A stretch of DNA of 64,000 nt from Sinorhizobium numidicum. Its GTDB lineage: Bacteria; Pseudomonadota; Alphaproteobacteria; Rhizobiales; Rhizobiaceae. How positions within the stretch are numbered: position 1 is the stretch's first letter; each line of letters opens with the position of its first letter. The stretch spans positions 1,610,001 through 1,674,000 of the forward strand of contig NZ_CP120368.1 in NCBI RefSeq assembly GCF_029892045.1, in the 5' to 3' direction. The notes beneath the pieces were generated by a model. The model saw only the letters and a program-made list of their open reading frames with translations. It searched no databases and was not told the DNA's origin. Shown here piece by piece: positions 1-64,000 of the stretch. The translations under genes and the position numbers were made by a program.

Positions 1-2
1 CT

Positions 3-2309
3 GCCAAGGTGGACGAGCCGGCAGATGCCTCTGGGGCCCTCTATGTCGATATGGTCGATGACTTCGCCGCGCGCCGTGATGGTGAGGCTCTGCGTGCTGA
101 GGCCGTAGCCGATACGCCGATGGTCGCGCCTATTGGTGTTTCCGATCAGGTCGATCATCTTTTGGCGGATGTCGAGCGTTTTCCCGTTCCTTCGGCTACA
201 GACCTGGTCGCGGCAGCGGTTGCCTCGCATCCCGCCGTTCACGTGCGTCCTGCCGCGCCGGTAAAGAAGAGCAGTTATCCCTTCACACCGACTTTCAGCC
301 GCGCGACGCCGGTCGCGTCGCCTGCCGGCGTTTCGCAGCAGCGGGCCTTCGCAAAGCCGATGGCCGAGTCTGCTGCGGCGAGTCTCATAAGCCCGGTTGT
401 TTTGCCTGAGGCAGCACCCTCAGCCATCCCAGGAGCTCTGCCGTCCGGAGCCATGCAGGGCGGCCTGCCGGAAGCCGAGGTGGAGCCGAGCTTCGATCTC
501 GACGATTTCGAGCTTGAGCTGTCCGACCTCGCCTTGGACGTCGATCTGGCCGACAACGGTGCGCCGAAAGCTGATGAAAGCGCAGCCGAACAGCCCGTTG
601 TGACGCACCCTGCGTTGGTCGAGCCCTCCGCCCAGCCGTTCCTGCAAGCACTGACCACGCCGAGTGAACCTGAACCGAACCGGCACGAGCCTCTGGCATC
701 CGCGCTGCCGGAGATCGAAGAGGCGCCGGCTGAAAACCCGCTGCCTTTCGATCCGGCCATGATCGGTGAAACCGAAAGCGGCGTGGCGCCGATCGCCGAC
801 ATGGACGTACCGCAACTGCCCGCGCTGGATACCGAGGAGAAGCCGGTCTCCTATCCGGCCGACTACGACCTGGATATCGATGCCGAAATGGCGCAGCTCT
901 TTGGCACGCCCGCGCCTGCTGCGAAGAGCGCTTCTCATGCCGGAGACTTCGATCTCGACGTGGGGGCTCGCGCTGCGTCAGCGGCCAAGGCAAGCCCGGC
1001 GGTTGCTTCGCTGGATGACTTCGATGAATTCGAAAGGGCGATGGAAGAGGACTTCCAGCGTTCGATGGCGGAACGTCAGAGCCCGACGCATGATGCAGAG
1101 CGTCTGGCGGCAAGGCCGCGGCTCGACGAGGCTGCCGAATATGGCGAGCCGGCCTATGGCGGTCGTTCACAGCGTACGATGCTGATGGCTGCGAGTGTCG
1201 CCGGCGTCATCATTCTCGGCGGTGCCGCTGTCTACGCCTGGATGGGCGGAAGCAGCGCGGTCCTTTCCGGTGACGGTCCGAAGATCATCCTGGCCGACAA
1301 GGAACCGGTGAAGGTCGTGCCCGAAGTGAAGGGCGGCAAGACGGTGCCCAATCAGGATAAGGCCGTCTACGACCGCGTGGCCGGCGATCAGGGCAGCGCA
1401 CCGCGCCAGGAGGCTCTGGTCTCCTCGACGGAAGAGCCGATGGATGTTGTGCAGAGGACGCTGACGCCCGAGACCTTGCCGCTCGAAGGCAGCGACGAAG
1501 GCGAGGCGCTTGCCGGCGTTTCCACTGGGGACGAAGACGAAGTCGCGCGCTTGCTGCCGGATGAAAATAACGGCAACGCCGCCGAGGAAGAAAGGGCGCC
1601 TGCCGTCGCGCCGCGCAAGGTCCGCACCATGATCGTCAAGCCGGATGGAACGCTTGTCGCTCGCGAGGAGCCCGCGGCAAAGCCGGCGGACGACATTGCG
1701 GCAAACGGCAATGATCAGCCAATCCCGGCAACCGCTTCGGGCGAGGCAGTAGCCTCCGTTTCTCAAGGCAACACTGCGGTCGCAGAGGTGGGTTCCGAGC
1801 TGCGCGCCGCCGAACAACCTAACGCTAGCGACGAGGTCGCACTGGCCGCTGCTGGCAAGGGCCCCGCAAATGAAGCGCCCGTTCGCTCTGTCAAGACGAC
1901 GGCTGTCGGTGGCGGGCAGGCACCGTTGCCGGAGACGCGCCCGGCAGCACAGACCGGTACTGCCGCCAAGCCAGAGACGGCTGCAAGCCCTGCGGAAAGT
2001 CGGGCTCCAGCGGAGACGGCAAGTGCAGCCCAGACCGCTCCGCTTGCGACCGCTTCCGTTCCGGCCGGCACTTACGTGATCCAGATCGCCTCTCTGCCCT
2101 CTGAAGCCGAGGCGCAGAAGAGCTACAACAATCTTTCCGGCAAGTTCGCGAGCGTTATAGGCGGTCGCGGCGTGGACATCCGCAAGGCGGAGATCGCGGG
2201 GAAGGGCACCTACTATCGCGTGAGAATCCCCGCGGGTACGCGTGAGGAGGCCAATTCGCTTTGCTCTCGATACAAGAGCGCCGGTGGAAGCTGCCTCGTG
2301 ACAAAGTAG
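3..2309 (+). CDS. SPOR-domain cell-envelope protein (5' end cut by window)
   Basis: C-terminal part of a long acidic Ala/Pro/Glu-rich protein that ends in a SPOR domain, a module known to bind peptidoglycan strands stripped of stem peptides at division sites. The frame is already open at base 3, and the first GTG (base 9) has no visible ribosome site, so the real start probably lies upstream of the window. Counting from base 9: residues 1-385 are low-complexity and cytoplasmic with D/E-rich patches, one membrane span lies at about 389-410, a periplasmic linker rich in Ala/Glu/Pro follows, and the SPOR domain is at about 687-766 (begins near YVIQIASLPSE, ends GGSCLV). It lies 142 bp upstream of nagZ. 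Both the topology and the neighbour suggest a cell-wall role; the exact function is not known. Confidence 0.85.
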   Translation, partial: AKVDEPADASGALYVDMVDDFAARRDGEALRAEAVADTPMVAPIGVSDQVDHLLADVERFPVPSATDLVAAAVASHPAVHVRPAAPVKKSSYPFTPTFSRATPVASPAGVSQQRAFAKPMAESAAASLISPVVLPEAAPSAIPGALPSGAMQGGLPEAEVEPSFDLDDFELELSDLALDVDLADNGAPKADESAAEQPVVTHPALVEPSAQPFLQALTTPSEPEPNRHEPLASALPEIEEAPAENPLPFDPAMIGETESGVAPIADMDVPQLPALDTEEKPVSYPADYDLDIDAEMAQLFGTPAPAAKSASHAGDFDLDVGARAASAAKASPAVASLDDFDEFERAMEEDFQRSMAERQSPTHDAERLAARPRLDEAAEYGEPAYGGRSQRTMLMAASVAGVIILGGAAVYAWMGGSSAVLSGDGPKIILADKEPVKVVPEVKGGKTVPNQDKAVYDRVAGDQGSAPRQEALVSSTEEPMDVVQRTLTPETLPLEGSDEGEALAGVSTGDEDEVARLLPDENNGNAAEEERAPAVAPRKVRTMIVKPDGTLVAREEPAAKPADDIAANGNDQPIPATASGEAVASVSQGNTAVAEVGSELRAAEQPNASDEVALAAAGKGPANEAPVRSVKTTAVGGGQAPLPETRPAAQTGTAAKPETAASPAESRAPAETASAAQTAPLATASVPAGTYVIQIASLPSEAEAQKSYNNLSGKFASVIGGRGVDIRKAEIAGKGTYYRVRIPAGTREEANSLCSRYKSAGGSCLVTK

Positions 2310-2451
2310 TGCTGAAAAGATTGAATGCGGAAACCGGGCGCGGCAGAAATGTCGCGCCCTTTTCTTTGCGACGAACACTTTGTCTGTGCATGACCTGGCG
2401 CGAGAAGGTTTGTGACTTCGCGTTGAAGCTTGGGGACACTATGGTTTTATC

Positions 2452-3468
2452 ATGAGCGAATCAAAAGCATTTATCGCCGGCTGCAAGGGCCTTTTCCTGA
2501 CGGAAGAGGAGCGCAGTTTCTTCGCCGGCGAACGCCCATGGGGCTTTATTCTTTTCGGGCGCAATATTGGCGAGGAACAGCAGATCTGCGACTTGGTCGA
2601 CGCGTTACGCGACAGTATCGGCAACCCCGTGGCACCTGTCCTGATCGATCAGGAGGGTGGTCGGGTCCAGCGCATTCGCCCGCCGCTCGTGCAGCAATAT
2701 CCGACTGGCGCGGCACTTGGCGAGATCTACGGGCGCGATAGGGAGATGGGGGTGCGCGCCGCCTGGCTGATGGGGCGCCTTCACGCCTTCGATCTGATGC
2801 GCTTCGGTATCACGGTCGACTGCCTGCCGGTTCTCGATGTTCCGGTACCCGGTAGCCATGATGTTATCGGGAACCGCGCCTACGGCCACGACGCCGCAAC
2901 GGTAACGGCGGTCGGCCGTGCCATGGGCGAGGGTTTGAAAGCGGGGGGCATGCTGCCGGTGATGAAGCATATGCCCGGCCATGGCCGCACCTTCGTGGAT
3001 TCCCACCACGACCTGCCGGTCGTCAGTGCCGATCTCGAAGATTTGAAGCGGAGTGATTTTCTGCCTTTCATAGCCATGAAGAACGAAGCCATGGCTATGT
3101 CGGCGCATATGGTTTTCACGGCGATCGATCCCGAAAATCCAGCCACAACCTCTCCGAAGGTCGTGGAGGAGATCATTCGCGGCCATATCGGCTTCGACGG
3201 CCTCTTGATGTCCGACGACGTTTCGATGAACGCGCTTGCCGGCGACATTGCCACGCGGGCCTGCGAGATTATTGGTGCCGGCCTTGATCTCGTCCTGCAT
3301 TGTCATGGCATAATGGAAGAAATGAAGGCAGTTGCCGACGTTGTTCCGGTTCTGTCCGGCGATCGGCTGCGCCGAGCACAGGCGGCCGAGGCGGCCTTTC
3401 GAAAGCCCGACAATGCCGAGGAAGACGTGTTGCGGGCGGAATTCAATGCAATGTTCGCTCTGGCCTAG
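2452..3468 (+). CDS. nagZ: Beta-N-acetylhexosaminidase NagZ (GH3)
   Basis: Cytoplasmic glycoside hydrolase of family 3 that removes N-acetylglucosamine from anhydro-muropeptides during peptidoglycan recycling. The 338-residue length is normal for single-domain NagZ. Visible signatures are the LIDQEGGRVQR substrate loop, KHMPGHG, the mobile catalytic loop with the Asp/His pair (D183-S-H185) and the nucleophile segment LLMSDDVSM (first Asp, about residue 255). There is no signal peptide, as expected for a Gram-negative recycling enzyme. It is followed 28 bp later by scpA, a rhizobial arrangement, so co-transcription with scpAB is likely. Confidence 0.95.
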   Translation: MSESKAFIAGCKGLFLTEEERSFFAGERPWGFILFGRNIGEEQQICDLVDALRDSIGNPVAPVLIDQEGGRVQRIRPPLVQQYPTGAALGEIYGRDREMGVRAAWLMGRLHAFDLMRFGITVDCLPVLDVPVPGSHDVIGNRAYGHDAATVTAVGRAMGEGLKAGGMLPVMKHMPGHGRTFVDSHHDLPVVSADLEDLKRSDFLPFIAMKNEAMAMSAHMVFTAIDPENPATTSPKVVEEIIRGHIGFDGLLMSDDVSMNALAGDIATRACEIIGAGLDLVLHCHGIMEEMKAVADVVPVLSGDRLRRAQAAEAAFRKPDNAEEDVLRAEFNAMFALA

Positions 3469-3496
3469 CAAGGCGAGGCGCTGAAGGGGCAAGATC

Positions 3497-4363
3497 GTGA
3501 GCAATTCGCGCGAAAGGCAGGTACACCCTGCTACGAAGGCACCGCTGGAGCCTTTGTGGCAGGACGAGTCCGCCGGCCGCGGCTTACACGAAGAAGAACT
3601 CGTGGTCGACATCGCCGGTTTTGAAGGGCCGCTGGACCTGCTTCTGCATCTTGCCCGCAGTCAACGTGTAGATCTTTCCCGCATTTCCGTGCTGGCGCTT
3701 GCGGAGCAATATATAGCCTTCGTCGAACGGGCCCGGTCCATTCGTATCGAACTCGCAGCCGACTATCTGGTCATGGCGGCGTGGCTCGCCTATCTCAAGT
3801 CCCGCCTGCTGATACCGCAGCAGACAAAGGACGAGGGACCCTCCGGTGAGGAGATGGCCTCGGCGCTGGCGTTCCGGCTGAAGCGCCTTGAAGCGATGCG
3901 GGACGCGGCGACAAGACTCGTCAACAGGAATAGGCTCGGTCGCGATATTTTCGCACGCGGCGCGCCGGAACACATCGTTTCGGAGAAAAAGTCCGGCCAC
4001 GACGCTTCGCTCTACGACCTGCTGACGGCCTATGCCACCCTCAGACAGCGTCAGGCGATAACGCAGGTGACGATCGAAAAGCGCCACGTCTGGTCGCTCT
4101 CCGACGCGCGCCTGATGCTGGCGCGGATGATCGGCAGCCTGGAGGATTGGACCGCGCTCGACCACTTCCTCATCCGCTACATGACAAGTCCGAAGGAACG
4201 CGCGACCGCGATAGCGAGCTCCTTCGCCGCGTCCCTCGAAATGGTCCGCGAAGGAAGGTTGGAAATCCGGCAGGATGGCGCTTTCACGCCGATCTACTTG
4301 CGGCGCGGACCCAAGCCCATCGATGCGGCGACCTTGGCGGAAATGGAGGCAGCGCGTGGCTGA
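3497..4363 (+). CDS. scpA: Segregation and condensation protein A (kleisin)
   Basis: Kleisin subunit of the Smc-ScpAB condensin complex that organises and segregates the chromosome. It starts at GTG 3497. The family core begins near residue 33 with the FEGPLDLLLHL motif, continues with the helical ADYLVMAAWLAYLKSRLL segment that contacts the Smc neck, and ends in a winged-helix region that contacts the Smc head. The 288 residues include a short hydrophilic N-terminal extension. The stop codon overlaps the scpB start by 8 bp, which indicates translational coupling of the two partners. Confidence 0.95.
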   Translation: MSNSRERQVHPATKAPLEPLWQDESAGRGLHEEELVVDIAGFEGPLDLLLHLARSQRVDLSRISVLALAEQYIAFVERARSIRIELAADYLVMAAWLAYLKSRLLIPQQTKDEGPSGEEMASALAFRLKRLEAMRDAATRLVNRNRLGRDIFARGAPEHIVSEKKSGHDASLYDLLTAYATLRQRQAITQVTIEKRHVWSLSDARLMLARMIGSLEDWTALDHFLIRYMTSPKERATAIASSFAASLEMVREGRLEIRQDGAFTPIYLRRGPKPIDAATLAEMEAARG

Positions 4364-5084
4364 AGCGCAAAAATATTTGCCGGGAATGCCGGACGAAGAG
4401 GACGAGCTCGACGAGGCTTCCGTCGGCCCGGGGCTCGAGCAGGAGGCGGAGCGGATTGCGGAGGCGCTTGTCTTTGCATCATCGCAGCCCGTCTCCGAAA
4501 GCTATATCGCCACCCGACTTCCACGGGGTGCCGACGTTGGGCGGATCATGTTGCGGCTGAAGGCGCTCTATGCAGCGCGCGGCGTCAACCTCGTTCAGGT
4601 TGCCGACCATTGGGCCTTCCGCACGGCGGCCGATCTCTCCTTCGTCGTGCAGACGGACGAGCAGGAGGTCAAGAAGCTCTCTCGCGCAGCGCTCGAAGTG
4701 CTGGCCATCATCGCCTACCACCAGCCGGTCACCCGAGCGGAGATCGAGGACATTCGCGGCGTACAGACTTCGAAAGGTACGCTCGACGTTTTGATGGAGG
4801 CGGGTTGGGTCCGCTTTCGCGGACGCAGGCGGACGCCGGGACGCCCGGTGACGTTCGGGACGACGAGGGAATTCCTGGATCACTTTGGGCTGGAGGAGAT
4901 CCGGGACCTTCCGGGCATCGAGGAACTAAAGGGCGCCGGCCTGCTATCCGGCCGTATCCCCTCGAACTTGCATATTCCGGTTCCGGTTGGTGAGGATGAG
5001 CTTTCCGAAAACGAGGATCCGATCACACAGATGGACCTCGAGGAACTGGGCCTCTTGACACCGAAGGCTGAAGAAGACGATTAA
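4356..5084 (+). CDS. scpB: Segregation and condensation protein B
   Basis: Winged-helix dimer partner of ScpA in the Smc-ScpAB complex. The start chosen is GTG 4356 because GGAGGC lies 5 bp upstream (4345-4350) and the reading frame overlaps the end of scpA; the longer in-frame ORF from 4275 only adds an Arg-rich stretch lying inside scpA. The 242-residue product has the ScpB core EAERIAEALVFASSQPVSE, then LEVLAIIAYHQPVTRAEIE and the helix-turn-helix IRGVQTSKGTLDVL. The tail is acidic (ends EEDD). Confidence 0.95.
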   Translation: MAEAQKYLPGMPDEEDELDEASVGPGLEQEAERIAEALVFASSQPVSESYIATRLPRGADVGRIMLRLKALYAARGVNLVQVADHWAFRTAADLSFVVQTDEQEVKKLSRAALEVLAIIAYHQPVTRAEIEDIRGVQTSKGTLDVLMEAGWVRFRGRRRTPGRPVTFGTTREFLDHFGLEEIRDLPGIEELKGAGLLSGRIPSNLHIPVPVGEDELSENEDPITQMDLEELGLLTPKAEEDD

Positions 5085-5164
5085 AAATCCTGAGTAGGGA
5101 TATCGGCTTTAAAGCCCGCATGGGTACGCGAGCCGAAACGCCTTCGGTCCAAGGAATGCGCAGC

Positions 5165-6277
5165 ATGGTTTCAGATCCGCTCAACGGCGCCGTCATGGCG
5201 ACGCGACGGTCGGCAGGGGTGTCCTTCGCGGCAAGCCTCTCTTTCGAGAATATTAGTCATCGCTATCATTCCAAGGAAACGATCAAAGGCGTCACGCTGA
5301 CGGCCAAGGCCGGCGAGGTACTCTGCCTGCTCGGACCGTCGGGGTCGGGCAAGACCACTCTGCTGCGCATCGCGGCAGGCATTGAGATGCAGACGGGGGG
5401 CCGGCTTCTCCTCAATGGCCAGGAAATTTCCGGACCTTCCGTCTTCCTCCCGCCGGAAAAGCGCGGGGTGGGGCTGATGTTTCAGGACTTCGCGCTTTTC
5501 CCGCATATGACGATCCGGGAAAATGTCTGCTTCGGGCTCACCGCCTTGCCGAAGAAGGAAGCGCTCGTTCAAGCGGATGCGGCTTTGGAACGCGTGGGGC
5601 TCCTGCACTATGCCGACCGGTATCCGCATGTGCTTTCAGGCGGTGAGCAGCAACGGGTGGCGCTCGCCCGCGCCCTCGCACCGCGGCCTGCGGTGTTGCT
5701 GATGGACGAACCGTTTTCCGGTCTCGATTCCCGTCTGAAGGATTCGATCCGTGCCGACACTCTGGCCATTCTGCGCGAGACGCGCGCAACCGCCATCGTC
5801 GTCACTCACGACGCCGAAGAGGCGATGCGCATGGCCGACCGGATTGCGCTTTTGAAGGATGGCTGTCTGGTTCAGGTCGGTACCGCCGACGAACTCTATC
5901 GCAAGCCGCGCAATCTTTTTGCCGCCGGTTTCTTTTCCGAAATAAACGTATTCGACGCGCATGTGCATGGCGGCCGCGTCGAGACGCCGCTCGGGGTCGT
6001 GGCTGCTGGACACTATAAGGAGGGACAGCCGCTGAGCGTGGCGGTGCGGCTTTCCGGCGTTCACCTCAAAGAAGAGGGAGGCGATATCCCGGCCCGCATC
6101 GTGTCGCGGCGCTTCCTGGGTGTCGTCGAGTTGTTGGAGCTCGCGGTGCCGCAGTCCGAGCGGACGGTGCGCGCGCGGATCCGCGCCGATCTGCTGCCTC
6201 AAGGATTGCGCGACGTCACGCTTTCGGTTAACGAGCGCGACATATTGGTGTTTGAAAAAGACGCCTCAACATCTTAG
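5165..6277 (+). CDS. ABC transporter ATP-binding protein, FbpC/PotA-like, orphan
   Basis: ATPase subunit of the iron/polyamine/sulfate importer class. All nucleotide-binding motifs are intact: Walker A GPSGSGKTT, signature LSGGEQQR, Walker B VLLMDEP, H-loop THDAEEAM. A C-terminal TOBE-like regulatory domain follows from about residue 255. ATG 5165 is preferred because AAGGA stands 9 bp upstream; an in-frame ATG at 5120 has no ribosome site. No permease or binding protein is adjacent: the gene sits alone between scpB and tatA, so its membrane partner must be elsewhere. The substrate cannot be deduced. Confidence 0.85.
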   Translation: MVSDPLNGAVMATRRSAGVSFAASLSFENISHRYHSKETIKGVTLTAKAGEVLCLLGPSGSGKTTLLRIAAGIEMQTGGRLLLNGQEISGPSVFLPPEKRGVGLMFQDFALFPHMTIRENVCFGLTALPKKEALVQADAALERVGLLHYADRYPHVLSGGEQQRVALARALAPRPAVLLMDEPFSGLDSRLKDSIRADTLAILRETRATAIVVTHDAEEAMRMADRIALLKDGCLVQVGTADELYRKPRNLFAAGFFSEINVFDAHVHGGRVETPLGVVAAGHYKEGQPLSVAVRLSGVHLKEEGGDIPARIVSRRFLGVVELLELAVPQSERTVRARIRADLLPQGLRDVTLSVNERDILVFEKDASTS

Positions 6278-6372
6278 GGTCCATCGAGAATGATGGTGTG
6301 CCCCTCGGTACGCCTGAAAAATGACAACGTGATGGGCTCTACACTGGGTAAGGGCTGCGAGGGAGTAAGTGA

Positions 6373-6579
6373 ATGGGTTCCTTTAGTATCTGGCATTGGT
6401 TGATCGTCTTGGTGGTGATCCTCCTGCTGTTCGGCCGTGGCAAGATTCCGGAGCTGATGGGCGACGTTGCCAAGGGCATCAAGAGCTTCAAGAAGGGCAT
6501 GACCGACGATGATGCCGCTTCGGCCGACAAGACGGTCGATGGCAAGACCGTCGAGCAGAAGTCTGACGAAGTCCGCTGA
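6373..6579 (+). CDS. tatA: Sec-independent translocase subunit TatA
   Basis: Pore-forming component of the twin-arginine translocase that exports folded proteins. The 68-residue product has the classic layout: short periplasmic N-terminus, one membrane helix (about residues 6-22), the [20 protein letters not shown] amphipathic helix and a charged tail. First gene of tatABC. Several likely Tat substrates occur in this same window (sulfatase, MBL-fold hydrolase, sugar-binding protein, each with an SRR motif). Confidence 0.97.
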
Positions 6580-6653
6580 CGATCGGAAGCTGGCGGGATC
6601 GGGCGGAAGCAGGTGCCCGGTGAGCCGCAATACGAGTTTGTAGGGCGCGTCGG

Positions 6654-7331
6654 ATGCTTGATATCGGCTGGACCGAGCTTGTTGTTATCGCAATCGTTCT
6701 GATTGTTGTCGTTGGGCCGAAGGACCTTCCGCCGATGCTGCGGGCATTTGGGCGGATGACATCCAAGATGCGCGGCATGGCGGCTGATTTCCGGCGGCAA
6801 TTCGACGAAGCATTGCGCGAGGCCGATCTCGAGGACGTGCGCAAGACGATCAGCGATGCGCAAAGCCTTAATCCGACCACCGCATTGCGGGACGCGATGA
6901 ACCCGTTGCGGCAGCTTGGAAACGAGATCAAGTCCGATCTGCAAAAGGCGGCAACGCCGGATATACCAGCGCAAGCCGGGGCGGCGGAACCTGCGGTCGA
7001 GCCGGCGGCGGCGACTGCCGCGCCTGTTGAAGCGCCGGCAAGGCCAGCCGATCAAGTGGCTGCCGCCGCAATCAGTTCGGCGTCACGGCAGATGGATCGT
7101 GTAACGGCGGAAGAACCAAAGCTGGCCGAGACGAAGCCGAAGCGCGCTGCCAAGCCCAGGACCGGCACTGCATCGAAGGCACCCGCCGCCGCAGCGGCAG
7201 CTCCCAAGAAAGCCGCGGGTGCAGCGACGGTGAAGAAGCCGGCCGCCAGCAAGACCGTCGCCGGTGAGGGGCAGCCTGAGACCGGGACCAAGAAGACACG
7301 CGCGCCCTCGCGCAAGAAAGGTAACGCATGA
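6654..7331 (+). CDS. tatB: Sec-independent translocase subunit TatB
   Basis: TatB forms the substrate receptor with TatC. The N-terminus LDIGWTELVVIAIVLIVVVG is one membrane helix, followed by GPKDLPPMLRAFGRM and a long amphipathic helix. The last ~100 residues are an Ala/Lys/Pro-rich low-complexity extension, which brings the length to 225 residues, typical of rhizobial TatB. Its stop overlaps the tatC start by 4 bp (ATGA). Confidence 0.97.
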   Translation: MLDIGWTELVVIAIVLIVVVGPKDLPPMLRAFGRMTSKMRGMAADFRRQFDEALREADLEDVRKTISDAQSLNPTTALRDAMNPLRQLGNEIKSDLQKAATPDIPAQAGAAEPAVEPAAATAAPVEAPARPADQVAAAAISSASRQMDRVTAEEPKLAETKPKRAAKPRTGTASKAPAAAAAAPKKAAGAATVKKPAASKTVAGEGQPETGTKKTRAPSRKKGNA

Positions 7332-8170
7332 GCGGCGATATCGAGGACCGGCCGCAGCCGCTGATCGAGCACCTGATCGAGCTACGAAAACGGTTGATGT
7401 GGGCTGTCGGCGCGTTTTTCGCTGCTTTCCTCGTCTGCTTCTACTTTGCCAAGCAGTTGTTCAACGTCCTTGTTCAGCCGTTCAAATGGGCCGTCGAGTG
7501 GGCGGGGCTCAGCCACCGCAACGTCGAGCTTATCTACACGGCGCCACAAGAGTTCTTTTTCACCCAGATCAAAGTTGCGATGTTCGGCGCGCTGGTCATC
7601 GCGTTTCCGGTCATCGCGTCGCAGATCTACAAGTTCGTGGCGCCTGGTCTCTACAAGAACGAACGCGCGGCCTTCCTGCCGTTCCTGATTGCCTCGCCGA
7701 TTTTGTTTCTCCTCGGCGGAGCGCTGGTCTATTTCTTCTTCACGCCAATGGTCATGTGGTTCTTCCTTGCGATGGAGCAGGGGGGCGGCGAAGGGCAGGT
7801 CGCGATCCAACTCCTGCCGAAGGTCTCGGAATATCTAAGCCTGATCATGTCCCTGGTCTTCGCGTTCGGCCTGGTCTTCCAATTGCCGGTGGTCACGACG
7901 CTTTTGGCACGCGTCGGTTTCGTCACCTCGCGGGGGCTCGCCGAGAAGCGCAAATACGCGATCGTTATCGCCTTCGTCGTCGCTGCCGTCCTGACGCCGC
8001 CCGACCCGGTTTCCCAGATCGGTCTTGCGCTGCCAGCCATCCTTCTCTACGAAATTTCGATCTATACGGCGCGACTCGTCGAAAGACGGCGAGCAGCCGA
8101 GGCGCTCGCAACCGACGTCGCCTCTTCGCAGGAAAGTTCTTCAGAGACGGCTGGACCCGCCAAGGGCTGA
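7328..8170 (+). CDS. tatC: Sec-independent translocase subunit TatC
   Basis: Polytopic membrane core of the Tat system that binds twin-arginine signal peptides. The protein has 280 residues with six predicted hydrophobic segments and the family motifs PLIEHLIELRKRL near the N-terminus, YKFVAPGLYKNERA in the middle and AVLTPPDPVSQ before the last spans. Translationally coupled to tatB. A RIME-like palindrome follows directly and separates it from serS. Confidence 0.97.
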   Translation: MSGDIEDRPQPLIEHLIELRKRLMWAVGAFFAAFLVCFYFAKQLFNVLVQPFKWAVEWAGLSHRNVELIYTAPQEFFFTQIKVAMFGALVIAFPVIASQIYKFVAPGLYKNERAAFLPFLIASPILFLLGGALVYFFFTPMVMWFFLAMEQGGGEGQVAIQLLPKVSEYLSLIMSLVFAFGLVFQLPVVTTLLARVGFVTSRGLAEKRKYAIVIAFVVAAVLTPPDPVSQIGLALPAILLYEISIYTARLVERRRAAEALATDVASSQESSSETAGPAKG

Positions 8171-8195
8171 TCGTCTGATGTTCTCGCGCCGTGAC

Positions 8196-8300
8196 CTACA
8201 GCGCCGCGCGTCTATTCAGGCGCGGAAAGGCCGCTGTAGTACTTTGAATCCCTGCATGATTTTTCCTTAATCGATTCCGATTTAAGGAATCATGCAGTAA
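8196..8300. repeat. RIME-like palindromic element, copy A
   Basis: Intergenic two-hairpin element between tatC and serS. The first stem is CTACAGCG (8196-8203) with CGCTGTAG (8232-8239), with an inner CCGCGC/GCGCGG stem. The second stem is CTGCATGATT (8252-8261) with AATCATGCAG (8288-8297), reinforced by TTCCTTAA/TTAAGGAA. Related copies lie at about 22954 and, inverted, at about 38292. It resembles the short intergenic mosaic elements common in Sinorhizobium. It could act as an mRNA 3' structure for tatABC. Confidence 0.75.
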
Positions 8301-8318
8301 CCAACGCGTGGAACGATT

Positions 8319-9602
8319 ATGCTCGATATCAAATGGATCCGTGAGAATGCAGACGCGCTCGATGACGCCCTGACGAGACGGGGTGCGGAGCCATTGTCCG
8401 CTTCGCTGATTGCGCTTGATGAACGCCGCCGCGCGATCCTCCAATCGCTGCAGGACATGCAGTCGCGTCGCAATGCCGCTTCGAAGGATATCGGCGCGGC
8501 GATGGCACAGAAAAACGGCGAGCTTGCCGAAAAGCTCAAGGCCGAAGTGGCCGAGCTCAAGAACGCGATGCCGGCGGTCGAGGACGAGAGCCGCGAACTC
8601 GAGGCCGAGCTTTCGGATGCGCTGTCGCGCATCCCCAACATTCCCCTTGAGGATGTCCCCGTCGGGCTGGACGAGAGCGCCAATGTCGTAACTCGGATCG
8701 TCGGCACCAAGCCGACCTGGAACCACAAGCCGCTCGAGCATTTTGAAATCGGTGAAGCGCTGGGTTTCATGGATTTCGAAGGCGCGGCGCGGATTGCCGG
8801 CTCGCGCTTCACGATTCTCAAGGGGCAACTCGCCCGTCTTGAGCGGGCACTCGGTCAATTCATGCTCGATCTGCACACGCAGGAGCACGGCTATACCGAA
8901 GTTCAGCCGCCGCTGCTTGTCCGCGATGATGCGATGTACGGAACGGGGCAACTGCCGAAATTCGCGGAGGATCTCTTCCGCACGACGGACGAACGTTGGC
9001 TGATCCCGACCGCCGAAGTGCCGCTGACGAACATGGTTCGCGAACAGATCCTCGACGGCGAAGCGTTACCGCTGCGCTTTACGGCCTTGACCCCCTGCTT
9101 CCGCTCGGAAGCTGGTTCCGCCGGCCGCGACACCCGCGGCATGCTGCGCCAGCACCAATTCAACAAGGTCGAACTGGTTTCGATCACGGATGCCGAAAGC
9201 TCCGTTGACGAGCATGAGCGGATGACGGCCTGTGCTGAGGAGGTGCTGAAGCGGCTCGGTCTGCACTATCGCGTCATGACGCTTTGCACTGGCGATATGG
9301 GATTTGGTGCACGCAAGACCTATGACCTTGAGGTCTGGCTGCCGGGGCAGGGCAGCTATCGCGAAATCTCGTCCTGCTCGGTCTGCGGCGACTTCCAGGC
9401 ACGCCGCATGAACGCGCGCTACCGCACGAGAGAAGAAAAAGGAACGAAATTCGTGCATACCCTGAACGGTTCTGGCGTTGCCGTCGGCCGCGCGCTGATC
9501 GCCGTCATCGAGAATTACCTGAACGATGACGGCTCCGTCACCGTGCCGGACGTCCTTGTTTCTTACATGGGCGGCCTGCGGCGGATCGAGAAAGCCGTCT
9601 GA
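8319..9602 (+). CDS. serS: Serine--tRNA ligase
   Basis: Class II aminoacyl-tRNA synthetase that charges tRNA-Ser (and tRNA-Sec where present). The 427-residue length is standard. The N-terminal ~110 residues form the coiled-coil arm that reads the long variable arm of tRNA-Ser. The catalytic domain shows motif 2 ([20 protein letters not shown]) and motif 3 near the C-terminus ([16 protein letters not shown]). The start is the ATG after the palindromic element. surE begins 15 bp downstream, so serS, surE and pcm probably share a transcript. Confidence 0.97.
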
Positions 9603-9616
9603 AGGCGAGGAAGCGA

Positions 9617-10399
9617 ATGAAGACCGAAATGCGGATCCTGTTGACGAATGACGATGGCATCCATGCCGAGGGGATCTCCGTCCTTGAACGCATCGCGCGG
9701 ACGATTTCGGACGACGTCTGGATCGTTGCACCCGAGGTCGACCAGAGCGGCCTTGCCCACTCTTTGACGCTTTCCGAGCCGTTGCGCTTGCGGCAGGTAT
9801 CGGAACGGCATTTCGCATTGAGAGGGACGCCGACGGATTGCGTGATCATGGCGGCGAAGAAGATCCTGGATCGCAAGCCGGATCTGGTTCTTTCGGGTGT
9901 CAATATCGGCGCCAACCTTGCGGACGACGTCACCTATTCCGGTACGGTGGCTGGCGCCATAGAAGGTACGCTGCAAGGAATCCGGTCGATCGCGCTCAGC
10001 CAGGCCTATCAGTATGCTGTTGGCAAGGCCGTCCCATGGGATGTGGTCGAAACCCATGCGCCGGCGCTTATCCGCACGTTGATGGATGTCGAACTGCCGG
10101 ATGGAACCTTCATCAATTTGAATTTCCCCAATTGCCCCGCCGACGCGGTGACTGGCGCGGAGGTCACGTCGCAGGGCAAACTTGAGTTCGGGCTCAGCAT
10201 CGACGAACGCACCGACGGTCGCGGCTTTCCATATTTCTGGTTGCGTTTTGGCGAGCGGTCCGGTGACTTCCGCTCCGGCACCGACATTCGTGCCATGCGT
10301 GAGAACAGGATTTCAGTGACGCCGCTGAAACTGGACATGACCGATTACACCGTCCAAGATCGCGTAGCGCGTGCATTGCGGGAAGGGACAGTCGCTTGA
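9617..10399 (+). CDS. surE: 5'/3'-nucleotidase SurE
   Basis: Metal-dependent phosphatase acting on nucleoside monophosphates, implicated in stress survival. It begins with [13 protein letters not shown], whose Asp pair binds the metal, and has the second signature [20 protein letters not shown]. Length is 260 residues. ATG 9617 follows a GAGGAAG ribosome site; the in-frame ATG at 9629 would remove four residues and is also possible. The stop overlaps the pcm start (TTGA), the same surE-pcm coupling found in enterobacteria. Confidence 0.96.
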
Positions 10400-11049
10400 A
10401 CGGACGCGTTTCCCAGCAGGAGGGATTTGCGGCGATGATGCTGCGCCTTCGCGGCGCTGGCATGGCCAATCACGATCTTCTGAAGGCGGTGGAGCAAACG
10501 CCGCGCGGCCACTTCTCTCCGCCGCAATATCAGGCGGACGCCTATTCTCAGCGGTTGATCCCGCTGGATTGCGGCTCGTTCATGGAGGGGTACGACTTTG
10601 CGGTTCGGCTGCTGCATTGTCTCAACCTCAAGCCGGGGCAGCGCATTCTCGAGGTTGGAACAGGAAGCGGTTTTACAGCGGCCGTCATGGGACGCATCGC
10701 CGAACGTGTCCTGACGATCGATCGATACCAGACGCTGGTGAGCTCGGCACAGAAGAACCTCGAGAAGGCCGGCATTCGCAATGTTGTCGCGAGACACGCC
10801 GACGGCAGCGCGGGTGTGCCGGGCGAAGGCACCTTCGACCGGATTCTCATCACCGCCGCGTTCAACAATCTGCCGCGCATGTTCTCCGATCATCTTGTGT
10901 CCGGCGGCACCTTGCTCGTCCCGATCATGATGAGCGAAACGCAATGCCGGATCGTTCGCGTCAACCGCACCGGCAGCCGCTTCGACCGCGAAGACCTGTT
11001 CGACGCGCCCTATCTTCCAATCGTGCCGCAATTGGCATCGTTCCTATAG
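10396..11049 (+). CDS. pcm: Protein-L-isoaspartate O-methyltransferase family, divergent
   Basis: S-adenosylmethionine-dependent methyltransferase of the isoaspartate-repair family. The nucleotide-binding motif [15 protein letters not shown] (about residues 80-93) is intact, and the position after surE and before the NlpD-like gene supports pcm. It starts with TTG overlapping the surE stop. An oddity is the substrate loop, usually GQTISQP with an essential Ser/Thr region: here it reads [10 protein letters not shown]. Rhizobial members share this divergence as far as I recall, so repair activity is not guaranteed. 217 residues, cytoplasmic. Confidence 0.85.
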
Positions 11050-11354
11050 ATCCCCGGTCTCGTCTGTACGGACGAAAAGCTCGCCGCGCTCGACGATCCC
11101 CTTCACGCGGCCGGCCTGGAAATCATCGTTGTCGCGAGCTGATCCTGATTCTCTCCGCAGCTGTCGCCGGATTTCTGCTTGCCAACCTCGGCCGATCGGT
11201 CGGCCTTCGTTTCTTAAAACAGACGGTTAACGTTTTCTTAACAAAATCCAGCTCCGCGCAAGCTTGCCGCAATAGCCCGGAAAGGCACGATTGTTCATGG
11301 CGCATGGGCGCCTGGTTCTGCGTTGTTCGAGCGTGCAAATGACGGAGACGGCAG
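11050..11354. other. Intergenic region with A/T-rich promoter-like segment
   Basis: No convincing gene. The AT-rich stretch around 11213-11250 (TTAACGTTTTCTTAAC) stands out from the GC-rich surroundings and is a plausible promoter area for the hypothetical gene at 11355. Short open frames here lack support. Confidence 0.4.
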
Positions 11355-11999
11355 ATGCAGATTGCGAACAGGTTGACTGCAGCAACAACCGGCGACGGCT
11401 TGGGCAATCTTGCCGGACGTTCCGCCGGGCAGGTTGCTCCGGGAAGCAAGGACGAGAGCGGCGCGCCGGCCTCGCAAACGGGCTCGTTCGATCCAACGCC
11501 GCGCATTTCATTGTCGGTTGACGCTCTGCTTTATCTCAGCCGGACGAAGAAGGCGCCGGAAAAGCAGCCGCCTCTTACCAAGGATGAATGGAACAACAGG
11601 CTTTCACCGCAACTGGCGGCGCGGGAATATCAAGCCTTCGGGAAGTTCGCCGAGACCGGCGATTACAAGGCCTACTACGGTGCCTTCGTCGACTACTACG
11701 ACAATCTCCGCCCGGAGGACCAGAACAGCCTGCGCTATTTCGGAACACGCGAGGCGGCTGTCGCCGGCTTGCGGTCGCTTGAATATGACGCCGAAAGCGG
11801 TCTCGACATCGAGGCGAACTTCGAGAAGCTTGTCAGCGTCTTCCTCGATGAGGACAAGGCCCCGTCTGAAGCTTCGACCGCTCCGCCGACCGAAAATGCT
11901 TTTTTCGGTTGGGATCGATCCAATATCAGCTACGAGGATCAGACCGCTGAGCCGAGACCGATATCGGAAATCGAACGCCTTTATTCCGAGCTTTTCTAG
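11355..11999 (+). CDS. Hypothetical protein, rhizobial type
   Basis: A 214-residue acidic soluble protein with no signal peptide or membrane span. The middle part (about residues 75-140) is rich in Tyr, Phe and charged residues (EYQAFGKFAETGDYKAYYGA) and looks folded; the ends are low in complexity. No known domain is recognised. Codon use matches the neighbours, and the gene lies in the core block between pcm and the NlpD-like gene, where I expect rhizobial orthologues. Function unknown. Confidence 0.7.
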   Translation: MQIANRLTAATTGDGLGNLAGRSAGQVAPGSKDESGAPASQTGSFDPTPRISLSVDALLYLSRTKKAPEKQPPLTKDEWNNRLSPQLAAREYQAFGKFAETGDYKAYYGAFVDYYDNLRPEDQNSLRYFGTREAAVAGLRSLEYDAESGLDIEANFEKLVSVFLDEDKAPSEASTAPPTENAFFGWDRSNISYEDQTAEPRPISEIERLYSELF

Positions 12000-12161
12000 G
12001 CCTATTGATGCGTAAGCCGACCGAGCCGCTCCTTAAACAGCGTCCGGTGCTATCTCGCTATGGTTAGCATTTGGTCAAATCGGTGCCGTCCTTAACCGGG
12101 CGGTAACTCTAATGCGCTTTAATCATTCCGAAGAGAGTTGCGTTCGGAGTGGGTAAGCGTC

Positions 12162-13706
12162 ATGCGTAAATTTGTATCTCCCAGTGCAGGGAAGTCGATG
12201 ATCCGCCTGTTTGCGGCGGTCTTGCTGGCCAGCGTTGCGACCGGCTGCAGCTCCGACGTCAGCCGTTTCGATGGGCTCTTTTCGAGATCTGACGATGTCA
12301 CCACCGGTTCGATCCCGCGGGACGTGGCGCCTGTGCCGAAGGGTGATGTTGCAAGTGGGCAGTTCACGGCTTCCGGCTCCGGCGTCGCCCAAAATCAGGC
12401 GTACCCGGCTGCGGGTCAAAGCGCCGGCTATGATCCAATGACCACGGCAAGCGCGCCGGTCTCCAGTGCGCGTGTCGCCTCCACGCCGATGAATGTTCAG
12501 CGTTCCACTCTCGCCGAACCGTCCGCCGTTACCCGCCAGCAGCCTCCGGCTCAGGCGTATCCGACGCGCCAGGCGCAGCCGGCGCTCGCGAAAGCCGAGA
12601 CGATGGCGGCGGTCGCCAAGGAGACGGCGAGCCGGGGCGGTTGGACTACCGAGAACGCGCCGGCGGTCATGGTTCGCCAGGGCGATACGGTTGCTGTCCT
12701 CGCCAGGCGGTTCGGTGTGCCAGAGAGGGAAATCCTCAAGGCGAACGGCTTGAAATCCGCAGGGCAGGTCGAGCCTGGCCAGCGTCTCATTATTCCCGCA
12801 TTCGGCACCGCAAGCAGCGCTGCAAAAGCGGCCGCGTCGAGTTCGATGGCGGACCTCGATGGCGGCAGAAAGCGGCCGTCCCCTCTGCCGACGGATCAGC
12901 GGGAGGTGGCCATCCTCCCCGGCCAATCGCAGTCGCGTGAAAAGCCCGAAGGTCGCAGCGACGTAGCTGCAGGCAAACTGAATGCCGCTGGCGAGGGTAG
13001 TCGCGGCGAAGGCGTCTACACGGTCAAGCCAGGTGACTCGCTGAACCGGATCGCCAAAGCCAACGGCGTGTCGGTCAACGCTCTGAAGCAGGCAAACGGC
13101 CTTACGACAGAGGCTATTCGAGTCGGGCAAAAACTGAAGATGCCTGGTGCCACAGGTGCTGCAACCGACGCAGTTGTCACAGCCTCCGTTTCCACCAACA
13201 AGGTGGAAACCAAGGTGGCGTCGATCGACCAGAGCAAGCCGGCGGAATATAAGCCGCCGGTCGCCAAGGAGAGCGTTTCCGAGGTTGCGATCAAGTCCGA
13301 CGTTGACGAGGACCTGCCGAAATCGACCGGTATCAGCAAATACCGGTGGCCGGTACGCGGCGCAGTGGTCGCCGCCTACGGTGCAAATGTCGACGGCAAC
13401 CGCAACGACGGCATCAATATTTCGGCGCCAGAAGGTACGCCCATCAAGGCAGCCGAGAACGGCGTGGTCATCTATTCGGGCAGCAGCCTGAAGGAATTGG
13501 GCAATGCGGTGCTGGTCCGCCATGATGACGGGACGGTCACGGTCTACGGCAATGCTTCGGAACTCAAGGTGCAGCGCGGCCAGAAAGTGCAGCGCGGCCA
13601 AACGCTTGCCGCTTCGGGCATGACCGGCAAGGCGGCCCAGCCGCAGGTGCATTTCGAGGTTCGCAAGAACGCGACCCCGGTTAATCCGGTCAGCTATCTT
13701 GAATAG
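12162..13706 (+). CDS. nlpD: NlpD-like LysM/LytM lipoprotein
   Basis: Outer-envelope lipoprotein with a signal peptide ending in the lipobox SVATGC, two LysM peptidoglycan-binding repeats (about residues 165-210 and 284-328) and a C-terminal M23/LytM domain (about 395-514). ATG 12162 gives a proper signal peptide; the upstream TTG 12138 only adds eight residues. The LytM zinc ligands are degenerate: the usual H..GIDI reads NRNDGINI and the usual HxH reads QVH. This is the pattern of NlpD/EnvC-type amidase activators rather than active endopeptidases. Position after surE-pcm matches surE-pcm-nlpD in gammaproteobacteria. The inferred role is activation of cell-separation amidases. Confidence 0.88.
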   Translation: MRKFVSPSAGKSMIRLFAAVLLASVATGCSSDVSRFDGLFSRSDDVTTGSIPRDVAPVPKGDVASGQFTASGSGVAQNQAYPAAGQSAGYDPMTTASAPVSSARVASTPMNVQRSTLAEPSAVTRQQPPAQAYPTRQAQPALAKAETMAAVAKETASRGGWTTENAPAVMVRQGDTVAVLARRFGVPEREILKANGLKSAGQVEPGQRLIIPAFGTASSAAKAAASSSMADLDGGRKRPSPLPTDQREVAILPGQSQSREKPEGRSDVAAGKLNAAGEGSRGEGVYTVKPGDSLNRIAKANGVSVNALKQANGLTTEAIRVGQKLKMPGATGAATDAVVTASVSTNKVETKVASIDQSKPAEYKPPVAKESVSEVAIKSDVDEDLPKSTGISKYRWPVRGAVVAAYGANVDGNRNDGINISAPEGTPIKAAENGVVIYSGSSLKELGNAVLVRHDDGTVTVYGNASELKVQRGQKVQRGQTLAASGMTGKAAQPQVHFEVRKNATPVNPVSYLE

Positions 13707-14587
13707 GTGCCATCGCTAGGGCTTTCGAGCTGCCGGCGTAGGCGGCCGGCCAAGTCCTGAATGAACTGCCAGGCGACGCGGCCGGATCTCGCTCCCCGCG
13801 TCGTTGCCCATTCCAGAGCTTCCGCGTGGAGAGCATCGCGCTCGACCGGCATTTGATAGAAGCGGGCATATCCGTCGACCATCGCCAGATAATCTTCCTG
13901 GCTGCATTTATAGAAGCCGAGCCATAGGCCGAACCTGTCCGACAGCGAAACCTTCTCCTCCACCGCTTCCGACGGATTTATCGCGGTCGACTGCTCGTTC
14001 TCCATCATGTTGCGCGGCAGCAGGTGCCGGCGGTTGGAGGTTGCATAGAGCAGCACATTGGCCGGGCGGCCCTCGACGCCGCCGTCAAGAACAGCTTTCA
14101 GCGACTTGTAGGACGTATCGTCGTGGTCGAAAGAAAGGTCGTCGCAGAAGACGATGACCGGCATCGGCGCAGCCTTCAAAATGTCCAGCAGGACCGGCAA
14201 CGTCGCAATGTCTTCGCGGTGCACCTCGACGAGCTTCAGCGCGGCGCCGGTATCGCGCGCGACCTGCGCATGGACCGCCTTGACAAGCGAGGACTTGCCC
14301 ATGCCGCGTGCACCCCAGAGAAGCACGTTGTTCGCCGGATAGCCTTCGGCGAAGCGAAGAGTGTTGTCGAAGAGAATATCGCGGACATGGTCCACGCCCG
14401 TGATCAGCGCAAGCTCGATGCGGTTCGGCCTCGCGACCGGCTGCAGATGGCGCGTGGCGGGCGCCCACACGAAGCACTCGGCCTGAGCCCAGTCGTTCGC
14501 CGCAGCTTGCGGGCCCGCTATCCGTTCGACCGCTGCCGAAAGCTTCTGTATTTCGCTGATCAGAATGTCGATCTTGCTTTCGCGCAT
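13694..14587 (-). CDS. AAA-type ATPase, DUF815 family
   Basis: A 297-residue P-loop ATPase with Walker A GARGMGKS (residues 92-99), Walker B VIVFCDDLSF (about 133-142) and an arginine-containing sensor region (YATSNRRHLLPRNM). The family is widespread in alphaproteobacteria but its role is not established. ATG 14587 is preferred because GGAGGA lies 6 bp upstream on that strand; the longer frame to 14656 adds an unlikely Arg/Pro-rich leader. Convergent with nlpD, overlapping its 3' end by 13 bp. Confidence 0.85.
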   Translation of the reverse strand: MRESKIDILISEIQKLSAAVERIAGPQAAANDWAQAECFVWAPATRHLQPVARPNRIELALITGVDHVRDILFDNTLRFAEGYPANNVLLWGARGMGKSSLVKAVHAQVARDTGAALKLVEVHREDIATLPVLLDILKAAPMPVIVFCDDLSFDHDDTSYKSLKAVLDGGVEGRPANVLLYATSNRRHLLPRNMMENEQSTAINPSEAVEEKVSLSDRFGLWLGFYKCSQEDYLAMVDGYARFYQMPVERDALHAEALEWATTRGARSGRVAWQFIQDLAGRLRRQLESPSDGTYSR

Positions 14588-14927
14588 ATGTATTCCTCCG
14601 GCAAACTGAAACGGCGGCCTTGGCCTGCGCCGCCTTGCATCGGCTTGAAAGCACAAGCGCCGTAATTCCTTGAAATGCTGCGCCGTTCATCCTCCGGTCG
14701 TATCCATCAAGGCGGATCGGCGACAGCTTTTTTTCGGTAGCACGATGGTTTGCGCTGGAAAAGGCCGAGTGCGCGTGCTCGGGGGGTTCTCCTGTTGCGC
14801 AATTTGTGTCAGAGGCACAGGAACGGAGAAGGGCGCCGACGTTTTGCGTTGGGGTAACGCTTCCCCCCATATTCCGGCGGATTTCGCGTGGGGCAAGCCC
14901 GCGCATTTTGAACTCAAGGAGTGATCG
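14588..14927. promoter_or_regulatory. Divergent promoter region, ATPase / yajC
   Basis: 340 bp without a supported gene between the divergently transcribed DUF815 ATPase and yajC-secDF. It should carry both promoters. No clear -35/-10 pair or operator could be assigned by eye. A run of C residues (14865-14871) precedes the yajC side. Confidence 0.4.
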
Positions 14928-15263
14928 ATGTTTATTACCGAAGCTTTTGCGCAGACAGCCGCCCCCGGTGGTGCCGGCGGCGCCGATATTTTGATGTCCA
15001 TCCTGCCGTTCCTGCTGATCTTTGTCGTCATGTATTTCCTGATTATCCGCCCGCAGCGCGCGCAGATGAAGCGTCGTGAAGAACTGCTGAAGAACATTCG
15101 CCGCGGCGACCAGATCGTCACTGGCGGCGGCATCGTCGGCAAGGTGACCAAGGTGGTGGACGATGCGGAACTCGAGGTCGAGATTGCCGAAGGCATCAAG
15201 ATCCGCGTCGTCCGCAGCGGTGTCTCCGAAGTTCGCGTAAAGGGTGAGCCGGTCAAGGAATAG
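14928..15263 (+). CDS. yajC: Preprotein translocase subunit YajC
   Basis: Small accessory subunit that joins SecDF to SecYEG. Length is 111 residues with one membrane helix (about 24-43, ILPFLLIFVVMYFLIIRPQ) followed by the conserved cytoplasmic segment with KRREELLKNIRRGDQIVTGG. It lies 54 bp upstream of secDF, the normal order, and is almost certainly co-transcribed with it. Confidence 0.97.
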   Translation: MFITEAFAQTAAPGGAGGADILMSILPFLLIFVVMYFLIIRPQRAQMKRREELLKNIRRGDQIVTGGGIVGKVTKVVDDAELEVEIAEGIKIRVVRSGVSEVRVKGEPVKE

Positions 15264-15317
15264 TCCCCAGGCACGAGCCACGACCGGCGGAGCCCGGCGA
15301 ATGGAGCATTTCGAGGC

Positions 15318-17894
15318 ATGCCCAAGTTCTCGCCGTTGAAAAACACGCTCATCTGGCTAGTCGTTCTGGCCGGCTTTGTTTTCGCTCTGCCGAACCTCTT
15401 CTCAAGAGAGCAACTTGCTGCATGGCCGGAGTGGCTGCCGCATCGCCAGGTGCCGCTTGGACTGGATCTCCAAGGCGGTTCGCACATCATGCTGAAAGTC
15501 AGCCGCGACGACGTCGTAGCGGAGCGGCTGGAGGCGACGATAGACGCGATCGGCAAGGCCCTCAGGGATGCAGACATCGCGTATATGGGCCTGTCCGGCA
15601 GCGGCCAGGCGATTCAGTTCCGGCTTCGCGATCCGTCAAGGACGGCGGCGGCGCGCGAGGCACTGCATGCCCTGACCGCTCCCGTCGATGGGGCCGGACT
15701 TATCCGGAACCCGGTTCAGGAGCTGGTTTCCGTGGCAAACGACACCGGCGACACAATACGGCTGCACCTGACGGATGAGGGCCTGGATCTGAGGGTTTCC
15801 GCAGCCGTTACACAGTCTATTGAGGTCGTTCGTCGGCGCGTCGGAGAGGTCGTCGCCGTCGAGCCGACCATCCAGCGCCGCGGCGGTGACCGCTTGATCG
15901 TCCAGGTGCCTGGGTTGGACGACCCTCAGCGTTTGAAGGATCTCCTCAGCCAGCGTGGCAATGTCACCTTCCAATGGCTTGATCCGTCGATGCCGCCGCA
16001 AGAGGCGGTCGATACCCGGCCGCCGGCGACATCCGAGGTGCTCTATTCCCTCGACGATCCGCCGGTTCCCTACCTGGTCGAAAAACGTGCCGTCGTTTCG
16101 GCGGCGGACTTTGTCGAGCCGCAACCGGGCTTCGATCGGGCGACCGGCGAGCCGATCGTCAACGCCAAATTGACGCCCGGTGCATTCGAGCGCATCGGAC
16201 CGTTGCTGCAAACTGAATCAAAAAGGCAATTCGCAATCGTGCTCGATGGCCAGGTCGTCTCGACGCCGGCCCTCGCGGACGCGATACGCGACGGCACCGT
16301 CATGATTTCGGGCAATTTGTCCGAAGAGGGCACCAACGATCTCGCTGCGCTGCTGCGCGCCGGGCCGCTTCCAGTGTCGCTGACGGTGATAGAGGAGCGC
16401 ACTGTCGGGCCGGAGGTCGGCACCGATGCAATCGCGAACGGGCGCAACGCCGGAATGATTGCAGCGCTGGCGGTCGCCGCATGCATGATTGCCTTCTATG
16501 GCTTCTTTGGGCTCGTCGCCGTGGTTGCGGTCATTGTAAATCTCGTACTGATCATAGCAGTGCTTTCGCTGCTGGGCGCCACGCTGACCTTGCCCGGTAT
16601 CGCAGGGATAATCCTGACGATCGGTGTAGCGGTCGACTCGAACGTTCTCATCTATGAGAGGCTGAGGGAGGAAGCGCGCAGCAGCAGCGAACCCCTGCGA
16701 AGAGCGCTCGACAACGGTTTTTCGCGGGTCTTGAGAAGCATCATCGACGCGAACCTGACGATGCTGATCGCGGGCGTCATTCTTCTCTATCTCGGTTCCG
16801 GCGCCATTCGCGGCTTTGCCGTTACTCTCGCCATCGGTAGCGTGACCACCATTCTGACAGCGCATAGCCTGACGCGCCGGCTTATTCGCGGATGGTTTCG
16901 CCGCCGTCGGCCAAAGCGCCTGCCGAGAGGGATCCGCACTGGCTTCTTCGGCCAGGCTGACATCCGGTTCATGGCTATCCGCAACCCGGTCTTCATTCTG
17001 ATGGCGGCGCTCTCGCTCGCCTCGCTCGTCCTCCTGACCAGCCTTGGGCTCAATCTCGGCGCCGACTTCAAAGGCGGTTCCATCATTGAACTCAGGGCGA
17101 AAGCGGGCGCAGCCGATGTCGCCGACATCCGCGCGCGTCTCGATGAGTTGAACCTCGGCGAAGTTCAGGTCCAGGAACTCGGTTCGGGGCGCGATGTCCT
17201 TGTCCGTATTCCTTCGCAGGAGGCCGGCGATAATGCCGAGCAGACCGCTATCGGGCTTGTTCGCGCCGAACTGGAAGATCGGTACGCATTTCGGCGCGTG
17301 GAGGTGGTCGGTCCCGCCGTCTCCGGGGAACTGACGCGGGCCGGAACGCTTGCCTTGGCGGCCGCGATGCTTGCTGTCCTGCTCTATGTCTGGCTTCGTT
17401 TCAGCTGGCGGTTCGCTGTCGGGGCTATCGTTGCGACACTGCACGACCTGCTGTTGACCTTGGGGTTCCTCGTGGTGGTGGGCGTGGAGTTCAATCTTGC
17501 CAGCATCGCTGCGCTGCTGACGATTGTCTGTTATTCTCTGAATGACACCATGGTGATCTACGACCGTATTCGGGAAAATCTTGTGCGTTATCGCAAGATG
17601 TCGCTTTCCGTGTTGATCGACACATCGATCAATCAGACCTTGTCGCGCACCGTTCTAACGGCTCTGACGACGACGCTGGCGCTCGTCGCGCTCCACCTGT
17701 TCGGGGGCAGTGGGCTTATCGAATCCTTCAGCGCGACGCTGCTTTTCGGCGTGCTCGTCGGAACGCTATCGTCGATCTATATCGCAGGACCCGTTCTTAT
17801 CCTCTTCAATCGTCGAAACGAGCACTTCCACAACGGCGAGAGTCCAACCGACCGATCCGCTGCACCTGAAAGCACAACAACGGGTACTGCCTGA
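15318..17894 (+). CDS. secDF: Fused SecD-SecF protein-export membrane protein
   Basis: Proton-driven component that pulls proteins through SecYEG late in translocation. A single 858-residue chain carries both halves, as is usual in rhizobia. The SecD half has the N-terminal span, the LGLDLQGGSH motif, a large periplasmic P1 domain and five spans beginning near residue 380, including the TIGVAVDSNVLIYERLREE segment. The SecF half starts near residue 550 with its own first span, the GADFKGGSIIE motif and the LNDTMVIYDRIREN segment. Twelve spans in all. No frameshift is seen at the fusion point. Confidence 0.96.
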   Translation: MPKFSPLKNTLIWLVVLAGFVFALPNLFSREQLAAWPEWLPHRQVPLGLDLQGGSHIMLKVSRDDVVAERLEATIDAIGKALRDADIAYMGLSGSGQAIQFRLRDPSRTAAAREALHALTAPVDGAGLIRNPVQELVSVANDTGDTIRLHLTDEGLDLRVSAAVTQSIEVVRRRVGEVVAVEPTIQRRGGDRLIVQVPGLDDPQRLKDLLSQRGNVTFQWLDPSMPPQEAVDTRPPATSEVLYSLDDPPVPYLVEKRAVVSAADFVEPQPGFDRATGEPIVNAKLTPGAFERIGPLLQTESKRQFAIVLDGQVVSTPALADAIRDGTVMISGNLSEEGTNDLAALLRAGPLPVSLTVIEERTVGPEVGTDAIANGRNAGMIAALAVAACMIAFYGFFGLVAVVAVIVNLVLIIAVLSLLGATLTLPGIAGIILTIGVAVDSNVLIYERLREEARSSSEPLRRALDNGFSRVLRSIIDANLTMLIAGVILLYLGSGAIRGFAVTLAIGSVTTILTAHSLTRRLIRGWFRRRRPKRLPRGIRTGFFGQADIRFMAIRNPVFILMAALSLASLVLLTSLGLNLGADFKGGSIIELRAKAGAADVADIRARLDELNLGEVQVQELGSGRDVLVRIPSQEAGDNAEQTAIGLVRAELEDRYAFRRVEVVGPAVSGELTRAGTLALAAAMLAVLLYVWLRFSWRFAVGAIVATLHDLLLTLGFLVVVGVEFNLASIAALLTIVCYSLNDTMVIYDRIRENLVRYRKMSLSVLIDTSINQTLSRTVLTALTTTLALVALHLFGGSGLIESFSATLLFGVLVGTLSSIYIAGPVLILFNRRNEHFHNGESPTDRSAAPESTTTGTA

Positions 17895-17896
17895 CC

Positions 17897-18283
17897 ATGG
17901 CAAAAGGTATCGAGATGCGCGAAGCGCACTTTCCAGGCCGTGCGCCGATTGATGCTTACGGCAACGGTGGCTTCCGGTTTGCCGATATGTCGCATCGGGG
18001 CTCGGTGCTGATGTTGCCGTCCGGCGTCTACGCATGGGATGTCGCCGAAGGTGATGCGTTTACGGTCGAACAATTCCAACGCGTTCTGGATGAGGCAAGG
18101 CAGATCGAAGTGCTGCTGGTCGGGACCGGTCGCGAAATCCGTCCTTTGCCTGCGGAGCTGAAGGCGGCGCTGCGTGCCGCCAAAATTTCTTCCGATCCGA
18201 TGAACACCGGGGCGGCAGTGCGGACCTATAATGTGATGCTTGCTGAATCGCGCGCCGTCGCTGCGGCATTGATCGCGGTGTGA
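17897..18283 (+). CDS. Mth938-like (DUF498) protein, NDUFAF3-type
   Basis: A 128-residue soluble protein with the Mth938 fold, the family that includes the mitochondrial complex I assembly factor NDUFAF3. Visible landmarks are an N-terminal IDAYGNGGFRF strand, VLMLPSGVYAW and the GTGREIRPLP turn. It starts 3 bp after the secDF stop, so it is in the same operon. Alphaproteobacterial members often sit next to sec genes. The next gene is NDUFAF6-like, which strengthens the idea of a role in respiratory complex I assembly, but this is inference. Confidence 0.88.
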   Translation: MAKGIEMREAHFPGRAPIDAYGNGGFRFADMSHRGSVLMLPSGVYAWDVAEGDAFTVEQFQRVLDEARQIEVLLVGTGREIRPLPAELKAALRAAKISSDPMNTGAAVRTYNVMLAESRAVAAALIAV

Positions 18284-18304
18284 CGAGTTTAAAGGAAGCT
18301 GCGC

Positions 18305-19147
18305 GTGCAAGACCCTGATGCCCAGATTCTCGCAATTCTGCGAGACACAGACCGCGACCGCTATCTCGCCTGCCTGCTTTCGCCCGCTGAGAAACAGCCT
18401 TCACTTGCCGCCCTCTATGCATTTTATGCGGAGATTGGCCGGGTCCGCGACCTGATACACGAGCCGTTGCCGGGCGAAATCAGATTGCAGTGGTGGCGCG
18501 ACATTCTGGAAAAAGACCGATCGACAGGCGAGGGCCATCCATTGGCCGAGGCTCTGCTGCAGTGCATCCGCGAACATCGTCTGCCGGTTGCCGTGCTGCT
18601 GAACATGATCGACGCGCGGATTTTCGATCTTTATGACGATCCCATGCAGGACCGATCGGCGCTGGAAGGATATGCCGGTGAAACCGCGTCGGCGCTCATT
18701 CAGCTTTCGTCGCTGATTCTCGACCCGGAGAGCGCAGCGAGCTCGGCAGAGGCCGCCGGGCATGCCGGTGTCGCCCAGACGATAGCCGGTCTGCTGATGC
18801 TTCTGCCAACCCACACCCGGCGTGGTCAGGTCTATCTGCCGGCGGAACTCCTGCGGGCGACGGGGCTCGAGAGGGAATCGCTGCTGGCCGGCCGCGACGA
18901 GGAGGCGATTGGCAGGGCGGTTCGAGCCTTCTGCGGTCTCGGCCGGGACCATCTCGCAAAGGCACGCCAGAACATAGGTTCGATCTCTGCCAAGAATTTC
19001 CCGGCTTTCATTCCAGTCGCCCTAGCCGAGCCGGTGTTCGATCGTGCCGAGGCAGCCGGGGACCGCACCCTTCAGCATTCCGTTCAGCCGCCGCAATGGC
19101 AGCGGCAATGGCGGATGTGGCGGGCGAGCCGTCGCAGGCGCTTCTGA
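18305..19147 (+). CDS. Squalene/phytoene-synthase-fold protein, NDUFAF6-like
   Basis: A 280-residue protein of the trans-isoprenyl diphosphate synthase (head-to-head) fold. It starts at GTG 18305 behind AAAGGAAG. Recognisable parts are RDRYLACLLSPAEKQ, the YAFYAEIGRVRDLI helix and the LRLQWWRD-like segment EIRLQWWRD. The Asp-rich DxxxD motifs needed for prenyl-diphosphate chemistry are not intact (EIGRVRDL at the first site), as in the NDUFAF6 subgroup of complex I assembly factors. Despite the usual automatic name, catalytic phytoene synthesis is unlikely. It probably shares a transcript with secDF. Confidence 0.85.
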   Translation: MQDPDAQILAILRDTDRDRYLACLLSPAEKQPSLAALYAFYAEIGRVRDLIHEPLPGEIRLQWWRDILEKDRSTGEGHPLAEALLQCIREHRLPVAVLLNMIDARIFDLYDDPMQDRSALEGYAGETASALIQLSSLILDPESAASSAEAAGHAGVAQTIAGLLMLLPTHTRRGQVYLPAELLRATGLERESLLAGRDEEAIGRAVRAFCGLGRDHLAKARQNIGSISAKNFPAFIPVALAEPVFDRAEAAGDRTLQHSVQPPQWQRQWRMWRASRRRRF

Positions 19148-19237
19148 CGACGAAGCTGCGATTGCTTGGTCAAATTGGCACAAGCCTCGCAAGATAGAAC
19201 TCCCGTTTATCGGATTCCTGCCTTAAGGGCCCACGCA

Positions 19238-19720
19238 ATGCTTTGGTTGCTGCTCATCGTATTGGTTATTCTCGTCGGTGCGTTCTACATCTGGATGAAC
19301 GCGCGGGCAGAGCGTGATCTCGACAATCCCGATGCCGGTTCTGCCATGGTCGAATTCGGCCGCGCGTTCCCGGAGGAAGCAATCCGTGCGCTGCATTCGA
19401 CGATCGATAGGAAAGCCATCTTTCTCCGCCTGCATGACGGCAAAGCGGGCTTCATTCAATCACATGGCACCCACTACGTGTGCCATGTGATTCATCCGGG
19501 CAAGGTACGGGTGAACAGTTCCGCGACGGGCCAGGGGCTGATCGTTCACTTCCCCGATTTCGCCTATTTGGACAACACCTTTGAATTCCAAACGGCCGCC
19601 GAGGCCGCCGAAGTCTCGCTCTGGCTGCTTGGCAGTTTCAGTCCCAAATCCGAGCTGGAGGCGGAGTCGCCGGACGTTGCTGCGGTGTGTGTCGCTTCAG
19701 ATCCGCAAAACCCGCTCTAA
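19238..19720 (+). CDS. Membrane-anchored hypothetical protein
   Basis: A 160-residue protein with one N-terminal membrane helix (LWLLLIVLVILVGAFYIWM) and a soluble domain of mixed strands containing a GFIQSHGTHYVCHVI segment. The start at ATG 19238 places the helix at the very N-terminus; the open frame extends back to 19166 without a better start. No family could be named. It closes the plus-strand run after the NDUFAF6-like gene and converges on trmFO. Confidence 0.7.
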   Translation: MLWLLLIVLVILVGAFYIWMNARAERDLDNPDAGSAMVEFGRAFPEEAIRALHSTIDRKAIFLRLHDGKAGFIQSHGTHYVCHVIHPGKVRVNSSATGQGLIVHFPDFAYLDNTFEFQTAAEAAEVSLWLLGSFSPKSELEAESPDVAAVCVASDPQNPL

Positions 19721-19763
19721 TATTTCGATTGCTGCAGACGGCACGGGTAACTGATTGAATCTG

Positions 19764-21182
19764 CTACGCGGATTTACCGAGCCAGCTTGCGCAATCGCTG
19801 AGAGCCCGTGAAGCGATCGCCTGCTTCTTCGCCTGTGCCTTTTCCTTGCCGCGGAAGCGCTTGGCGCCATCGGGTTTTGTCAGAGCGCCAGCTTCCAGCG
19901 GCGGGAACAGGCCGAAATTGATATTCATCGGCTGGAACGAGCGCTTGCCCGGCTCGTCGTCGGAAACGATATGGCCACCGGTGATATGATTGAGCAGCGC
20001 CCCGAACGCCGTGGTCGCGGGTGGAATCGACGGCGTTTCCCCCTTGCGCTCGGCTGTCGCGAACCGGCCGGCAACCAGGCCGATGCTGGCGCTTTCGACA
20101 TAGCCCTCGCAACCGGTGATCTGGCCGGCGAAACGCAAACCAGGCCGGGACTTTAGCGTCAGTGACTGATCGAGCAGCGTCGGCGAATTAATGTAGGTGT
20201 TGCGATGCAGGCCTCCGAGCCTTGCAAATTCGGCGTTCTCGAGGCCGGGAATCATCCGGAAGACTTCCGCCTGCGCGCCATATTTCAGTTTCGTCTGGAA
20301 TCCCACCATGTTGTAGAGGGTTCCGAGCGCATTGTCCTGGCGCAGTTGCACGACGGCATAGGGCTTGACGGTCGGACTATGGGCATTGGTTAGACCCATC
20401 GGTTTCATCGGGCCGTGGCGGAGCGTCTCGCGCCCGCGTTCCGCCATCACCTCGATCGGCAGGCAGCCATCGAAATAGGGCGTGCCTTCCCATTCCTTGA
20501 AGCCCGTCTTGTCGCCGGCAATCAGCGCGTCGACGAAGGCGTTGTACTGCTCCTCGGTCATAGGACAGTTGATGTAATCCTTGCCCGTACCGCCGGGGCC
20601 GACCTTGTCATAGCGCGATTGGTGCCAGCATACGTTCATGTCGATCGTTTCGGTATAGACGATCGGCGCGATCGCGTCGAAGAAGGCGAGGGCATCGGCG
20701 CCGGTTTCGTGACGGATTGCCTCGGCAAGAGCGGGCGCCGTGAGCGGGCCGGTGGCAATGATCGCGAGGTCCCAATCCTCCGGCGGAAGGCCGGATACTT
20801 CTTCGCGGACAACCGTGATCAAGGGGTGATTCTCGATCGCAGTGCTGACGGCTTGCGAGAAGCCATCGCGGTCGACGGCAAGCGCTCCGCCGGCCGGCAC
20901 TTGGTTGCGGTCGGCGGCCTGCATGATCAGGGAGCCAGCGAGCCGCATCTCAGCGTGAAGCACGCCAACGGCATTGCTTGTCGCATCATCGGAGCGGAAG
21001 GAATTGGAGCAGACGAGTTCGGCAAGCCCATCGGTCTTATGCGCATCGGTACCGCGCACCCCACGCATCTCGTGCAGGATGACGGGCACGCCGGCCTCGG
21101 CGATCTGCCAGGCGGCTTCCGACCCGGCGAGACCGCCGCCGATGACATGAATGGGGGAATAGGAGGACGTGTTATGCTTCAT
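19764..21182 (-). CDS. trmFO: tRNA (uracil-5-)-methyltransferase TrmFO, folate/FAD-dependent
   Basis: Makes 5-methyluridine at position 54 in the T-loop of tRNAs using methylene-tetrahydrofolate and FADH2. 472 residues from ATG 21182; the longer frame to 21218 lacks conservation. The N-terminus has the FAD-binding [19 protein letters not shown], followed by [13 protein letters not shown] with the conserved Cys. Near the C-terminus it has the [19 protein letters not shown] motif. Monocistronic on the minus strand, just downstream of a DUF1127 gene and its terminator. Confidence 0.96.
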
Positions 21183-21225
21183 GCGCGGCTTCCTACCACA
21201 GCGGCCCCCCGGTTCCAATTACGAA

Positions 21226-21256
21226 GAAACGAAAACGGCGCCCGAAGGCGCCGTCT
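21226..21256 (-). terminator. Rho-independent terminator of DUF1127 gene 1
   Basis: On the minus strand the stem ACGGCGCC-TTCG-GGCGCCGT (21254 to 21235) is followed by TTTTCGTTTC. It lies 27 bp past the stop of the first DUF1127 gene and insulates trmFO. Confidence 0.9.
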
Positions 21257-21282
21257 TGGAAGGTCGATAACGTCCGTTCCGA

Positions 21283-21426
21283 TTAGCGGAAGGAACGGGC
21301 CGCAATGTTGCGGATATCATAGCGGGTGATGCCGATATCATTGAGAGCGTGGTTCGACAGGCTGCCGAGCTCACTAACGGTGCGGCGATAGTTGATCCAG
21401 CTTTTTGCAATACGAATCGGGTTCAT
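21283..21426 (-). CDS. DUF1127 micro-protein 1
   Basis: A 47-residue basic protein of the YjiS/DUF1127 type, with the N-terminal IAKSWINYRRTVSELGSL and the family end ALNDIGITRYDIRNIA. It starts at ATG 21426 behind GAGGAAAAG. Single DUF1127 domains of this size in alphaproteobacteria have been linked to RNA binding, stress responses and phosphate metabolism; the role here is inferred only. A strong terminator follows. A TGC-N3-GCA dyad (21544-21552) lies about 118 bp upstream. Confidence 0.93.
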   Translation of the reverse strand: MNPIRIAKSWINYRRTVSELGSLSNHALNDIGITRYDIRNIAARSFR

Positions 21427-21793
21427 GGTCTTTTCCTCAAGATCGATTAGTCGCGACAGTGATTTGTCTGCGTCGTTGAGGTTCTTATACGCTTGTCTAA
21501 CTAGGACATGGAGTGCAAAGTAGATGCATCTGCTATGCATTTGTGCACTGCATCGCCAAATTCGTGGGCACAAAATCGGCAAGCCCGAAAATGCGCCAGG
21601 CGTTGAGATTTGATTAAAATTGCGAGCTGCTCCGCTAAGCGCATGTATGTCCGCCGTTTTTCACCATTTGGATCGCTGCCTCGTGCGCGCCGAGGAATAA
21701 AGCTGGCGATGCATCTCATCTGATAATCGCCGGTGCGCCGGAAAGCAGTTTCGCAGGTGCGAAGACGCATTGCAGCGGGGAACATTCCGGCAA
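21427..21793. promoter_or_regulatory. Upstream region of DUF1127 gene 1
   Basis: About 365 bp with no supported gene. It contains repeated ATGCAT/TGCA words (21533-21552), including the dyad TGCACTGCA at 21544-21552. The minus-strand promoter of DUF1127 gene 1 must lie here. The open frame 21501-21785 is not coding-like. Confidence 0.45.
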
Positions 21794-21795
21794 AG

Positions 21796-21832
21796 AAAAA
21801 CGCCCACCGGAGGGAATCCGGTAGGCGTTTTC
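21796..21832 (-). terminator. Rho-independent terminator of DUF1127 gene 2
   Basis: Minus-strand hairpin AACGCCTACCGGA / TCCGGTGGGCGTT (about 21829 to 21800, loop around 21811-21816) followed by TTTTC. It lies about 30 bp after the stop of the second DUF1127 gene, showing that the two DUF1127 genes are separate transcription units. Confidence 0.9.
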
Positions 21833-21859
21833 TAGGGTCGCTAATTGCGAAACTTTTAC

Positions 21860-22003
21860 TTACTTGACCGCCTGGCGAGCAACGTAGGGAATGTCGCCAC
21901 GGCCGATGCCGAGGTCATTCAGTTCACGGTCGCTCATGCGGCCGAGTTCGTTGCAGGTCTGACGGTACTTGCGCCAGTTGTTGAAAGAGCGTGCGAGGTT
22001 CAT
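21860..22003 (-). CDS. DUF1127 micro-protein 2
   Basis: A 47-residue protein too short for most gene callers: it begins MNLARSFNNWRKYRQTCNEL and ends DIPYVARQAVK, with the central RELNDLGIGRGDI signature of DUF1127. It starts at ATG 22003 with AGGAAAGGAT just upstream. A paralogue of the neighbouring 47-residue gene (same length, same NDIGI/NDLGI core). It lies directly downstream, on the same strand, of two CCUCCUCCC-loop sRNA genes. Possibly an RNA-binding regulator. Confidence 0.92.
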   Translation of the reverse strand: MNLARSFNNWRKYRQTCNELGRMSDRELNDLGIGRGDIPYVARQAVK

Positions 22004-22232
22004 GATCCTAATCCTTTCCTAGGGTCGTTTGCCAGCGCTTGTCTCTCTTGCTGGCCGTCATCTCATGGTCTGGAATATAATCGATTTGACCGGTAATTAC
22101 AGAGACGATGCTGCATCGCACCCATGCAGTTCCTGCAATCCTCGCCATGGGCGTTAACTCGTCTTTAACCCCTCATTGTCCTCCCCGTCCGGTCACGCCG
22201 GTCGGGGCCGCAAGCAACGGCGGAGGAGGCGC

Positions 22233-22362
22233 AAAAAACAACGCCCGCTGGGGGAGGAGATCCAGCGGGCGTTGCTTGTTCTGATTGGCAACCGGGAGGA
22301 GGAGTGTCGCCAATCCGTATCGGGAGCGCTGGGAGGAGGAGTGCGCTTCCCGATCGATGAAT
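22233..22362 (-). ncRNA. Cuckoo / alpha-r14 family sRNA, copy 1
   Basis: Minus-strand RNA of about 125 nt built of three stem-loops. SL1 (22352-22321) and SL2 (22315-22283) each display the anti-Shine-Dalgarno loop CUCCUCCUCCC. The third (22274-22239) is a strong terminator, stem CAACGCCCGCUGG/CCAGCGGGCGUUG with its own CUCCUCCCCC loop, followed by six U. This three-hairpin plan with repeated CCUCCUCCC loops is the hallmark of the alpha-r14 (cuckoo, NfeR1-like) family of Rhizobiales, which pairs with ribosome-binding sites of ABC-transporter and metabolic mRNAs. A CTATCT -10-like hexamer on the minus strand lies near 22370. Confidence 0.88.
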
Positions 22363-22521
22363 TGAAGATAGGTACAAACCCCTGAATTGTGTAGGGCGTA
22401 TGCTGAATGGCACCTATGCGAAATGTGCATGGCTTTCCAGCCGAAGTGGGGAAAGTGCTTCAATATTGTGCAAATTGGCTCTTCGCGCTGCGGAGCTTGC
22501 CAGATGCCTCAAGAAGCTTGG

Positions 22522-22645
22522 AAAAGAATAACGCCCGCTGGGGGAGGAGATCCAGCGGGCGTCACAAAAGCGATTGGCAACCGGGAGGAGGAGTGTTGCC
22601 AACCATATCGGAACAGCGCTGGGAGGAGGAGTGCGCTACTCCGAA
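22522..22645 (-). ncRNA. Cuckoo / alpha-r14 family sRNA, copy 2
   Basis: Second, tandem copy about 160 bp upstream of the first on the same strand. SL1 (22643-22608) and SL2 (22604-22571) carry the same CUCCUCCUCCC loops, and the terminator (22562-22531, ACGCCCGCUGG/CCAGCGGGCGU) keeps the CUCCUCCCCC loop but has a weaker U tract (UAUUCUUUUCC). Stems differ from copy 1 by compensatory changes while loops are identical, which is what selection on exposed anti-Shine-Dalgarno loops would produce. Confidence 0.87.
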
Positions 22646-22953
22646 TTCCGACGAGCTCAAGCTCGGGTCTTTCCGGACTTCCGGGAGCGGGCGACCAGTC
22701 CCGCCGGCTTCCATTCGGTTCGTCGCCTCCTGTAGCCTTTCGATGGTTTCAATATAGTGGTCTTAAATCGATTTGTGCAGTGCAATATTAACATGGAAGA
22801 TATGCGCGTTACGCAATTCCAAATCCGGCTGCCGGGTGAACGGACAGCCGCCGCTGAAATTCGCGGAGTTGACCGGATTATCCGCGCTAGCTTTCTGTTG
22901 TTTTTTCGGGCCGATCCATGATTTGTTGTGCGGACCGAAAAGTCTGAGTGTCT

Positions 22954-23052
22954 CAGCGTAGCCCCGCGTCTATTCGGATGCGCAAAGTCGCTGTAGCACT
23001 TTGAATTCGCATAAGTTCCTTAACTCGATTCCGATTTAAAGAATAATGCAGT
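22954..23052. repeat. RIME-like palindromic element, copy B
   Basis: Degenerate second copy of the element found between tatC and serS: CAGCG-TAGCCCCGCGTCTATTC, then GCTGTAGCACTTTGAAT (about 22989-23006), then the AACTCGATTCCGATTTAAAG block and a terminal ATGCAGT (23046-23052). The outer stem is partly broken. It lies just before the ribosome site of the DUF2157 gene. Confidence 0.65.
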
Positions 23053-23074
23053 CCCGCCGAGATCAGGAGATGGC

Positions 23075-24187
23075 ATGTATCGCGGACGCTTGGAACGGGA
23101 CCTGAAGCGCTGGGTGGATCTCGGCTTGCTGCCGGAGCCATCCGCGAGGGCCATACTGTCGGAATACGACTCGCGCAATTCCGCGTTCAATGTCGGCCGC
23201 GTGCTTCTCGTTTTGGCTGCGTTGCTGGTTTCGGCAGCCGTTTTACTTCTGGTTGCGGCAAACTGGGAACTATTGCCTCGGCTTGTGCGCGTCGCGGGCA
23301 TAGCCCTGTTGATATGGACTAGCCATTTCCTGGGTGCCTATCTCCTCGGGCGCGGCGCACGGGCGCCGGCTGCCGCTTTGCTCGTTCTCGGTACGATGTC
23401 CTTCGGCGCCGGAATAGCGCTCGTCGGCCAGATGTATCACCTCTCCGGCGATGCGGCGGACGCCATGCTCGTCTGGTTTACCGGAGCGTGTTTTTCCGCC
23501 GCCGTTTTTGCTTCGCCGGCCGTCACTGCTGTCGCTGCGGCCCTTGCTTGGGCCTTTCTCGTCACCCTGCTGATGACAGGGGGCGGCCTCGTGCCGACCA
23601 CCGGCATCCACATATGGCTTGTGCCGATATTGGCCGCGATCGTGATCGTGCTCGTCCGCTATACCGAGGCCGGACGCGTCCGCCATCTGGCTTATCTTCT
23701 CTGTGTTGCCTGGTTAGGCGCTCTTTATGCCTCAACTGACGAAATTTGGTTCGCCGCCCTTCTATTCGTCGGCGGCCTTGCCGGCTTCCTGCTGGCGTCG
23801 CTGCCGCAATCGCCGCTGTACCGATTGGCCTCCGAGGCCGGATCCGCGCCCTCGTTCTATTCCTTCGCTGTCGCGATCCTTGGGTTGGTCGCGCTACAGA
23901 CCGAACTGATGAGCCTATGGGGTGAGATCGCCGTCGGCGCTGCTCTGCTGGCCGTCGCTCTGCTGGGAATTGGCCTCGGCGGCGCCCGCAACGGCGCGGT
24001 TCGCTATCTGGGCTATGTCGCTTTTGCCGGGGAGACGTTGTATCTGGCATTCGCGACCCTTGGTTCGATCCTCGGCACCTCGGGTTTCTTCCTGGTAGCC
24101 GGCGTGGTCGTCGCACTTGTCGCCTGGCTCGTCATCCGTCTTGAAGGTCGATTGAGGCGAGCGCCGCCGGAGGGAGCTTCGTCATGA
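23075..24187 (+). CDS. DUF2157 polytopic membrane protein
   Basis: A 370-residue inner-membrane protein with a cytoplasmic N-terminal ~55 residues (LKRWVDLGLLPEPSARAILSEY, the DUF2157 signature) followed by about ten to twelve hydrophobic helices. The family has no assigned activity. ATG 23075 follows AGGAGATGGC. It overlaps the next gene by 4 bp (ATGA). The partner encodes a GDYXXLXY protein, a pairing seen repeatedly across bacteria, so the two probably form one membrane complex. No substrate can be deduced. Confidence 0.88.
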   Translation: MYRGRLERDLKRWVDLGLLPEPSARAILSEYDSRNSAFNVGRVLLVLAALLVSAAVLLLVAANWELLPRLVRVAGIALLIWTSHFLGAYLLGRGARAPAAALLVLGTMSFGAGIALVGQMYHLSGDAADAMLVWFTGACFSAAVFASPAVTAVAAALAWAFLVTLLMTGGGLVPTTGIHIWLVPILAAIVIVLVRYTEAGRVRHLAYLLCVAWLGALYASTDEIWFAALLFVGGLAGFLLASLPQSPLYRLASEAGSAPSFYSFAVAILGLVALQTELMSLWGEIAVGAALLAVALLGIGLGGARNGAVRYLGYVAFAGETLYLAFATLGSILGTSGFFLVAGVVVALVAWLVIRLEGRLRRAPPEGASS

Positions 24188-24777
24188 CCGACACTTCGCC
24201 GTCCCGTCGCCGGATTCGCCCTTTCGTTGCCGCGCTTGCGGTCGCCGTGCTGCAAACCGCAGTGCTTGGCTACATGATCGAAAGTCGAGCTTCTATTCTG
24301 CGCAACGGCAAGGATGTCCTCTTGAAGATTGCGCCTGTTGATCCGCGCGACCTGTTGCGCGGTGATTATATCATCCTGAGCTATGAGATTTCCCGAATTC
24401 CGGCGGATCTCGTCGTGGGCGGCTTTCCCCAAGAGGGCACTGACGCCGTACTTTTCGTGCGGCTCAGGGAGCAGGCGGACGGCTTCTGGGCGCCGGCGGA
24501 GGCTTCTTTCAATCCGCTGACCCCGACCGCCGACAGTGTGGTCATCCGATCGCTTCCATTCTCTTATTACCCGCTGCCCGGCATGCCGATGGAAGCCCTG
24601 CGCCCGGACTACGGCATAGAGCGTTACTATGTTCCCGAAGGGGAAGGGCGGGCGCTCGAAGCTGCGCGTTCCAATCAGGGGTTCGCCATCAACGTTCGCA
24701 TCGACTCCGCTGGGCGCGGCCAGATTAGGCGTGTTTTGATGAATGGGACGCCAATCTATGAGGAGCCGCTTTATTGA
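24184..24777 (+). CDS. GDYXXLXY-domain membrane-anchored protein
   Basis: A 197-residue protein with one N-terminal membrane helix (about residues 12-32) and a periplasmic domain carrying the name-giving motif GDYIILSY after RDLLRG. The conserved tail includes GIERYYVPEGEGRALE. Function is unknown for the family. Translation is coupled to the upstream DUF2157 gene by an ATGA overlap. Confidence 0.9.
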   Translation: MTDTSPSRRRIRPFVAALAVAVLQTAVLGYMIESRASILRNGKDVLLKIAPVDPRDLLRGDYIILSYEISRIPADLVVGGFPQEGTDAVLFVRLREQADGFWAPAEASFNPLTPTADSVVIRSLPFSYYPLPGMPMEALRPDYGIERYYVPEGEGRALEAARSNQGFAINVRIDSAGRGQIRRVLMNGTPIYEEPLY

Positions 24778-25046
24778 AGCCGCCCCTCGCGATTGAATAG
24801 GAGCGGCATCATTTTCTTGCCTGTATCCGCGAATAGAATCCCTGCGTCGACTGGTCGATATCGGGCCTGGGCAGTGATGGCGGCGGGTGCGCAGCGTCAT
24901 GCATTTTCCCTTTGATCCCGCGAAAACGAGTGATATAGAGACGCCGCGCTCGGGATGCCCTAAACCCTTCGCACGTCCAGAATATCCGCGGCGTTCCCGC
25001 TGGTTGGTGTTGCGGTAATGCGATTGGGCGGTGCGATTGTCTGAAC

Positions 25047-25131
<85 letters not shown>

Positions 25132-25308
25132 GGACAATATAGCAGCCACGTTGTCGGTATTCGACGACGATGAGGGCGGTGGAGTGCCATTTTGCTTGCA
25201 AAACGGTCACGGATTTGCGTAAAGCCACTCCCGGCAGATGGATCGGCTCACGTGCTCGCCAAGCCTTTCGAGGGAAGAGCACTGTCAACGTGAAATGAAG
25301 GTTTGAAC

Positions 25309-26790
25309 ATGCAGGTTATCGAAACGCTCGCTCAAGGGCTGAAGCGCGAACTCAAGGTCGTCATTCCGGCCAAGGACATGGAAGCTCGGATGAACGAGCG
25401 TCTGGCCGAAGTGAAGGACCGCGTCCGCATCAACGGCTTCCGCCCGGGCAAGGTGCCGGTTGCGCATCTGAAGAAGGTATACGGCAAGTCAATCATGGCC
25501 GATCTCGTCAACGAGATCGTTCGTGACAAACCGACCGAGATCCTGACGGAGCGCGGCGAGAAGTCGGCAACCCAGCCGGAAGTTGCGATGACCGAGGACG
25601 AGGCCGAGGCCAACAAGATCCTCAATGCCGAAGCCGATCTGGAGTTCACGGTTGCCTACGAAATCATTCCGGCGATCGAGCTCAAGGATGTGAGCGGCAT
25701 CAAGGTAACCCGCGAAGTCGTCGATATCGGCGAGGACGAAGTCAACGAGCAGATCCTCCGCATCGCCGAGAGCGCCCGCACCTACGAATCGAAGAAGGGC
25801 AAGGCCGCCAACGGCGACCGCGTCACCATCGACTACCTCGGTAAGGTTGACGGCGTCGCCTTCGACGGCGGCAAGGATGAGGACGCCGAACTGGTGCTTG
25901 GCTCCAACCGTTTCATCCCGGGCTTCGAAGAGCAGCTCGTCGGCGTGAAGGCGGGCGACGAGAAGTCGATCACCGTAACTTTCCCGACTGATTACCCGGC
26001 TGCCAATCTCGCCGGCAAGGAAGCGACCTTCGACATCACCGTAAAGGATGTTGCTGCTGCCGCCCCCATCGAGATCAACGACGAGCTGGCGACCAAGCTC
26101 GGGCTCGAATCGGCTGAAAAGCTGAAGGAAATCGTTCGCGGTCAGATCGAAAGCCAATACGGCTCGGTGACCCGCCAGAAGGTCAAGCGCCAGATTCTCG
26201 ACCAGCTCGACGAGCTCTACCAATTCGAGACCCCCGAACGTCTCGTCGACGCCGAGTTCGAAAACATCTGGCGGCAGATCAACACCGACCTGCAGCAGGC
26301 CGGCAAGACCTTCGCTGACGAAGACACCACCGAAGAGGAAGCGCGCGCCGAGTACCGTAAGCTCGCCGAGCGCCGCGTCCGCCTCGGCCTCGTTCTTTCC
26401 GAAATCGGCGAAAAGGCCGGCGTTCAGGTCAGCGACGAGGAAATGCAGCGTTCGCTGTTCGAGCAGCTACGTCAGTTCCCGGGCCAGGAAAAAGAGATCC
26501 TCGAATACTTCAAGAAGACGCCGGGTGCTGCCGCTTCGCTGCGCGCACCGCTCTTCGAAGAGAAGGTCGTCGATCACCTGCTGTCGGAAGTCTCGGTAAC
26601 CGACAAGACGGTTTCCAAGGAAGAACTGATGGCTGACGACGAGGAGGCCGACAGCAAGCCGGCTTCCAAGAAGACGCCTGCCAAAAAGAAAGCTGCTACC
26701 AAGTCTGAAGCCGGCGAAGGCGAAGAAGCTGCCGCGCCGAAGAAGAAGGCACCGGCCAAGAAGAAGGCCGCCGACGAGAGCGCCGAGTAA
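25309..26790 (+). CDS. tig: Trigger factor
   Basis: Ribosome-bound chaperone and peptidyl-prolyl isomerase that receives nascent chains. ATG 25309 gives the standard [20 protein letters not shown] start; an in-frame TTG two codons earlier is not needed. Domains in order: ribosome-binding tail with the signature GFRPGKVP (about residues 44-51), FKBP-type isomerase domain (about 160-250, with [15 protein letters not shown]), a helical C-terminal cradle, and a Lys/Ala-rich acidic-basic tail ([10 protein letters not shown] and related) typical of rhizobial trigger factors. 493 residues. Terminator directly downstream. Confidence 0.97.
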
Positions 26791-26815
26791 TCGGATCTGC
26801 TCTTTGGAAATTGGG

Positions 26816-26842
26816 AGGCCCTGCCGCGTGGCGGGGCCTTTT
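26816..26842 (+). terminator. Rho-independent terminator of tig
   Basis: Stem AGGCCCTGCC / GGCGGGGCCT (26816-26825, 26830-26839 with one G-T pair) followed by TTTT, 26 bp after the tig stop. Confidence 0.9.
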
Positions 26843-26864
26843 CCGTTTCGGGTTCCGATGTCGT

Positions 26865-27145
26865 CTACGGAAGGTCGAGCAACAGCGCGCGATCCTCGAA
26901 GCGGATGATGTCGACATCCTTCGTCACCAACATGTAGTCGGCAAAACGACCGTACTTGCCATAGTGCGAGGTGCGTGTGTCGGTATACGCGCGTGAGACG
27001 ACGAGCCAGTCTGGCGAAACGCCGGGAGAGCGCACGACCTCCTGCAGGCATAGGACATCTACGTCGACATGGGCAAGATACGTCATCAACGGCTCAAGGA
27101 ACTTGCCGCCCCCCGGGCATTGAGGGATACGATCCGCATCTTCAT
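26865..27145 (-). pseudogene. Endonuclease/exonuclease/phosphatase remnant
   Basis: The minus strand starts with ATG 27145 and MKMRIVSLNA, the usual beginning of this metal-dependent phosphodiesterase fold, but a frameshift in a G-run (about 27109-27116) then breaks it. The frame resumes as MTYLAHVDVDVLCLQEVVRS, with the catalytic Glu of LQE, and jumps straight to TSHYGKYGRFADYMLV, a motif near the C-terminus of the family. About 130-170 middle residues are therefore missing. A frameshift plus an internal deletion mark it as dead. Confidence 0.75.
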
Positions 27146-27226
27146 CACCTATTTACCGACGCACTCGGCAGGCGCGGCTACCTGATTCGGGATCGGCGCT
27201 TAGGTGCCTGCCAGTGTTGCGCGCAT

Positions 27227-28633
27227 TCAGACCGTTGACTTTATCTCGCCCATCCGGTTCCAAGCATCGAGCCCGGCAATCTTGTAGGCCTCGGCAAGCG
27301 TTGGATAGTTGAAGGTATTTTCGACGAAATATTCGACCGTGCCCTTGAGGTTGAGAACTGCCTGGCCGATGTGCACGAGTTCTGTTGCGCCTTCGCCGAT
27401 GATGTGCACCCCGAGCAGACGCCGAGTCTTTAGCGAAAAGATCATTTTTAAGAGGCCGGAGTCGAGGCCCATGATGTGTCCGCGCGATGTTTCGCGGAAC
27501 CTTGCGATGCCGCATTCGTAGGGAATGCCGCGTTCCTTGACCTCTTCTTCCGAAAGCCCGCAGGTGGAGATCTCGGGCACTGCATAGATCCCGTAGGGAA
27601 AGTACTTCTGTGGTTCCTTGGCGATTGCGCCGACGGCGACGCGTGCGGCGACGCGCCCCTGTTCCATCGATGTCGAAGCGAGGCTTGGAAAGCCCACGAC
27701 GTCGCCGGCCGCATAAATGTTCGGAACCGAGGTCTGGAACGTTTCCGGATTCACCTTGAGCCGTCCGCGGCTGTCGGCTTCGAGACCGGCTGCGGGCAGG
27801 TTGAGGGCGTCGGTCGCGCCTATGCGGCCGGCTGCGAACAGAACCATTTCGGTCGATATCTTGCGGCCATTGTTCAGCGTCAGCTGCACTTTGCCGTCAT
27901 CCAGCCGCTCCACCTTCTCCGCCTTCTGGCCGAGATTGAGCTTCATGTTGCGGTCACGCAACTGATAGGTGAAGTCTTCGACGATTTCCCTGTCGATGAA
28001 ATCGAGCATCGTCGATTTCGGGTCGATCACTGTCACCTGTGTGTCGAGCGCACTAAAGATCGTAGCGTATTCGATGCCAACCACGCCGGCGCCGATCACC
28101 ACAAGCGAACGCGGTAGTTCTTCTATGTCCAGAAGCTCATCGCTGTCGACGACGGTCTTCCCGTCGAAGGGTATGTAGTCCGGACGGAACGGTTTCGTTC
28201 CAACAGCGAGCAAAACGCTCGTGCCGGAGACAAGGATGCTTTCACCATCGTCCATGATGACATCGAGCGTGGTCGGGCTTACGAAACTCGCCTTGCCGCG
28301 AATGTGCTGCACCCGATTTCGCGCAAACTGATGTTCGAGAACCTCAACCTCGTGGTCGAGCGTGATGAGGAGACGCCGGCGCAGGTCTTCGGCGCTAATT
28401 TCTTGCTTCACCCGGTAGGCGCGACCGTAAAAACCGCGCTCGCGCCAGCCGGACAGGTTCAGCGCCGTCTCCCGAAGGGTCTTCGACGGAATGGTTCCGG
28501 TATGAACGGAAACGCCGCCGACACGCTTGCCCTGCTCGATGACAAGAACCTTCTTGCCGAGCTTTGCGGCCTGGATCGCGCCCCTGCGCCCTGCGGGACC
28601 GCTACCGACGACAATGAGATCGAACTGATTCAT
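27227..28633 (-). CDS. sthA: Soluble (Si-specific) NAD(P)+ transhydrogenase
   Basis: FAD-dependent enzyme that balances NADPH and NAD+ pools by hydride transfer. 468 residues from ATG 28633; the longer frame to 28696 lacks similarity. N-terminal FAD motif VVGSGPAGRRGAIQAAKLG, then GGVSVHTGTIPSKTLRE where the redox cysteine pair of related dihydrolipoyl dehydrogenases is absent, as expected for SthA. NAD-binding motif VIGAGVVGIEYA (about 180), FAD motif IYAAGDVVGFP and a C-terminal dimerisation domain with THIGQ-like ELVHIGQAVL. Monocistronic on the minus strand. Confidence 0.92.
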   Translation of the reverse strand: MNQFDLIVVGSGPAGRRGAIQAAKLGKKVLVIEQGKRVGGVSVHTGTIPSKTLRETALNLSGWRERGFYGRAYRVKQEISAEDLRRRLLITLDHEVEVLEHQFARNRVQHIRGKASFVSPTTLDVIMDDGESILVSGTSVLLAVGTKPFRPDYIPFDGKTVVDSDELLDIEELPRSLVVIGAGVVGIEYATIFSALDTQVTVIDPKSTMLDFIDREIVEDFTYQLRDRNMKLNLGQKAEKVERLDDGKVQLTLNNGRKISTEMVLFAAGRIGATDALNLPAAGLEADSRGRLKVNPETFQTSVPNIYAAGDVVGFPSLASTSMEQGRVAARVAVGAIAKEPQKYFPYGIYAVPEISTCGLSEEEVKERGIPYECGIARFRETSRGHIMGLDSGLLKMIFSLKTRRLLGVHIIGEGATELVHIGQAVLNLKGTVEYFVENTFNYPTLAEAYKIAGLDAWNRMGEIKSTV

Positions 28634-28825
28634 GAACGCTTCCCGTGAGGCCAGAGTGGACCGTTGTGCAATGCGGCAAATTTCGCGCGACTCCATCTAT
28701 ACCGTCAACCGCATGATTTGATGAAGTGCAATACGCAATGATCTGTCGTGGATGCGTCCGTTGCGAAATGTGGTTATTCTGGAGCGGGCTAGGGATGCTG
28801 ATTCCAGCCCGCGGCGAAGAGGTTA

Positions 28826-29905
28826 ATGGAGCGCTCGAATGGATTGGGTTGGATGAACGAATCTGGCGCAAGCTCGCGGCCCACCGCTGATGACCGAGGT
28901 CAAGCGCTTCCGCCGGAAGAAATGCATAGCAACCGGCCCGGCGTCGTGGCGGCCGCCGTCTATCAGAATGGCCAGCGTCTTCGCGACATTCAGATCGAAG
29001 AAGCCAGTCAATGGAGAAACCGGGAGAATGTCGTCGTCTGGATCGGTCTGCACGAGCCGGATGAGATGCTGCTGCGCCAGGTGCAGGCCGAGTTCAATCT
29101 GCATGACCTGGCGATTGAGGATGCCGGAAAGGCGCATCAGCGGCCGAAGCTGGAAATCTACGGGGATGCGATCTTCGCCGTGGCCCGGACCGCCCACATG
29201 ATGGGTGACGAGATCGCGTTCGGCGAGACGCATCTTTTCGTCGGGCGCGGCTATATCGTTTCTGTGCGCCACGGAGCGTCCACGTCCTATATGGCGGTGA
29301 GGCAGCGATGCGAATCTTCTCCCGCGGCGCTCGCCCACGGTGAGAACTACATTCTCTATTCCATTCTCGATTTCATCGTCGACAACTACATGCCGGTGGT
29401 CGAAACGATCCACGGTGAGGTCGAAAAGCTGGAGGACCGCCTGCTGCGCGGCCGGCTGGACAAGGCCGACATCGAGCGGCTTTACAAGCTGCGTCGCAAC
29501 CTGCTTCGCCTGCGCAACGCGGTGGTGCCCCTGGTGGATGTGTGCCGCCGGCACGAGCATCTCGAACTTCCGGGAATGGACGCGGCAATGCAGCCTCTGT
29601 TTCGTGATGTCACCGATCATGTCCGGCGGGTTCAGGAGGACATTGACGCCCTACGAGAGGTGCTTGCCTTCACGTTCGAGGCGAGCCTGATGATCGGCCA
29701 GTCGGAGCAAACGGAAATCTCGCGCAAGCTTGCCTCATGGGCAGCCATTCTGGCCGTACCGACGGCGATCGCCGGTATTTATGGCATGAACTTCGATGCC
29801 ATGCCCGAACTCAGATTCCGCTACGGCTATTTTGTCGTCCTGGCCGTGATCTTCGCACTCTGCGCGACGCTCTACCGGCTCTTCCGGCGCGCGAGATGGC
29901 TGTGA
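28826..29905 (+). CDS. CorA-family divalent metal transporter (ZntB/CorA-like)
   Basis: A 359-residue CorA-superfamily channel: a long cytoplasmic funnel domain rich in charged helices, then two membrane spans at the C-terminus. The pore signature YGMNF after the first span is intact (IAGIYGMNFDAMPE). ATG 28826 lies behind GAAGAGG; an in-frame ATG at 28853 would shorten it by nine residues. Whether it moves Mg2+, Co2+ or Zn2+ cannot be told from sequence. Monocistronic; a RIME-like element follows. Confidence 0.9.
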   Translation: MERSNGLGWMNESGASSRPTADDRGQALPPEEMHSNRPGVVAAAVYQNGQRLRDIQIEEASQWRNRENVVVWIGLHEPDEMLLRQVQAEFNLHDLAIEDAGKAHQRPKLEIYGDAIFAVARTAHMMGDEIAFGETHLFVGRGYIVSVRHGASTSYMAVRQRCESSPAALAHGENYILYSILDFIVDNYMPVVETIHGEVEKLEDRLLRGRLDKADIERLYKLRRNLLRLRNAVVPLVDVCRRHEHLELPGMDAAMQPLFRDVTDHVRRVQEDIDALREVLAFTFEASLMIGQSEQTEISRKLASWAAILAVPTAIAGIYGMNFDAMPELRFRYGYFVVLAVIFALCATLYRLFRRARWL

Positions 29906-29943
29906 TCAGAGCGAAATGCGCGGGGGTTTTCGCCCGCCGTCCG

Positions 29944-30046
29944 GCTAGAGCGCCGTGCGTTCAAGTGAACGCACAAAGGACGCTCTAGCACTCTAGATTC
30001 TAGAGCATCTTGTCCGCTTCCAAGCTTGAAAGCGGGATGCTCTAGA
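29944..30046. repeat. RIME-like palindromic element, second type
   Basis: Two adjacent hairpins: CTAGAGCG (29945-29952) with CGCTCTAG (29981-29988), inner CGTTCAAGTGAACG, then CTAGAGCATC (30000-30009) with GATGCTCTAG (30036-30045), inner CGCTTCCAAGCTTGAAAGCG. It shares the layout of copies A-C but not the outer stem sequence. It lies exactly between the CorA-like gene and the radC remnant and so at the edge of the accessory region. Confidence 0.75.
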
Positions 30047-30215
30047 ACAATCGAAGTCCCTTGAGGCTCGCGTGCCCGTCCTTGCCGATGATGATATGGT
30101 CATGGACGGTAATCCCGAGCGGCTTCGCGGCTTCGGCAATCAGCTTGGTCATTTCAATATCCGCACGCGACGGTGTCGGATCGCCGGACGGGTGGTTGCG
30201 CATGACGCCATTTGA
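30042..30215 (-). pseudogene. radC: radC C-terminal remnant
   Basis: Only the last ~55 residues of a RadC/JAB-domain protein remain: [18 protein letters not shown] and the end [19 protein letters not shown]. The part before, including the helix-hairpin-helix domain and the first half of the JAB domain, is replaced by unrelated sequence from about 30216. The in-frame extension to 30344 has no similarity. This is the broken edge of the core block: sequence to the left is conserved, sequence to the right is not. Confidence 0.85.
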
Positions 30216-30728
30216 AGGGCCTAACCCGCTGGAATAAAAGGAATAACCTTGACGCGCAGGTAGGCGCGGGGACCGGTAATTGGGGGCGGTCAAAAATGCT
30301 CCGTAGGAACTACGCGACGCCCGTTGGGCCAATCTGTTGATCAAAAACTGTAACAGCTCGTCTTTGCAACTATGGAATTTCAGAGAATGGTTGTATAAAC
30401 GGAGGCCAATGAAACCTCTCCACTAAGCGGCACCGTTTGCAAGTGGGCGTTGTAGAATCCAACTATATCTCAGCTAGACGTCCGAGAATAAGTTAGCCCC
30501 AGGTTTTTGGGACACTTGCAAGCGGGTCCGTTTCAATTCAAGGGGCCGGCTCATCTGGCAGCCACGTTCATGAACTTGAAAGTGTGTGGCTGAGAGCTGT
30601 TTCAGAAGTAACTGCGTTGCGGATCGCGTTCTGGCAGGTTTTTGCGAGTGCCTGTAGGACGTTGAGATCAATTTAATGTTATTCTTTTCGGCCGGACGCA
30701 TTTGACCGACGATTGGATGATTGCTCCA
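30216..30728. other. Non-coding junction region beside radC remnant
   Basis: About 510 bp with lower GC than the neighbours and no supported gene. Short direct echoes (GTTTGCAAGTGGGC at 30431, ACTTGCAAGCGGG at 30519) and many stops in all frames suggest decayed mobile-element or recombination debris. No complete insertion-sequence end could be recognised. Confidence 0.4.
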
Positions 30729-31352
30729 ATGAAGCTTAGGCTTGTCCTTACCTGGCTGCTGATCGTCGTGGCATTGACGGCTCGTGCCCAAGAGTCGCGC
30801 GAGGCCGCTGACTGGCCGATCCGGGTTGAGGAATTGCTCGCCGTGCACCGCTTCGAACTCGAGGAAGGCTTCGAATTCGACTGGAGCGCCGAAGCAAGAA
30901 CCGTACGCTCCGGCACGCTGGTCGTCATCAAGGTCGACCCGGATATCGTCGTGCCGCGCAATGCGCCCGAGCCGATCCTATATGCCGGGGATCGCACCGT
31001 GCAGCGACTCAATCGAGGCTCCGGCTCCGGCGTGGTCATTGGCATCATCCCTGGCGACATTGACCTTTCTGTAGCGCCGCTCTGGTTCGGCGCGCCGGGG
31101 CTTCCGGAGAGCGTGACGGCCGAGACCATCCGCAATGAGCGCCTGCTCGCCGAGCGCGCAGAGATCCGGCCTTTCGCGAGGGAAGTGGTCGAACGCGTCA
31201 GGGCCGAGCCGCTGGTCGCCAATGATCTAGCCGAGCTATTACGCACGCATGTCGCTGATCTTGTGCTGCAATATGCGCCCCAGGAGAGGGACTTGGCCGA
31301 GAGTTGGCGGCTGCCGGTCGTTTCTGCGCCCCAAAAGGATCGCCGCCCCTAA
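30729..31352 (+). CDS. Exported hypothetical protein
   Basis: A 207-residue protein with a clear signal peptide (KLRLVLTWLLIVVALTARAQ, cleavage after about residue 19) from ATG 30729. The mature part begins with an acidic, Glu-rich segment (EELLAVHRFELEEGFEFDW) and contains VVIKVDPDIVVPRNAPEP; it looks beta-rich and periplasmic. No family was recognised. Followed by the large hydrolase/vWA protein on the same strand after 134 bp; the two could be functionally linked. Confidence 0.7.
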   Translation: MKLRLVLTWLLIVVALTARAQESREAADWPIRVEELLAVHRFELEEGFEFDWSAEARTVRSGTLVVIKVDPDIVVPRNAPEPILYAGDRTVQRLNRGSGSGVVIGIIPGDIDLSVAPLWFGAPGLPESVTAETIRNERLLAERAEIRPFAREVVERVRAEPLVANDLAELLRTHVADLVLQYAPQERDLAESWRLPVVSAPQKDRRP

Positions 31353-31486
31353 AACGTCTCGCGTTCAATCGGATTCATTCGAGGCGCTTTAGATTTCGCT
31401 TTTGTTGCATGTCGTTACTCCGAAACCGCTGCGCATTGAGACACCAGGCGTGAAATTTCGAACACGTATTTCCGAAGGACGCTTTG

Positions 31487-34400
31487 ATGTCACCCTTCCG
31501 GGGAGCCTTTGTTTGCATATCGGGCGTGTTGACGGCGCTGCAAGCAGCGTGTGTCTGGGCTCAGACCGCTACTGAGCTGGCCGGAAATCCACTAACGGAA
31601 TTTCCGCGTTTCGAGTATGTGCGCGCGTTTAATCAGAACGCGCCGGTATCCGTCGCAATCGATACGACGCGCTTTCCATCGATCGCGGGGCAAACCTGCG
31701 ATGTCTACGTGACCGCCGCCAAGACGGCCAGCCAATGGGCTTCGAACGCGACCTTGATCGATGTGACGCCGGGCGGCGCGCAGGCCAAGGCATTCTCGGC
31801 CGGAACGATCCAGGCCAATACCGTCCAGGTCGCCTCGGCAGGCGATCTCAATGCCGATGCGGGCACAGGGCTCGGCGTCGGTTACGACGTGGTACTCGAC
31901 TGCGACCAGAACGGGATGTTGAGCACCGCCGATTTCATTGACGGGCTGGACGACGAGGCGGGGCTCTACGTGGTGCACGACACAACCGAAGCCGGCCCTC
32001 TCGCAGTGACAGAGCTCCAATACTCAATCGATTCCACCACCGGCTCGACCTATGGCATCCCGAGCAATAAGCTCGCGCAGGACCTCTACTATCCCGAAAA
32101 CATCGGTTCGCTCGGTCAGCTACCGCTAATCATCATCAGCCGCGGCAACGGCCATGACTTTCGCTGGTACGACCACATCGGCTTTCACATGGCCTCTTAC
32201 GGCTATGTGGTGATGAGCCATGACAACAACACCGAGCCCGGCACGCAGTCGGCTGCGGTCACGACGCTCGGCCACACCGACGCATTCATCGACCTCGCAG
32301 GCTCGGGTGCGATCGCCAGCGGAGACCTTGTCGGCCACATCGACACCAGCCGGATCGTCTGGATCGGCCATAGCCGCGGCGGCGAGGGCGTGGCGATCGC
32401 CTATGACCGTCTGGTGAACGGCTCCTATACCCCATCGAACTTCACGCGCTCGGCAATCAAGCTGATCAGCTCGATGCTGCCCACGGATTTTTACGGCACC
32501 GGTTCGGCCTCGTCCCTGCCTTCGAACGCGCCGTCGCTCGGCATCGCCAATCCGCACGATGCGAACTACCACCTCTGGACTGCCGCGGGCGATTCGGATG
32601 TTAACGGCTCTGCCGGGTGTCCTCTTTGTCAGACATTCCATATCCATGACCGCGCCACAGGCTACCGCCAGTCGACCGTGGTGCAAGGCACCGGGCACGG
32701 CTGGTTTCACGATCAAGAAAGCGCGAGCGCAGCATTCACAGGGCCATGCGCCATCGGCCCGCCGAACGATCTGACCCACGACATCCAGCTCGGTCACTTC
32801 CTACCGCTGATCAAGCACTATGTCGAAGGCAACGTGCCCGCACTTGATTTCCTGACCCGCCAGTACGAGCGTTTCCGGCCGATCGGCGTGACGACAAGCA
32901 ACCCCTGCGTGGTCGTTACCCACGAATACCGCAACGCGTCTACGCTCGGGAACTTCGTCATCGACGACTACCAGTCACAACCAAGCGACGGCATCAGCAG
33001 CTCGGGCGCCCAGGTGCTCTACGACGTCCAGAACCTGACCGAGGACCGGCTCGACGACAACGACAGCTCCTTCAGCTGGACGACCTCCGATCCCTTCAAC
33101 GGCGCGACGCAGGCGCATGATACCGACGACAGCCGTGGCGTGATCTTCGACTGGACCGACCAGGACCGGTTTTACGAGTGGGAGGTGGCAGCAGGGCGGC
33201 GCGACTTTACTGCGCACACTTTCCTGTCGTTCCGCGGTGCGCAAGGGACGCAGCACCCCAACACACTAGCCGACACGAACGATCTGACCTTCACGGTGAC
33301 ATTGCGCGACCTCTCCGGCAACACGAGCTCGATCAATATCGGCGCTTATGGCGGCGGGCTCGAGCAACCCTATGCCCGATCGGGCGGCTGGCACAACGAG
33401 GTGGAAACGGTGCGGATACGCCTCACCGATTTTCTGAACAATGGCAGCAACCTCGACTTGTCGAACATCGTCGCCGTCCGACTCAATGTAGGACCAAGCT
33501 GGGGTTCGAGCCGCGGCCGCGTCGTCATCGACGACGCAATGCTGACAAATGACGTTCCGCCCGGTGCCCCGGCGCTGCCAATGCTTCGCGTTTCCGAGGT
33601 GGTGCTCGACTACGGCGAAGTAGAGCTCGGCTTTGCCTTCAGCAAGGCCATCGTCCTGCACAACGACGGCACAGCGCCTCTCACCGTATCGGTCGACCTC
33701 ACCACGTCGCCGGGCGATCCCGGCCTGGCCCATTGGTCCGAGATTGACGAGGCGCCACCGACCACCATCGCGCCGGGCGATCCGCCGCTGATCCTGCGCC
33801 AAACCTACGAGCCGCAGGGGATCGGCAATCATCTGATCCAGATGCAGGTGACAAGCAATGATCCGGCAGCGGCGACCGTGCCGATCACGCTTGTTGGCGA
33901 GGGCGTCACCCCCATACCGCTCGACTCGATGCTGGTTCTCGACCGCAGCGGCAGCATGAGTGATCCCGCCGGCGACCGGATCAAGATCGAGGCATTGCGC
34001 GACGCAGCGATGCTTTATACCGACCTGCAGCGTCCGGACATCGGCGGCACCGGCTTCGGCGACAAACTTGGCTTCTGGAAGTATAACCACCAGAACAGCC
34101 AGTATCTTGCGCTCGACTTCGTTACCGCCGCCACGAGCGGCGACGTCGCGGCGTCCGAGCTGAGCGCAGCGGCACTCACCGACACGGCGCGGCTGCGCCC
34201 CGCCGGAAGTACGGGTATCGGCGGCGCAATGCAGAACGCCGCCGCGGCGATGGGCGGCCCGCTGACCGACCGCAAGCAGGCGATGGTGGTGCTGACCGAC
34301 GGCATCGAAAATGTGAGCCCCTACATTCTTGATGTCATCGGTCCGATCCAGGCGGCCAATCCCAATCTTCAAATCTACAGCGTCGGCCTCGGCTCGAACA

Positions 34401-35734
34401 TCGAGGCCGGCAAGCTGCAAAGCATCACCAACATGGGGACCGAGGGCTATCACCAGGTCTCCGACTCGTTGACCGGCGAAAGCCTGTTCGAACTGGAAAG
34501 CTTCTATTTCAAGATCTTCTCGAACGCGACGGGCATGGATCTGGTGGTCGATCCGACCCATGTGGTCGACCTGCGCTCGCCGGATCCGATCATCGTCGAC
34601 ACCGCACGGATCATCTCGTCGGACCGGAACGCCAACTTCCTGGTGATCGATGATCCCGCGCTCAGGAGTTTCTACGATCTCGAACTCCTCAGCCCCACCG
34701 GCGCTGTCATCGTACCCGGCGTCACTATCGGCGGCATCCCGATCCAGGAATCGCGGCGCGGTACCTATCGCATCTACCGCATCGTGTTCCCGGATGTTTC
34801 TCAGGCGGGCAGCTATGTGGGTGACTGGGTCCTCCGGCTTACTCCCAACGGCAAGTGGAACCCCAGGAGCGTGAAGCAGGCGCTCGGCGAATCGCGCTTT
34901 ACGCATTCGAGCTTCATCGACCCCAACCGCGGACTGATCCCGATCGGATTCGCCGCGGCGGTGTCGTCGAACTACCGCCTTGCGGTGAGCACCCGGCCCG
35001 ACCGCTTCCTGCCCGGGGTGTCGGTGCGACTCGAGGCGCGGCTGAGCGATCGCCACTGGCCGATGCCAGAGGGCCAGGTGAACGTCCGCGTGACCGGCCC
35101 GGACCATGCCACTCACACCGTGGTGCTCTTCGATGATGGGACCCACGGCGACACAGTCGCCGGCGATGCGGTCTGGACGAACAGCGTTACCGACACAGGC
35201 AAGGCCGGCGTCTATGAATTCCTGTTCCGTTCAACGGGAAGCAACGGACGGGGCGAGCTGGCGCCGCGCGAGGCCAGCCGGTTCGTGACCCTTGCTGAGG
35301 TCGAGCCGACGCCCGACGGCGATCTGGGTGAGCCCGGCAAAGGCGCCGGCACTGCTGTGGCGTCCTATCTCGTCGGCACCTATGATTTGCGCGAAGGCCG
35401 GACGCGTATCCATGTGATGAACCCAACCGGCGAGAAGCTGATTGCCCTGATCGCGCTCTTTAGCGTGGATGGAAAACCGCAGCGCTGCGTCGACCGCGAG
35501 CTCCCGCCCAATGGTCTGTTTGAGCTTCAGGTCGGTGACCTGGACCCTGAAGTGCTGTTCGGCGTCGTCAAGGTGGTCTCCCTCGACCCCGAACGCCGCC
35601 TTCCGAAGCTCGGTGTTGTTGGTAATCAGCATATCCGTTACGAGCGGGGTGCCGTAAGCGAGACAGGTCTCCACCCGGTTTCGGACGCCATCCTGAACGG
35701 CGATTTCAGGCGGATCATGGGTGCTTGCCGATAG
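31487..35734 (+). CDS. Large exported alpha/beta-hydrolase - von Willebrand A protein
   Basis: 1415 residues from ATG 31487 (a TTG precedes it in frame). Order: signal peptide (1-25, cut after VWA); an EF-hand-like loop DCDQNGMLSTAD (about 138-149); an alpha/beta-hydrolase of the polyester-hydrolase/chlorophyllase type (about 180-450) with nucleophile Ser296 in GHSRGGEG, a candidate Asp near 367 and His404 in GTGHGWFH; a beta-sandwich (about 485-690); an Ig-like module (about 698-805) with VTSNDPAAATVPI; a von Willebrand A domain (about 812-1000) with intact MIDAS DRSGS (819-823) and VVLTDG; an Ig-like module with FDDGTHGDTVAGD (about 1205); and a C-terminal ~130-residue domain. No anchor or sorting signal is visible. 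Probably a secreted, calcium- or magnesium-binding esterase or adhesin; the substrate is unknown. The hydrolase triad is inferred from motif spacing. Confidence 0.82.
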   Translation: MSPFRGAFVCISGVLTALQAACVWAQTATELAGNPLTEFPRFEYVRAFNQNAPVSVAIDTTRFPSIAGQTCDVYVTAAKTASQWASNATLIDVTPGGAQAKAFSAGTIQANTVQVASAGDLNADAGTGLGVGYDVVLDCDQNGMLSTADFIDGLDDEAGLYVVHDTTEAGPLAVTELQYSIDSTTGSTYGIPSNKLAQDLYYPENIGSLGQLPLIIISRGNGHDFRWYDHIGFHMASYGYVVMSHDNNTEPGTQSAAVTTLGHTDAFIDLAGSGAIASGDLVGHIDTSRIVWIGHSRGGEGVAIAYDRLVNGSYTPSNFTRSAIKLISSMLPTDFYGTGSASSLPSNAPSLGIANPHDANYHLWTAAGDSDVNGSAGCPLCQTFHIHDRATGYRQSTVVQGTGHGWFHDQESASAAFTGPCAIGPPNDLTHDIQLGHFLPLIKHYVEGNVPALDFLTRQYERFRPIGVTTSNPCVVVTHEYRNASTLGNFVIDDYQSQPSDGISSSGAQVLYDVQNLTEDRLDDNDSSFSWTTSDPFNGATQAHDTDDSRGVIFDWTDQDRFYEWEVAAGRRDFTAHTFLSFRGAQGTQHPNTLADTNDLTFTVTLRDLSGNTSSINIGAYGGGLEQPYARSGGWHNEVETVRIRLTDFLNNGSNLDLSNIVAVRLNVGPSWGSSRGRVVIDDAMLTNDVPPGAPALPMLRVSEVVLDYGEVELGFAFSKAIVLHNDGTAPLTVSVDLTTSPGDPGLAHWSEIDEAPPTTIAPGDPPLILRQTYEPQGIGNHLIQMQVTSNDPAAATVPITLVGEGVTPIPLDSMLVLDRSGSMSDPAGDRIKIEALRDAAMLYTDLQRPDIGGTGFGDKLGFWKYNHQNSQYLALDFVTAATSGDVAASELSAAALTDTARLRPAGSTGIGGAMQNAAAAMGGPLTDRKQAMVVLTDGIENVSPYILDVIGPIQAANPNLQIYSVGLGSNIEAGKLQSITNMGTEGYHQVSDSLTGESLFELESFYFKIFSNATGMDLVVDPTHVVDLRSPDPIIVDTARIISSDRNANFLVIDDPALRSFYDLELLSPTGAVIVPGVTIGGIPIQESRRGTYRIYRIVFPDVSQAGSYVGDWVLRLTPNGKWNPRSVKQALGESRFTHSSFIDPNRGLIPIGFAAAVSSNYRLAVSTRPDRFLPGVSVRLEARLSDRHWPMPEGQVNVRVTGPDHATHTVVLFDDGTHGDTVAGDAVWTNSVTDTGKAGVYEFLFRSTGSNGRGELAPREASRFVTLAEVEPTPDGDLGEPGKGAGTAVASYLVGTYDLREGRTRIHVMNPTGEKLIALIALFSVDGKPQRCVDRELPPNGLFELQVGDLDPEVLFGVVKVVSLDPERRLPKLGVVGNQHIRYERGAVSETGLHPVSDAILNGDFRRIMGACR

Positions 35735-35799
35735 GATTCTGTGCTGCGACTTGCAGGCTCGCCATGTGACCGGTGCGCCTCTATGCAAATGTCTGCGAA

Positions 35800-36070
35800 G
35801 GTCGGAAGCCGACTTGCTTATAAGCTTGTGCCGGGACTTTGTCGGAAGGGCCTCGACGTCCTCTGATATTTCCTGCCTCAGCTTGGGCCTTTTGGCGAGA
35901 CGGCGCTTTCGTCGCCGCCCTAGGCCGTCGTAGCGCTCGCCGCCCTTGGCTGGCGCAGCGGCCTGCGCCGGTTCGGGCAGCGGCGGATTGGTGGTCAGCC
36001 AGAAGCGAACGAAGACAGCGAGCGTCTCGACGGCAATGCCCAGATCGCGCTCCAGACGGGCGAGGGCGCG
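35800..36070 (-). pseudogene. CopG-family regulator C-terminal remnant
   Basis: Minus-strand frame starting right after the stop of the MBL-fold gene reads ARLERDLGIAVETLAVFV, then RFWLTTNPPLP, then RLAKRPKLRQEISEDVE. This resembles the C-terminal half of ribbon-helix-helix (CopG-type) regulators found next to conjugation (trb) genes on rhizobial plasmids. The DNA-binding N-terminus is absent and the centre (ERYDGLGRRRKRRLAK) looks damaged. No start codon with a ribosome site. Identification is from memory of the family and is tentative. Confidence 0.5.
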
Positions 36071-37051
36071 CTACAAATCCCACATCCAATCGGCTTGAAT
36101 CCAGCGGTAGGCCGTCCCTTCTCGGGCGACGTGGCCCAAGCCCGGGAACGGGAGATGATAGCTTGCGACGAGAACCTTTTTCGAAGCGGCACTATCGAGG
36201 AACGACCGGCGAGTCTTAACGCCCTGATCGAGGTCGAGATCGAAGCCACCACGCCAGTCAGGATGCTGAAATCCGACAGCGCGATTTCCGACCACGTCGC
36301 CGGTGCAGACGAGTTCTTCCCCTTCCGACGCTATGCGAATCGAAACGTGGCCTGGAGTATGGCCGGGCGTGCTCATTGTCATGATACCAGGGGTGACCTC
36401 GCCGCCCGCCTTTATGGTGCGGATGCGATCATCGATTGCTTCGAAGTTGTACGTGTTGCGGCGCCAAACGAAGCTCCAGTTGGCGTCTGTTTCGAACGGA
36501 TGGTTTGGCATGCGCCAGAAATTCAGTTCGTCCTCGCAAAACACGTATTCGGCGTTCACGAAGGTCCGCTCTTTATCCGCGGCATCGGTGACACCCCACA
36601 GATGGTCCGGGTGAGCATGCGTGACGAGGACAGTATCAACCTGCTCCGGCTTAACTCCCGCGACTGCGAGATTTGAAAGGAATTTGCCCGCCGTAGGCAT
36701 GAACTTCCCGCGCGACCCTGCATCGATGAGAATAAGACGATTCCCGGTGTTGACGACAAGCACGTTGGTTTGAAGGACAACCGTCCCGGTTGAGGTGAAA
36801 TCACTGCCGAACACAGCATCCCGCTCACCCTTACTCGCCTCTGGCCAAAGAACTTCGGGCGGAAAGCTGATGGTGCCGTCGCTAACGACAGTGATCTCAA
36901 ATGAACCAATTTTGAAGCGATATACTCCGGGAACCTGAACGCCGCTGAGGGGTGCTTTTGCTATAGCCTCGCGTGCAGTCGGCAAAGCTAGCAACATGCC
37001 GACCGCTCCCACGGAAGAATAGGTCAGCAAATCACGTCGGGAAATGGTCAT
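36071..37051 (-). CDS. Tat-exported MBL-fold metallo-hydrolase
   Basis: 326-residue metallo-beta-lactamase-fold hydrolase. ATG 37051 stands behind GGAGGGAGG; the N-terminus TISRRDLLTYSSVGAVG is a twin-arginine signal peptide, so it is exported folded. Zinc motif THAHPDH (about residue 135), then TPGHTPGHV and later CTGDVVGNR give the remaining ligands. The family includes lactonases, arylsulfatase-like and quorum-quenching enzymes; the substrate is not determinable here. Monocistronic, with no clear functional neighbour. Confidence 0.88.
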   Translation of the reverse strand: MTISRRDLLTYSSVGAVGMLLALPTAREAIAKAPLSGVQVPGVYRFKIGSFEITVVSDGTISFPPEVLWPEASKGERDAVFGSDFTSTGTVVLQTNVLVVNTGNRLILIDAGSRGKFMPTAGKFLSNLAVAGVKPEQVDTVLVTHAHPDHLWGVTDAADKERTFVNAEYVFCEDELNFWRMPNHPFETDANWSFVWRRNTYNFEAIDDRIRTIKAGGEVTPGIMTMSTPGHTPGHVSIRIASEGEELVCTGDVVGNRAVGFQHPDWRGGFDLDLDQGVKTRRSFLDSAASKKVLVASYHLPFPGLGHVAREGTAYRWIQADWMWDL

Positions 37052-37342
37052 AGCATCCTCCCTCCTGCCCTGGAGGCCGCTAGACAAGCCAATCCTGCCA
37101 AATCACAACCCGAAGGGCCGCATCACTACGATGTAACTTTTCAGGTTAAGGCACAAGCTTGGCTAGCTTCCCGAGCTGTTCGAGATGGTGGTTGCTGCCT
37201 TGGTTGTGCGGCGGTTCGCCCTGGCGCCTAGATCGCATCGCAGGTAGACTCAAAGCTGCCGCTCGGACGCGCGCTACGCGCCAAGAGTGCGAGCCGCTCA
37301 AGGCAGCGTCGGCGCTGACGTGGAAGCGTTTCACGACCTTCG

Positions 37343-38056
37343 TCAGACAATCTCCAGGTCTGCATTCGAGAAGACGAAGTTGGCAGCGCTGAGATCGGCC
37401 GTCTGGACGCGAAGCAGGGTGACTTGGTCGACCGTGCCATTCAGATGCACGACGGCGTTCCCGTTGGCATCGTCGCTGATGTTAGGCAGCAAGTCGGCGA
37501 AGTTGCTGTAGCCGTAGTCGAGCGAGACCTGGATGACATCCTTGTCGATCTCGAAGTCGAAAATGTCGTCCCGCCCACTGTGCTGGGCAAACAGGAACCG
37601 GTCGGCACCCGTTTGCACCACGAAAGACGAGGTAAGCCCACCATCGCCCCAGAGCTGATCGTTGCCGCGGCCGCCAATCACCACGTCGTCTCCACCCGCG
37701 GTCTCCACGCCAGACTCTGCATCGCCGTATAGGAGATCATCGCCCGAGCCACCGTCGAGCAGGTCGTTGCCGCCACTGCCGAAGCGTGCGGAAAGCACAT
37801 CGCCGACGAGGAAGTCATTGCCCGAGCCGCCATAGAGCTGGTCGTTGCCGCCAGTGCCCGAGTCTAGGACGCCCTCGGTGAGGCCGTCGCCGTAGAGCCT
37901 GTCCTTACCCTGTCCGCCCTCGAGCCGGTCGTCCCCGCCAACCACAAAGTCGCCGAAGATGAAAGCGTCGCCGACGAGGATATCGTCTCCGGCGCCGCCG
38001 TCGAGCCAGTCGTTGCCGCCGCGTCCGCTGATGGACTCGAAGCTATCGCCGTACAA
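37343..38056 (-). CDS. RTX calcium-binding repeat protein, 5'-truncated
   Basis: Beta-roll protein of RTX nonapeptide repeats (GGNDWLDGGAGDDILVGD and similar), about nine blocks, ending in a typical C-terminal secretion-signal-like segment rich in Val/Leu/Asp/Phe (ends ADLEIV). The first ATG in frame is at 38056 inside the repeats, but the frame stays open with good RTX repeats up to 38314 and has no ATG, GTG or TTG there. A RIME-like element starts at 38292. So the 5' end, with any catalytic domain, seems lost. Either a remnant or a protein started from an unusual codon. Confidence 0.65.
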   Translation of the reverse strand: MYGDSFESISGRGGNDWLDGGAGDDILVGDAFIFGDFVVGGDDRLEGGQGKDRLYGDGLTEGVLDSGTGGNDQLYGGSGNDFLVGDVLSARFGSGGNDLLDGGSGDDLLYGDAESGVETAGGDDVVIGGRGNDQLWGDGGLTSSFVVQTGADRFLFAQHSGRDDIFDFEIDKDVIQVSLDYGYSNFADLLPNISDDANGNAVVHLNGTVDQVTLLRVQTADLSAANFVFSNADLEIV

Positions 38057-38291
38057 CGTATCGTTCCCTTTGCCGCCGTCGAGGCGGTCATCCCCGCCGG
38101 CGACGGCAAAGAAGTCGGGAACATCAATCGAGAAGGCATCACCATAGAGCGTGTCGTTCCCTGTGCCGCCGTCGAGCTGGTCGTTGCCGCCGCGACGCAG
38201 GTCGGTGATCGCCCACGCGTCGCCGAAGATCGTGTTTTTCGCGCGGGGCGATGCGACACCGCGAACGGGCCAGTTTTGAACGAACGCTTTC

Positions 38292-38399
38292 CTGCTGATG
38301 CATAATCCCTCAAATCAAAATCGATTTTAGGGTAAAATTAGGCAGCGCATTAAAGGCTGCAGCGTCCTTGCGCGCCGTATTCGACGCGGGGCGCTGTAG
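38292..38399. repeat. RIME-like palindromic element, copy C (inverted)
   Basis: Read on the minus strand it matches copy A: CTACAGCGCCCCGCGTCGA (38397 downwards), GGACGCTGCAGCCTTT, then a block with AAATCGATTTTGATTT and terminal ATGCATCAG (38292-38300). It lies between the broken RTX gene and the BA14K gene and appears to mark the RTX truncation point. Confidence 0.65.
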
Positions 38400-38415
38400 A
38401 GGAAAGGTGAAGCCA

Positions 38416-38922
38416 ATGAAAAGGTTAGCAATCGTTACCCTGTCGCTGGTGACGGCGCTGACGAGCGTCCCGCCGGCCGTGGCGTTTCCCACCGTTGCCG
38501 TGCCGAAGATCGAAGTCCCAGAGGCGCAGCCGGTCCAGTACAGGCGTTACCGCGGCGGCTACGACCGTGGATACCGGGGCGGCTATCGAGGCTACCGCGG
38601 GCATAGACACCACAATGGTGACGACGATTGGGCTTGGGCACTCGGCGGGCTCGCGACCGGCGCAATCATCGGCGGATTGCTGGCGCAGCCGAGGTATTAT
38701 GGCCCCAGCTACTACGATCAGGGCTACTACGATCAGGGCTACTACGGGGCGACTTATTACCGTCCGCGCTACTACGCGCCGCGCTATTACCGCCAGGTCT
38801 ATTACGGCGCCAACACACATACGCGCTGGTGCTATGCACGCTACCGGTCCTACAGGGCTTACGACAACACGTTCCAGCCCTTTTACGGTCCGCGACGGGC
38901 GTGCGTCTCGCCCTACTATTGA
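38416..38922 (+). CDS. BA14K-family exported lectin-like protein
   Basis: 168-residue exported protein. Signal peptide about residues 1-23 (KRLAIVTLSLVTALTSVPPAVA), then a Gly/Tyr/Arg-rich stretch (RGGYDRGYRGGYRGYRG), a hydrophobic GLATGAIIGGLLA segment, a Tyr-rich repeat region with the unit YYDQG twice, and the C-terminal BA14K motif WCYARYRSYRAYDNTFQPF ending RRACVSPY. BA14K proteins of Brucella and rhizobia are immunoreactive and lectin-like. 53% of the central region is Tyr/Arg/Gly by eye, probably cell-surface exposed. Confidence 0.88.
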   Translation: MKRLAIVTLSLVTALTSVPPAVAFPTVAVPKIEVPEAQPVQYRRYRGGYDRGYRGGYRGYRGHRHHNGDDDWAWALGGLATGAIIGGLLAQPRYYGPSYYDQGYYDQGYYGATYYRPRYYAPRYYRQVYYGANTHTRWCYARYRSYRAYDNTFQPFYGPRRACVSPYY

Positions 38923-39270
38923 TTGCGGGCGTACTTGGAGACCCACTTTGCCTGGCGTCTTTCCGGACGCGCAGGCTATCGGATTCTTCGGCTTCTCCGA
39001 GTGGAGTTTGAACCGTTGAGGTGTGCGCGGGAAGGACTGCAGTGGGGGCTAAGCGGAAGTTCGAGGCGAACGAGCGAATCGGCCGCTATGCGCCAAAAAC
39101 CAGGCATTCGGCGGCGTTTTTCAACGCGAATATCCGAATCCGACACATGCGCGACGTAAAGCGCCCACACTGGCGTCGATGCATGGGAAATGTGTGGGCG
39201 CTGCCCGCTGGAGTTCTCCTCGGTCGGTAGGTCCGTGACAGTATGAGTTAGGTGCATTCTGCGGCGCATC
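38923..39270. other. Intergenic region without supported gene
   Basis: About 350 bp between the BA14K gene and the LacI remnant. Several short open frames exist, none with family similarity, a ribosome site or consistent codon use. Nothing else was recognised. Confidence 0.4.
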
Positions 39271-40075
39271 TCACATATTCTCCGGCGTCACGATATCAAA
39301 AGCGACGGTGCGGTGGATTGTGCTGCCCGGTACGCCCGGATTGATCGTCTCGATCATCGTCTGCACCAAGGTAGCGGAAGTCTTTTTCAAGGGATGACAA
39401 AGGGCCGCTGTAATCAGCCCCTCGGACAGACCTTTTCGTGTCTCCGGGCCGATATCCCGGCATACCAGACGGATATTTTTGCGCCGATCCTCGGGGCCCT
39501 CTCTGAGTGCTCGTAAGACCCTGGAGATGCCGCCCCCGACAATCAGGATGCCGGCGAGATCATCCGTAGTCGTCAACAACTCCTTGACCATCCGGTATGC
39601 CTCGTTCGATTTCTCATGGGTGGGGCGACTGTCGTCAATGGTCAGATGCGGCGCGTGTTCGCGTATGTAGGAGCGGAAGCTTGCATCGGCCACGTCCTGA
39701 CATTGATAGCGGTGGTTACCAATGAATACAGCAATACGCCCTGGCCCGTGAGTCATGTGCCCGATAAGCCACGCCGCCGTTCGCCCCATCTTCCAATTAT
39801 CGGCTCCAACGTAGGCGGCTCTTTCCCGCGCGGATTGATCGGTAATATAGGCGGTGACCGGTTTGCGCTTGTCGTGCAACTCGCGGATGGCCTGCGCGAT
39901 GACGGGATGATCTGCGGCGATCACCGCGACGGCGTCGCAGGCCTCACAAGCGCCTTCAGCCGGCCTGCTATATTTTCCGGCGTTAGCAGATCCACGAAAT
40001 CGATGACCGGATCGACGACCTCGTCACGCCTGGCATGGCACGCATCGACGATTTTCTTGCCAAAGAGTTGGTAAA
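39271..40075 (-). pseudogene. LacI-type regulator remnant 1 (no DNA-binding domain)
   Basis: Minus-strand frame keeps most of the periplasmic-binding-like effector domain of a LacI/GalR regulator: DFVDLLTPENIAGRLKALV, then after a one-base loss near 39950 EACDAVAVIAADHPVIAQA, and on through KMGRTAAWLIGHM and GILIVGGGISRVL to the end. The helix-turn-helix and hinge (about 60 residues) are missing: their place is taken by a second LacI fragment running the other way. A frameshift plus the loss of the DNA-binding head indicate a pseudogene. Confidence 0.75.
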
Positions 40076-40091
40076 GCTCTCGGCTGCACCA

Positions 40092-40730
40092 TTGATGACG
40101 AGGGGATGCTTGCCGCGACGCGGGACTTCGACAAGCCAGTGGTACTGCTCAATGGTGACGACCCGTTCATGAGGCTATCGAGCGTAACCCCTTGCAACCG
40201 CTCGAGCGCACGGCTGGCAACCGATCGCCTCATCGATCTCGGCCATAGCCGCATCCTCTTTCTCATGCGGCCTGGCCGCAGAACCATCGAGCGGCGCTTC
40301 GAAGGCTGGCGCGATGCACTGCTGGCGAAAGGACTGCCGGCAACGGATGATCTGGTCGTCCCCGTCGACGACTGGCTACCCGGAGCTTGCGATGCATGCT
40401 GTTGCCCAACGGATTTCGGCCCGCGGGCTGGATTTCACGGCCGTGCTGGCTGCCGGCGACAGCCTCGCCGTGGGCGCGATGATCGGCATTCGACAAATGG
40501 GCTTTTCGATACCTGGCGATGTCTCGGTGATGGGTATGGACGACCTGCCGCAGGCGGCTTTCCTCAATCCTCCGCTGACGACGATGCACATTCCGATGTG
40601 CGAGATCGGTTCGATCGCGCTCGACCTCCTGCGCGACAATCTTTCCGGCCTGCCCATGCCGCCGCGCCGGGTGGAACTCGCCTGTCATTTGGTCGAGCGA
40701 GCATCGACGGGAAAGGCGCCGGCAAGCTAA
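40092..40730 (+). pseudogene. LacI-type regulator remnant 2 (frameshifted, no DNA-binding domain)
   Basis: Plus-strand fragment with a LacI effector domain: DKPVVLLNGDDPFMRLSSV, then RLIDLGHSRILFLMRPGRR and WRDALLAKGLPATDDLV. At about 40381 one extra G shifts the frame (WLP|ELAMHAV), and the rest, TAVLAAGDSLAVGAMIG and VSVMGMDDLPQAAFLNPPL, is in the next frame. The N-terminal helix-turn-helix is absent. It meets remnant 1 head to head at about 40080, so an inversion or recombination removed both heads. Confidence 0.78.
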
Positions 40731-41170
40731 TCGGCGGTGTGAAGCCTCTCTGAACCTCGCTGGTCCGCCCAACACGATCTCGCCGTCGTCATTCTCGCTT
40801 CCATCGTCAAATGGCTCATGTCCAGGCGACCGCTCGTAGACCGGCGTATCGAAGGGGCGTTCCCAGCGCGTCTTGCACGTGACAGCCTCACCCAGTGACG
40901 GCCGATCCTCGACACGACCCGAAGCTTGATGCCGTGGGGCGACCCAACGCTCTCATGGCCGGTCGAGGCGGCTGAATGTCGAGCTGGCGCCACATTTGAC
41001 GTTCTATGCGGGCCCGAGAACGTCGTTCGTTCCGGGCTCAGCCGATGGCCGTGGCGGGCTCGATTATCCGCTGGCCATACAGTTCGCCCTCTGCGGGTTA
41101 AATTCTTTGCAATCGTCGGAACCTGCCGAACAGTTCAAGTCTATCGCGCATTCTCAACTGCTGATACGGC
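40731..41170. other. Decayed region, no gene recognised
   Basis: About 440 bp between two pseudogenes. On the minus strand a stretch with coding-like bias (acidic, HEPFDDGSENDDGEIV, about 40780-40890) could be another unidentified remnant, but it has no start and no recognised family. Confidence 0.35.
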
Positions 41171-41557
41171 ATGACGATCGCTCCATTGACGAAAGGTCCG
41201 GCGCGACCTGAGTTAATCAGGGCGTTGAAATTTCGATCGTCGCTTGGCCGCTATTTCGGCTATCACTATCGGATTCTGACCGGTCAGGGCGCAAACGTCG
41301 CCGGCGGCCGGTACGACCATGTCATCAACGGCAACATGATTGGCGGCTTTGCCTTGTCGCCACGCTTAGGATCAGGCGTCGTGAATGCGCCGGCCATTGC
41401 ATGTCTCGAAACCGCCGAAGCAGTTCGCAGTCTTATCCTCGGCTTTCTCATGCCCGACCGACACTCACCATGGACGAAGCTTAGTGATAAGCTAGCGTCT
41501 ATAATATTGTCCTTTGGTGCAACGGCACGTAGTGGTATGCTCCAAGCGCAACTTTAG
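41171..41557 (+). pseudogene. DUF2950 protein remnant
   Basis: The central segment YFGYHYRILTGQGANVAGGR...VINGNMIGGFAL (about residues 28-62, written in two parts) matches the conserved core of DUF2950, a periplasmic protein of unknown function. What precedes and follows does not resemble the family, and the usual signal peptide and N-terminal two thirds are missing. Treated as a fragment captured by rearrangement. Confidence 0.6.
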
Positions 41558-41628
41558 CAGCGTTCCCCGATGACATATTCCAGCCCTCTGGTGGCGCATA
41601 ATTCCCTGATTCCTGGCTCGTCTCGGCA

Positions 41629-43500
41629 GTGAACCGCATGAGCCCTTTGCCCGAGAATGCGTCCGCCCTCATTTGCCTTCTGTTGGTCGCAATATTCTCA
41701 GCGACTGGCGTGGGTTCCGCAGGAGCGGCGGGTCCGGTTCCGCGTGTCCTGATCCTCTACCCCTATGACGAGCGAATTCCTGCTACGAACATCGTCGGCG
41801 AGGCAACAAGAACGCGGCTGCTCGAGGCGACCGCCGGCAAGATCGAACTCTTTTCGGAGTTCCTCGACCTTTCCAGATTCCCCGAGACGCGCCACGTCGA
41901 ACGCATGGCGCGGTATCTTGCTGAGAAATATACCAATCGCCGTCCGGACCTGGTCATCGCCCTGGGCGAGGAATCAACCCGCTTCATTGTAACAAACCGG
42001 AATGCGATCGCACCGAATGCGAAGATCGTCTTTGGCGGTTTCGGCAGTGCGACTGCCGAGGAATTGCGCTTGCCCGACGACGTCGTCGGCGCCTTGACGG
42101 AATTCGAAATCAGAAAAACCATCGAGATGGCGATCGGACTTCAGCCCGACGCTCGCAAACTTGTGGTGATCGCGGGATCCGCGGAATTCGACAAAGCATG
42201 GATAGCCGCAGCGCAGGAGGACCTAGCCGGTCTGCCGCCGAACATCCAGACGACCTATCTCACCGGATTGTCGATCGATGAGTTTGCCGAGCACGTGGCA
42301 GCTCTTCCGCCAGACACGATCGTCATCGTCTTGACCGTACTTAGTGATCGCACCGGCCGGAACTTCGTCCCGCGCAATTCGCTGGAGAAGATCGCAAGCG
42401 CGGCCAACGCCCCCGTCTATGGTCCATACTCAACATATCTTGGACATGGGGTCGTTGGCGGCAATGCGGCGACCTTCGAATCCACGGGGGCCGCCGTCGC
42501 CGGTCTGGCCATCGACGCCCTTGGCGGCAACGCGATCACCGACGTGACTGTGCCGCAAAGCTACATGGCCGATGCACGGCAGTTGCGGCGTTGGGGGCTT
42601 TCGGAAGCCGATCTTCCTCCGGGCACTGTTGTGTCCTTCAACGAAGGATCACTGTGGGAGGAATATTGGAAGGAGATCATAGCGATTTCCGTCTTTGTCG
42701 CAGCCCAGAGCCTAGTCATTGTGTCGTTGGTCTTCGAACGCCGTCGACGGGCAGCCGCGGAGTTTCAGGCGCGGCGCCGTCTTCTCGAGGTTATCCATCT
42801 AAACCAATCGGCAACTGCCGGTGCACTGTCGGCCTCGATCGCCCATGAACTCAACCAGCCGCTCGGTGCCATCCGCATCAACGCCGAAACCGCGGCCGTG
42901 ATGCTTGAAAGCAAAGAACCCGACTTGAAGCTGATCAGGCAGATTCTGGCGGATATCCGCGACGACGATCAGCGCGCCGGCGACATCATTGCCCAAATGA
43001 GGGGATTGCTGAAGAAGCGAAGCGAGATCGACTGGCAGGAATTCGACCTGAAGGATGTGATCCAGAGCGCCATTCACATACTCAAACCGGAAGCTGAGCG
43101 CCGAAACGTCGTCGTGAGTTCGATGGGGCCACTACAGGGGTTGCCGGTTCGCGCCGATCGGGTCCATGTCCAGCAAGTCATCCTCAACCTCGCGACAAAC
43201 GCCATGGACGCCATGCTCCATGCGTCGGCCGCCGAGAGGAATTTGGTGTTTCAAACGACGCTGACCGGGACAAATGGAAAGGTTGAAGTGTCGATCTCCG
43301 ACACCGGCTCCGGGATTCCGAGCGACAAGCTCAGCAGTATTTTCGATGCTTTCTATACGACGAAGCCTGCGGGCACCGGCCTTGGTCTTTCGATTGCCCG
43401 TGTGATAATAGAAATCTATGGCGGCAAGATCTGGGCCGCCAATCGCCCCGAGGGCGGTGCTGTATTTCGCTTTGTCCTACCCCTTGCGCGACCGGGGTGA
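41629..43500 (+). CDS. Sensor histidine kinase with binding-protein-like sensor domain
   Basis: 623 residues. Signal-anchor at the N-terminus, then a periplasmic domain (about 38-330) of the ABC-transporter substrate-binding type (VPRVLILYPYDERIPA, RPDLVIALGEEST), one membrane span (about 345-365), a coiled linker, a HisKA dimerisation box with the phospho-acceptor His406 in SIAHELNQPLGAIR, and a HATPase domain (N box NLATNAMDAM, G boxes DTGSGIP and GTGLGLS). It starts at GTG 41629 or ATG 41638. The response regulator begins 5 bp downstream, so they form one two-component pair. The ligand is unknown. Confidence 0.9.
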   Translation: MNRMSPLPENASALICLLLVAIFSATGVGSAGAAGPVPRVLILYPYDERIPATNIVGEATRTRLLEATAGKIELFSEFLDLSRFPETRHVERMARYLAEKYTNRRPDLVIALGEESTRFIVTNRNAIAPNAKIVFGGFGSATAEELRLPDDVVGALTEFEIRKTIEMAIGLQPDARKLVVIAGSAEFDKAWIAAAQEDLAGLPPNIQTTYLTGLSIDEFAEHVAALPPDTIVIVLTVLSDRTGRNFVPRNSLEKIASAANAPVYGPYSTYLGHGVVGGNAATFESTGAAVAGLAIDALGGNAITDVTVPQSYMADARQLRRWGLSEADLPPGTVVSFNEGSLWEEYWKEIIAISVFVAAQSLVIVSLVFERRRRAAAEFQARRRLLEVIHLNQSATAGALSASIAHELNQPLGAIRINAETAAVMLESKEPDLKLIRQILADIRDDDQRAGDIIAQMRGLLKKRSEIDWQEFDLKDVIQSAIHILKPEAERRNVVVSSMGPLQGLPVRADRVHVQQVILNLATNAMDAMLHASAAERNLVFQTTLTGTNGKVEVSISDTGSGIPSDKLSSIFDAFYTTKPAGTGLGLSIARVIIEIYGGKIWAANRPEGGAVFRFVLPLARPG

Positions 43501-43504
43501 ATCA

Positions 43505-44119
43505 GTGAACCCGACCGTTCACATCGTCGATGACGACAAATCGTTCCGCACGGCGGTGGGGCGAATGCTGGAGGCTTCAGGCTTCCACGTCGCGTCCTAT
43601 GCATCGGGGGAAGAGTTACTGGCGCGCCTACCAAGTGGACATGGCTGCATTCTGCTCGACTTGCAGATGCCTGGCCTGTCCGGCTTGGAGCTGCAGGCTC
43701 GTCTTGCCGACCTGGCGCCTCTCCTGCCTATCGTATTCCTGACCGGCCGTGGCGATATCGGGACCACTGTGCGGGCGATGAAGGCCGGCGCCCATGACTT
43801 TCTCGAAAAGCCGGCCTCGAGCGCGGCGTTGCTTGAGGCCGTTGAACGGGCGCTGCAGCTTTGTGAGACGAGACGGCTGGAGCAAGATCGCGTCCAGGCC
43901 TTTCACATGCGCATCGCCAGCCTCACACCGCGGGAATCACAGGTCTTCGACCTGATCGTCCGCGGCAAGCGCAACAAGCAGATCGCCTATGAGCTCAGCA
44001 CATCCGAGCGAACCGTCAAGGCACATCGGCACAACGTCATGGAAAAGCTCGGCGCCCGTTCTCTGGCCGAGGTCGTGTCGATGGCGGAAAGGCTGGGAAG
44101 GCTTGAAAAAACCACATGA
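43505..44119 (+). CDS. Response regulator, FixJ/NarL type (receiver + LuxR HTH)
   Basis: 204 residues from GTG 43505, 5 bp after the kinase stop. Receiver domain with the acidic triad DDD (9-11), phospho-acceptor Asp52 in LLDLQMPG, Thr in FLTGRG and Lys in LEKPAS. C-terminal LuxR-type helix-turn-helix LTPRESQVFDLIVRGKRNKQ then TSERTVKAHRHNVMEKLGA. It should be phosphorylated by the adjacent kinase and activate transcription, likely of the sulfatase cluster downstream. Confidence 0.92.
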   Translation: MNPTVHIVDDDKSFRTAVGRMLEASGFHVASYASGEELLARLPSGHGCILLDLQMPGLSGLELQARLADLAPLLPIVFLTGRGDIGTTVRAMKAGAHDFLEKPASSAALLEAVERALQLCETRRLEQDRVQAFHMRIASLTPRESQVFDLIVRGKRNKQIAYELSTSERTVKAHRHNVMEKLGARSLAEVVSMAERLGRLEKTT

Positions 44120-44242
44120 CTGAAGTGCCAGCCATCCAATCACATCCGTCTTCCCCTAAGGACAATAGGCGACACCGCGATTTTGCCTCCTAATGCCTTT
44201 CGGGCCGTATTCCGCGGCCAGCCGGCTTGGAGAGGCAACACC

Positions 44243-44626
44243 TTGGACAAACGACCACGCACGGTTGCTGTCGTGGAAGACAATCCGAGCATGCGAACAA
44301 GTGTCGAGCGGCTGCTGAACGCACATGGTTTGACGACCGAGGGATACTCGTCGGCCGAAGCCTTCCTCAGCGACCCTAAGGCCACGGAGATTGGCTGCCT
44401 CGTGCTCGACATCCACCTTGACGGCATGTCGGGCATCGAGTTGCGACACCGGCTGAAACCCGCGCATTGCAGGCTCCCAGTCATTTTCATCACGGCAGTC
44501 GACGACGATGCGCTCGAACTGGAGGCACGTAGGGTGGGTTGCGTCGCCTATCTTCGCAAGCCGTTTCCCGCCGCCTCGTTGATTACCGCCATCAATGAGG
44601 CACTCGCGGGGAATGCAACCGATTGA
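44243..44626 (+). CDS. Single-domain response regulator (receiver only)
   Basis: 127-residue stand-alone receiver. TTG 44243 is preferred as start because GGAGAGG lies 7 bp upstream; the longer frame from 44183 has no similarity. Asp13 and neighbours form the acidic pocket, Asp56 in LVLDIHLDG is the phospho-acceptor, Thr in FITAVDDD and Lys in LRKPFP complete the site. No output domain. It probably competes for or buffers phosphate from the kinase two genes upstream, or relays to another partner. Confidence 0.88.
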   Translation: MDKRPRTVAVVEDNPSMRTSVERLLNAHGLTTEGYSSAEAFLSDPKATEIGCLVLDIHLDGMSGIELRHRLKPAHCRLPVIFITAVDDDALELEARRVGCVAYLRKPFPAASLITAINEALAGNATD

Positions 44627-44871
44627 ACGTTGGATCGTCCTTATCATTGCTAGGCTGGTCTACGCGCTTAGGAGGTATCTTCCCCAAAGTACAATAGCGC
44701 CGCGAGCAATACTCCATAGAATTCCCGCTGAAAATCCGGGGCGCCATGAAGGGAGAGCGTCGACAAATCCGCATTCATTGAGGGCGTGTTCCGGCCCAAG
44801 CGGCCCGGACGTCAGAGGGCTTGCCGTCGGCATGTCCGCGCATTCGTTCAAACCAGTCAGGGAGAAGAAAG

Positions 44872-46509
44872 ATGAGCGACAAGCAAGCAAATCCGCGCCA
44901 CCATCCAAGCCGGCGTGACATTCTTCTGGCGGGCGGATCCCTGCTTGCCCTAACGGCACTGGGGCCGATAACCAGCGGGAGTGCGAAAGCGCAAGCACCA
45001 GGTCCCAAGCCGAATATCCTGGTCATCTTCGGCGACGACATCGGCTGGTGGAACACGAGCGCCTACAACCGCGGCCAGATGGGATATCAGACGCCCAATA
45101 TCGATCGCATTGCCGACGAAGGGGCGATCTTCACTGACCTTTACGCCCAACAGTCGTGCACGGCGGGACGCGCCGCGTTCATTACCGGGCAAAGCTGCTT
45201 CCGTACCGGCTTGCTCAAGGTCGGCCTGCCAGGTGCCAAGGAAGGCCTCTCGGACAAGGATCCGACGCTCGCCGAACTGCTCAAGCCGCATGGCTACGCG
45301 ACCGGCCAGTTTGGCAAGAACCATCTGGGCGACCGCAATGAGTTCCTGCCTACGGTTCATGGATTCGATGAGTTCTTCGGCAATCTCTATCACCTCAATG
45401 CCGAGGAAGAGCCGGAAAATCCGGACTACCCGAAGGACCCGCAGTTCCGCGCCAAGTTCGGGCCGCGCGGCGTGCTTAGATGCGTGGCAAGCGACACGGA
45501 TGACCCGACTGAAGACCCGCGCTTTGGCAGGGTAGGCAAGCAGAAAATTGAGGACACCGGACCTCTCGACAAAAGGCGCATGGAGACCGTGGATGCGGAA
45601 TTCCTGGGCGCCGCGATGAATTTCATCGATAAGAACCAGAAGGCCGGAAAGCCGTTTTTCTGCTGGTTCAATGCGACCCGCATGCATATCTACACGCATC
45701 TGAAGCCGGAGTCGCAAGGCAAGACCGGCCTCGGTTTGGTGGCCGACGGGATGACGGAATTCGACGGCATGGTCGGCCAGCTTCTGAAGCAACTGGATGA
45801 CTTGGGCATCGCCGACAACACCATCGTACTGTGGACGACCGACAATGGCGCGGAGCTCTTTTCGTGGCCGGACGGCGGCTCCACGCCGTTTCATGGGGAG
45901 AAGAACACCAACTGGGAAGGCGGCTACCGAGTTCCTGGGGTCATTCGCTGGCCGGGGGTCATCAAGCCCGGCACGGAAATCAACGACATCGTCTCTCACG
46001 AAGACTGGGTGCCGACATTGGTGGCCGCGGCAGGGGAGCCGAACGTCAAGGAGAAGCTGCTGGCGGGCTATGAGGCGGCAGGGAAAACATTCAAGGTCCA
46101 TCTCGACGGGTACAATCAGCGGGAGCTCCTCGCCGGCACTGGGCAAAGTTCGCGCAAGGAATACTTTTATTGGACCGACGACGGCAATCTCGCCGGGCTG
46201 CGCTATGACCGCTGGAAGATCGTGTTTATGGAGCAGCGGGCCGAAGGTCTCGATGTGTGGCAGGACCCGTTGATAACGCTGCGCTTCCCCAAGCTTATAG
46301 ACTTGCGCGCTGATCCTTTCGAGATGGCCCAGCACGTCGCCGGCGACTACGCCAGATGGCGCGTCGAGCATGCCTTTGCGCTCGTACCGGCGCAGGCCTT
46401 TGTGGCCCGGCACCTGCAGACCTACGTCGATTTCCCGCCGCGGCAAAAGCCCGGCAGTTTCGCGCTGAACGAGGTGCTGGCGAAGCTGCAGGAGGCAGGG
46501 AAACACTGA
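44872..46509 (+). CDS. Tat-exported arylsulfatase (type I sulfatase, formylglycine-dependent)
   Basis: 545 residues from ATG 44872 behind GGAGAAGAA. The N-terminus has a twin-arginine signal (SRRDILLAGGSLLALTALG). Metal-binding LVIFGDDIGW (about 50-60), and the active-site Cys96 in CTAGRAAFITG, a C-x-A-x-R sulfatase signature in which Cys is converted to formylglycine. Later DNGAEL and WTTDNG segments supply the remaining ligands. It hydrolyses sulfate esters in the periplasm; the substrate is unknown. The maturation enzyme FGE is encoded in the same cluster at 48199. Oxidation to formylglycine before Tat export of the folded protein is consistent with a cytoplasmic FGE. Confidence 0.93.
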   Translation: MSDKQANPRHHPSRRDILLAGGSLLALTALGPITSGSAKAQAPGPKPNILVIFGDDIGWWNTSAYNRGQMGYQTPNIDRIADEGAIFTDLYAQQSCTAGRAAFITGQSCFRTGLLKVGLPGAKEGLSDKDPTLAELLKPHGYATGQFGKNHLGDRNEFLPTVHGFDEFFGNLYHLNAEEEPENPDYPKDPQFRAKFGPRGVLRCVASDTDDPTEDPRFGRVGKQKIEDTGPLDKRRMETVDAEFLGAAMNFIDKNQKAGKPFFCWFNATRMHIYTHLKPESQGKTGLGLVADGMTEFDGMVGQLLKQLDDLGIADNTIVLWTTDNGAELFSWPDGGSTPFHGEKNTNWEGGYRVPGVIRWPGVIKPGTEINDIVSHEDWVPTLVAAAGEPNVKEKLLAGYEAAGKTFKVHLDGYNQRELLAGTGQSSRKEYFYWTDDGNLAGLRYDRWKIVFMEQRAEGLDVWQDPLITLRFPKLIDLRADPFEMAQHVAGDYARWRVEHAFALVPAQAFVARHLQTYVDFPPRQKPGSFALNEVLAKLQEAGKH

Positions 46510-46586
46510 TTGTTTTCTGAAATCATTCCAAGGTCGCGCCAGGCAGGCAGCGGGCGCGACCTCCAGGGCGAACGGGAGGCAGACTC

Positions 46587-47141
46587 ATGACGGAAGCCCA
46601 TTCGACTGCGACGATTGCCCAGCGGGCGAAGCGCGAGCTGAAGGAATATGCCCTCCTATCCGCGTATCTGTATGTCTGCTTCGGCGCGCTCGTCCTCTAC
46701 AAGATGGCGATACTTGGCAGTCAGGGGGTGCATTTCTCTGCATTCGGCGTCCCGGTTATCAAGGCGCTGATCCTGGGGAAGTTCATTCTTCTCGGGCACG
46801 CAGTCAAATTGGGTGAACGATATGGACGGCTGCGGCTCGTTTCCGTCATCGCCTACAAAGCAGTGCTCTACCTTCTTCTGCTCATCGTTCTTTCCATCAT
46901 TGAGGAAGCGATCATCGGGCTCAGCAACGGCAGAACGATCGCCGTCACACTCGCGGAAATTGGAGGCGGCAAGCTGCCCGAGATGCTCGCGACGAGCGTG
47001 ATCATGCTGCTCATACTGATCCCCTATCTGGCTTCGAGGGAATTCGCCGTTGCACTTGGCGAAGGCCGGCTCTGGGACCTGCTGTTCGAGTATCGCGACG
47101 GCCTTCATCACGACGGATCGGCAAATATCGCGAAGGAGTGA
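46587..47141 (+). CDS. Small polytopic membrane protein
   Basis: 184 residues with about four hydrophobic helices (near 28-45, 52-72, 84-104, 132-152). N-terminal cytoplasmic amphipathic part TIAQRAKRELKEYALLSAY. No family recognised. ATG 46587 follows GGGAGGCAG. Between the sulfatase (78 bp) and the HAD gene on the same strand; its position suggests a membrane partner for the sulfatase pathway. Confidence 0.72.
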   Translation: MTEAHSTATIAQRAKRELKEYALLSAYLYVCFGALVLYKMAILGSQGVHFSAFGVPVIKALILGKFILLGHAVKLGERYGRLRLVSVIAYKAVLYLLLLIVLSIIEEAIIGLSNGRTIAVTLAEIGGGKLPEMLATSVIMLLILIPYLASREFAVALGEGRLWDLLFEYRDGLHHDGSANIAKE

Positions 47142-47190
47142 CGTCACCCCATGGCATGCCTGCCGCTGACAACCGTAAGGAGATCAGGCC

Positions 47191-48189
47191 ATGACCTATT
47201 TCATTCGTGTTGCAAAGAGCTACCTGTTGCCCATCATTCTGCTGGTATTCGCTTCATCTGCCCAAGGCGCAGATGCGCTTCCCTCCTGGAATGAAGGCAG
47301 GGCCAAGCAGTCGATAGTCTCGTTCGTCGAGCGCGTGACCGCTCAAGGTTCGGCGGATTTCGTACCTGTCCCGGAGCGTATCGCCGTCTTTGACAATGAT
47401 GGCACCTTGTGGGCCGAGCAGCCGATGTACTTTCAGCTCCTGTTCGCACTTCACCGTGTGAAGGTGCTCGCCCCTCAACATCCCGAATGGGCCTCGCAGG
47501 AGCCGTTTGCCTCGCTGCTGAAGGGTGACCTGAAGGGGGCGCTCTCAGGCGGCGGAACGGCAATCATGCAGATCGTAATGGCCACTCATTCGGGCATGAC
47601 CACCGAGGAGTTTGAACAGATCGTCCGCGACTGGACTGCCAGCGCCAAGCATCCGAAAACCGGGCAGCTCTACACGAAGATGGTCTACCAGCCGATGCTG
47701 GAGGTGCTGGCCTACCTGCGCGCCAACGGTTTCAAGACTTACATCGTCTCTGGTGGCGGGATCGATTTCATGCGCGTTTTCAGCGAAGAAGTTTATGGCA
47801 TTCCACCCGAGCAGGTGATCGGCAGCAGCGGCAAGACCAAGTTCGAAATGCGCGACGGAACGCCCTTGCTGATGCGGCTGGCCGAAGTCAACTTCATCGA
47901 CGACAAGGCTGGCAAGCCGGTAGGCATCCACCAGCACATCGGCCGTAGACCGATAGCGGCGTTCGGCAATTCCGACGGCGATCTTCAGATGCTGCAATGG
48001 ACGTGCAGGCCTCCCGGCCCACGATTTTGCCTTTTCGTCCGTCACACCGACGGGGACCGAGAATGGGCTTATGACAGGGCCTCGTCGATCGGCCGGCTGG
48101 ACAAAGGCCTGGACGAAGCCGGGATCATGAACTGGACGGTTGTCGACATGAAGACCGACTGGAGAAAGGTGTTCGCGTTCGAACCGTGA
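47191..48189 (+). CDS. Exported HAD-superfamily phosphatase
   Basis: 332 residues. Signal peptide (1-26, ends ASSAQGA). HAD motif I IAVFDNDGTLW (nucleophile Asp, DxDGT form), motif II TYIVSGGGIDF, a conserved Lys further on (SGKTKFEM) and motif IV FGNSDGDLQML. Related to serine/phosphoserine-phosphatase-like HAD proteins that act in the periplasm. It stops 9 bp before FGE, so they are probably co-transcribed. The substrate cannot be named; desulfation and dephosphorylation of the same sulfo/phospho-compound is possible. Confidence 0.9.
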   Translation: MTYFIRVAKSYLLPIILLVFASSAQGADALPSWNEGRAKQSIVSFVERVTAQGSADFVPVPERIAVFDNDGTLWAEQPMYFQLLFALHRVKVLAPQHPEWASQEPFASLLKGDLKGALSGGGTAIMQIVMATHSGMTTEEFEQIVRDWTASAKHPKTGQLYTKMVYQPMLEVLAYLRANGFKTYIVSGGGIDFMRVFSEEVYGIPPEQVIGSSGKTKFEMRDGTPLLMRLAEVNFIDDKAGKPVGIHQHIGRRPIAAFGNSDGDLQMLQWTCRPPGPRFCLFVRHTDGDREWAYDRASSIGRLDKGLDEAGIMNWTVVDMKTDWRKVFAFEP

Positions 48190-48198
48190 TCTCGGGAC

Positions 48199-49221
48199 AT
48201 GGCCCGAACCCTGCATGGAACGAGGAAACGAAAGGTCATGTCAAAGCTTGCCGAACTAAGCCGCGCAGATGCTTCATCGAGACCCTCCATCGACCGAGCG
48301 ATGGTGTGGATTCCCGGCGGCACATTCCTCATGGGATCGGACAGGCACTATCCCGAAGAGGCGCCGGCACACAAGGTGGCGGTGACTGGCTTCTGGATCG
48401 ACGTCTGTCCGGTCACCAATCGCGATTTTGCGGCATTCGTCGAGGCGACCGGCTATGTCACCGTGGCTGAGCGGCCCGTCGATCCCGCAGATTATCCGGG
48501 TGCGAAGCCGGATATGCTGCTGCCGTCCTCCGTGGTGTTCAGCAGGACCAAGGCGCGTGTCGATCTCCGCAATCACTACAACTGGTGGGCCTACGTCAGA
48601 GGCGCGAACTGGCGGCATCCTTATGGACCAGCAAGCTCGATCAAGCGCCTGCAGGATCATCCGGTGGTCCATGTGGCCTACGAGGATGCGGAAACCTATG
48701 CCACCTGGGCGAAAAAGGAGCTGCCCACCGAGGCCGAGTGGGAGTTTGCGGCGCGCGGCGGGCTCGAAGCGGCAGACTATGTCTGGGGTGATGAACTGAC
48801 ACCCGGTGGCAGGCAGATGGCCAACACCTGGCAGGGCGAATTCCCCTGGCAGAACCTCCGCGAAGACGGCTACGAGAGAACCTCGCCTGTCGCCGCCTTT
48901 CCAGCGAATGGCTACGGCCTTTTCGACATGGCTGGCAATGTCTGGGAGTGGACCTCCGACTGGTATCAGGAACATGGCAGGATCGACAGCCCGTGCTGCA
49001 CGATCTCCAACCCGAAGGGCGCGGACCAAGCCGACAGCCTCGATCCGCTCCAACCGCACATTAGAATCCCGCGAAAGGTCATGAAAGGCGGCTCACATCT
49101 TTGCGCCCCGAACTATTGCCGGCGCTACCGTCCGGCGGCCCGGATGGCGCAGCCCGTCGACACTTCGACGTGCCATGTGGGGTTCCGCTGCATTTCGCGC
49201 GATCCGACTAGAGATGTTTGA
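48199..49221 (+). CDS. Formylglycine-generating enzyme (SUMF1 family)
   Basis: Copper-dependent oxidase that converts the sulfatase active-site Cys to formylglycine. 340 residues from ATG 48199; ATG 48238 is an alternative that drops 13 basic residues. Begins MVWIPGGTFLMGSDRHYPEE, with CPVTNRDFAAF, LPTEAEWEFAARGG and the C-terminal GNVWEWTSDWY and KGGSHLCAPNYCRRYRPAAR. Both catalytic cysteines are present, Cys302 and Cys307, spaced as in human SUMF1 (336/341). No signal peptide, so it acts in the cytoplasm. The sulfatase of this cluster is the obvious client. Confidence 0.95.
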   Translation: MARTLHGTRKRKVMSKLAELSRADASSRPSIDRAMVWIPGGTFLMGSDRHYPEEAPAHKVAVTGFWIDVCPVTNRDFAAFVEATGYVTVAERPVDPADYPGAKPDMLLPSSVVFSRTKARVDLRNHYNWWAYVRGANWRHPYGPASSIKRLQDHPVVHVAYEDAETYATWAKKELPTEAEWEFAARGGLEAADYVWGDELTPGGRQMANTWQGEFPWQNLREDGYERTSPVAAFPANGYGLFDMAGNVWEWTSDWYQEHGRIDSPCCTISNPKGADQADSLDPLQPHIRIPRKVMKGGSHLCAPNYCRRYRPAARMAQPVDTSTCHVGFRCISRDPTRDV

Positions 49222-49382
49222 TGGCAAGCGACTTCGCACCAGTGACCGCTTTTGTAGCATGCGAGTCCGGCTCGAACTGACGCTGCTGTGTCCGTTTACC
49301 ACCACCCTTAGCGGCAGCTTCGGATTATCAGGACAGAGGACCGCTTCGAGGCCAAATTGCGCCGTAGGGCGAGCAAGGCCAG

Positions 49383-49722
49383 GATCAGCTTGATCTTCAG
49401 GCCTGCCATCGTGTTCGGTCGCGACTGGTCTCCCGGCGCACGGCGACGATCAATCAGATCCGCGCCTTCCTCATTGAGCAGGGCATTGCCGTCAGGCCGG
49501 GTGCAAGGGCACTGCGCAATTCGCTGTTCGCGATATTGAAGAACCGTGAGGACGAGCTCTCGCCCCGGATGCACGATCTGATTGTCGGTCTCTACGAGGA
49601 CTGGCTCTGGCTCGACGAGCGCATCGAGACTGTCAGCCGAGAGATCGAGGAGATCAGCCAGAACGAGGCCAATTGCCGGCGCCTGATGAGCGTTCCCTGC
49701 GTCGGCCCACTGATCTCGACGG
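49383..49722 (+). pseudogene. IS110-family transposase fragment
   Basis: Open frame reads RLVSRRTATINQIRAFLIEQ and GARALRNSLFAILKNREDEL, then LSPRMHDLIVGLYEDWLWL and ANCRRLMSVPCVGPLIST. This is the middle of an IS110-type transposase (coiled-coil to the start of the C-terminal transposase domain). No start codon region, no DEDD N-terminal domain and no C-terminal Ser domain remain, so it is an inactive scar between the FGE cluster and the ROK gene. Confidence 0.8.
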
Positions 49723-49782
49723 GCGAGGGAGTGGACTCTATTGCTCGTTGGACGCAAAGCAACCATGCGAGATGAACGAAAC

Positions 49783-50937
49783 TCAACCGCTGGGCAGGCG
49801 CTCGAAGTCAAATATGCCTTGTGTTGCCAAGGCTGCGGCGCCTCTCGCCCAGGAACTGGGCACCCAGTCCGTCTGTATCTCGGGCTTGGAGAAAAACAGA
49901 AACTGGTCCATTGATCGCTTGAGCGGGTCGAGGAGGGCGTCGCCGAACTGGACGGCTTCGCCTCCGACGACGATCACTTCGGGATCGAACAGGTTGACCA
50001 GGTCCGCCAGGTGTCTGCCGATGCGCGATCCCGCGTTCTCCAGGATCTCCAAGGCGTCTTCGTCGCCGGCGGCGGCGGAAGCGACGAAGTCGTCTCTTGT
50101 AGGTTCGACGCCTCTCCTGCGTCCCCATTCGGCAATCATGTATGGCTCGGCGGCGTGTGCCATGAGGCATCCGCGCCGGCCGCATTCGCAGAGTTCCCCG
50201 TCGGGCACGGAGGTGATGTGCCCGAGCTTGCCGGCCGCGCTGTTGCTTCCGTGGTAGATATCGCCATTCAGCACCAGAGAGCAGCCGATCCCGGCGCCGA
50301 TCGCAAGGGCCGCGAAATTGCGGTGGTTGCGGCCGGCGCCGAACAGCTTTTGCGCGATCGCGAAGGCGTTGACGTCGTCGTCTATCCAGACGGGGGCATG
50401 CACTCGCTCCGCCAGCATTTCCGCGAAGGGAAGATCACGCCAGCCAAAGCGCGGGCTCTGGAGACAGACGCCGTTCCTCGGGTCCACCTCGCCGGGGATG
50501 GATACGCCGATCCCCATGATGTCCTTCTCGTCACGCGCGGCCCCCGCCAGAAGGCGCGGAATGGCGCCCCGGATTGCCTCGATCATGCCCTCCGGACTGG
50601 TATCGCCAACGGTCGCCTGCAATGTGGAAAGGGGCGAAGTGGCGAGGTCGGTGAGCACGCAGTCGATGCTGCTGCGGTTGAGCTTGAAGCCCAATGCCAG
50701 GTGGGCCTCGTAGTTGATATCCATCGGTATGGGCCGGCGACCGTTCGAGCTCGCGACCGCCTCCCGTTCCACCACCAACGCCTCATCCATCAGTTCTGTG
50801 ACGACGAACGTGACGGCTGCAGGGCTGAGACCCGTCACCGAGGCGAGTTCGGCTCTCGATACGGGTCCGCGGTTGCGCAGCAGATTCAAGATCAGCCGCC
50901 TGTTCAGCGCGCGCGACGTGCTCGCATTCCCTTTCAA
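49783..50937 (-). CDS. ROK-family transcriptional regulator (NagC/XylR type)
   Basis: 384 residues. N-terminal winged helix-turn-helix (ALNRRLILNLLRNRGPVSRA then LASVTGLSPAAVTFVVTEL), then an ROK sugar-kinase-like domain with a DDVNAFAIAQKLFGAG segment, GIGCSLVLNGDIYHG and the zinc-type GELCECGRRGCL motif. Divergent from the ABC-transporter and beta-galactosidase genes, with a dyad in the shared intergenic region, so it is very likely their local repressor, released by a sugar or sugar phosphate. Confidence 0.92.
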   Translation of the reverse strand: MKGNASTSRALNRRLILNLLRNRGPVSRAELASVTGLSPAAVTFVVTELMDEALVVEREAVASSNGRRPIPMDINYEAHLALGFKLNRSSIDCVLTDLATSPLSTLQATVGDTSPEGMIEAIRGAIPRLLAGAARDEKDIMGIGVSIPGEVDPRNGVCLQSPRFGWRDLPFAEMLAERVHAPVWIDDDVNAFAIAQKLFGAGRNHRNFAALAIGAGIGCSLVLNGDIYHGSNSAAGKLGHITSVPDGELCECGRRGCLMAHAAEPYMIAEWGRRRGVEPTRDDFVASAAAGDEDALEILENAGSRIGRHLADLVNLFDPEVIVVGGEAVQFGDALLDPLKRSMDQFLFFSKPEIQTDWVPSSWARGAAALATQGIFDFERLPSG

Positions 50938-50953
50938 CGCTGCGTCTCCTAGT

Positions 50954-50976
50954 TAGTTTATTTCTTAAATTAACTA
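50954..50976. promoter_or_regulatory. Candidate ROK operator, inverted repeat
   Basis: TAGTTTATTT (50954-50963), spacer CTT, AAATTAACTA (50967-50976): nine of ten positions pair. AT-rich in a GC-rich region, 17 bp upstream of the ROK start (minus strand) and 166 bp upstream of the binding-protein start. It fits a shared auto-regulatory operator of the ROK protein. Confidence 0.65.
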
Positions 50977-51141
50977 TTGTTCCTGATCCGAAGTTAGGCT
51001 AGCTTTTCTCCGTTGGCAATGAGGAGGAGTGTGCGGAGCGCCAATTTCCCGAACTCCGCATGATCGCAAAATTTCTTTTTCCAAGAGGCCTGGGCGCTGC
51101 TCGCCCGGGCGTGGCGGAGCTTTGTCCTGGGAGAATATGGA

Positions 51142-52422
51142 ATGGCATCCAACGATATCATCAAGCTGGTCACTCGCGCCCCGGCGTCGCGTCGCCAGTT
51201 CCTCATCGGCGCGGGGACAGCGCTTGCGGGAATGACGCTCGGCGCTCCGGCCATCGCGCAGAGCAAGGAACTGACGATCATCTCCAACATTGGCAACGCC
51301 TCGCAGCGCGAGGTGCTCCAGCGGATCGCGAGCGCCTACGCGCAGGAGAGCGGCGTCAAGGTGGCCATCAACAACATGGATCACGAGGCGCACAAGACCG
51401 CCATCCGCAGCTATCTCGTCGTGGGTGCGCCGGACATCTGCTTCTGGTTTTCGGGCAACCGCATGAAGACCTTCGTCAAGCGCGACCTTTTCGACGACAT
51501 CTCCGATCTGTTCGAGCGCGAGAACTACAACAACGTGCTCGGCCCCGCGGCGGGCGCAGTCACAGTTGACGGAAGGCATTACGGCCTTCCGCTTGGCGGT
51601 CTCCTCTGGGGTCTCTTCTACCGCAAGGACGTCTTCGAGGACAAAGGCTGGGCGCCGCCCAAGACGATTGAAGGCCTGCTTGCGCTCGGCGAGCAGGCCA
51701 AGTCGGCCGGTATGATCCCCGTCAGCATGGGAACGAAGGAGATGTGGCCAGCGGCCGGTTGGTTCGACCACATGAACCTGCGCATCAACGGCCTCGACAA
51801 GCATATGGCGCTGATGGACGGTAAGATGTCCTACACCGACCCCGCAATGCTTCCGGTCTTCGACAAGTGGGCAGAACTGATCAATGCCGGGCTGTTCAGC
51901 CCGAACGGAACGTCCTTCGGCTGGGAACAGGCAGCGGCCGCGCTTGCCCAGAAGAAGGCCGCCATGATGGATCTCGCAGGCTTCATCAAATACGGCTTCC
52001 CGGAAGACCAGCAGGACCAGATCGCATTCGCCCCATTCCCCGAGATCATCCAGGGCATGTCGCGTTACGAGGATTTCGCGCTTAATTCGATCCACGTTCC
52101 GAAGAACGCCAAGAACAAGGAAAACGCGCGCGATTTCCTTGCTTTCTTCTACAAGCCCGAGAATCTCTCCGCTTTCCTTGAGACGGAGAGTGCGGTTCCG
52201 CCGCGCAATGACTGCCCGCCGAGCAAGGACCCGCTCGTCAATGCGGCGGTCGAGTCCCTGAAGACCGTCGAAGGCTCCGCGCAATACTACGACCGCGACA
52301 CCGACCCCGACATGGCGCAAGAAGGCCTGAAGGGCTTCCAGGAGTTCATGGCCAAGCCTGACCGGCGCGACCAGATCCTCGAGCGCCTCGAAACGACGCG
52401 CAAGCGCATCTTCAAGGCCTGA
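51142..52422 (+). CDS. ABC transporter sugar-binding protein (family 1, Tat-type signal)
   Basis: 426 residues. N-terminus has SRRQFLIGAGTALAGMTLG, a twin-arginine signal ending near APAIAQ, then a family 1 extracellular solute-binding protein (begins ELTIISNIGNASQREVL). Several aromatic residues (GLLWGLFYRKDVF, WFDHMNL) line a likely sugar site. First gene of a complete importer with two permeases and an ATPase, followed by beta-galactosidase, so a galactoside is the probable ligand. Under ROK control by position. Confidence 0.9.
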   Translation: MASNDIIKLVTRAPASRRQFLIGAGTALAGMTLGAPAIAQSKELTIISNIGNASQREVLQRIASAYAQESGVKVAINNMDHEAHKTAIRSYLVVGAPDICFWFSGNRMKTFVKRDLFDDISDLFERENYNNVLGPAAGAVTVDGRHYGLPLGGLLWGLFYRKDVFEDKGWAPPKTIEGLLALGEQAKSAGMIPVSMGTKEMWPAAGWFDHMNLRINGLDKHMALMDGKMSYTDPAMLPVFDKWAELINAGLFSPNGTSFGWEQAAAALAQKKAAMMDLAGFIKYGFPEDQQDQIAFAPFPEIIQGMSRYEDFALNSIHVPKNAKNKENARDFLAFFYKPENLSAFLETESAVPPRNDCPPSKDPLVNAAVESLKTVEGSAQYYDRDTDPDMAQEGLKGFQEFMAKPDRRDQILERLETTRKRIFKA

Positions 52423-52549
52423 GCCTCGCGCGGCCGCTCTCCTCTCCCAAGAGCAGACCGCAACAGGGCAGGGCCGCAGCACAGACCTGTGGTCCTGCCT
52501 GCTTCCGGTCAGTGAGGCCAGCTTTCGAAGCCTTCGTGAGTGATCTTAA

Positions 52550-53434
52550 ATGTCTACCTTCTGGCGAAACCATCGGCATTGGATAGCCCCGACCCTGTTC
52601 ATCATGCCCGGAGCTTTGCTGTTTGGGGTCGTGATCATCTTGGCGTCCGCGGAGACCATCTGGGTGTCCTTCTTCGACTGGGACGGCGTCGGAGCAAAAC
52701 AATGGGTGGGGCTGGCGAACTATGCGCAGTTGCTGGACGATCCGCAGTTCCACGTGTCGCTGAAGAACAACCTGATCTGGCTTGCCATGTTCATGCTTGC
52801 GCCGCCGCTGGGCCTGGCGCTGGCGCTGCTGCTCAATCAACCGATTCGCGGCATGCGGGTCATGAAGTCGCTGTTCTTCGTGCCCCTGGTGCTGGCGTCT
52901 ATCACCGTCGGCGTCGTCTTTACTTGGGTCTATGATCCCACCTTCGGCCTGCTGTCGCTCATCTTCAGCTATTTCGGCGCGACGGCCCCGGCGCTGCTTT
53001 CGGATGAGCATCTCGTCACCTTCGCAGTCGTCGTGGCGGCGCTCTGGCCGCAGGTCGCCTTTTGCCTCGTGCTCTTCCTGGCGGGCCTGAACAACTTGAG
53101 CGAAGACCTCATCGGGGCGGGACGGGTCGATGGTGCGCGCGGATGGCCCATGCTGATACACGTGATCCTGCCGCAACTGCGCGAAGTCAGCTTCATTGCG
53201 CTCGCGGTAACGGTCATTGGCGCATTGCGGTCCTTCGACATGGTGGCGGTGATGACGTCCGGCGGCCCCTTCGGCTCTTCGACGGTCCTCGCCTACCAAA
53301 TGTACGAGCAATCGATCTTCTCCTACCGGTTCGGTTACGGAGCCGCGATTGCCACCGTGCTCTTCGTGATCATGGCGGTCTTCATCGCCTGGTATCTGCG
53401 CACCCTTCTCAAGCCTGAACGGGAGGGCGTCTGA
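52550..53434 (+). CDS. Sugar ABC transporter permease 1 (MalF/UgpA type)
   Basis: 294 residues, six membrane helices. The permease EAA loop is DLIGAGRVDGARGWPMLIHV followed by ILPQLREV, which docks on the ATPase. First hydrophobic segment WIAPTLFIMPGALLFGVVII. It ends in TGATG overlapping the next permease start by one base, so both are translated together. 127 bp downstream of the binding protein. Confidence 0.92.
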   Translation: MSTFWRNHRHWIAPTLFIMPGALLFGVVIILASAETIWVSFFDWDGVGAKQWVGLANYAQLLDDPQFHVSLKNNLIWLAMFMLAPPLGLALALLLNQPIRGMRVMKSLFFVPLVLASITVGVVFTWVYDPTFGLLSLIFSYFGATAPALLSDEHLVTFAVVVAALWPQVAFCLVLFLAGLNNLSEDLIGAGRVDGARGWPMLIHVILPQLREVSFIALAVTVIGALRSFDMVAVMTSGGPFGSSTVLAYQMYEQSIFSYRFGYGAAIATVLFVIMAVFIAWYLRTLLKPEREGV

Positions 53435-54285
53435 TGTATCCAAGGCCCATAGCTGAAGACGCTCCCGTCCGGCGGTTTGCATATGCGTCGATGGTCGTGC
53501 TGATCCTCGCTCTCTGGCTCGTGCCGCTGATGGCGGTCATGGCGACGTCGCTCAGGTCGTTCGAGGAGGTGATGGCGGGCAATTATTGGGGTTGGCCGAA
53601 GAGCTTCAACTTCATCGAAAATTACATGGCGGTCTTCACGCAGACCGCCATGGCGCGATACTTTCTCAACAGCCTGATCGTGACGCTGCCCTCCGTCGTC
53701 GGCGTGCTCGTCCTGTCGACGCTCACCGGCTATGTCCTCTCGCGATACCGTTTCCGCGGCGCGAACCTGATGTTCGCGCTGTTCGTTGGCGGCAACTTCC
53801 TGCCGGCGCAGATCATGATGATCCCGGTCCGCGACCTCATGGTCTCGATCGGGCTCTACGACACCTACTACGCGCTGATCGTCTTTCACATCGCCTTCCA
53901 GACCGGTTTCGCGACGCTTTTCATGCGCAACTTTATAGCGGCACTGCCGGACGAACTGTTCCAGGCGGCCCGAGCGGAAGGTGCTTCGCCGTGGCAGACG
54001 CTGTGGCATGTGGTGCTTCCGTTGATCCGGCCCGCCCTCGCGGCGCTTGCGATCCTGACATTCACCTTCGTCTGGAACGACTATTTCTGGGCGATCGTGC
54101 TGACCCAGAGCGACGCGGTGAAGCCGGTGACCGCGGGGCTGAACAATCTTCGCGGCGAATGGGTGTCCGCATGGAATCTGGTGGCCGCGGCAACGATCCT
54201 GGTCGCGATCCCGCCGGTCGTGATGTTCTTCCTCATGCAGCGCCACTTCATCGCCGGCCTGACGGTCGGTGCGGTTAAGGGTTGA
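53434..54285 (+). CDS. Sugar ABC transporter permease 2 (MalG/UgpE type)
   Basis: 283 residues with six helices. The coupling loop is ELFQAARAEGASPWQTLWHV followed by VLPLIRPALAAL. N-terminal cytoplasmic part is short. It pairs with permease 1 to form the heterodimeric channel. Start overlaps the stop of permease 1; ATPase 24 bp downstream. Confidence 0.92.
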   Translation: MYPRPIAEDAPVRRFAYASMVVLILALWLVPLMAVMATSLRSFEEVMAGNYWGWPKSFNFIENYMAVFTQTAMARYFLNSLIVTLPSVVGVLVLSTLTGYVLSRYRFRGANLMFALFVGGNFLPAQIMMIPVRDLMVSIGLYDTYYALIVFHIAFQTGFATLFMRNFIAALPDELFQAARAEGASPWQTLWHVVLPLIRPALAALAILTFTFVWNDYFWAIVLTQSDAVKPVTAGLNNLRGEWVSAWNLVAAATILVAIPPVVMFFLMQRHFIAGLTVGAVKG

Positions 54286-54309
54286 GGCGTAACTCAAGGA
54301 ATCCTTCAC

Positions 54310-55446
54310 ATGACGAGCGTTGAACTGATCGACATCGAGAAACACTATGGCGGCTTCCATGCCCTGAAGGACGTCAACCTGACCATCGCGGAAGGCGAGT
54401 TCGTGGTCATGGTCGGCCCGTCCGGCTGCGGAAAGTCGACGCTGCTGAAGACGATCGCGGGTCTTGAGACCACGAGCGCTGGAACGCTCCTCATCAAGGG
54501 GCGGGACGTCACCAGGCTCGAGCCCGGCGACCGCGGTATCGCGATGGTGTTCCAGTCCTATGCGCTTTATCCGCACATGACCGTCGCCGAAAACATGGGG
54601 TTTGGCCTCAGGATGGCGAAGCGGCCAAAGGCGGAGATCGACACGGCTGTCGCGAGGGCCGCGAGGGTTCTCAGGCTCGAGGAGCAGCTCGAAAAGAAGC
54701 CGAAGCAGCTGTCGGGCGGCCAGCGGCAGCGCGTCGCCATCGGGCGGGCGATCACACGGTCGCCCGACGTCTTCCTCTTCGATGAACCGCTGTCGAACCT
54801 GGATGCGGCATTGCGAACGCAGATGCGGGTCGAGCTTTCGACACTTCACGCCGAGCTCGGATCGACCATGATCTACGTCACGCACGACCAGGTCGAGGCC
54901 ATGACGATGGCGAACCGGATCGTCGTCTTGAACCGGGGCAGGATCGAACAGGTCGGAGCGCCGCTCGATCTCTATAACAACCCCGACAACATGTTCGTCG
55001 CCGGCTTTCTCGGCGCGCCCCGCATGAACTTCGTGGCCGGCCAGGTCACCGAAGTCAGCGGATCCTCTGCGAGGGTCGTCTGCGCCGGCGGCCTGAAGGT
55101 GGCGTTTGAGGCTCTCGTTGGAAAGGTGAGCGTAGGTGAGACCGTCACCCTGGGCATCCGGCCGGAAAGGCTGCGGCTCGATGATGCGGCAGCGCAGATC
55201 CGCTTCGCGGGAAGCGTCAGGCTGACCGAATATCTTGGCCGCGAGACGATTGTCTATGCCGATGCGGGGCGACTGGTCACCACCGGATCTGACAGCGGCA
55301 CCAATGTCTTCACCGTGCAGATCGCCGATATCAGGCCCTTCCACAACGGCAGCGCGGTGTCGCTCGGCTTCGATCCCGCCGACGCTTACCTCTTCGCCGC
55401 TGACGGCACAACCATCACGCCTCGCAAGGCCGTCGCGAAAATCTAA
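54310..55446 (+). CDS. Sugar ABC transporter ATP-binding protein (MalK/UgpC type)
   Basis: 378 residues. Walker A GPSGCGKST, signature LSGGQRQRVAIGRA, Walker B FLFDEPLSNLD, H-loop VTHDQVEAMTMA, and a C-terminal OB/TOBE regulatory domain (from about 240). Powers the importer encoded upstream. Begins 24 bp after permease 2 and ends 14 bp before the GH42 gene, so one operon. Confidence 0.93.
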   Translation: MTSVELIDIEKHYGGFHALKDVNLTIAEGEFVVMVGPSGCGKSTLLKTIAGLETTSAGTLLIKGRDVTRLEPGDRGIAMVFQSYALYPHMTVAENMGFGLRMAKRPKAEIDTAVARAARVLRLEEQLEKKPKQLSGGQRQRVAIGRAITRSPDVFLFDEPLSNLDAALRTQMRVELSTLHAELGSTMIYVTHDQVEAMTMANRIVVLNRGRIEQVGAPLDLYNNPDNMFVAGFLGAPRMNFVAGQVTEVSGSSARVVCAGGLKVAFEALVGKVSVGETVTLGIRPERLRLDDAAAQIRFAGSVRLTEYLGRETIVYADAGRLVTTGSDSGTNVFTVQIADIRPFHNGSAVSLGFDPADAYLFAADGTTITPRKAVAKI

Positions 55447-55460
55447 GCAAGGACAAAATC

Positions 55461-57593
55461 ATGAAGCGTACCCCTCCGGCGCCGCTCTCGGTCTGGCGCA
55501 CCCTCAACCTGGACGATTTCCTGCTCGGCGTGCCGCATTATCCGGAGCATGTCGACGAGAGCTATTGGCTGCGCGATGCAGAGCGCATTGCGGCTGCGGG
55601 GTTCAACGTGGTCCGCCTTGGCGAATTCGCCTGGCATCTGATGGAGCCGAGGGAAGGGGTGTTCGACTTTTCGCTGTTCGATCGGGCCATCGGCGTGCTC
55701 GCCTCGGAAGGCCTGAAGACCATCTTCTGTACGCCGACCGCGACCCCGCCGCGGTGGCTGACCGCAACCTATCCGGAAGTGCTGCGCGTCGATGAAAGAG
55801 GCCGAACTGCCACGCATGGTTCCCGCCAGCATGCGGACACCAACAGCCCCGTCTACCGCATGCATAGCCGGCGCATCACGGAGGCCTTAGCGCGCCATTA
55901 TGCGGATAGTCCGAACGTCATCGGCTGGCAGACCGACAATGAGTTGAACACGACCGCTTCGACCTCCTATTCCGAAGCGAGCGAGCGCGAGTTCCGCCGC
56001 TATCTTCACGATCGATATGAGGCGATTGACAAGCTCAACTTCGCCTGGGGCGGAAACTTCTGGGCGCTTGCCTATGACAGTTTCGATCAGATCACCATCC
56101 CGAGGAAGGACAATCCGGGATTTGTCGCGCCTGGGCACATGCAGGACTACCATCGCTTCCTCGCCCATGCGACGGCGGCCTTCCAGCATGACCAGGTTGA
56201 AATCCTGCGCCGGGCCAATCCCGAATGGTTCATCTTCCACAATCTCGGACGGCTCGACGACATCGACTTCCGCGGCCAGTTCGGTCAGGATCTCGACTTT
56301 CTCGGCTTCGACATCTACCCGATGCTCTATGACGAGATGCGCCGGGCGGGCGGTCATCCCGCCACTCAAGCATTGCATCTCGACGTCTGCCGCGCCTGTT
56401 CCGGCAACTTCATTGTGCCTGAGCAGGCATCCGGTTTCGGCAGTCAGCCGGGTTTCTCGACCATGACGCCCGAACCGGGCGAGATGCGCCGGATGGCGCT
56501 GAGCTCCGTCGCGCGTGGTGCCGACGGCCTCCTGTTCTTCCGCTGGCGCCCGGCGCACTTCGGCGCGGAAATCTACTGGATGGGCGTGATCGACCACGAC
56601 GATGTGCCTCGCCGCCGGTATCAGGAAGCAAAGCAGTTCGCCGAGGACATCGGCAGGATCAAGCAGGACCTCCTCGGCACCACCGTGCGCATGGACGTCG
56701 CGATTGCGGGAGCCGACTTCGACAACCAGGAGGCCTACAGGACCTATCCGATGGGCATGCCGAGCCCCCTTGAGGACGGCACGCTGCTCCATCGGTACTG
56801 CTATTCGAAGGGCATCGCCTGCGGCTTCATCCATCCCGGGGACGACCTCTCCCGGATCAAGGTCCTCTACGTGCCGCACTGGGTGATGTGGAAGCCGGAG
56901 TGGAACGAGAACGTCGAGACCTTCGTCCGCAACGGCGGAACCCTGATCGTCGGCGCCATGAGCGGCACCCGCGATGAAAACAACCACATACCGACGGACC
57001 TCGCGCCCGGCCCAGGGCTTTCGAAGCTCTGCGGCGTGCGCGTCGAGGAGTTCGGCCGGGTGGCAGAACCGGGTGCCGACGGTCTGTTCGGGCTTCATGG
57101 AACCGAGTTCGGCTTTCACAACCCGGGGAAGCGCCTGCCGTCCAGTTCGGCGTCGCGGCGTTATCGTTTCACCCTGGGCAACCGGGAGCACGGGGCCGCA
57201 CACCTTTACGAGCTTCTCGCGCTCGACGAAGACGTGGAGGTTCTGGGGCACTGGTCGAACCGCTTCGCGAGCGGCAGGGCAGCGGTGACGAGCCGGAAGG
57301 TCGGCAAAGGCCGGGCCTGCTACGTCGGAACCTATCTGACCCAGTCCCTCGTCGAAGGATTGGTGGACCATGTCCTCGGCGCGGATATCCAGCCGCTGGT
57401 CCCGGACTTGCCGCCTGCCGTAGAGGTCGTCCTGAGGGAAGCGGAAGACAGAAAGCTGCTTTTCCTGCTGAATTGTGACGCAGAACCGGTAGAGTTGAGC
57501 TCTGTCCCCGCTGGAACGGACCTCCTTTCGGGCAATCCGGTCGACGGCGGGCTGGTCCTGGGGCCCTATGGTTGTGTGGTTCTGCGCGTGTGA
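55461..57593 (+). CDS. Beta-galactosidase, glycoside hydrolase family 42
   Basis: 710 residues, three-domain GH42 layout: catalytic TIM barrel (about 15-390), trimerisation domain (about 400-620), C-terminal beta domain. Acid/base Glu161 in GWQTDNEL, nucleophile Glu321 in NFIVPEQASG, both at the usual spacing. VRLGEFAWHLMEPREG near residue 53 is the substrate entry motif. No signal peptide, so it acts on disaccharides or oligosaccharides after import by the adjacent ABC transporter. Intact and long, in contrast to the decayed genes that follow it. Confidence 0.95.
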   Translation: MKRTPPAPLSVWRTLNLDDFLLGVPHYPEHVDESYWLRDAERIAAAGFNVVRLGEFAWHLMEPREGVFDFSLFDRAIGVLASEGLKTIFCTPTATPPRWLTATYPEVLRVDERGRTATHGSRQHADTNSPVYRMHSRRITEALARHYADSPNVIGWQTDNELNTTASTSYSEASEREFRRYLHDRYEAIDKLNFAWGGNFWALAYDSFDQITIPRKDNPGFVAPGHMQDYHRFLAHATAAFQHDQVEILRRANPEWFIFHNLGRLDDIDFRGQFGQDLDFLGFDIYPMLYDEMRRAGGHPATQALHLDVCRACSGNFIVPEQASGFGSQPGFSTMTPEPGEMRRMALSSVARGADGLLFFRWRPAHFGAEIYWMGVIDHDDVPRRRYQEAKQFAEDIGRIKQDLLGTTVRMDVAIAGADFDNQEAYRTYPMGMPSPLEDGTLLHRYCYSKGIACGFIHPGDDLSRIKVLYVPHWVMWKPEWNENVETFVRNGGTLIVGAMSGTRDENNHIPTDLAPGPGLSKLCGVRVEEFGRVAEPGADGLFGLHGTEFGFHNPGKRLPSSSASRRYRFTLGNREHGAAHLYELLALDEDVEVLGHWSNRFASGRAAVTSRKVGKGRACYVGTYLTQSLVEGLVDHVLGADIQPLVPDLPPAVEVVLREAEDRKLLFLLNCDAEPVELSSVPAGTDLLSGNPVDGGLVLGPYGCVVLRV

Positions 57594-57631
57594 AGAGACT
57601 CGGCTTGCGGCAGAGTCCGCGTGCGGTCGAC

Positions 57632-57967
57632 ATGTCCGGTATTTGGGCTCCAAGTGCGCTCAACGTCGGCCTTCGCCGCGCCGACTGGGTGGTCGAGGCG
57701 CTGCGCTCAACATCCGTGTCGCTCGCTTTCGCCGCACGTGGCATCTTTGACGGTCACCTCCAGAAGATCACGACCATGTGGGACATCGCCGGCGGCGCGG
57801 TACTCGCCCGCGAGGCAGGTCTCCAGGTCCGTATCGGCACCCGTGATGGATCGGGGACTCCGTGGATCGCGGCCGGAACGGCCTCCCTAATGGCGGTGAC
57901 GGAAAGCCTCTGGCCGAAGATCCGCCCCGGTAAAGACGACGCGGTTGCGGCGACGGCCGCTGAGTAG
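57632..57967 (+). pseudogene. Inositol-monophosphatase family C-terminal fragment
   Basis: Open frame carries RSTSVSLAFAARGIFDG then MWDIAGGAVLAREAG, the second half of the inositol-phosphatase fold with the metal-binding WD motif, and the end GTASLMAVTESLW. The first half with the DPLDGT site is missing. It begins directly after the beta-galactosidase stop, so it is a truncated remnant, possibly of a histidinol or sugar phosphatase. Confidence 0.7.
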
Positions 57968-58139
57968 CTCTGACGTTTTTCAAATCTCAGTCGAGCCTCT
58001 CTCGTTGCGCTCTACCGCGGGCTCTCGACGGTTTACGCCGGCAGCGACCGACGATGTGCATCCGGTCTAACGGAGGTTCGGGTCGAACCTGACCTGTCCT
58101 CTCGGAGTAGAAGACAAGTGTGACTCAAGCACCATTACG

Positions 58140-58435
58140 ATTGGCGCGGCGAGGCGGCTCGCTAGGACTGTGTGCTATGGAAAAGCTTCCGGCCTGCGAA
58201 GCGGAAGATTCCGCGTAGCAGCGATCCGTTCGATATCGCGCCACATGTATGCACCCTTGAGAGGATAGACGTTGAACGGGGACGTGGACAGGCCCCGAGC
58301 CGCGAACATCGGCCCCAGCAGAAAGGGCCGCGATTCCAGCTTCCGTCCTCGGGCGGCGCCTGTCTCGTCGGCACGCATTGCGGCCAGGTAGGAGCAACTG
58401 GAGGTTAACTCGTACCAAAACTCAATCGTGTCCAT
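58140..58435 (-). pseudogene. 2-hydroxychromene-2-carboxylate isomerase fragment (nonsense mutation)
   Basis: Minus strand ATG 58435 begins DTIEFWYELTSSCSYLAAM, the start of DsbA-fold chromene-carboxylate isomerases, with RPFLLGPMFAARGLSTSPFN and KGAYMWRDIERIAA. After RRPEAFP an in-frame TAG (58177-58175) occurs, and similarity continues for a few residues (HTVLASRLA) before ending. Original gene would have about 200 residues; roughly half is lost. Confidence 0.8.
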
Positions 58436-58466
58436 CGCTCTCTTCGGCTGCGTGATTTAAGTCCCG

Positions 58467-59390
58467 TCAAAGCTCCCCTGCGGTCATTTCGGTCGCCGCC
58501 GCGACGATCGTGTTTCGGAGCCACTTATGCCGGGGGGAGTCGTGGTGGCGCGCGTGCCAAGCCAGACTCATGGCAAAGTGACCGAGATCGAGGGGCGGAA
58601 CCAGGGAAACGAACCGCCTCATGTCCGCCGCCGTCCGCGCCAGACTCGACGGAAGGGTCATGACGAGGTCGGCACGGGCGGCAATCTCCACCGCCGCGAA
58701 GAAGTTCGGCACCCGCAGCTTCACCCGTCGCCTCCGCCCCAGACGGGCAAGGGCTTCATCGACGGGCGCCGGCCCTAGGCCGGGAACGCTCACCACGATA
58801 TGTTCAAGCGCTAGGAAGCGGTCGAGCGTGAGTTTCCCGGCCGCGGCCGGATGTTCAGCGCGCATGAGTGTTACCAACTCCTCATCATAAAGGTGGCGGC
58901 GGCGGATGCCGGCCGGCGCTTCGTCGACCAGTGCCACCATGGCATCCGCCGCATTGTCCTCCAGCGCTTCGATCCCGTTCGCGCCCGGCGCGACGATGTC
59001 GAAATCGAGGGACGGCGCTTCGCCTGCAACGCGCGCGAGCAGACGCGGCACAATCACGGCGGCCTGAAGATCGGGCATCAGGAGCCGAATTTGGCCCGTT
59101 GCCGTCGCAGGATTGAACGGGCTCGCCTCCAGCATCTCGCCGATGCCGGCCAGCATTCTGCGTAGCATTGGACGCACTTCTTCGGCACGGGCGCTAAGCA
59201 CGTAGCCGCCGGGTCCGTCGGCAAGGAGCGCATCCGCAAACAGCGTCCGCAATCGTCCCAATGCCCGGCTTGCGGCCGGCTGGCTCATGCCGAGCCGATG
59301 GGCCGCGCGTGTGACGTTCTTCTCCTCGATCAGCGCGTCCAGCGCCACGAGGAGGTTGATGTCGATCTTTCGTAAATCCACTTGGCGCAT
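58467..59390 (-). CDS. LysR-family transcriptional regulator
   Basis: 307 residues from ATG 59390 (GTG/ATG 59408 adds six). N-terminal winged helix-turn-helix DINLLVALDALIEEKNVTRA then HRLGMSQPAASRALGRLR, followed by the LysR substrate-binding domain. Divergent from the NmrA-like gene 82 bp away, the classic arrangement for control of an adjacent target. Acts as a transcription factor for an unknown effector. Confidence 0.9.
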   Translation of the reverse strand: MRQVDLRKIDINLLVALDALIEEKNVTRAAHRLGMSQPAASRALGRLRTLFADALLADGPGGYVLSARAEEVRPMLRRMLAGIGEMLEASPFNPATATGQIRLLMPDLQAAVIVPRLLARVAGEAPSLDFDIVAPGANGIEALEDNAADAMVALVDEAPAGIRRRHLYDEELVTLMRAEHPAAAGKLTLDRFLALEHIVVSVPGLGPAPVDEALARLGRRRRVKLRVPNFFAAVEIAARADLVMTLPSSLARTAADMRRFVSLVPPLDLGHFAMSLAWHARHHDSPRHKWLRNTIVAAATEMTAGEL

Positions 59391-59472
59391 GCTGACTATG
59401 TACCTCATGCATTGGACGCATGGGAAGCTCTGCTCCTATTCTCGCGCGGGCGAATTTGAGACGGAGGAAGTC

Positions 59473-60633
59473 ATGTACGTGGTGCTAGGAGCAAATGGGC
59501 GAGCCGGCGGTGAAACGGCCCACGCCCTCATAGAATGCGGCGAGGCCGTGCGCGTCGTCGTGCGTCGCCCTGAACATGGCGAAAAGTGGAGGTCACTCGG
59601 CGCGGACGTAGCCATAGCGGATATCGATGACGCCGACTCCATCGCTGAAGCCCTGGACGGCGCGTTGGGAGCGTTTCTCCTCAATCCGCCGCCGGTGAGC
59701 GGAGATCCCTATGCGCGGACCGTTGAGATCGGCACCGCACTCGCCAAGGCGGTAAGACGCGGGCGCGTGCCAAAGGTGGTCGTCCTGTCATCGATCGGCG
59801 CGCAACACGCTTCGGGCACGGGCGTCATAACGACTCTCCATCAGATTGAGAGGCTGTTGGATCATGTAGCGCCTGCAACCGCCTTCCTACGATCGGGTTA
59901 CTTTGTTGAGACCTGGGGCGAGGTCGCTGGGATCGCCATCTCGGAAGGGGTGCTGCCGACCTTCCTCGAACCCGATCAGCGTATTCCGACGGTGAGCACG
60001 AGCGATGTCGGGCGCACGGCCGCAGCGCTGCTTCGCGAGGACTGGACCGGCAAGCGGATCGTCGAACTGAGCGGACCGGAAGATTGGAGCGCCGGCGACG
60101 TAGCATCGGCCTTCGCCGATGCTCTCGGCTGTCCGGTGTTCCCGGCATTCGTTCCGCCGCAGCAGCGCGCAGCCATCCTGGCCGGTGACGCCATCCCCTA
60201 CGAGGTGGCGACTGCTTTGCTCGGCATGTACGAAGGCATCGCCGAGAATCGGTTCGCGCACGAGGGTGGGGGGCTCGCCCAGCAACGCTGCGAGTTCAGG
60301 CCTCAGCCGCGCCACATCGACCGGCTGGTTGACGAAGGCGTGCTTGAGGCCGAGCCCCGTCGCGGACAGCGCGAAGCGCTGGCAGGCACGCCCGAAGGCA
60401 ATCCAGTGCGCCTTGTCCTCGCGCTCAGCGAGGAGGACGGCGATGCCGGCCGAGCTGTCGCTCTACGCGACGCCGCTGTGTTCCGCGAGATCTCGTCGCA
60501 AAGGCGCAGTAGCGGCACCAGCGGTATCCGTCGGCACCGTGGCCCGTGGCAGGAACGCCGGCGATCCGTCCGCACCGGCGTTAGCTTTTCGCCGGCTTCA
60601 AACGCAATATCATGCCGGATGCCTCGTCGGTGA
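59473..60633 (+). CDS. NAD(P)-binding NmrA-like protein with aberrant C-terminal fusion
   Basis: Residues 1-264 are an atypical short-chain dehydrogenase/NmrA fold: YVVLGANGRAGGETAHALIE (nucleotide-binding), ADVAIADIDDADS, VVVLSSIGAQHASGTG and RSGYFVETWGEVAG. Up to about base 60265 the protein looks normal; from a G-run at 60264-60273 it continues for ~120 residues as an Arg-rich stretch that is the antisense of a nitroreductase fragment. The normal last ~20 residues are lost. Probably a quinone-reductase-like enzyme, now possibly damaged. Divergent from LysR. Confidence 0.78.
   Translation: MYVVLGANGRAGGETAHALIECGEAVRVVVRRPEHGEKWRSLGADVAIADIDDADSIAEALDGALGAFLLNPPPVSGDPYARTVEIGTALAKAVRRGRVPKVVVLSSIGAQHASGTGVITTLHQIERLLDHVAPATAFLRSGYFVETWGEVAGIAISEGVLPTFLEPDQRIPTVSTSDVGRTAAALLREDWTGKRIVELSGPEDWSAGDVASAFADALGCPVFPAFVPPQQRAAILAGDAIPYEVATALLGMYEGIAENRFAHEGGGLAQQRCEFRPQPRHIDRLVDEGVLEAEPRRGQREALAGTPEGNPVRLVLALSEEDGDAGRAVALRDAAVFREISSQRRSSGTSGIRRHRGPWQERRRSVRTGVSFSPASNAISCRMPRR
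60271..60460 (-). pseudogene. Nitroreductase (Acg-like) C-terminal fragment
   Basis: Minus-strand frame reads SSAGIAVLLAEREDKAHWI then GRACQRFALSATGLGLKHAF and VNQPVDVARLRPELAALLGE, a segment of FMN-dependent nitroreductases of the Acg family. A TAG interrupts the frame just upstream (about 60465), and nothing after LLGEP remains. It lies antisense inside the 3' part of the NmrA-like gene and explains its aberrant tail. Confidence 0.72.
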
Positions 60634-61717
60634 GCGCGAGTACCGAGCCATCGGAGGCTTGGAGGACATCGCGAATCCGGGCTCCCAGGGAAAGAACCTC
60701 CTCGTTGGTCACCTCCTGTGTGTCCGTCTCCACTCGGACGATTCCTTCGGCCGACAGGCCACCGATCAGGAGATCGCCCTGCCATTCAGAGAACATGTCG
60801 CCGGTATAGAAGGTCATGCCGGAGGGTGAAATCACGGGTGTCCAGCTGTGGATGGAGCCGGCAAATTCAGACCGGGTTGGCGGATCGGGGATTTCCTCGC
60901 CCGAATAGTGGCGGCCCCAACTGACCACAGGCCAGCCATAATTCTCGCCGGCCTTCGGGATGTTCAATTCGTCTCCGCCCCTCGGGCCCATCTCTGCCAC
61001 CCAAAGTACGCCCGTCTCGGGATGGATGGCCGCCCCTTGAACGTTGCGGTGGCCATAGGACCAGACCTCGTCGGCGCCTTCCTGGTCGATGAAGGGATTG
61101 TCCCTCGGAATCGATCCATCAGGGTTGAGGTGGACGATCGTCCCGAGATGGTTGGCCGGATCCTGGGCCTGCCGCATTTGGAAGCGCTCTCCGAGAGTCA
61201 CGAACAGCGTACCGTCCGGCGCGAAAGCCAGCCGGGAGCCGAAATGGTTTTCGCCCGAAACCGCCGGTTCCTGCCGGAAGATCACCTCGAAATCTGATAT
61301 GGCGGTAGCGTCCTCGTTCAACTGGCCGCGCCCGACCGAGGTGGCCGCGCCGCCTTCGCGCTCCTCGGCAAAGGAAAGATAGATGGTCCGGTTGCTCGCG
61401 AATTCCGGATCAAGGACAATATCGAGAAGTCCGCCCTGACCTTGTGCGAACACATCCGGGACCCCTTCGATCGGTTCGCCGATGGTTCCGTCGGCCGAAA
61501 CAAGGCGCAGCCGACCGGGACGTTCGGTCACAAGCATGTCGCCGTCCGGCAGAAGCGCAGCGCCCCAGGGATGCTCAAGACCATTCGCGAAGACTTCCAC
61601 ATTAACGGGACCGCTTTCGGTGTCGAGCGTCCGCGGCGTGTCTTGCGCCCCGACCGCCTCGTGTCGCAGAGCGATGAGCACCATCGCCAATGCGAAGAAA
61701 ATGACTGCTCGCAACAT
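60581..61717 (-). CDS. Soluble aldose sugar dehydrogenase (PQQ-dependent, glucose/sorbosone dehydrogenase family)
   Basis: 378 residues from ATG 61717 (ATG 61723 adds two). Signal peptide about 1-24 (ends EAVGAQ). Six-bladed propeller typical of soluble glucose dehydrogenases: LEHPWGAALLPDGDMLVTER, VSGENHFGSRLAFAPDG, SYGHRNVQGAAIHPETG and AEMGPRGGDELN. His and Arg residues of the PQQ pocket are in place. Acts in the periplasm, oxidising aldoses with PQQ. No pqq genes nearby. Confidence 0.9.
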   Translation of the reverse strand: MLRAVIFFALAMVLIALRHEAVGAQDTPRTLDTESGPVNVEVFANGLEHPWGAALLPDGDMLVTERPGRLRLVSADGTIGEPIEGVPDVFAQGQGGLLDIVLDPEFASNRTIYLSFAEEREGGAATSVGRGQLNEDATAISDFEVIFRQEPAVSGENHFGSRLAFAPDGTLFVTLGERFQMRQAQDPANHLGTIVHLNPDGSIPRDNPFIDQEGADEVWSYGHRNVQGAAIHPETGVLWVAEMGPRGGDELNIPKAGENYGWPVVSWGRHYSGEEIPDPPTRSEFAGSIHSWTPVISPSGMTFYTGDMFSEWQGDLLIGGLSAEGIVRVETDTQEVTNEEVLSLGARIRDVLQASDGSVLALTDEASGMILRLKPAKS

Positions 61718-61760
61718 GGCCAACTCCGTCGTTTCAAGTTCGTGGCAAATGTCGATCTCG

Positions 61761-62057
61761 TCAGGGCTTTGAGCTCTGTTGCGGAGGCAACTCCTCCGGG
61801 CGGATCACCGGTGTTTTTCCCTCGTTCGGCGCCGGCTCGACAATTTCACTATCGCCGATCGCAGGCGGCTCTAGGACTCCGTTGCATTCATCGAGCTTGT
61901 CCGCGTAGGATTTCTGATCGCCATCTACGCCCGGGTCGACGCGGCAGCGACCATTCTCAACACCTTCGGCCTGCTGAGACAGACCTGGCGACGCATTCAA
62001 GGCCGTAAGGGCCAGCACCAACGCCGCAACAGATTTTCCAGCTAGTGTACGCCTCAT
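61761..62057 (-). CDS. Small exported hypothetical protein
   Basis: 98 residues with a signal peptide (1-27, KSVAALVLALTALNASPGLS then QQAEG). The mature protein contains two cysteines (GRCRVDP and DECNGVL, probably a disulfide), is acidic and ends in a Pro-rich tail PPQQSSKP. A second reading could be a periplasmic partner of the neighbouring dehydrogenase, 44 bp downstream on the same strand. No family recognised. Confidence 0.72.
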   Translation of the reverse strand: MRRTLAGKSVAALVLALTALNASPGLSQQAEGVENGRCRVDPGVDGDQKSYADKLDECNGVLEPPAIGDSEIVEPAPNEGKTPVIRPEELPPQQSSKP

Positions 62058-62563
62058 CCTCCTCGTCCTTCGATTTTAAACTCCAACCGCAGGGGTTTCC
62101 GCAGGACAGGCCATTACAAGCCAAACCCGAGCTTCCCGGGTTGGTTCCGACAAACCCTTCCGGAGAATGCGAAGCGCAGGGGCGAGCGTCGACGCTATCC
62201 AGCATCTCGGTCGCGGCAAGGACAGTCGACGTCTAGTCGCCTTCCTGCGGCGTACAACTTCAGCCGATATCTTTGTGGCGGTGCCGCCATATTTTTCGCG
62301 TGCCAAGACAAGCTGCTGGTCTTGAGTTCGAAGCTCCTCAAGGCGAAGGGGTTTGAAGGTCGGCTGTTGGGCTCAAAGCAGTCACCTCGACACAACAGGG
62401 CCTAAGAGGTCGAGTTCGGGACGACTGCTCTTCATCCGCCTTCTGGGGATCTGCTCCTGGCTTTTGTCTTAGGCGTCAGGTGTCATAGGCATGTCATCTT
62501 TCGGTGATGGTTATCCGGGTGCCTAAGTTCGTTAGAATGGCGGCGCGGCTCGTCGCTGGGTAA
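62058..62563. promoter_or_regulatory. Long intergenic region upstream of the glycosyltransferase
   Basis: About 505 bp without a supported gene; short frames on both strands lack similarity. It holds the Pho box at 62480-62497. GC is lower near 62240-62320. The promoter of the exported hypothetical gene (minus) and of the glycosyltransferase (plus) must be here. Confidence 0.5.
62480..62497 (+). promoter_or_regulatory. Pho box (PhoB-binding site)
   Basis: GTGTCATAGGCATGTCAT: two TGTCAT half-sites (62481-62486 and 62492-62497) exactly 11 bp apart, as in the Pho-box consensus CTGTCAT-N4-CTGTCAT; only the first base of each half-site differs. It stands 67 bp upstream of the glycosyltransferase start. 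It predicts induction by phosphate limitation. Confidence 0.8.
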
Positions 62564-63724
62564 ATGATGCTGTATTTGTTCGCCGCCGCCGGTGCATTCC
62601 TGGCCATCAATGTGTTGAGCCTGATGATTGCGGGCTGGCGTATCTGGCCTCATCTGGGCCCTCAGCCTAGGACGATGCATCGACCTCCTGTCTCTGTCGT
62701 GATCCCGCTCTGCGGCCTCGAGAAATTTTCCCGAGAAACGCTCGAGAGCGCGTTTCGCTTGGATTGGCCGGACTACGAAGTCATCTTCTGCGTAGCTGAC
62801 GCAAAGGATGCGGTGATCCCCTTGATCAGGGAAGGGCGCGAGCGCTACCCAGCCATTCCCACAAAAATTCTTGTCGGTGACGACCTGATCAGCGCCAATC
62901 CCAAGCTGAACAACTGCGTGAAAGGTTGGAATGCGGCTTCGCATGAATGGGTGGTTCTCGCCGACTCGAACGTCCTTATGCCGACCGATTATCTCATTCG
63001 TCTGATGGCAGCGTGGCGGTCGGATACTGGGCTGGTATGCTCGACCCCGCTCGGTTCCCGCCCGTATGGATTTTGGGCGGAGGTTGAATGTTCGTTCCTC
63101 AACGCCCACCAAGCGCGCTGGCAATACGCCGGCGAAGCCCTTGGATTCGGGTTCGCGCAGGGCAAAAGCATGCTCTGGCGTAAAAGCATGCTGAATGCCC
63201 ATGGCGGCATTCAGGCGCTGGCGTCGCAGATCGCCGAGGATGCGGCCGCAACGAAACTCGTGAGAAATCTCGGCTTGAAAGTGCACCTGGTTTCATCGCC
63301 GTTCGAACAGCCGCTCGGTACCAGGACATTTCGAGAGGTCTGGGCTCGGCAGTGCCGTTGGGCGAGGTTGCGACGCGTGACCTTTCCTCACTTCTTCTCG
63401 CCAGAAGTCCTGCTTGGCGTGATGCCGCCACTTCTGCTGTCGGTGATCGCCGCTATCGTTGCAGGTCACAGCGTGTTGGCCATCGCCGGTTTTGTCGTAA
63501 GCGCTACCTACTTACCGGAAATCGCCCTCGCGTATCGGAAGAACTGGCACGCTTCCCCACGGTCGCTCATCGCCATGTTCACGCGCGATGCATTGCTCCC
63601 GATAATATGGGTTCGCAGTTGGCTTGCGGGCAGCGCCGATTGGCGAGGCAACAGGATGTTGATCGGCTCGGATGAGTCCCGGCTTGAAACAAGTGCGCCC
63701 CGGCCGCTCGCGAGCACCTCGTAA
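62564..63724 (+). CDS. Ceramide-glucosyltransferase-like lipid glycosyltransferase (GT21)
   Basis: 386 residues. N-terminal membrane anchor (about 3-23), GT-A catalytic domain with PPVSVVIPLCG, DYEVIFCVAD, the metal-binding VVLADSNVLM, EDAAATKLV and the GT21 box RQCRWARLRR (Q/RxxRW form), then two to three C-terminal hydrophobic segments (FSPEVLLGVMPPLLLSVIAA). Relatives in Agrobacterium make glucosyl- and glucuronosyl-diacylglycerol under phosphate starvation. The Pho box upstream supports a role in replacing phospholipids by glycolipids. Start at ATG 62564 or 62567. Product not provable from sequence. Confidence 0.9.
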   Translation: MMLYLFAAAGAFLAINVLSLMIAGWRIWPHLGPQPRTMHRPPVSVVIPLCGLEKFSRETLESAFRLDWPDYEVIFCVADAKDAVIPLIREGRERYPAIPTKILVGDDLISANPKLNNCVKGWNAASHEWVVLADSNVLMPTDYLIRLMAAWRSDTGLVCSTPLGSRPYGFWAEVECSFLNAHQARWQYAGEALGFGFAQGKSMLWRKSMLNAHGGIQALASQIAEDAAATKLVRNLGLKVHLVSSPFEQPLGTRTFREVWARQCRWARLRRVTFPHFFSPEVLLGVMPPLLLSVIAAIVAGHSVLAIAGFVVSATYLPEIALAYRKNWHASPRSLIAMFTRDALLPIIWVRSWLAGSADWRGNRMLIGSDESRLETSAPRPLASTS

Positions 63725-64000
63725 CAACCCGGCGCCGGTGGACAGAAGTCGTTTGATTAAATGCGGATGATTTCGGTCCGATTCGACATTCTCCCGAGAT
63801 CGCCTTTGGCGCAAAGCGCAAAGTGCAATCCCGTCCCGATCACATGTTCTCGTTATGTGCTTCGAAGTCGCATAATGTATCCACTGGACCGCAAAAAATG
63901 ACACGGTCGCAACTGCGGCCGACGCGACTAAGCTTCGATTGCCTTTAGGCGGTGCCGGCCCACCCCCCCCCTGAAAATGGCTTTACCGCTGATGCACATA
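63725..64000. other. 3' flank of window, no gene recognised
   Basis: 276 bp after the glycosyltransferase with no supported gene. Contains a 9-C homopolymer at 63963-63971 (with one A interrupting a longer C run). A gene may begin beyond the window edge. Confidence 0.4.

Follow-up and report, generated by a model that had tools for sequence, protein, structure and literature searches.

Two ar14 sRNAs and two DUF1127 genes in Sinorhizobium numidicum: a candidate form of the CIN1 locus with a shared LsrB-type element

Two sRNA genes and two DUF1127 genes on one strand

We analyzed a 64,000-nt stretch of Sinorhizobium numidicum DNA (hereafter the window), part of a 3.77-Mb contig in a 6.72-Mb genome. 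Two sRNA genes of the ar14 family are followed on the minus strand by two DUF1127 genes, in the order sRNA1, sRNA2, D1, D2. The genes and the elements assigned to them are as follows (positions are those of the window):

22526..22649, minus strand: sRNA1, ar14 family, anti-Shine-Dalgarno loops (RF02344, 118.1 bits)
22236..22358, minus strand: sRNA2, ar14 family, by sequence the orthologue of S. meliloti NfeR1 (RF02344, 106.2 bits)
21860..22003, minus strand: D1, DUF1127 gene, open reading frame of 47 aa (PF06568, 61.1 bits)
21283..21426, minus strand: D2, DUF1127 gene, 47 aa (PF06568, 53.8 bits; ATG start as in relatives)
21796..21832, minus strand: terminator-like hairpin of D1 (fold z -6.6)
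21232..21257, minus strand: terminator-like hairpin of D2 (fold z -3.9; 2/200 shuffles as stable)
22752..22757, minus strand: -10-like hexamer CTATAT of sRNA1 (conserved among 16 aligned sequences)
22366..22371, minus strand: -10-like hexamer CTATCT of sRNA2
22074..22080, minus strand: -10-like TTATATT of D1 (alignment with relatives)
21485..21490, minus strand: -10-like GTATAA of D2 (alignment with relatives)
22793..22815, minus strand: LsrB/VtlR-type element upstream of sRNA1 (departs from the printed box at one base, TT for TG)
22407..22429, minus strand: LsrB/VtlR-type element upstream of sRNA2 (matches the printed box exactly; an LsrB site is published for NfeR1)
22115..22137, minus strand: LsrB/VtlR-type element upstream of D1 (matches the printed box exactly; conserved in relatives)
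21537..21549, plus strand: 13-nt box match before D2 in opposite orientation, a weak candidate
22456..22472, minus strand: NtrC-type site TGC-N11-GCA upstream of sRNA2 (about -114 to -98 relative to the RNA start; printed position -116 to -101)

The ar14 and PF06568 matches and the open reading frames bear out a preliminary description of this DNA, which had recognized two sRNA genes followed on the same strand by two DUF1127 genes of 47 residues. Both RNAs exceed the RF02344 gathering score of 58.8 bits, and each folds into three hairpins with a stability that none of 200 shuffles equaled (sRNA1: z -6.7; sRNA2: z -8.3, fold of 22232-22358). Three hairpins per RNA were described previously, together with identical anti-Shine-Dalgarno loops; the hairpins are all present, but the exact loop CCUCCUCCC occurs only in hairpins 1 and 2 of either RNA, and the loop of hairpin 3 is UCUCCUCCC, one base off. 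The frame of D2 would span 99 aa if counted from an upstream TTG, and we chose the ATG that matches relatives. A terminator for each unit, also proposed earlier, agrees with the terminator-like hairpins after D1 and D2 and with the third hairpins of sRNA1 and sRNA2, which are terminator-like and close each RNA. The stretch first delimited, 21283..22645, is correct at the D2 end; at the other end the cluster extends to 22649, and to 22815 if its control elements are included. When the window is aligned with 15 relatives, conserved short blocks lie 5′ of all four units.

The start of sRNA1 predicted from its -10-like hexamer lies ~95 nt 5′ of the ar14 model. A 50-aa open frame (22562-22714, minus strand) with AGGAGG 5′ of it overlaps sRNA1; a coding role for this frame is doubtful because the leader is poorly conserved.

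By its sequence, sRNA2 is the orthologue of NfeR1 (Smr14C2, alpha-r14), the characterized S. meliloti member of the family, which has six copies in that genome. The LsrB form TGCA-N6-GCAT occurs at 22429-22416, ~-71 to -58 of the sRNA2 start (printed, -72 to -57). The corresponding locus of S. meliloti 4H41 likewise has two sRNAs followed by two DUF1127 genes, with the same LsrB form before the second sRNA. The two RNAs thus agree in family, in LsrB- and NtrC-type sites and in neighbors, and differ in the third loop, which in sRNA2 is UCUCCUCCC instead of CCUCCUCCC. In published work on S. meliloti, LsrB activates NfeR1, NtrC represses it and ntrBC is a target, and its loops block Shine-Dalgarno sequences in the mRNAs of transporters and ntrBC. 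Action on ribosome-binding sites, previously suggested for the whole system, is therefore already on record for its sRNA half. RNAs with three or four hairpins and CCUCCUCCC loops were suggested to form one family in PMC3927594, which compares them to the Rhodobacter RNA RS0680a.

Linkage of ar14 sRNAs and DUF1127 genes

We compared co-location within 2 kb with chance, as the preliminary description had proposed, using the best 150 ar14 matches and the best 150 DUF1127 matches in 61 same-family genomes representing 60 genera. An ar14 match is present in 60/61 of these genomes and a DUF1127 match in 59/61. Among the 150 ar14 matches listed, 90 have a listed DUF1127 gene no more than 2 kb away (expected: 0.39), and 89 of these 90, from 50 genomes, are co-oriented with the nearest such gene among the matches listed. 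The proposed partnership is thus real and enriched in this family. Among the same listed matches, an ar14 sRNA lies within 2 kb of 67/84 DUF1127 genes scoring at least 52 bits, 14/25 scoring 46 to 52 bits and 4/41 scoring less than 46 bits; linkage falls with the DUF1127 score, so that the linked genes belong mostly to a short, high-scoring subgroup.

Relative to Rhodobacter, gene order had been called reversed. This is true of the window, but it is one arrangement among several: of 61 linked loci among the matches listed, 47 have the DUF1127 gene first and 14 the sRNA first. A DUF1127 gene followed by a single sRNA, with nothing further, accounts for 29 of the 61. Writing r for an sRNA and D for a DUF1127 gene, the order of the window, rrDD, was found five times and rDD four times, and rDrDD, rDrD, DrDD and DrD once each. 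A genome of ~2.0 Mb (G005) has neither ar14 nor DUF1127, and another of ~1.5 Mb (G044) has one weak ar14 match and DUF1127 absent, which hints at joint loss.

Outside this family, the linkage is shared with the family of G082, in line with the claimed recurrence between distant alphaproteobacteria. That family is inferred to be Rhodobacteraceae-like because in G082 four two-motif RNAs come after a DUF1127 gene. The motif pair is present in 42 of the family's 51 genomes, and among the matches listed a co-oriented DUF1127 gene lies no more than 600 nt upstream in 30 of the 34 genomes with a motif cluster, or at 31/47 clusters; for G197, G204, G209 and G214, no such gene was found among those matches. 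For this count, matches were picked by hand, the first place of each cluster being taken, and genomes without a listed pattern match were omitted. Conservation throughout the class, in contrast, was too wide a claim. Across 115 genomes sampled from different families of the class, DUF1127 is present in 44 and the strict motif pair in 18, and only in two, G000 and G082, do they lie near each other among the matches listed, which were compared by eye; with one genome per family, the sample cannot prove absence from a family.

Elsewhere in the class, L186 (genome G088), from another family, has a weak two-motif cluster that precedes a DUF1127 gene by ~550 nt. In each of two Rhodobacteraceae-like genomes, a single DUF1127 gene is followed by at least 13 tandem anti-Shine-Dalgarno motif pairs (G192:C1:1142112-1142632 and G180:C38:282136-282743).

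An LsrB/VtlR-type element upstream of three genes

The LsrB/VtlR consensus GCAT-N3-TG-N3-T was taken from PMC8844928 and fixed before loci were counted. This 13-nt box lies at ~-61 to -49 of sRNA2 and D1 (exact) and of sRNA1 (one mismatch), the starts of sRNA1 and D1 being predicted from their -10-like hexamers. The spacing from GCAT to the -10-like hexamer is 48, 48 and 47 nt for sRNA1, sRNA2 and D1, respectively, and in all three forward elements TGC stands exactly 10 nt ahead of GCAT. From this window we therefore read off a 23-nt composite, TGC-N7-GCAT-N3-TK-N3-T (TG in the strict form), which is fitted on this locus.

The 13-nt box is not rare (10 in the window against 6.9 expected), and we rejected it as proof when taken alone. 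The composite occurs three times in the window, each time at this cluster (0.27 expected; at least three in 1/100 shuffles), and 29 times genome-wide (reversed-pattern control: 5). One match, G000:C2:1930907-1930929, has its GCAT 61 nt upstream of an ar15/AbcR sRNA (ar15 copies at G000:C2 1930978 and 1931181); the printed consensus derives partly from the AbcR1 promoter, so that only the TGC part of this match is independent of it. No exact box was found upstream of the four other ar14 copies of the genome, and no composite within 10 kb of these or of its four other DUF1127 genes. A search for AbcR within the window gave no Rfam match of any kind in 40000-64000 (E up to 1), and a scan by eye recognized no LsrB among the open frames of 44000-64000. 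Two composite elements of the genome, G000:C1:106393-106415 and C1:2261959-2261981, are identical and are followed by the same sequence for ~40 bases further downstream.

We read 109 loci, 80 named and 29 from the class search; at L190, L193 and L201 the profile did not find a DUF1127 gene. Among the 80 named loci, the exact box precedes D1 following an sRNA in 47/54 cases (200 permuted motifs: mean 1.25, none reaching this count), later sRNAs in 30/33 (permuted mean 0.72, 0/200 reaching) and DUF1127 genes without an sRNA in 11/16 (permuted mean 0.41, 0/200 reaching). It precedes 12/55 first sRNAs, a count reached by none of 200 permuted motifs, and 4/10 DUF1127 genes that precede an sRNA, a count reached by 5/200. 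In the opposite orientation it stands before D2 in 30/53, which 3/200 permuted motifs equaled or exceeded. Background stretches contain the 13-nt box in 15/480 cases. The loci are related, so these counts are not independent.

The strict composite occurs in 0/1120 control windows (mostly coding). Among the 80 named loci it precedes the first DUF1127 gene in 61, always forward, and it precedes 25/33 later sRNAs. First sRNAs have it in 9/33 cases, and in 26/33 if T or G is allowed, 8 of these 26 being in opposite orientation and one coming from a locus with a DUF1127 gene in front; the figures for single sRNAs are 1/22 and 10/22. No composite was found before D2 (0/53). In the 61-genome set, TGC stands at its place in the composite in 29 of 32 forward boxes.

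The box also distinguishes classes of DUF1127 genes within the family. It precedes 24/49 genes co-transcribed with an sRNA and 23/45 of the remaining DUF1127 genes in the loci fetched, which are mostly linked (the 45 include a few genes not near an sRNA, such as that of L079); none of 200 permuted motifs does as well in either group. All 40 unlinked family genes that were fetched entered the comparison, and 4 of them have it (3/200 permuted motifs reach this count). The box therefore accompanies the linked subgroup whichever gene comes first, although the exact form is missing from about half of the family's linked DUF1127 genes. In three Rhodobacteraceae-like loci that we checked, it was absent from two and present in one; LsrB is confined to Rhizobiales according to PMC11975290.

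Three Agrobacterium loci (L143, L149 and L167) retain a DUF1127 pair with an LsrB-type box and have no adjoining sRNA with at least two CTCCTCC motifs.

Proposed shared control of RNAs and micro-proteins

The locus type is already known. DUF1127 genes with CcsR-like RNAs are labeled the CIN1 locus in PMC10253847, with credit to Reinkensmeier and Giegerich (2015), and the window has short DUF1127 genes beside cuckoo RNAs, that is, multi-hairpin RNAs with CCUCCUCCC loops. It differs from CIN1, as described in PMC10253847, in its apparently separate units, in having the sRNAs ahead of the proteins and in its LsrB-type elements. In the ccaF1-CcsR1-4 operon of Rhodobacter sphaeroides, a DUF1127 protein gene and anti-Shine-Dalgarno RNAs likewise share one locus; there, the DUF1127 gene comes first and is co-transcribed with the RNAs from one RpoH promoter (PMC10253847), whereas in the window the sRNAs come first, and the -10-like hexamers and terminator-like hairpins suggest separate transcripts with LsrB-type elements.

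VtlR, the orthologue of LsrB, is reported to bind the promoter of Agrobacterium atu1667, a small-protein gene related to Brucella ones, and to control three Brucella DUF1127 genes. D1 similarly has the printed box at a conserved distance, and it is likely the counterpart of atu1667, judging by 80% identity to the gene in Agrobacterium locus L143 rather than by comparison with atu1667 directly. In contrast to D1, which adjoins sRNAs, atu1667 and the Brucella genes are not tied to a neighboring cuckoo RNA in the parts of the published accounts available. Relatives of the protein bind PhoR in Agrobacterium (PMC12501420), where a S. meliloti DUF1127 protein and CcaF1 can replace the resident ones in phosphate control; PMC12501420 calls the replacement of PhoR-binding proteins by the RNA-binding CcaF1 an "intriguing puzzle." Six DUF1127 genes are among the 30 genes most raised by tetracycline in S. 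meliloti, one of them via a translation-sensing upstream reading frame (PMC12218461).

We propose, with a probability of roughly 0.6, that the locus is a Sinorhizobium/Ensifer form of CIN1 in which NfeR1, a second ar14 sRNA and two DUF1127 genes are separate units under shared LsrB control, with no CcaF1-type operon. There would be four transcription units, each with its own -10-like hexamer and terminator. LsrB (VtlR), a LysR-type regulator, would sense the redox state and most likely switch on sRNA1, NfeR1 and D1 jointly; the elements are seen and binding is predicted from them, such action being published for NfeR1 and for DUF1127 relatives and extended here to sRNA1 and D1. NtrC, whose site is present and whose repression is published in S. 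meliloti, would hold NfeR1 down, overriding LsrB when nitrogen is plentiful. As published for NfeR1, the sRNA loops would cover the Shine-Dalgarno sequences of uptake/transporter and nitrogen (ntrBC) mRNAs, and the DUF1127 proteins may act in parallel on phosphate and carbon signaling, for example by binding PhoR as in Agrobacterium. The tie between RNA and protein would then be shared control, and direct contact would be unnecessary. D2 probably belongs to the same LsrB regulon, a weakly supported assignment given its reversed 13-nt box and the 0/53 composites before D2 genes. Shared LsrB-type wiring of such a locus was not found in the literature we searched, which gives its parts separately; further papers may say more.

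This proposal joins two threads, the LsrB/NtrC-controlled NfeR1 and the PhoR-binding DUF1127 micro-proteins, in one predicted redox-controlled module. A shared switch-like element before three of the four genes suggests that the genes stay together as a co-controlled module for stress and nutrition, and a standard symbiont offers a defined locus at which to ask whether DUF1127 proteins work for RNAs or for kinases.

One alternative, to which we assign perhaps a one-in-four standing, is that the DUF1127 proteins act in trans as cofactors in the manner of CcaF1, binding the ar14 sRNAs or their targets and steering processing or stability. CcaF1 of R. sphaeroides binds RNA and promotes CcsR maturation (PMC10253847), DUF1127 proteins are arginine-rich (PMC12501420), and the linkage is kept in every gene order seen and, among the matches listed, in the Rhodobacteraceae-like family. 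However, the sRNAs of the window apparently have their own starts and terminators, so that there would be no co-transcript to cut; the Agrobacterium proteins work via PhoR and RNA binding was not found for Salmonella YjiS, according to PMC12501420; and L143, L149 and L167 keep the DUF1127 gene and the box beside no recognizable adjoining sRNA.

Somewhat more speculatively, an operon may have become a regulon: an ancestral DUF1127-sRNA transcript would have been divided in the Sinorhizobium lineage, with the LsrB element kept or copied before the pieces and with RNA and micro-protein remaining one device in trans; messages with an RNA tail would escape that RNA through weak ribosome-binding sites, a constraint lost after the split.

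A plain neighborhood produced by ancestral duplications, in which the tie is one of position only, seems improbable. Tandem copies and variable order (rrDD, rDrDD, DrDD) do fit local duplication and loss; against this, 89/90 near pairs in 50 genomes are co-stranded among the matches listed, and control elements have been retained before several units though spacer bases vary.

Equally improbable is feedback, in which the sRNA loops pair with the ribosome-binding sites of D1 and D2 and silence the DUF1127 mRNAs: loop pairing (D1: -6.8 kcal/mol; D2: -7.4 kcal/mol) is possible but ordinary in strength, near the median for 37 unlinked DUF1127 genes (-7.4 under the best-start rule), and it is weak (median -3.9) where DUF1127 and sRNA share a transcript.

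Weak ribosome-binding sites in co-transcribed DUF1127 genes would be a lead only. Under the best-start rule, which favors strong sites if several starts exist, the median loop pairing is -3.9 kcal/mol for 49 DUF1127 genes sharing a transcript with an sRNA vs. -7.4 kcal/mol for 37 unlinked genes of the same genomes (P = 3e-5, ignoring relatedness). The 37 come from the 40 unlinked genes after omission of L236, L240 and L241, whose genomes have no co-transcribed pair by the rule. Compared genome by genome, pairing of the co-transcribed gene is weaker in 19/25 pairs and stronger in 6/25 (P = 0.008), and pairing with 16S RNA differs less (-5.9 co-transcribed vs. -6.8 unlinked, P = 0.02). With the nearest-start rule, neither difference is significant (loop: -3.9 vs. 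-4.2, P = 0.08; 16S: P = 0.74).

The D1 hairpin of the window contains CCCTCC and resembles hairpin 3 of ar14. We considered the D1 terminator as the relic of a lost sRNA and rejected this because it lacks support in most relatives: of the 54 named loci with D1 after an sRNA, three (L121, L159 and L161) have CTCCTCC in the 150 nt that follow the D1 stop. Weaker motifs (CC, C or T, TCC) occur in 29 more of the 54 and are thus too common to weigh. In L020 (genome G029), however, a single clear hairpin with a CUCCUCCC loop, perhaps the remnant of an sRNA, separates the stop of the first DUF1127 gene (D1) from its terminator, and L022 has a hairpin with a CCCUCC loop after D1, so that an sRNA may have been lost between D1 and D2.
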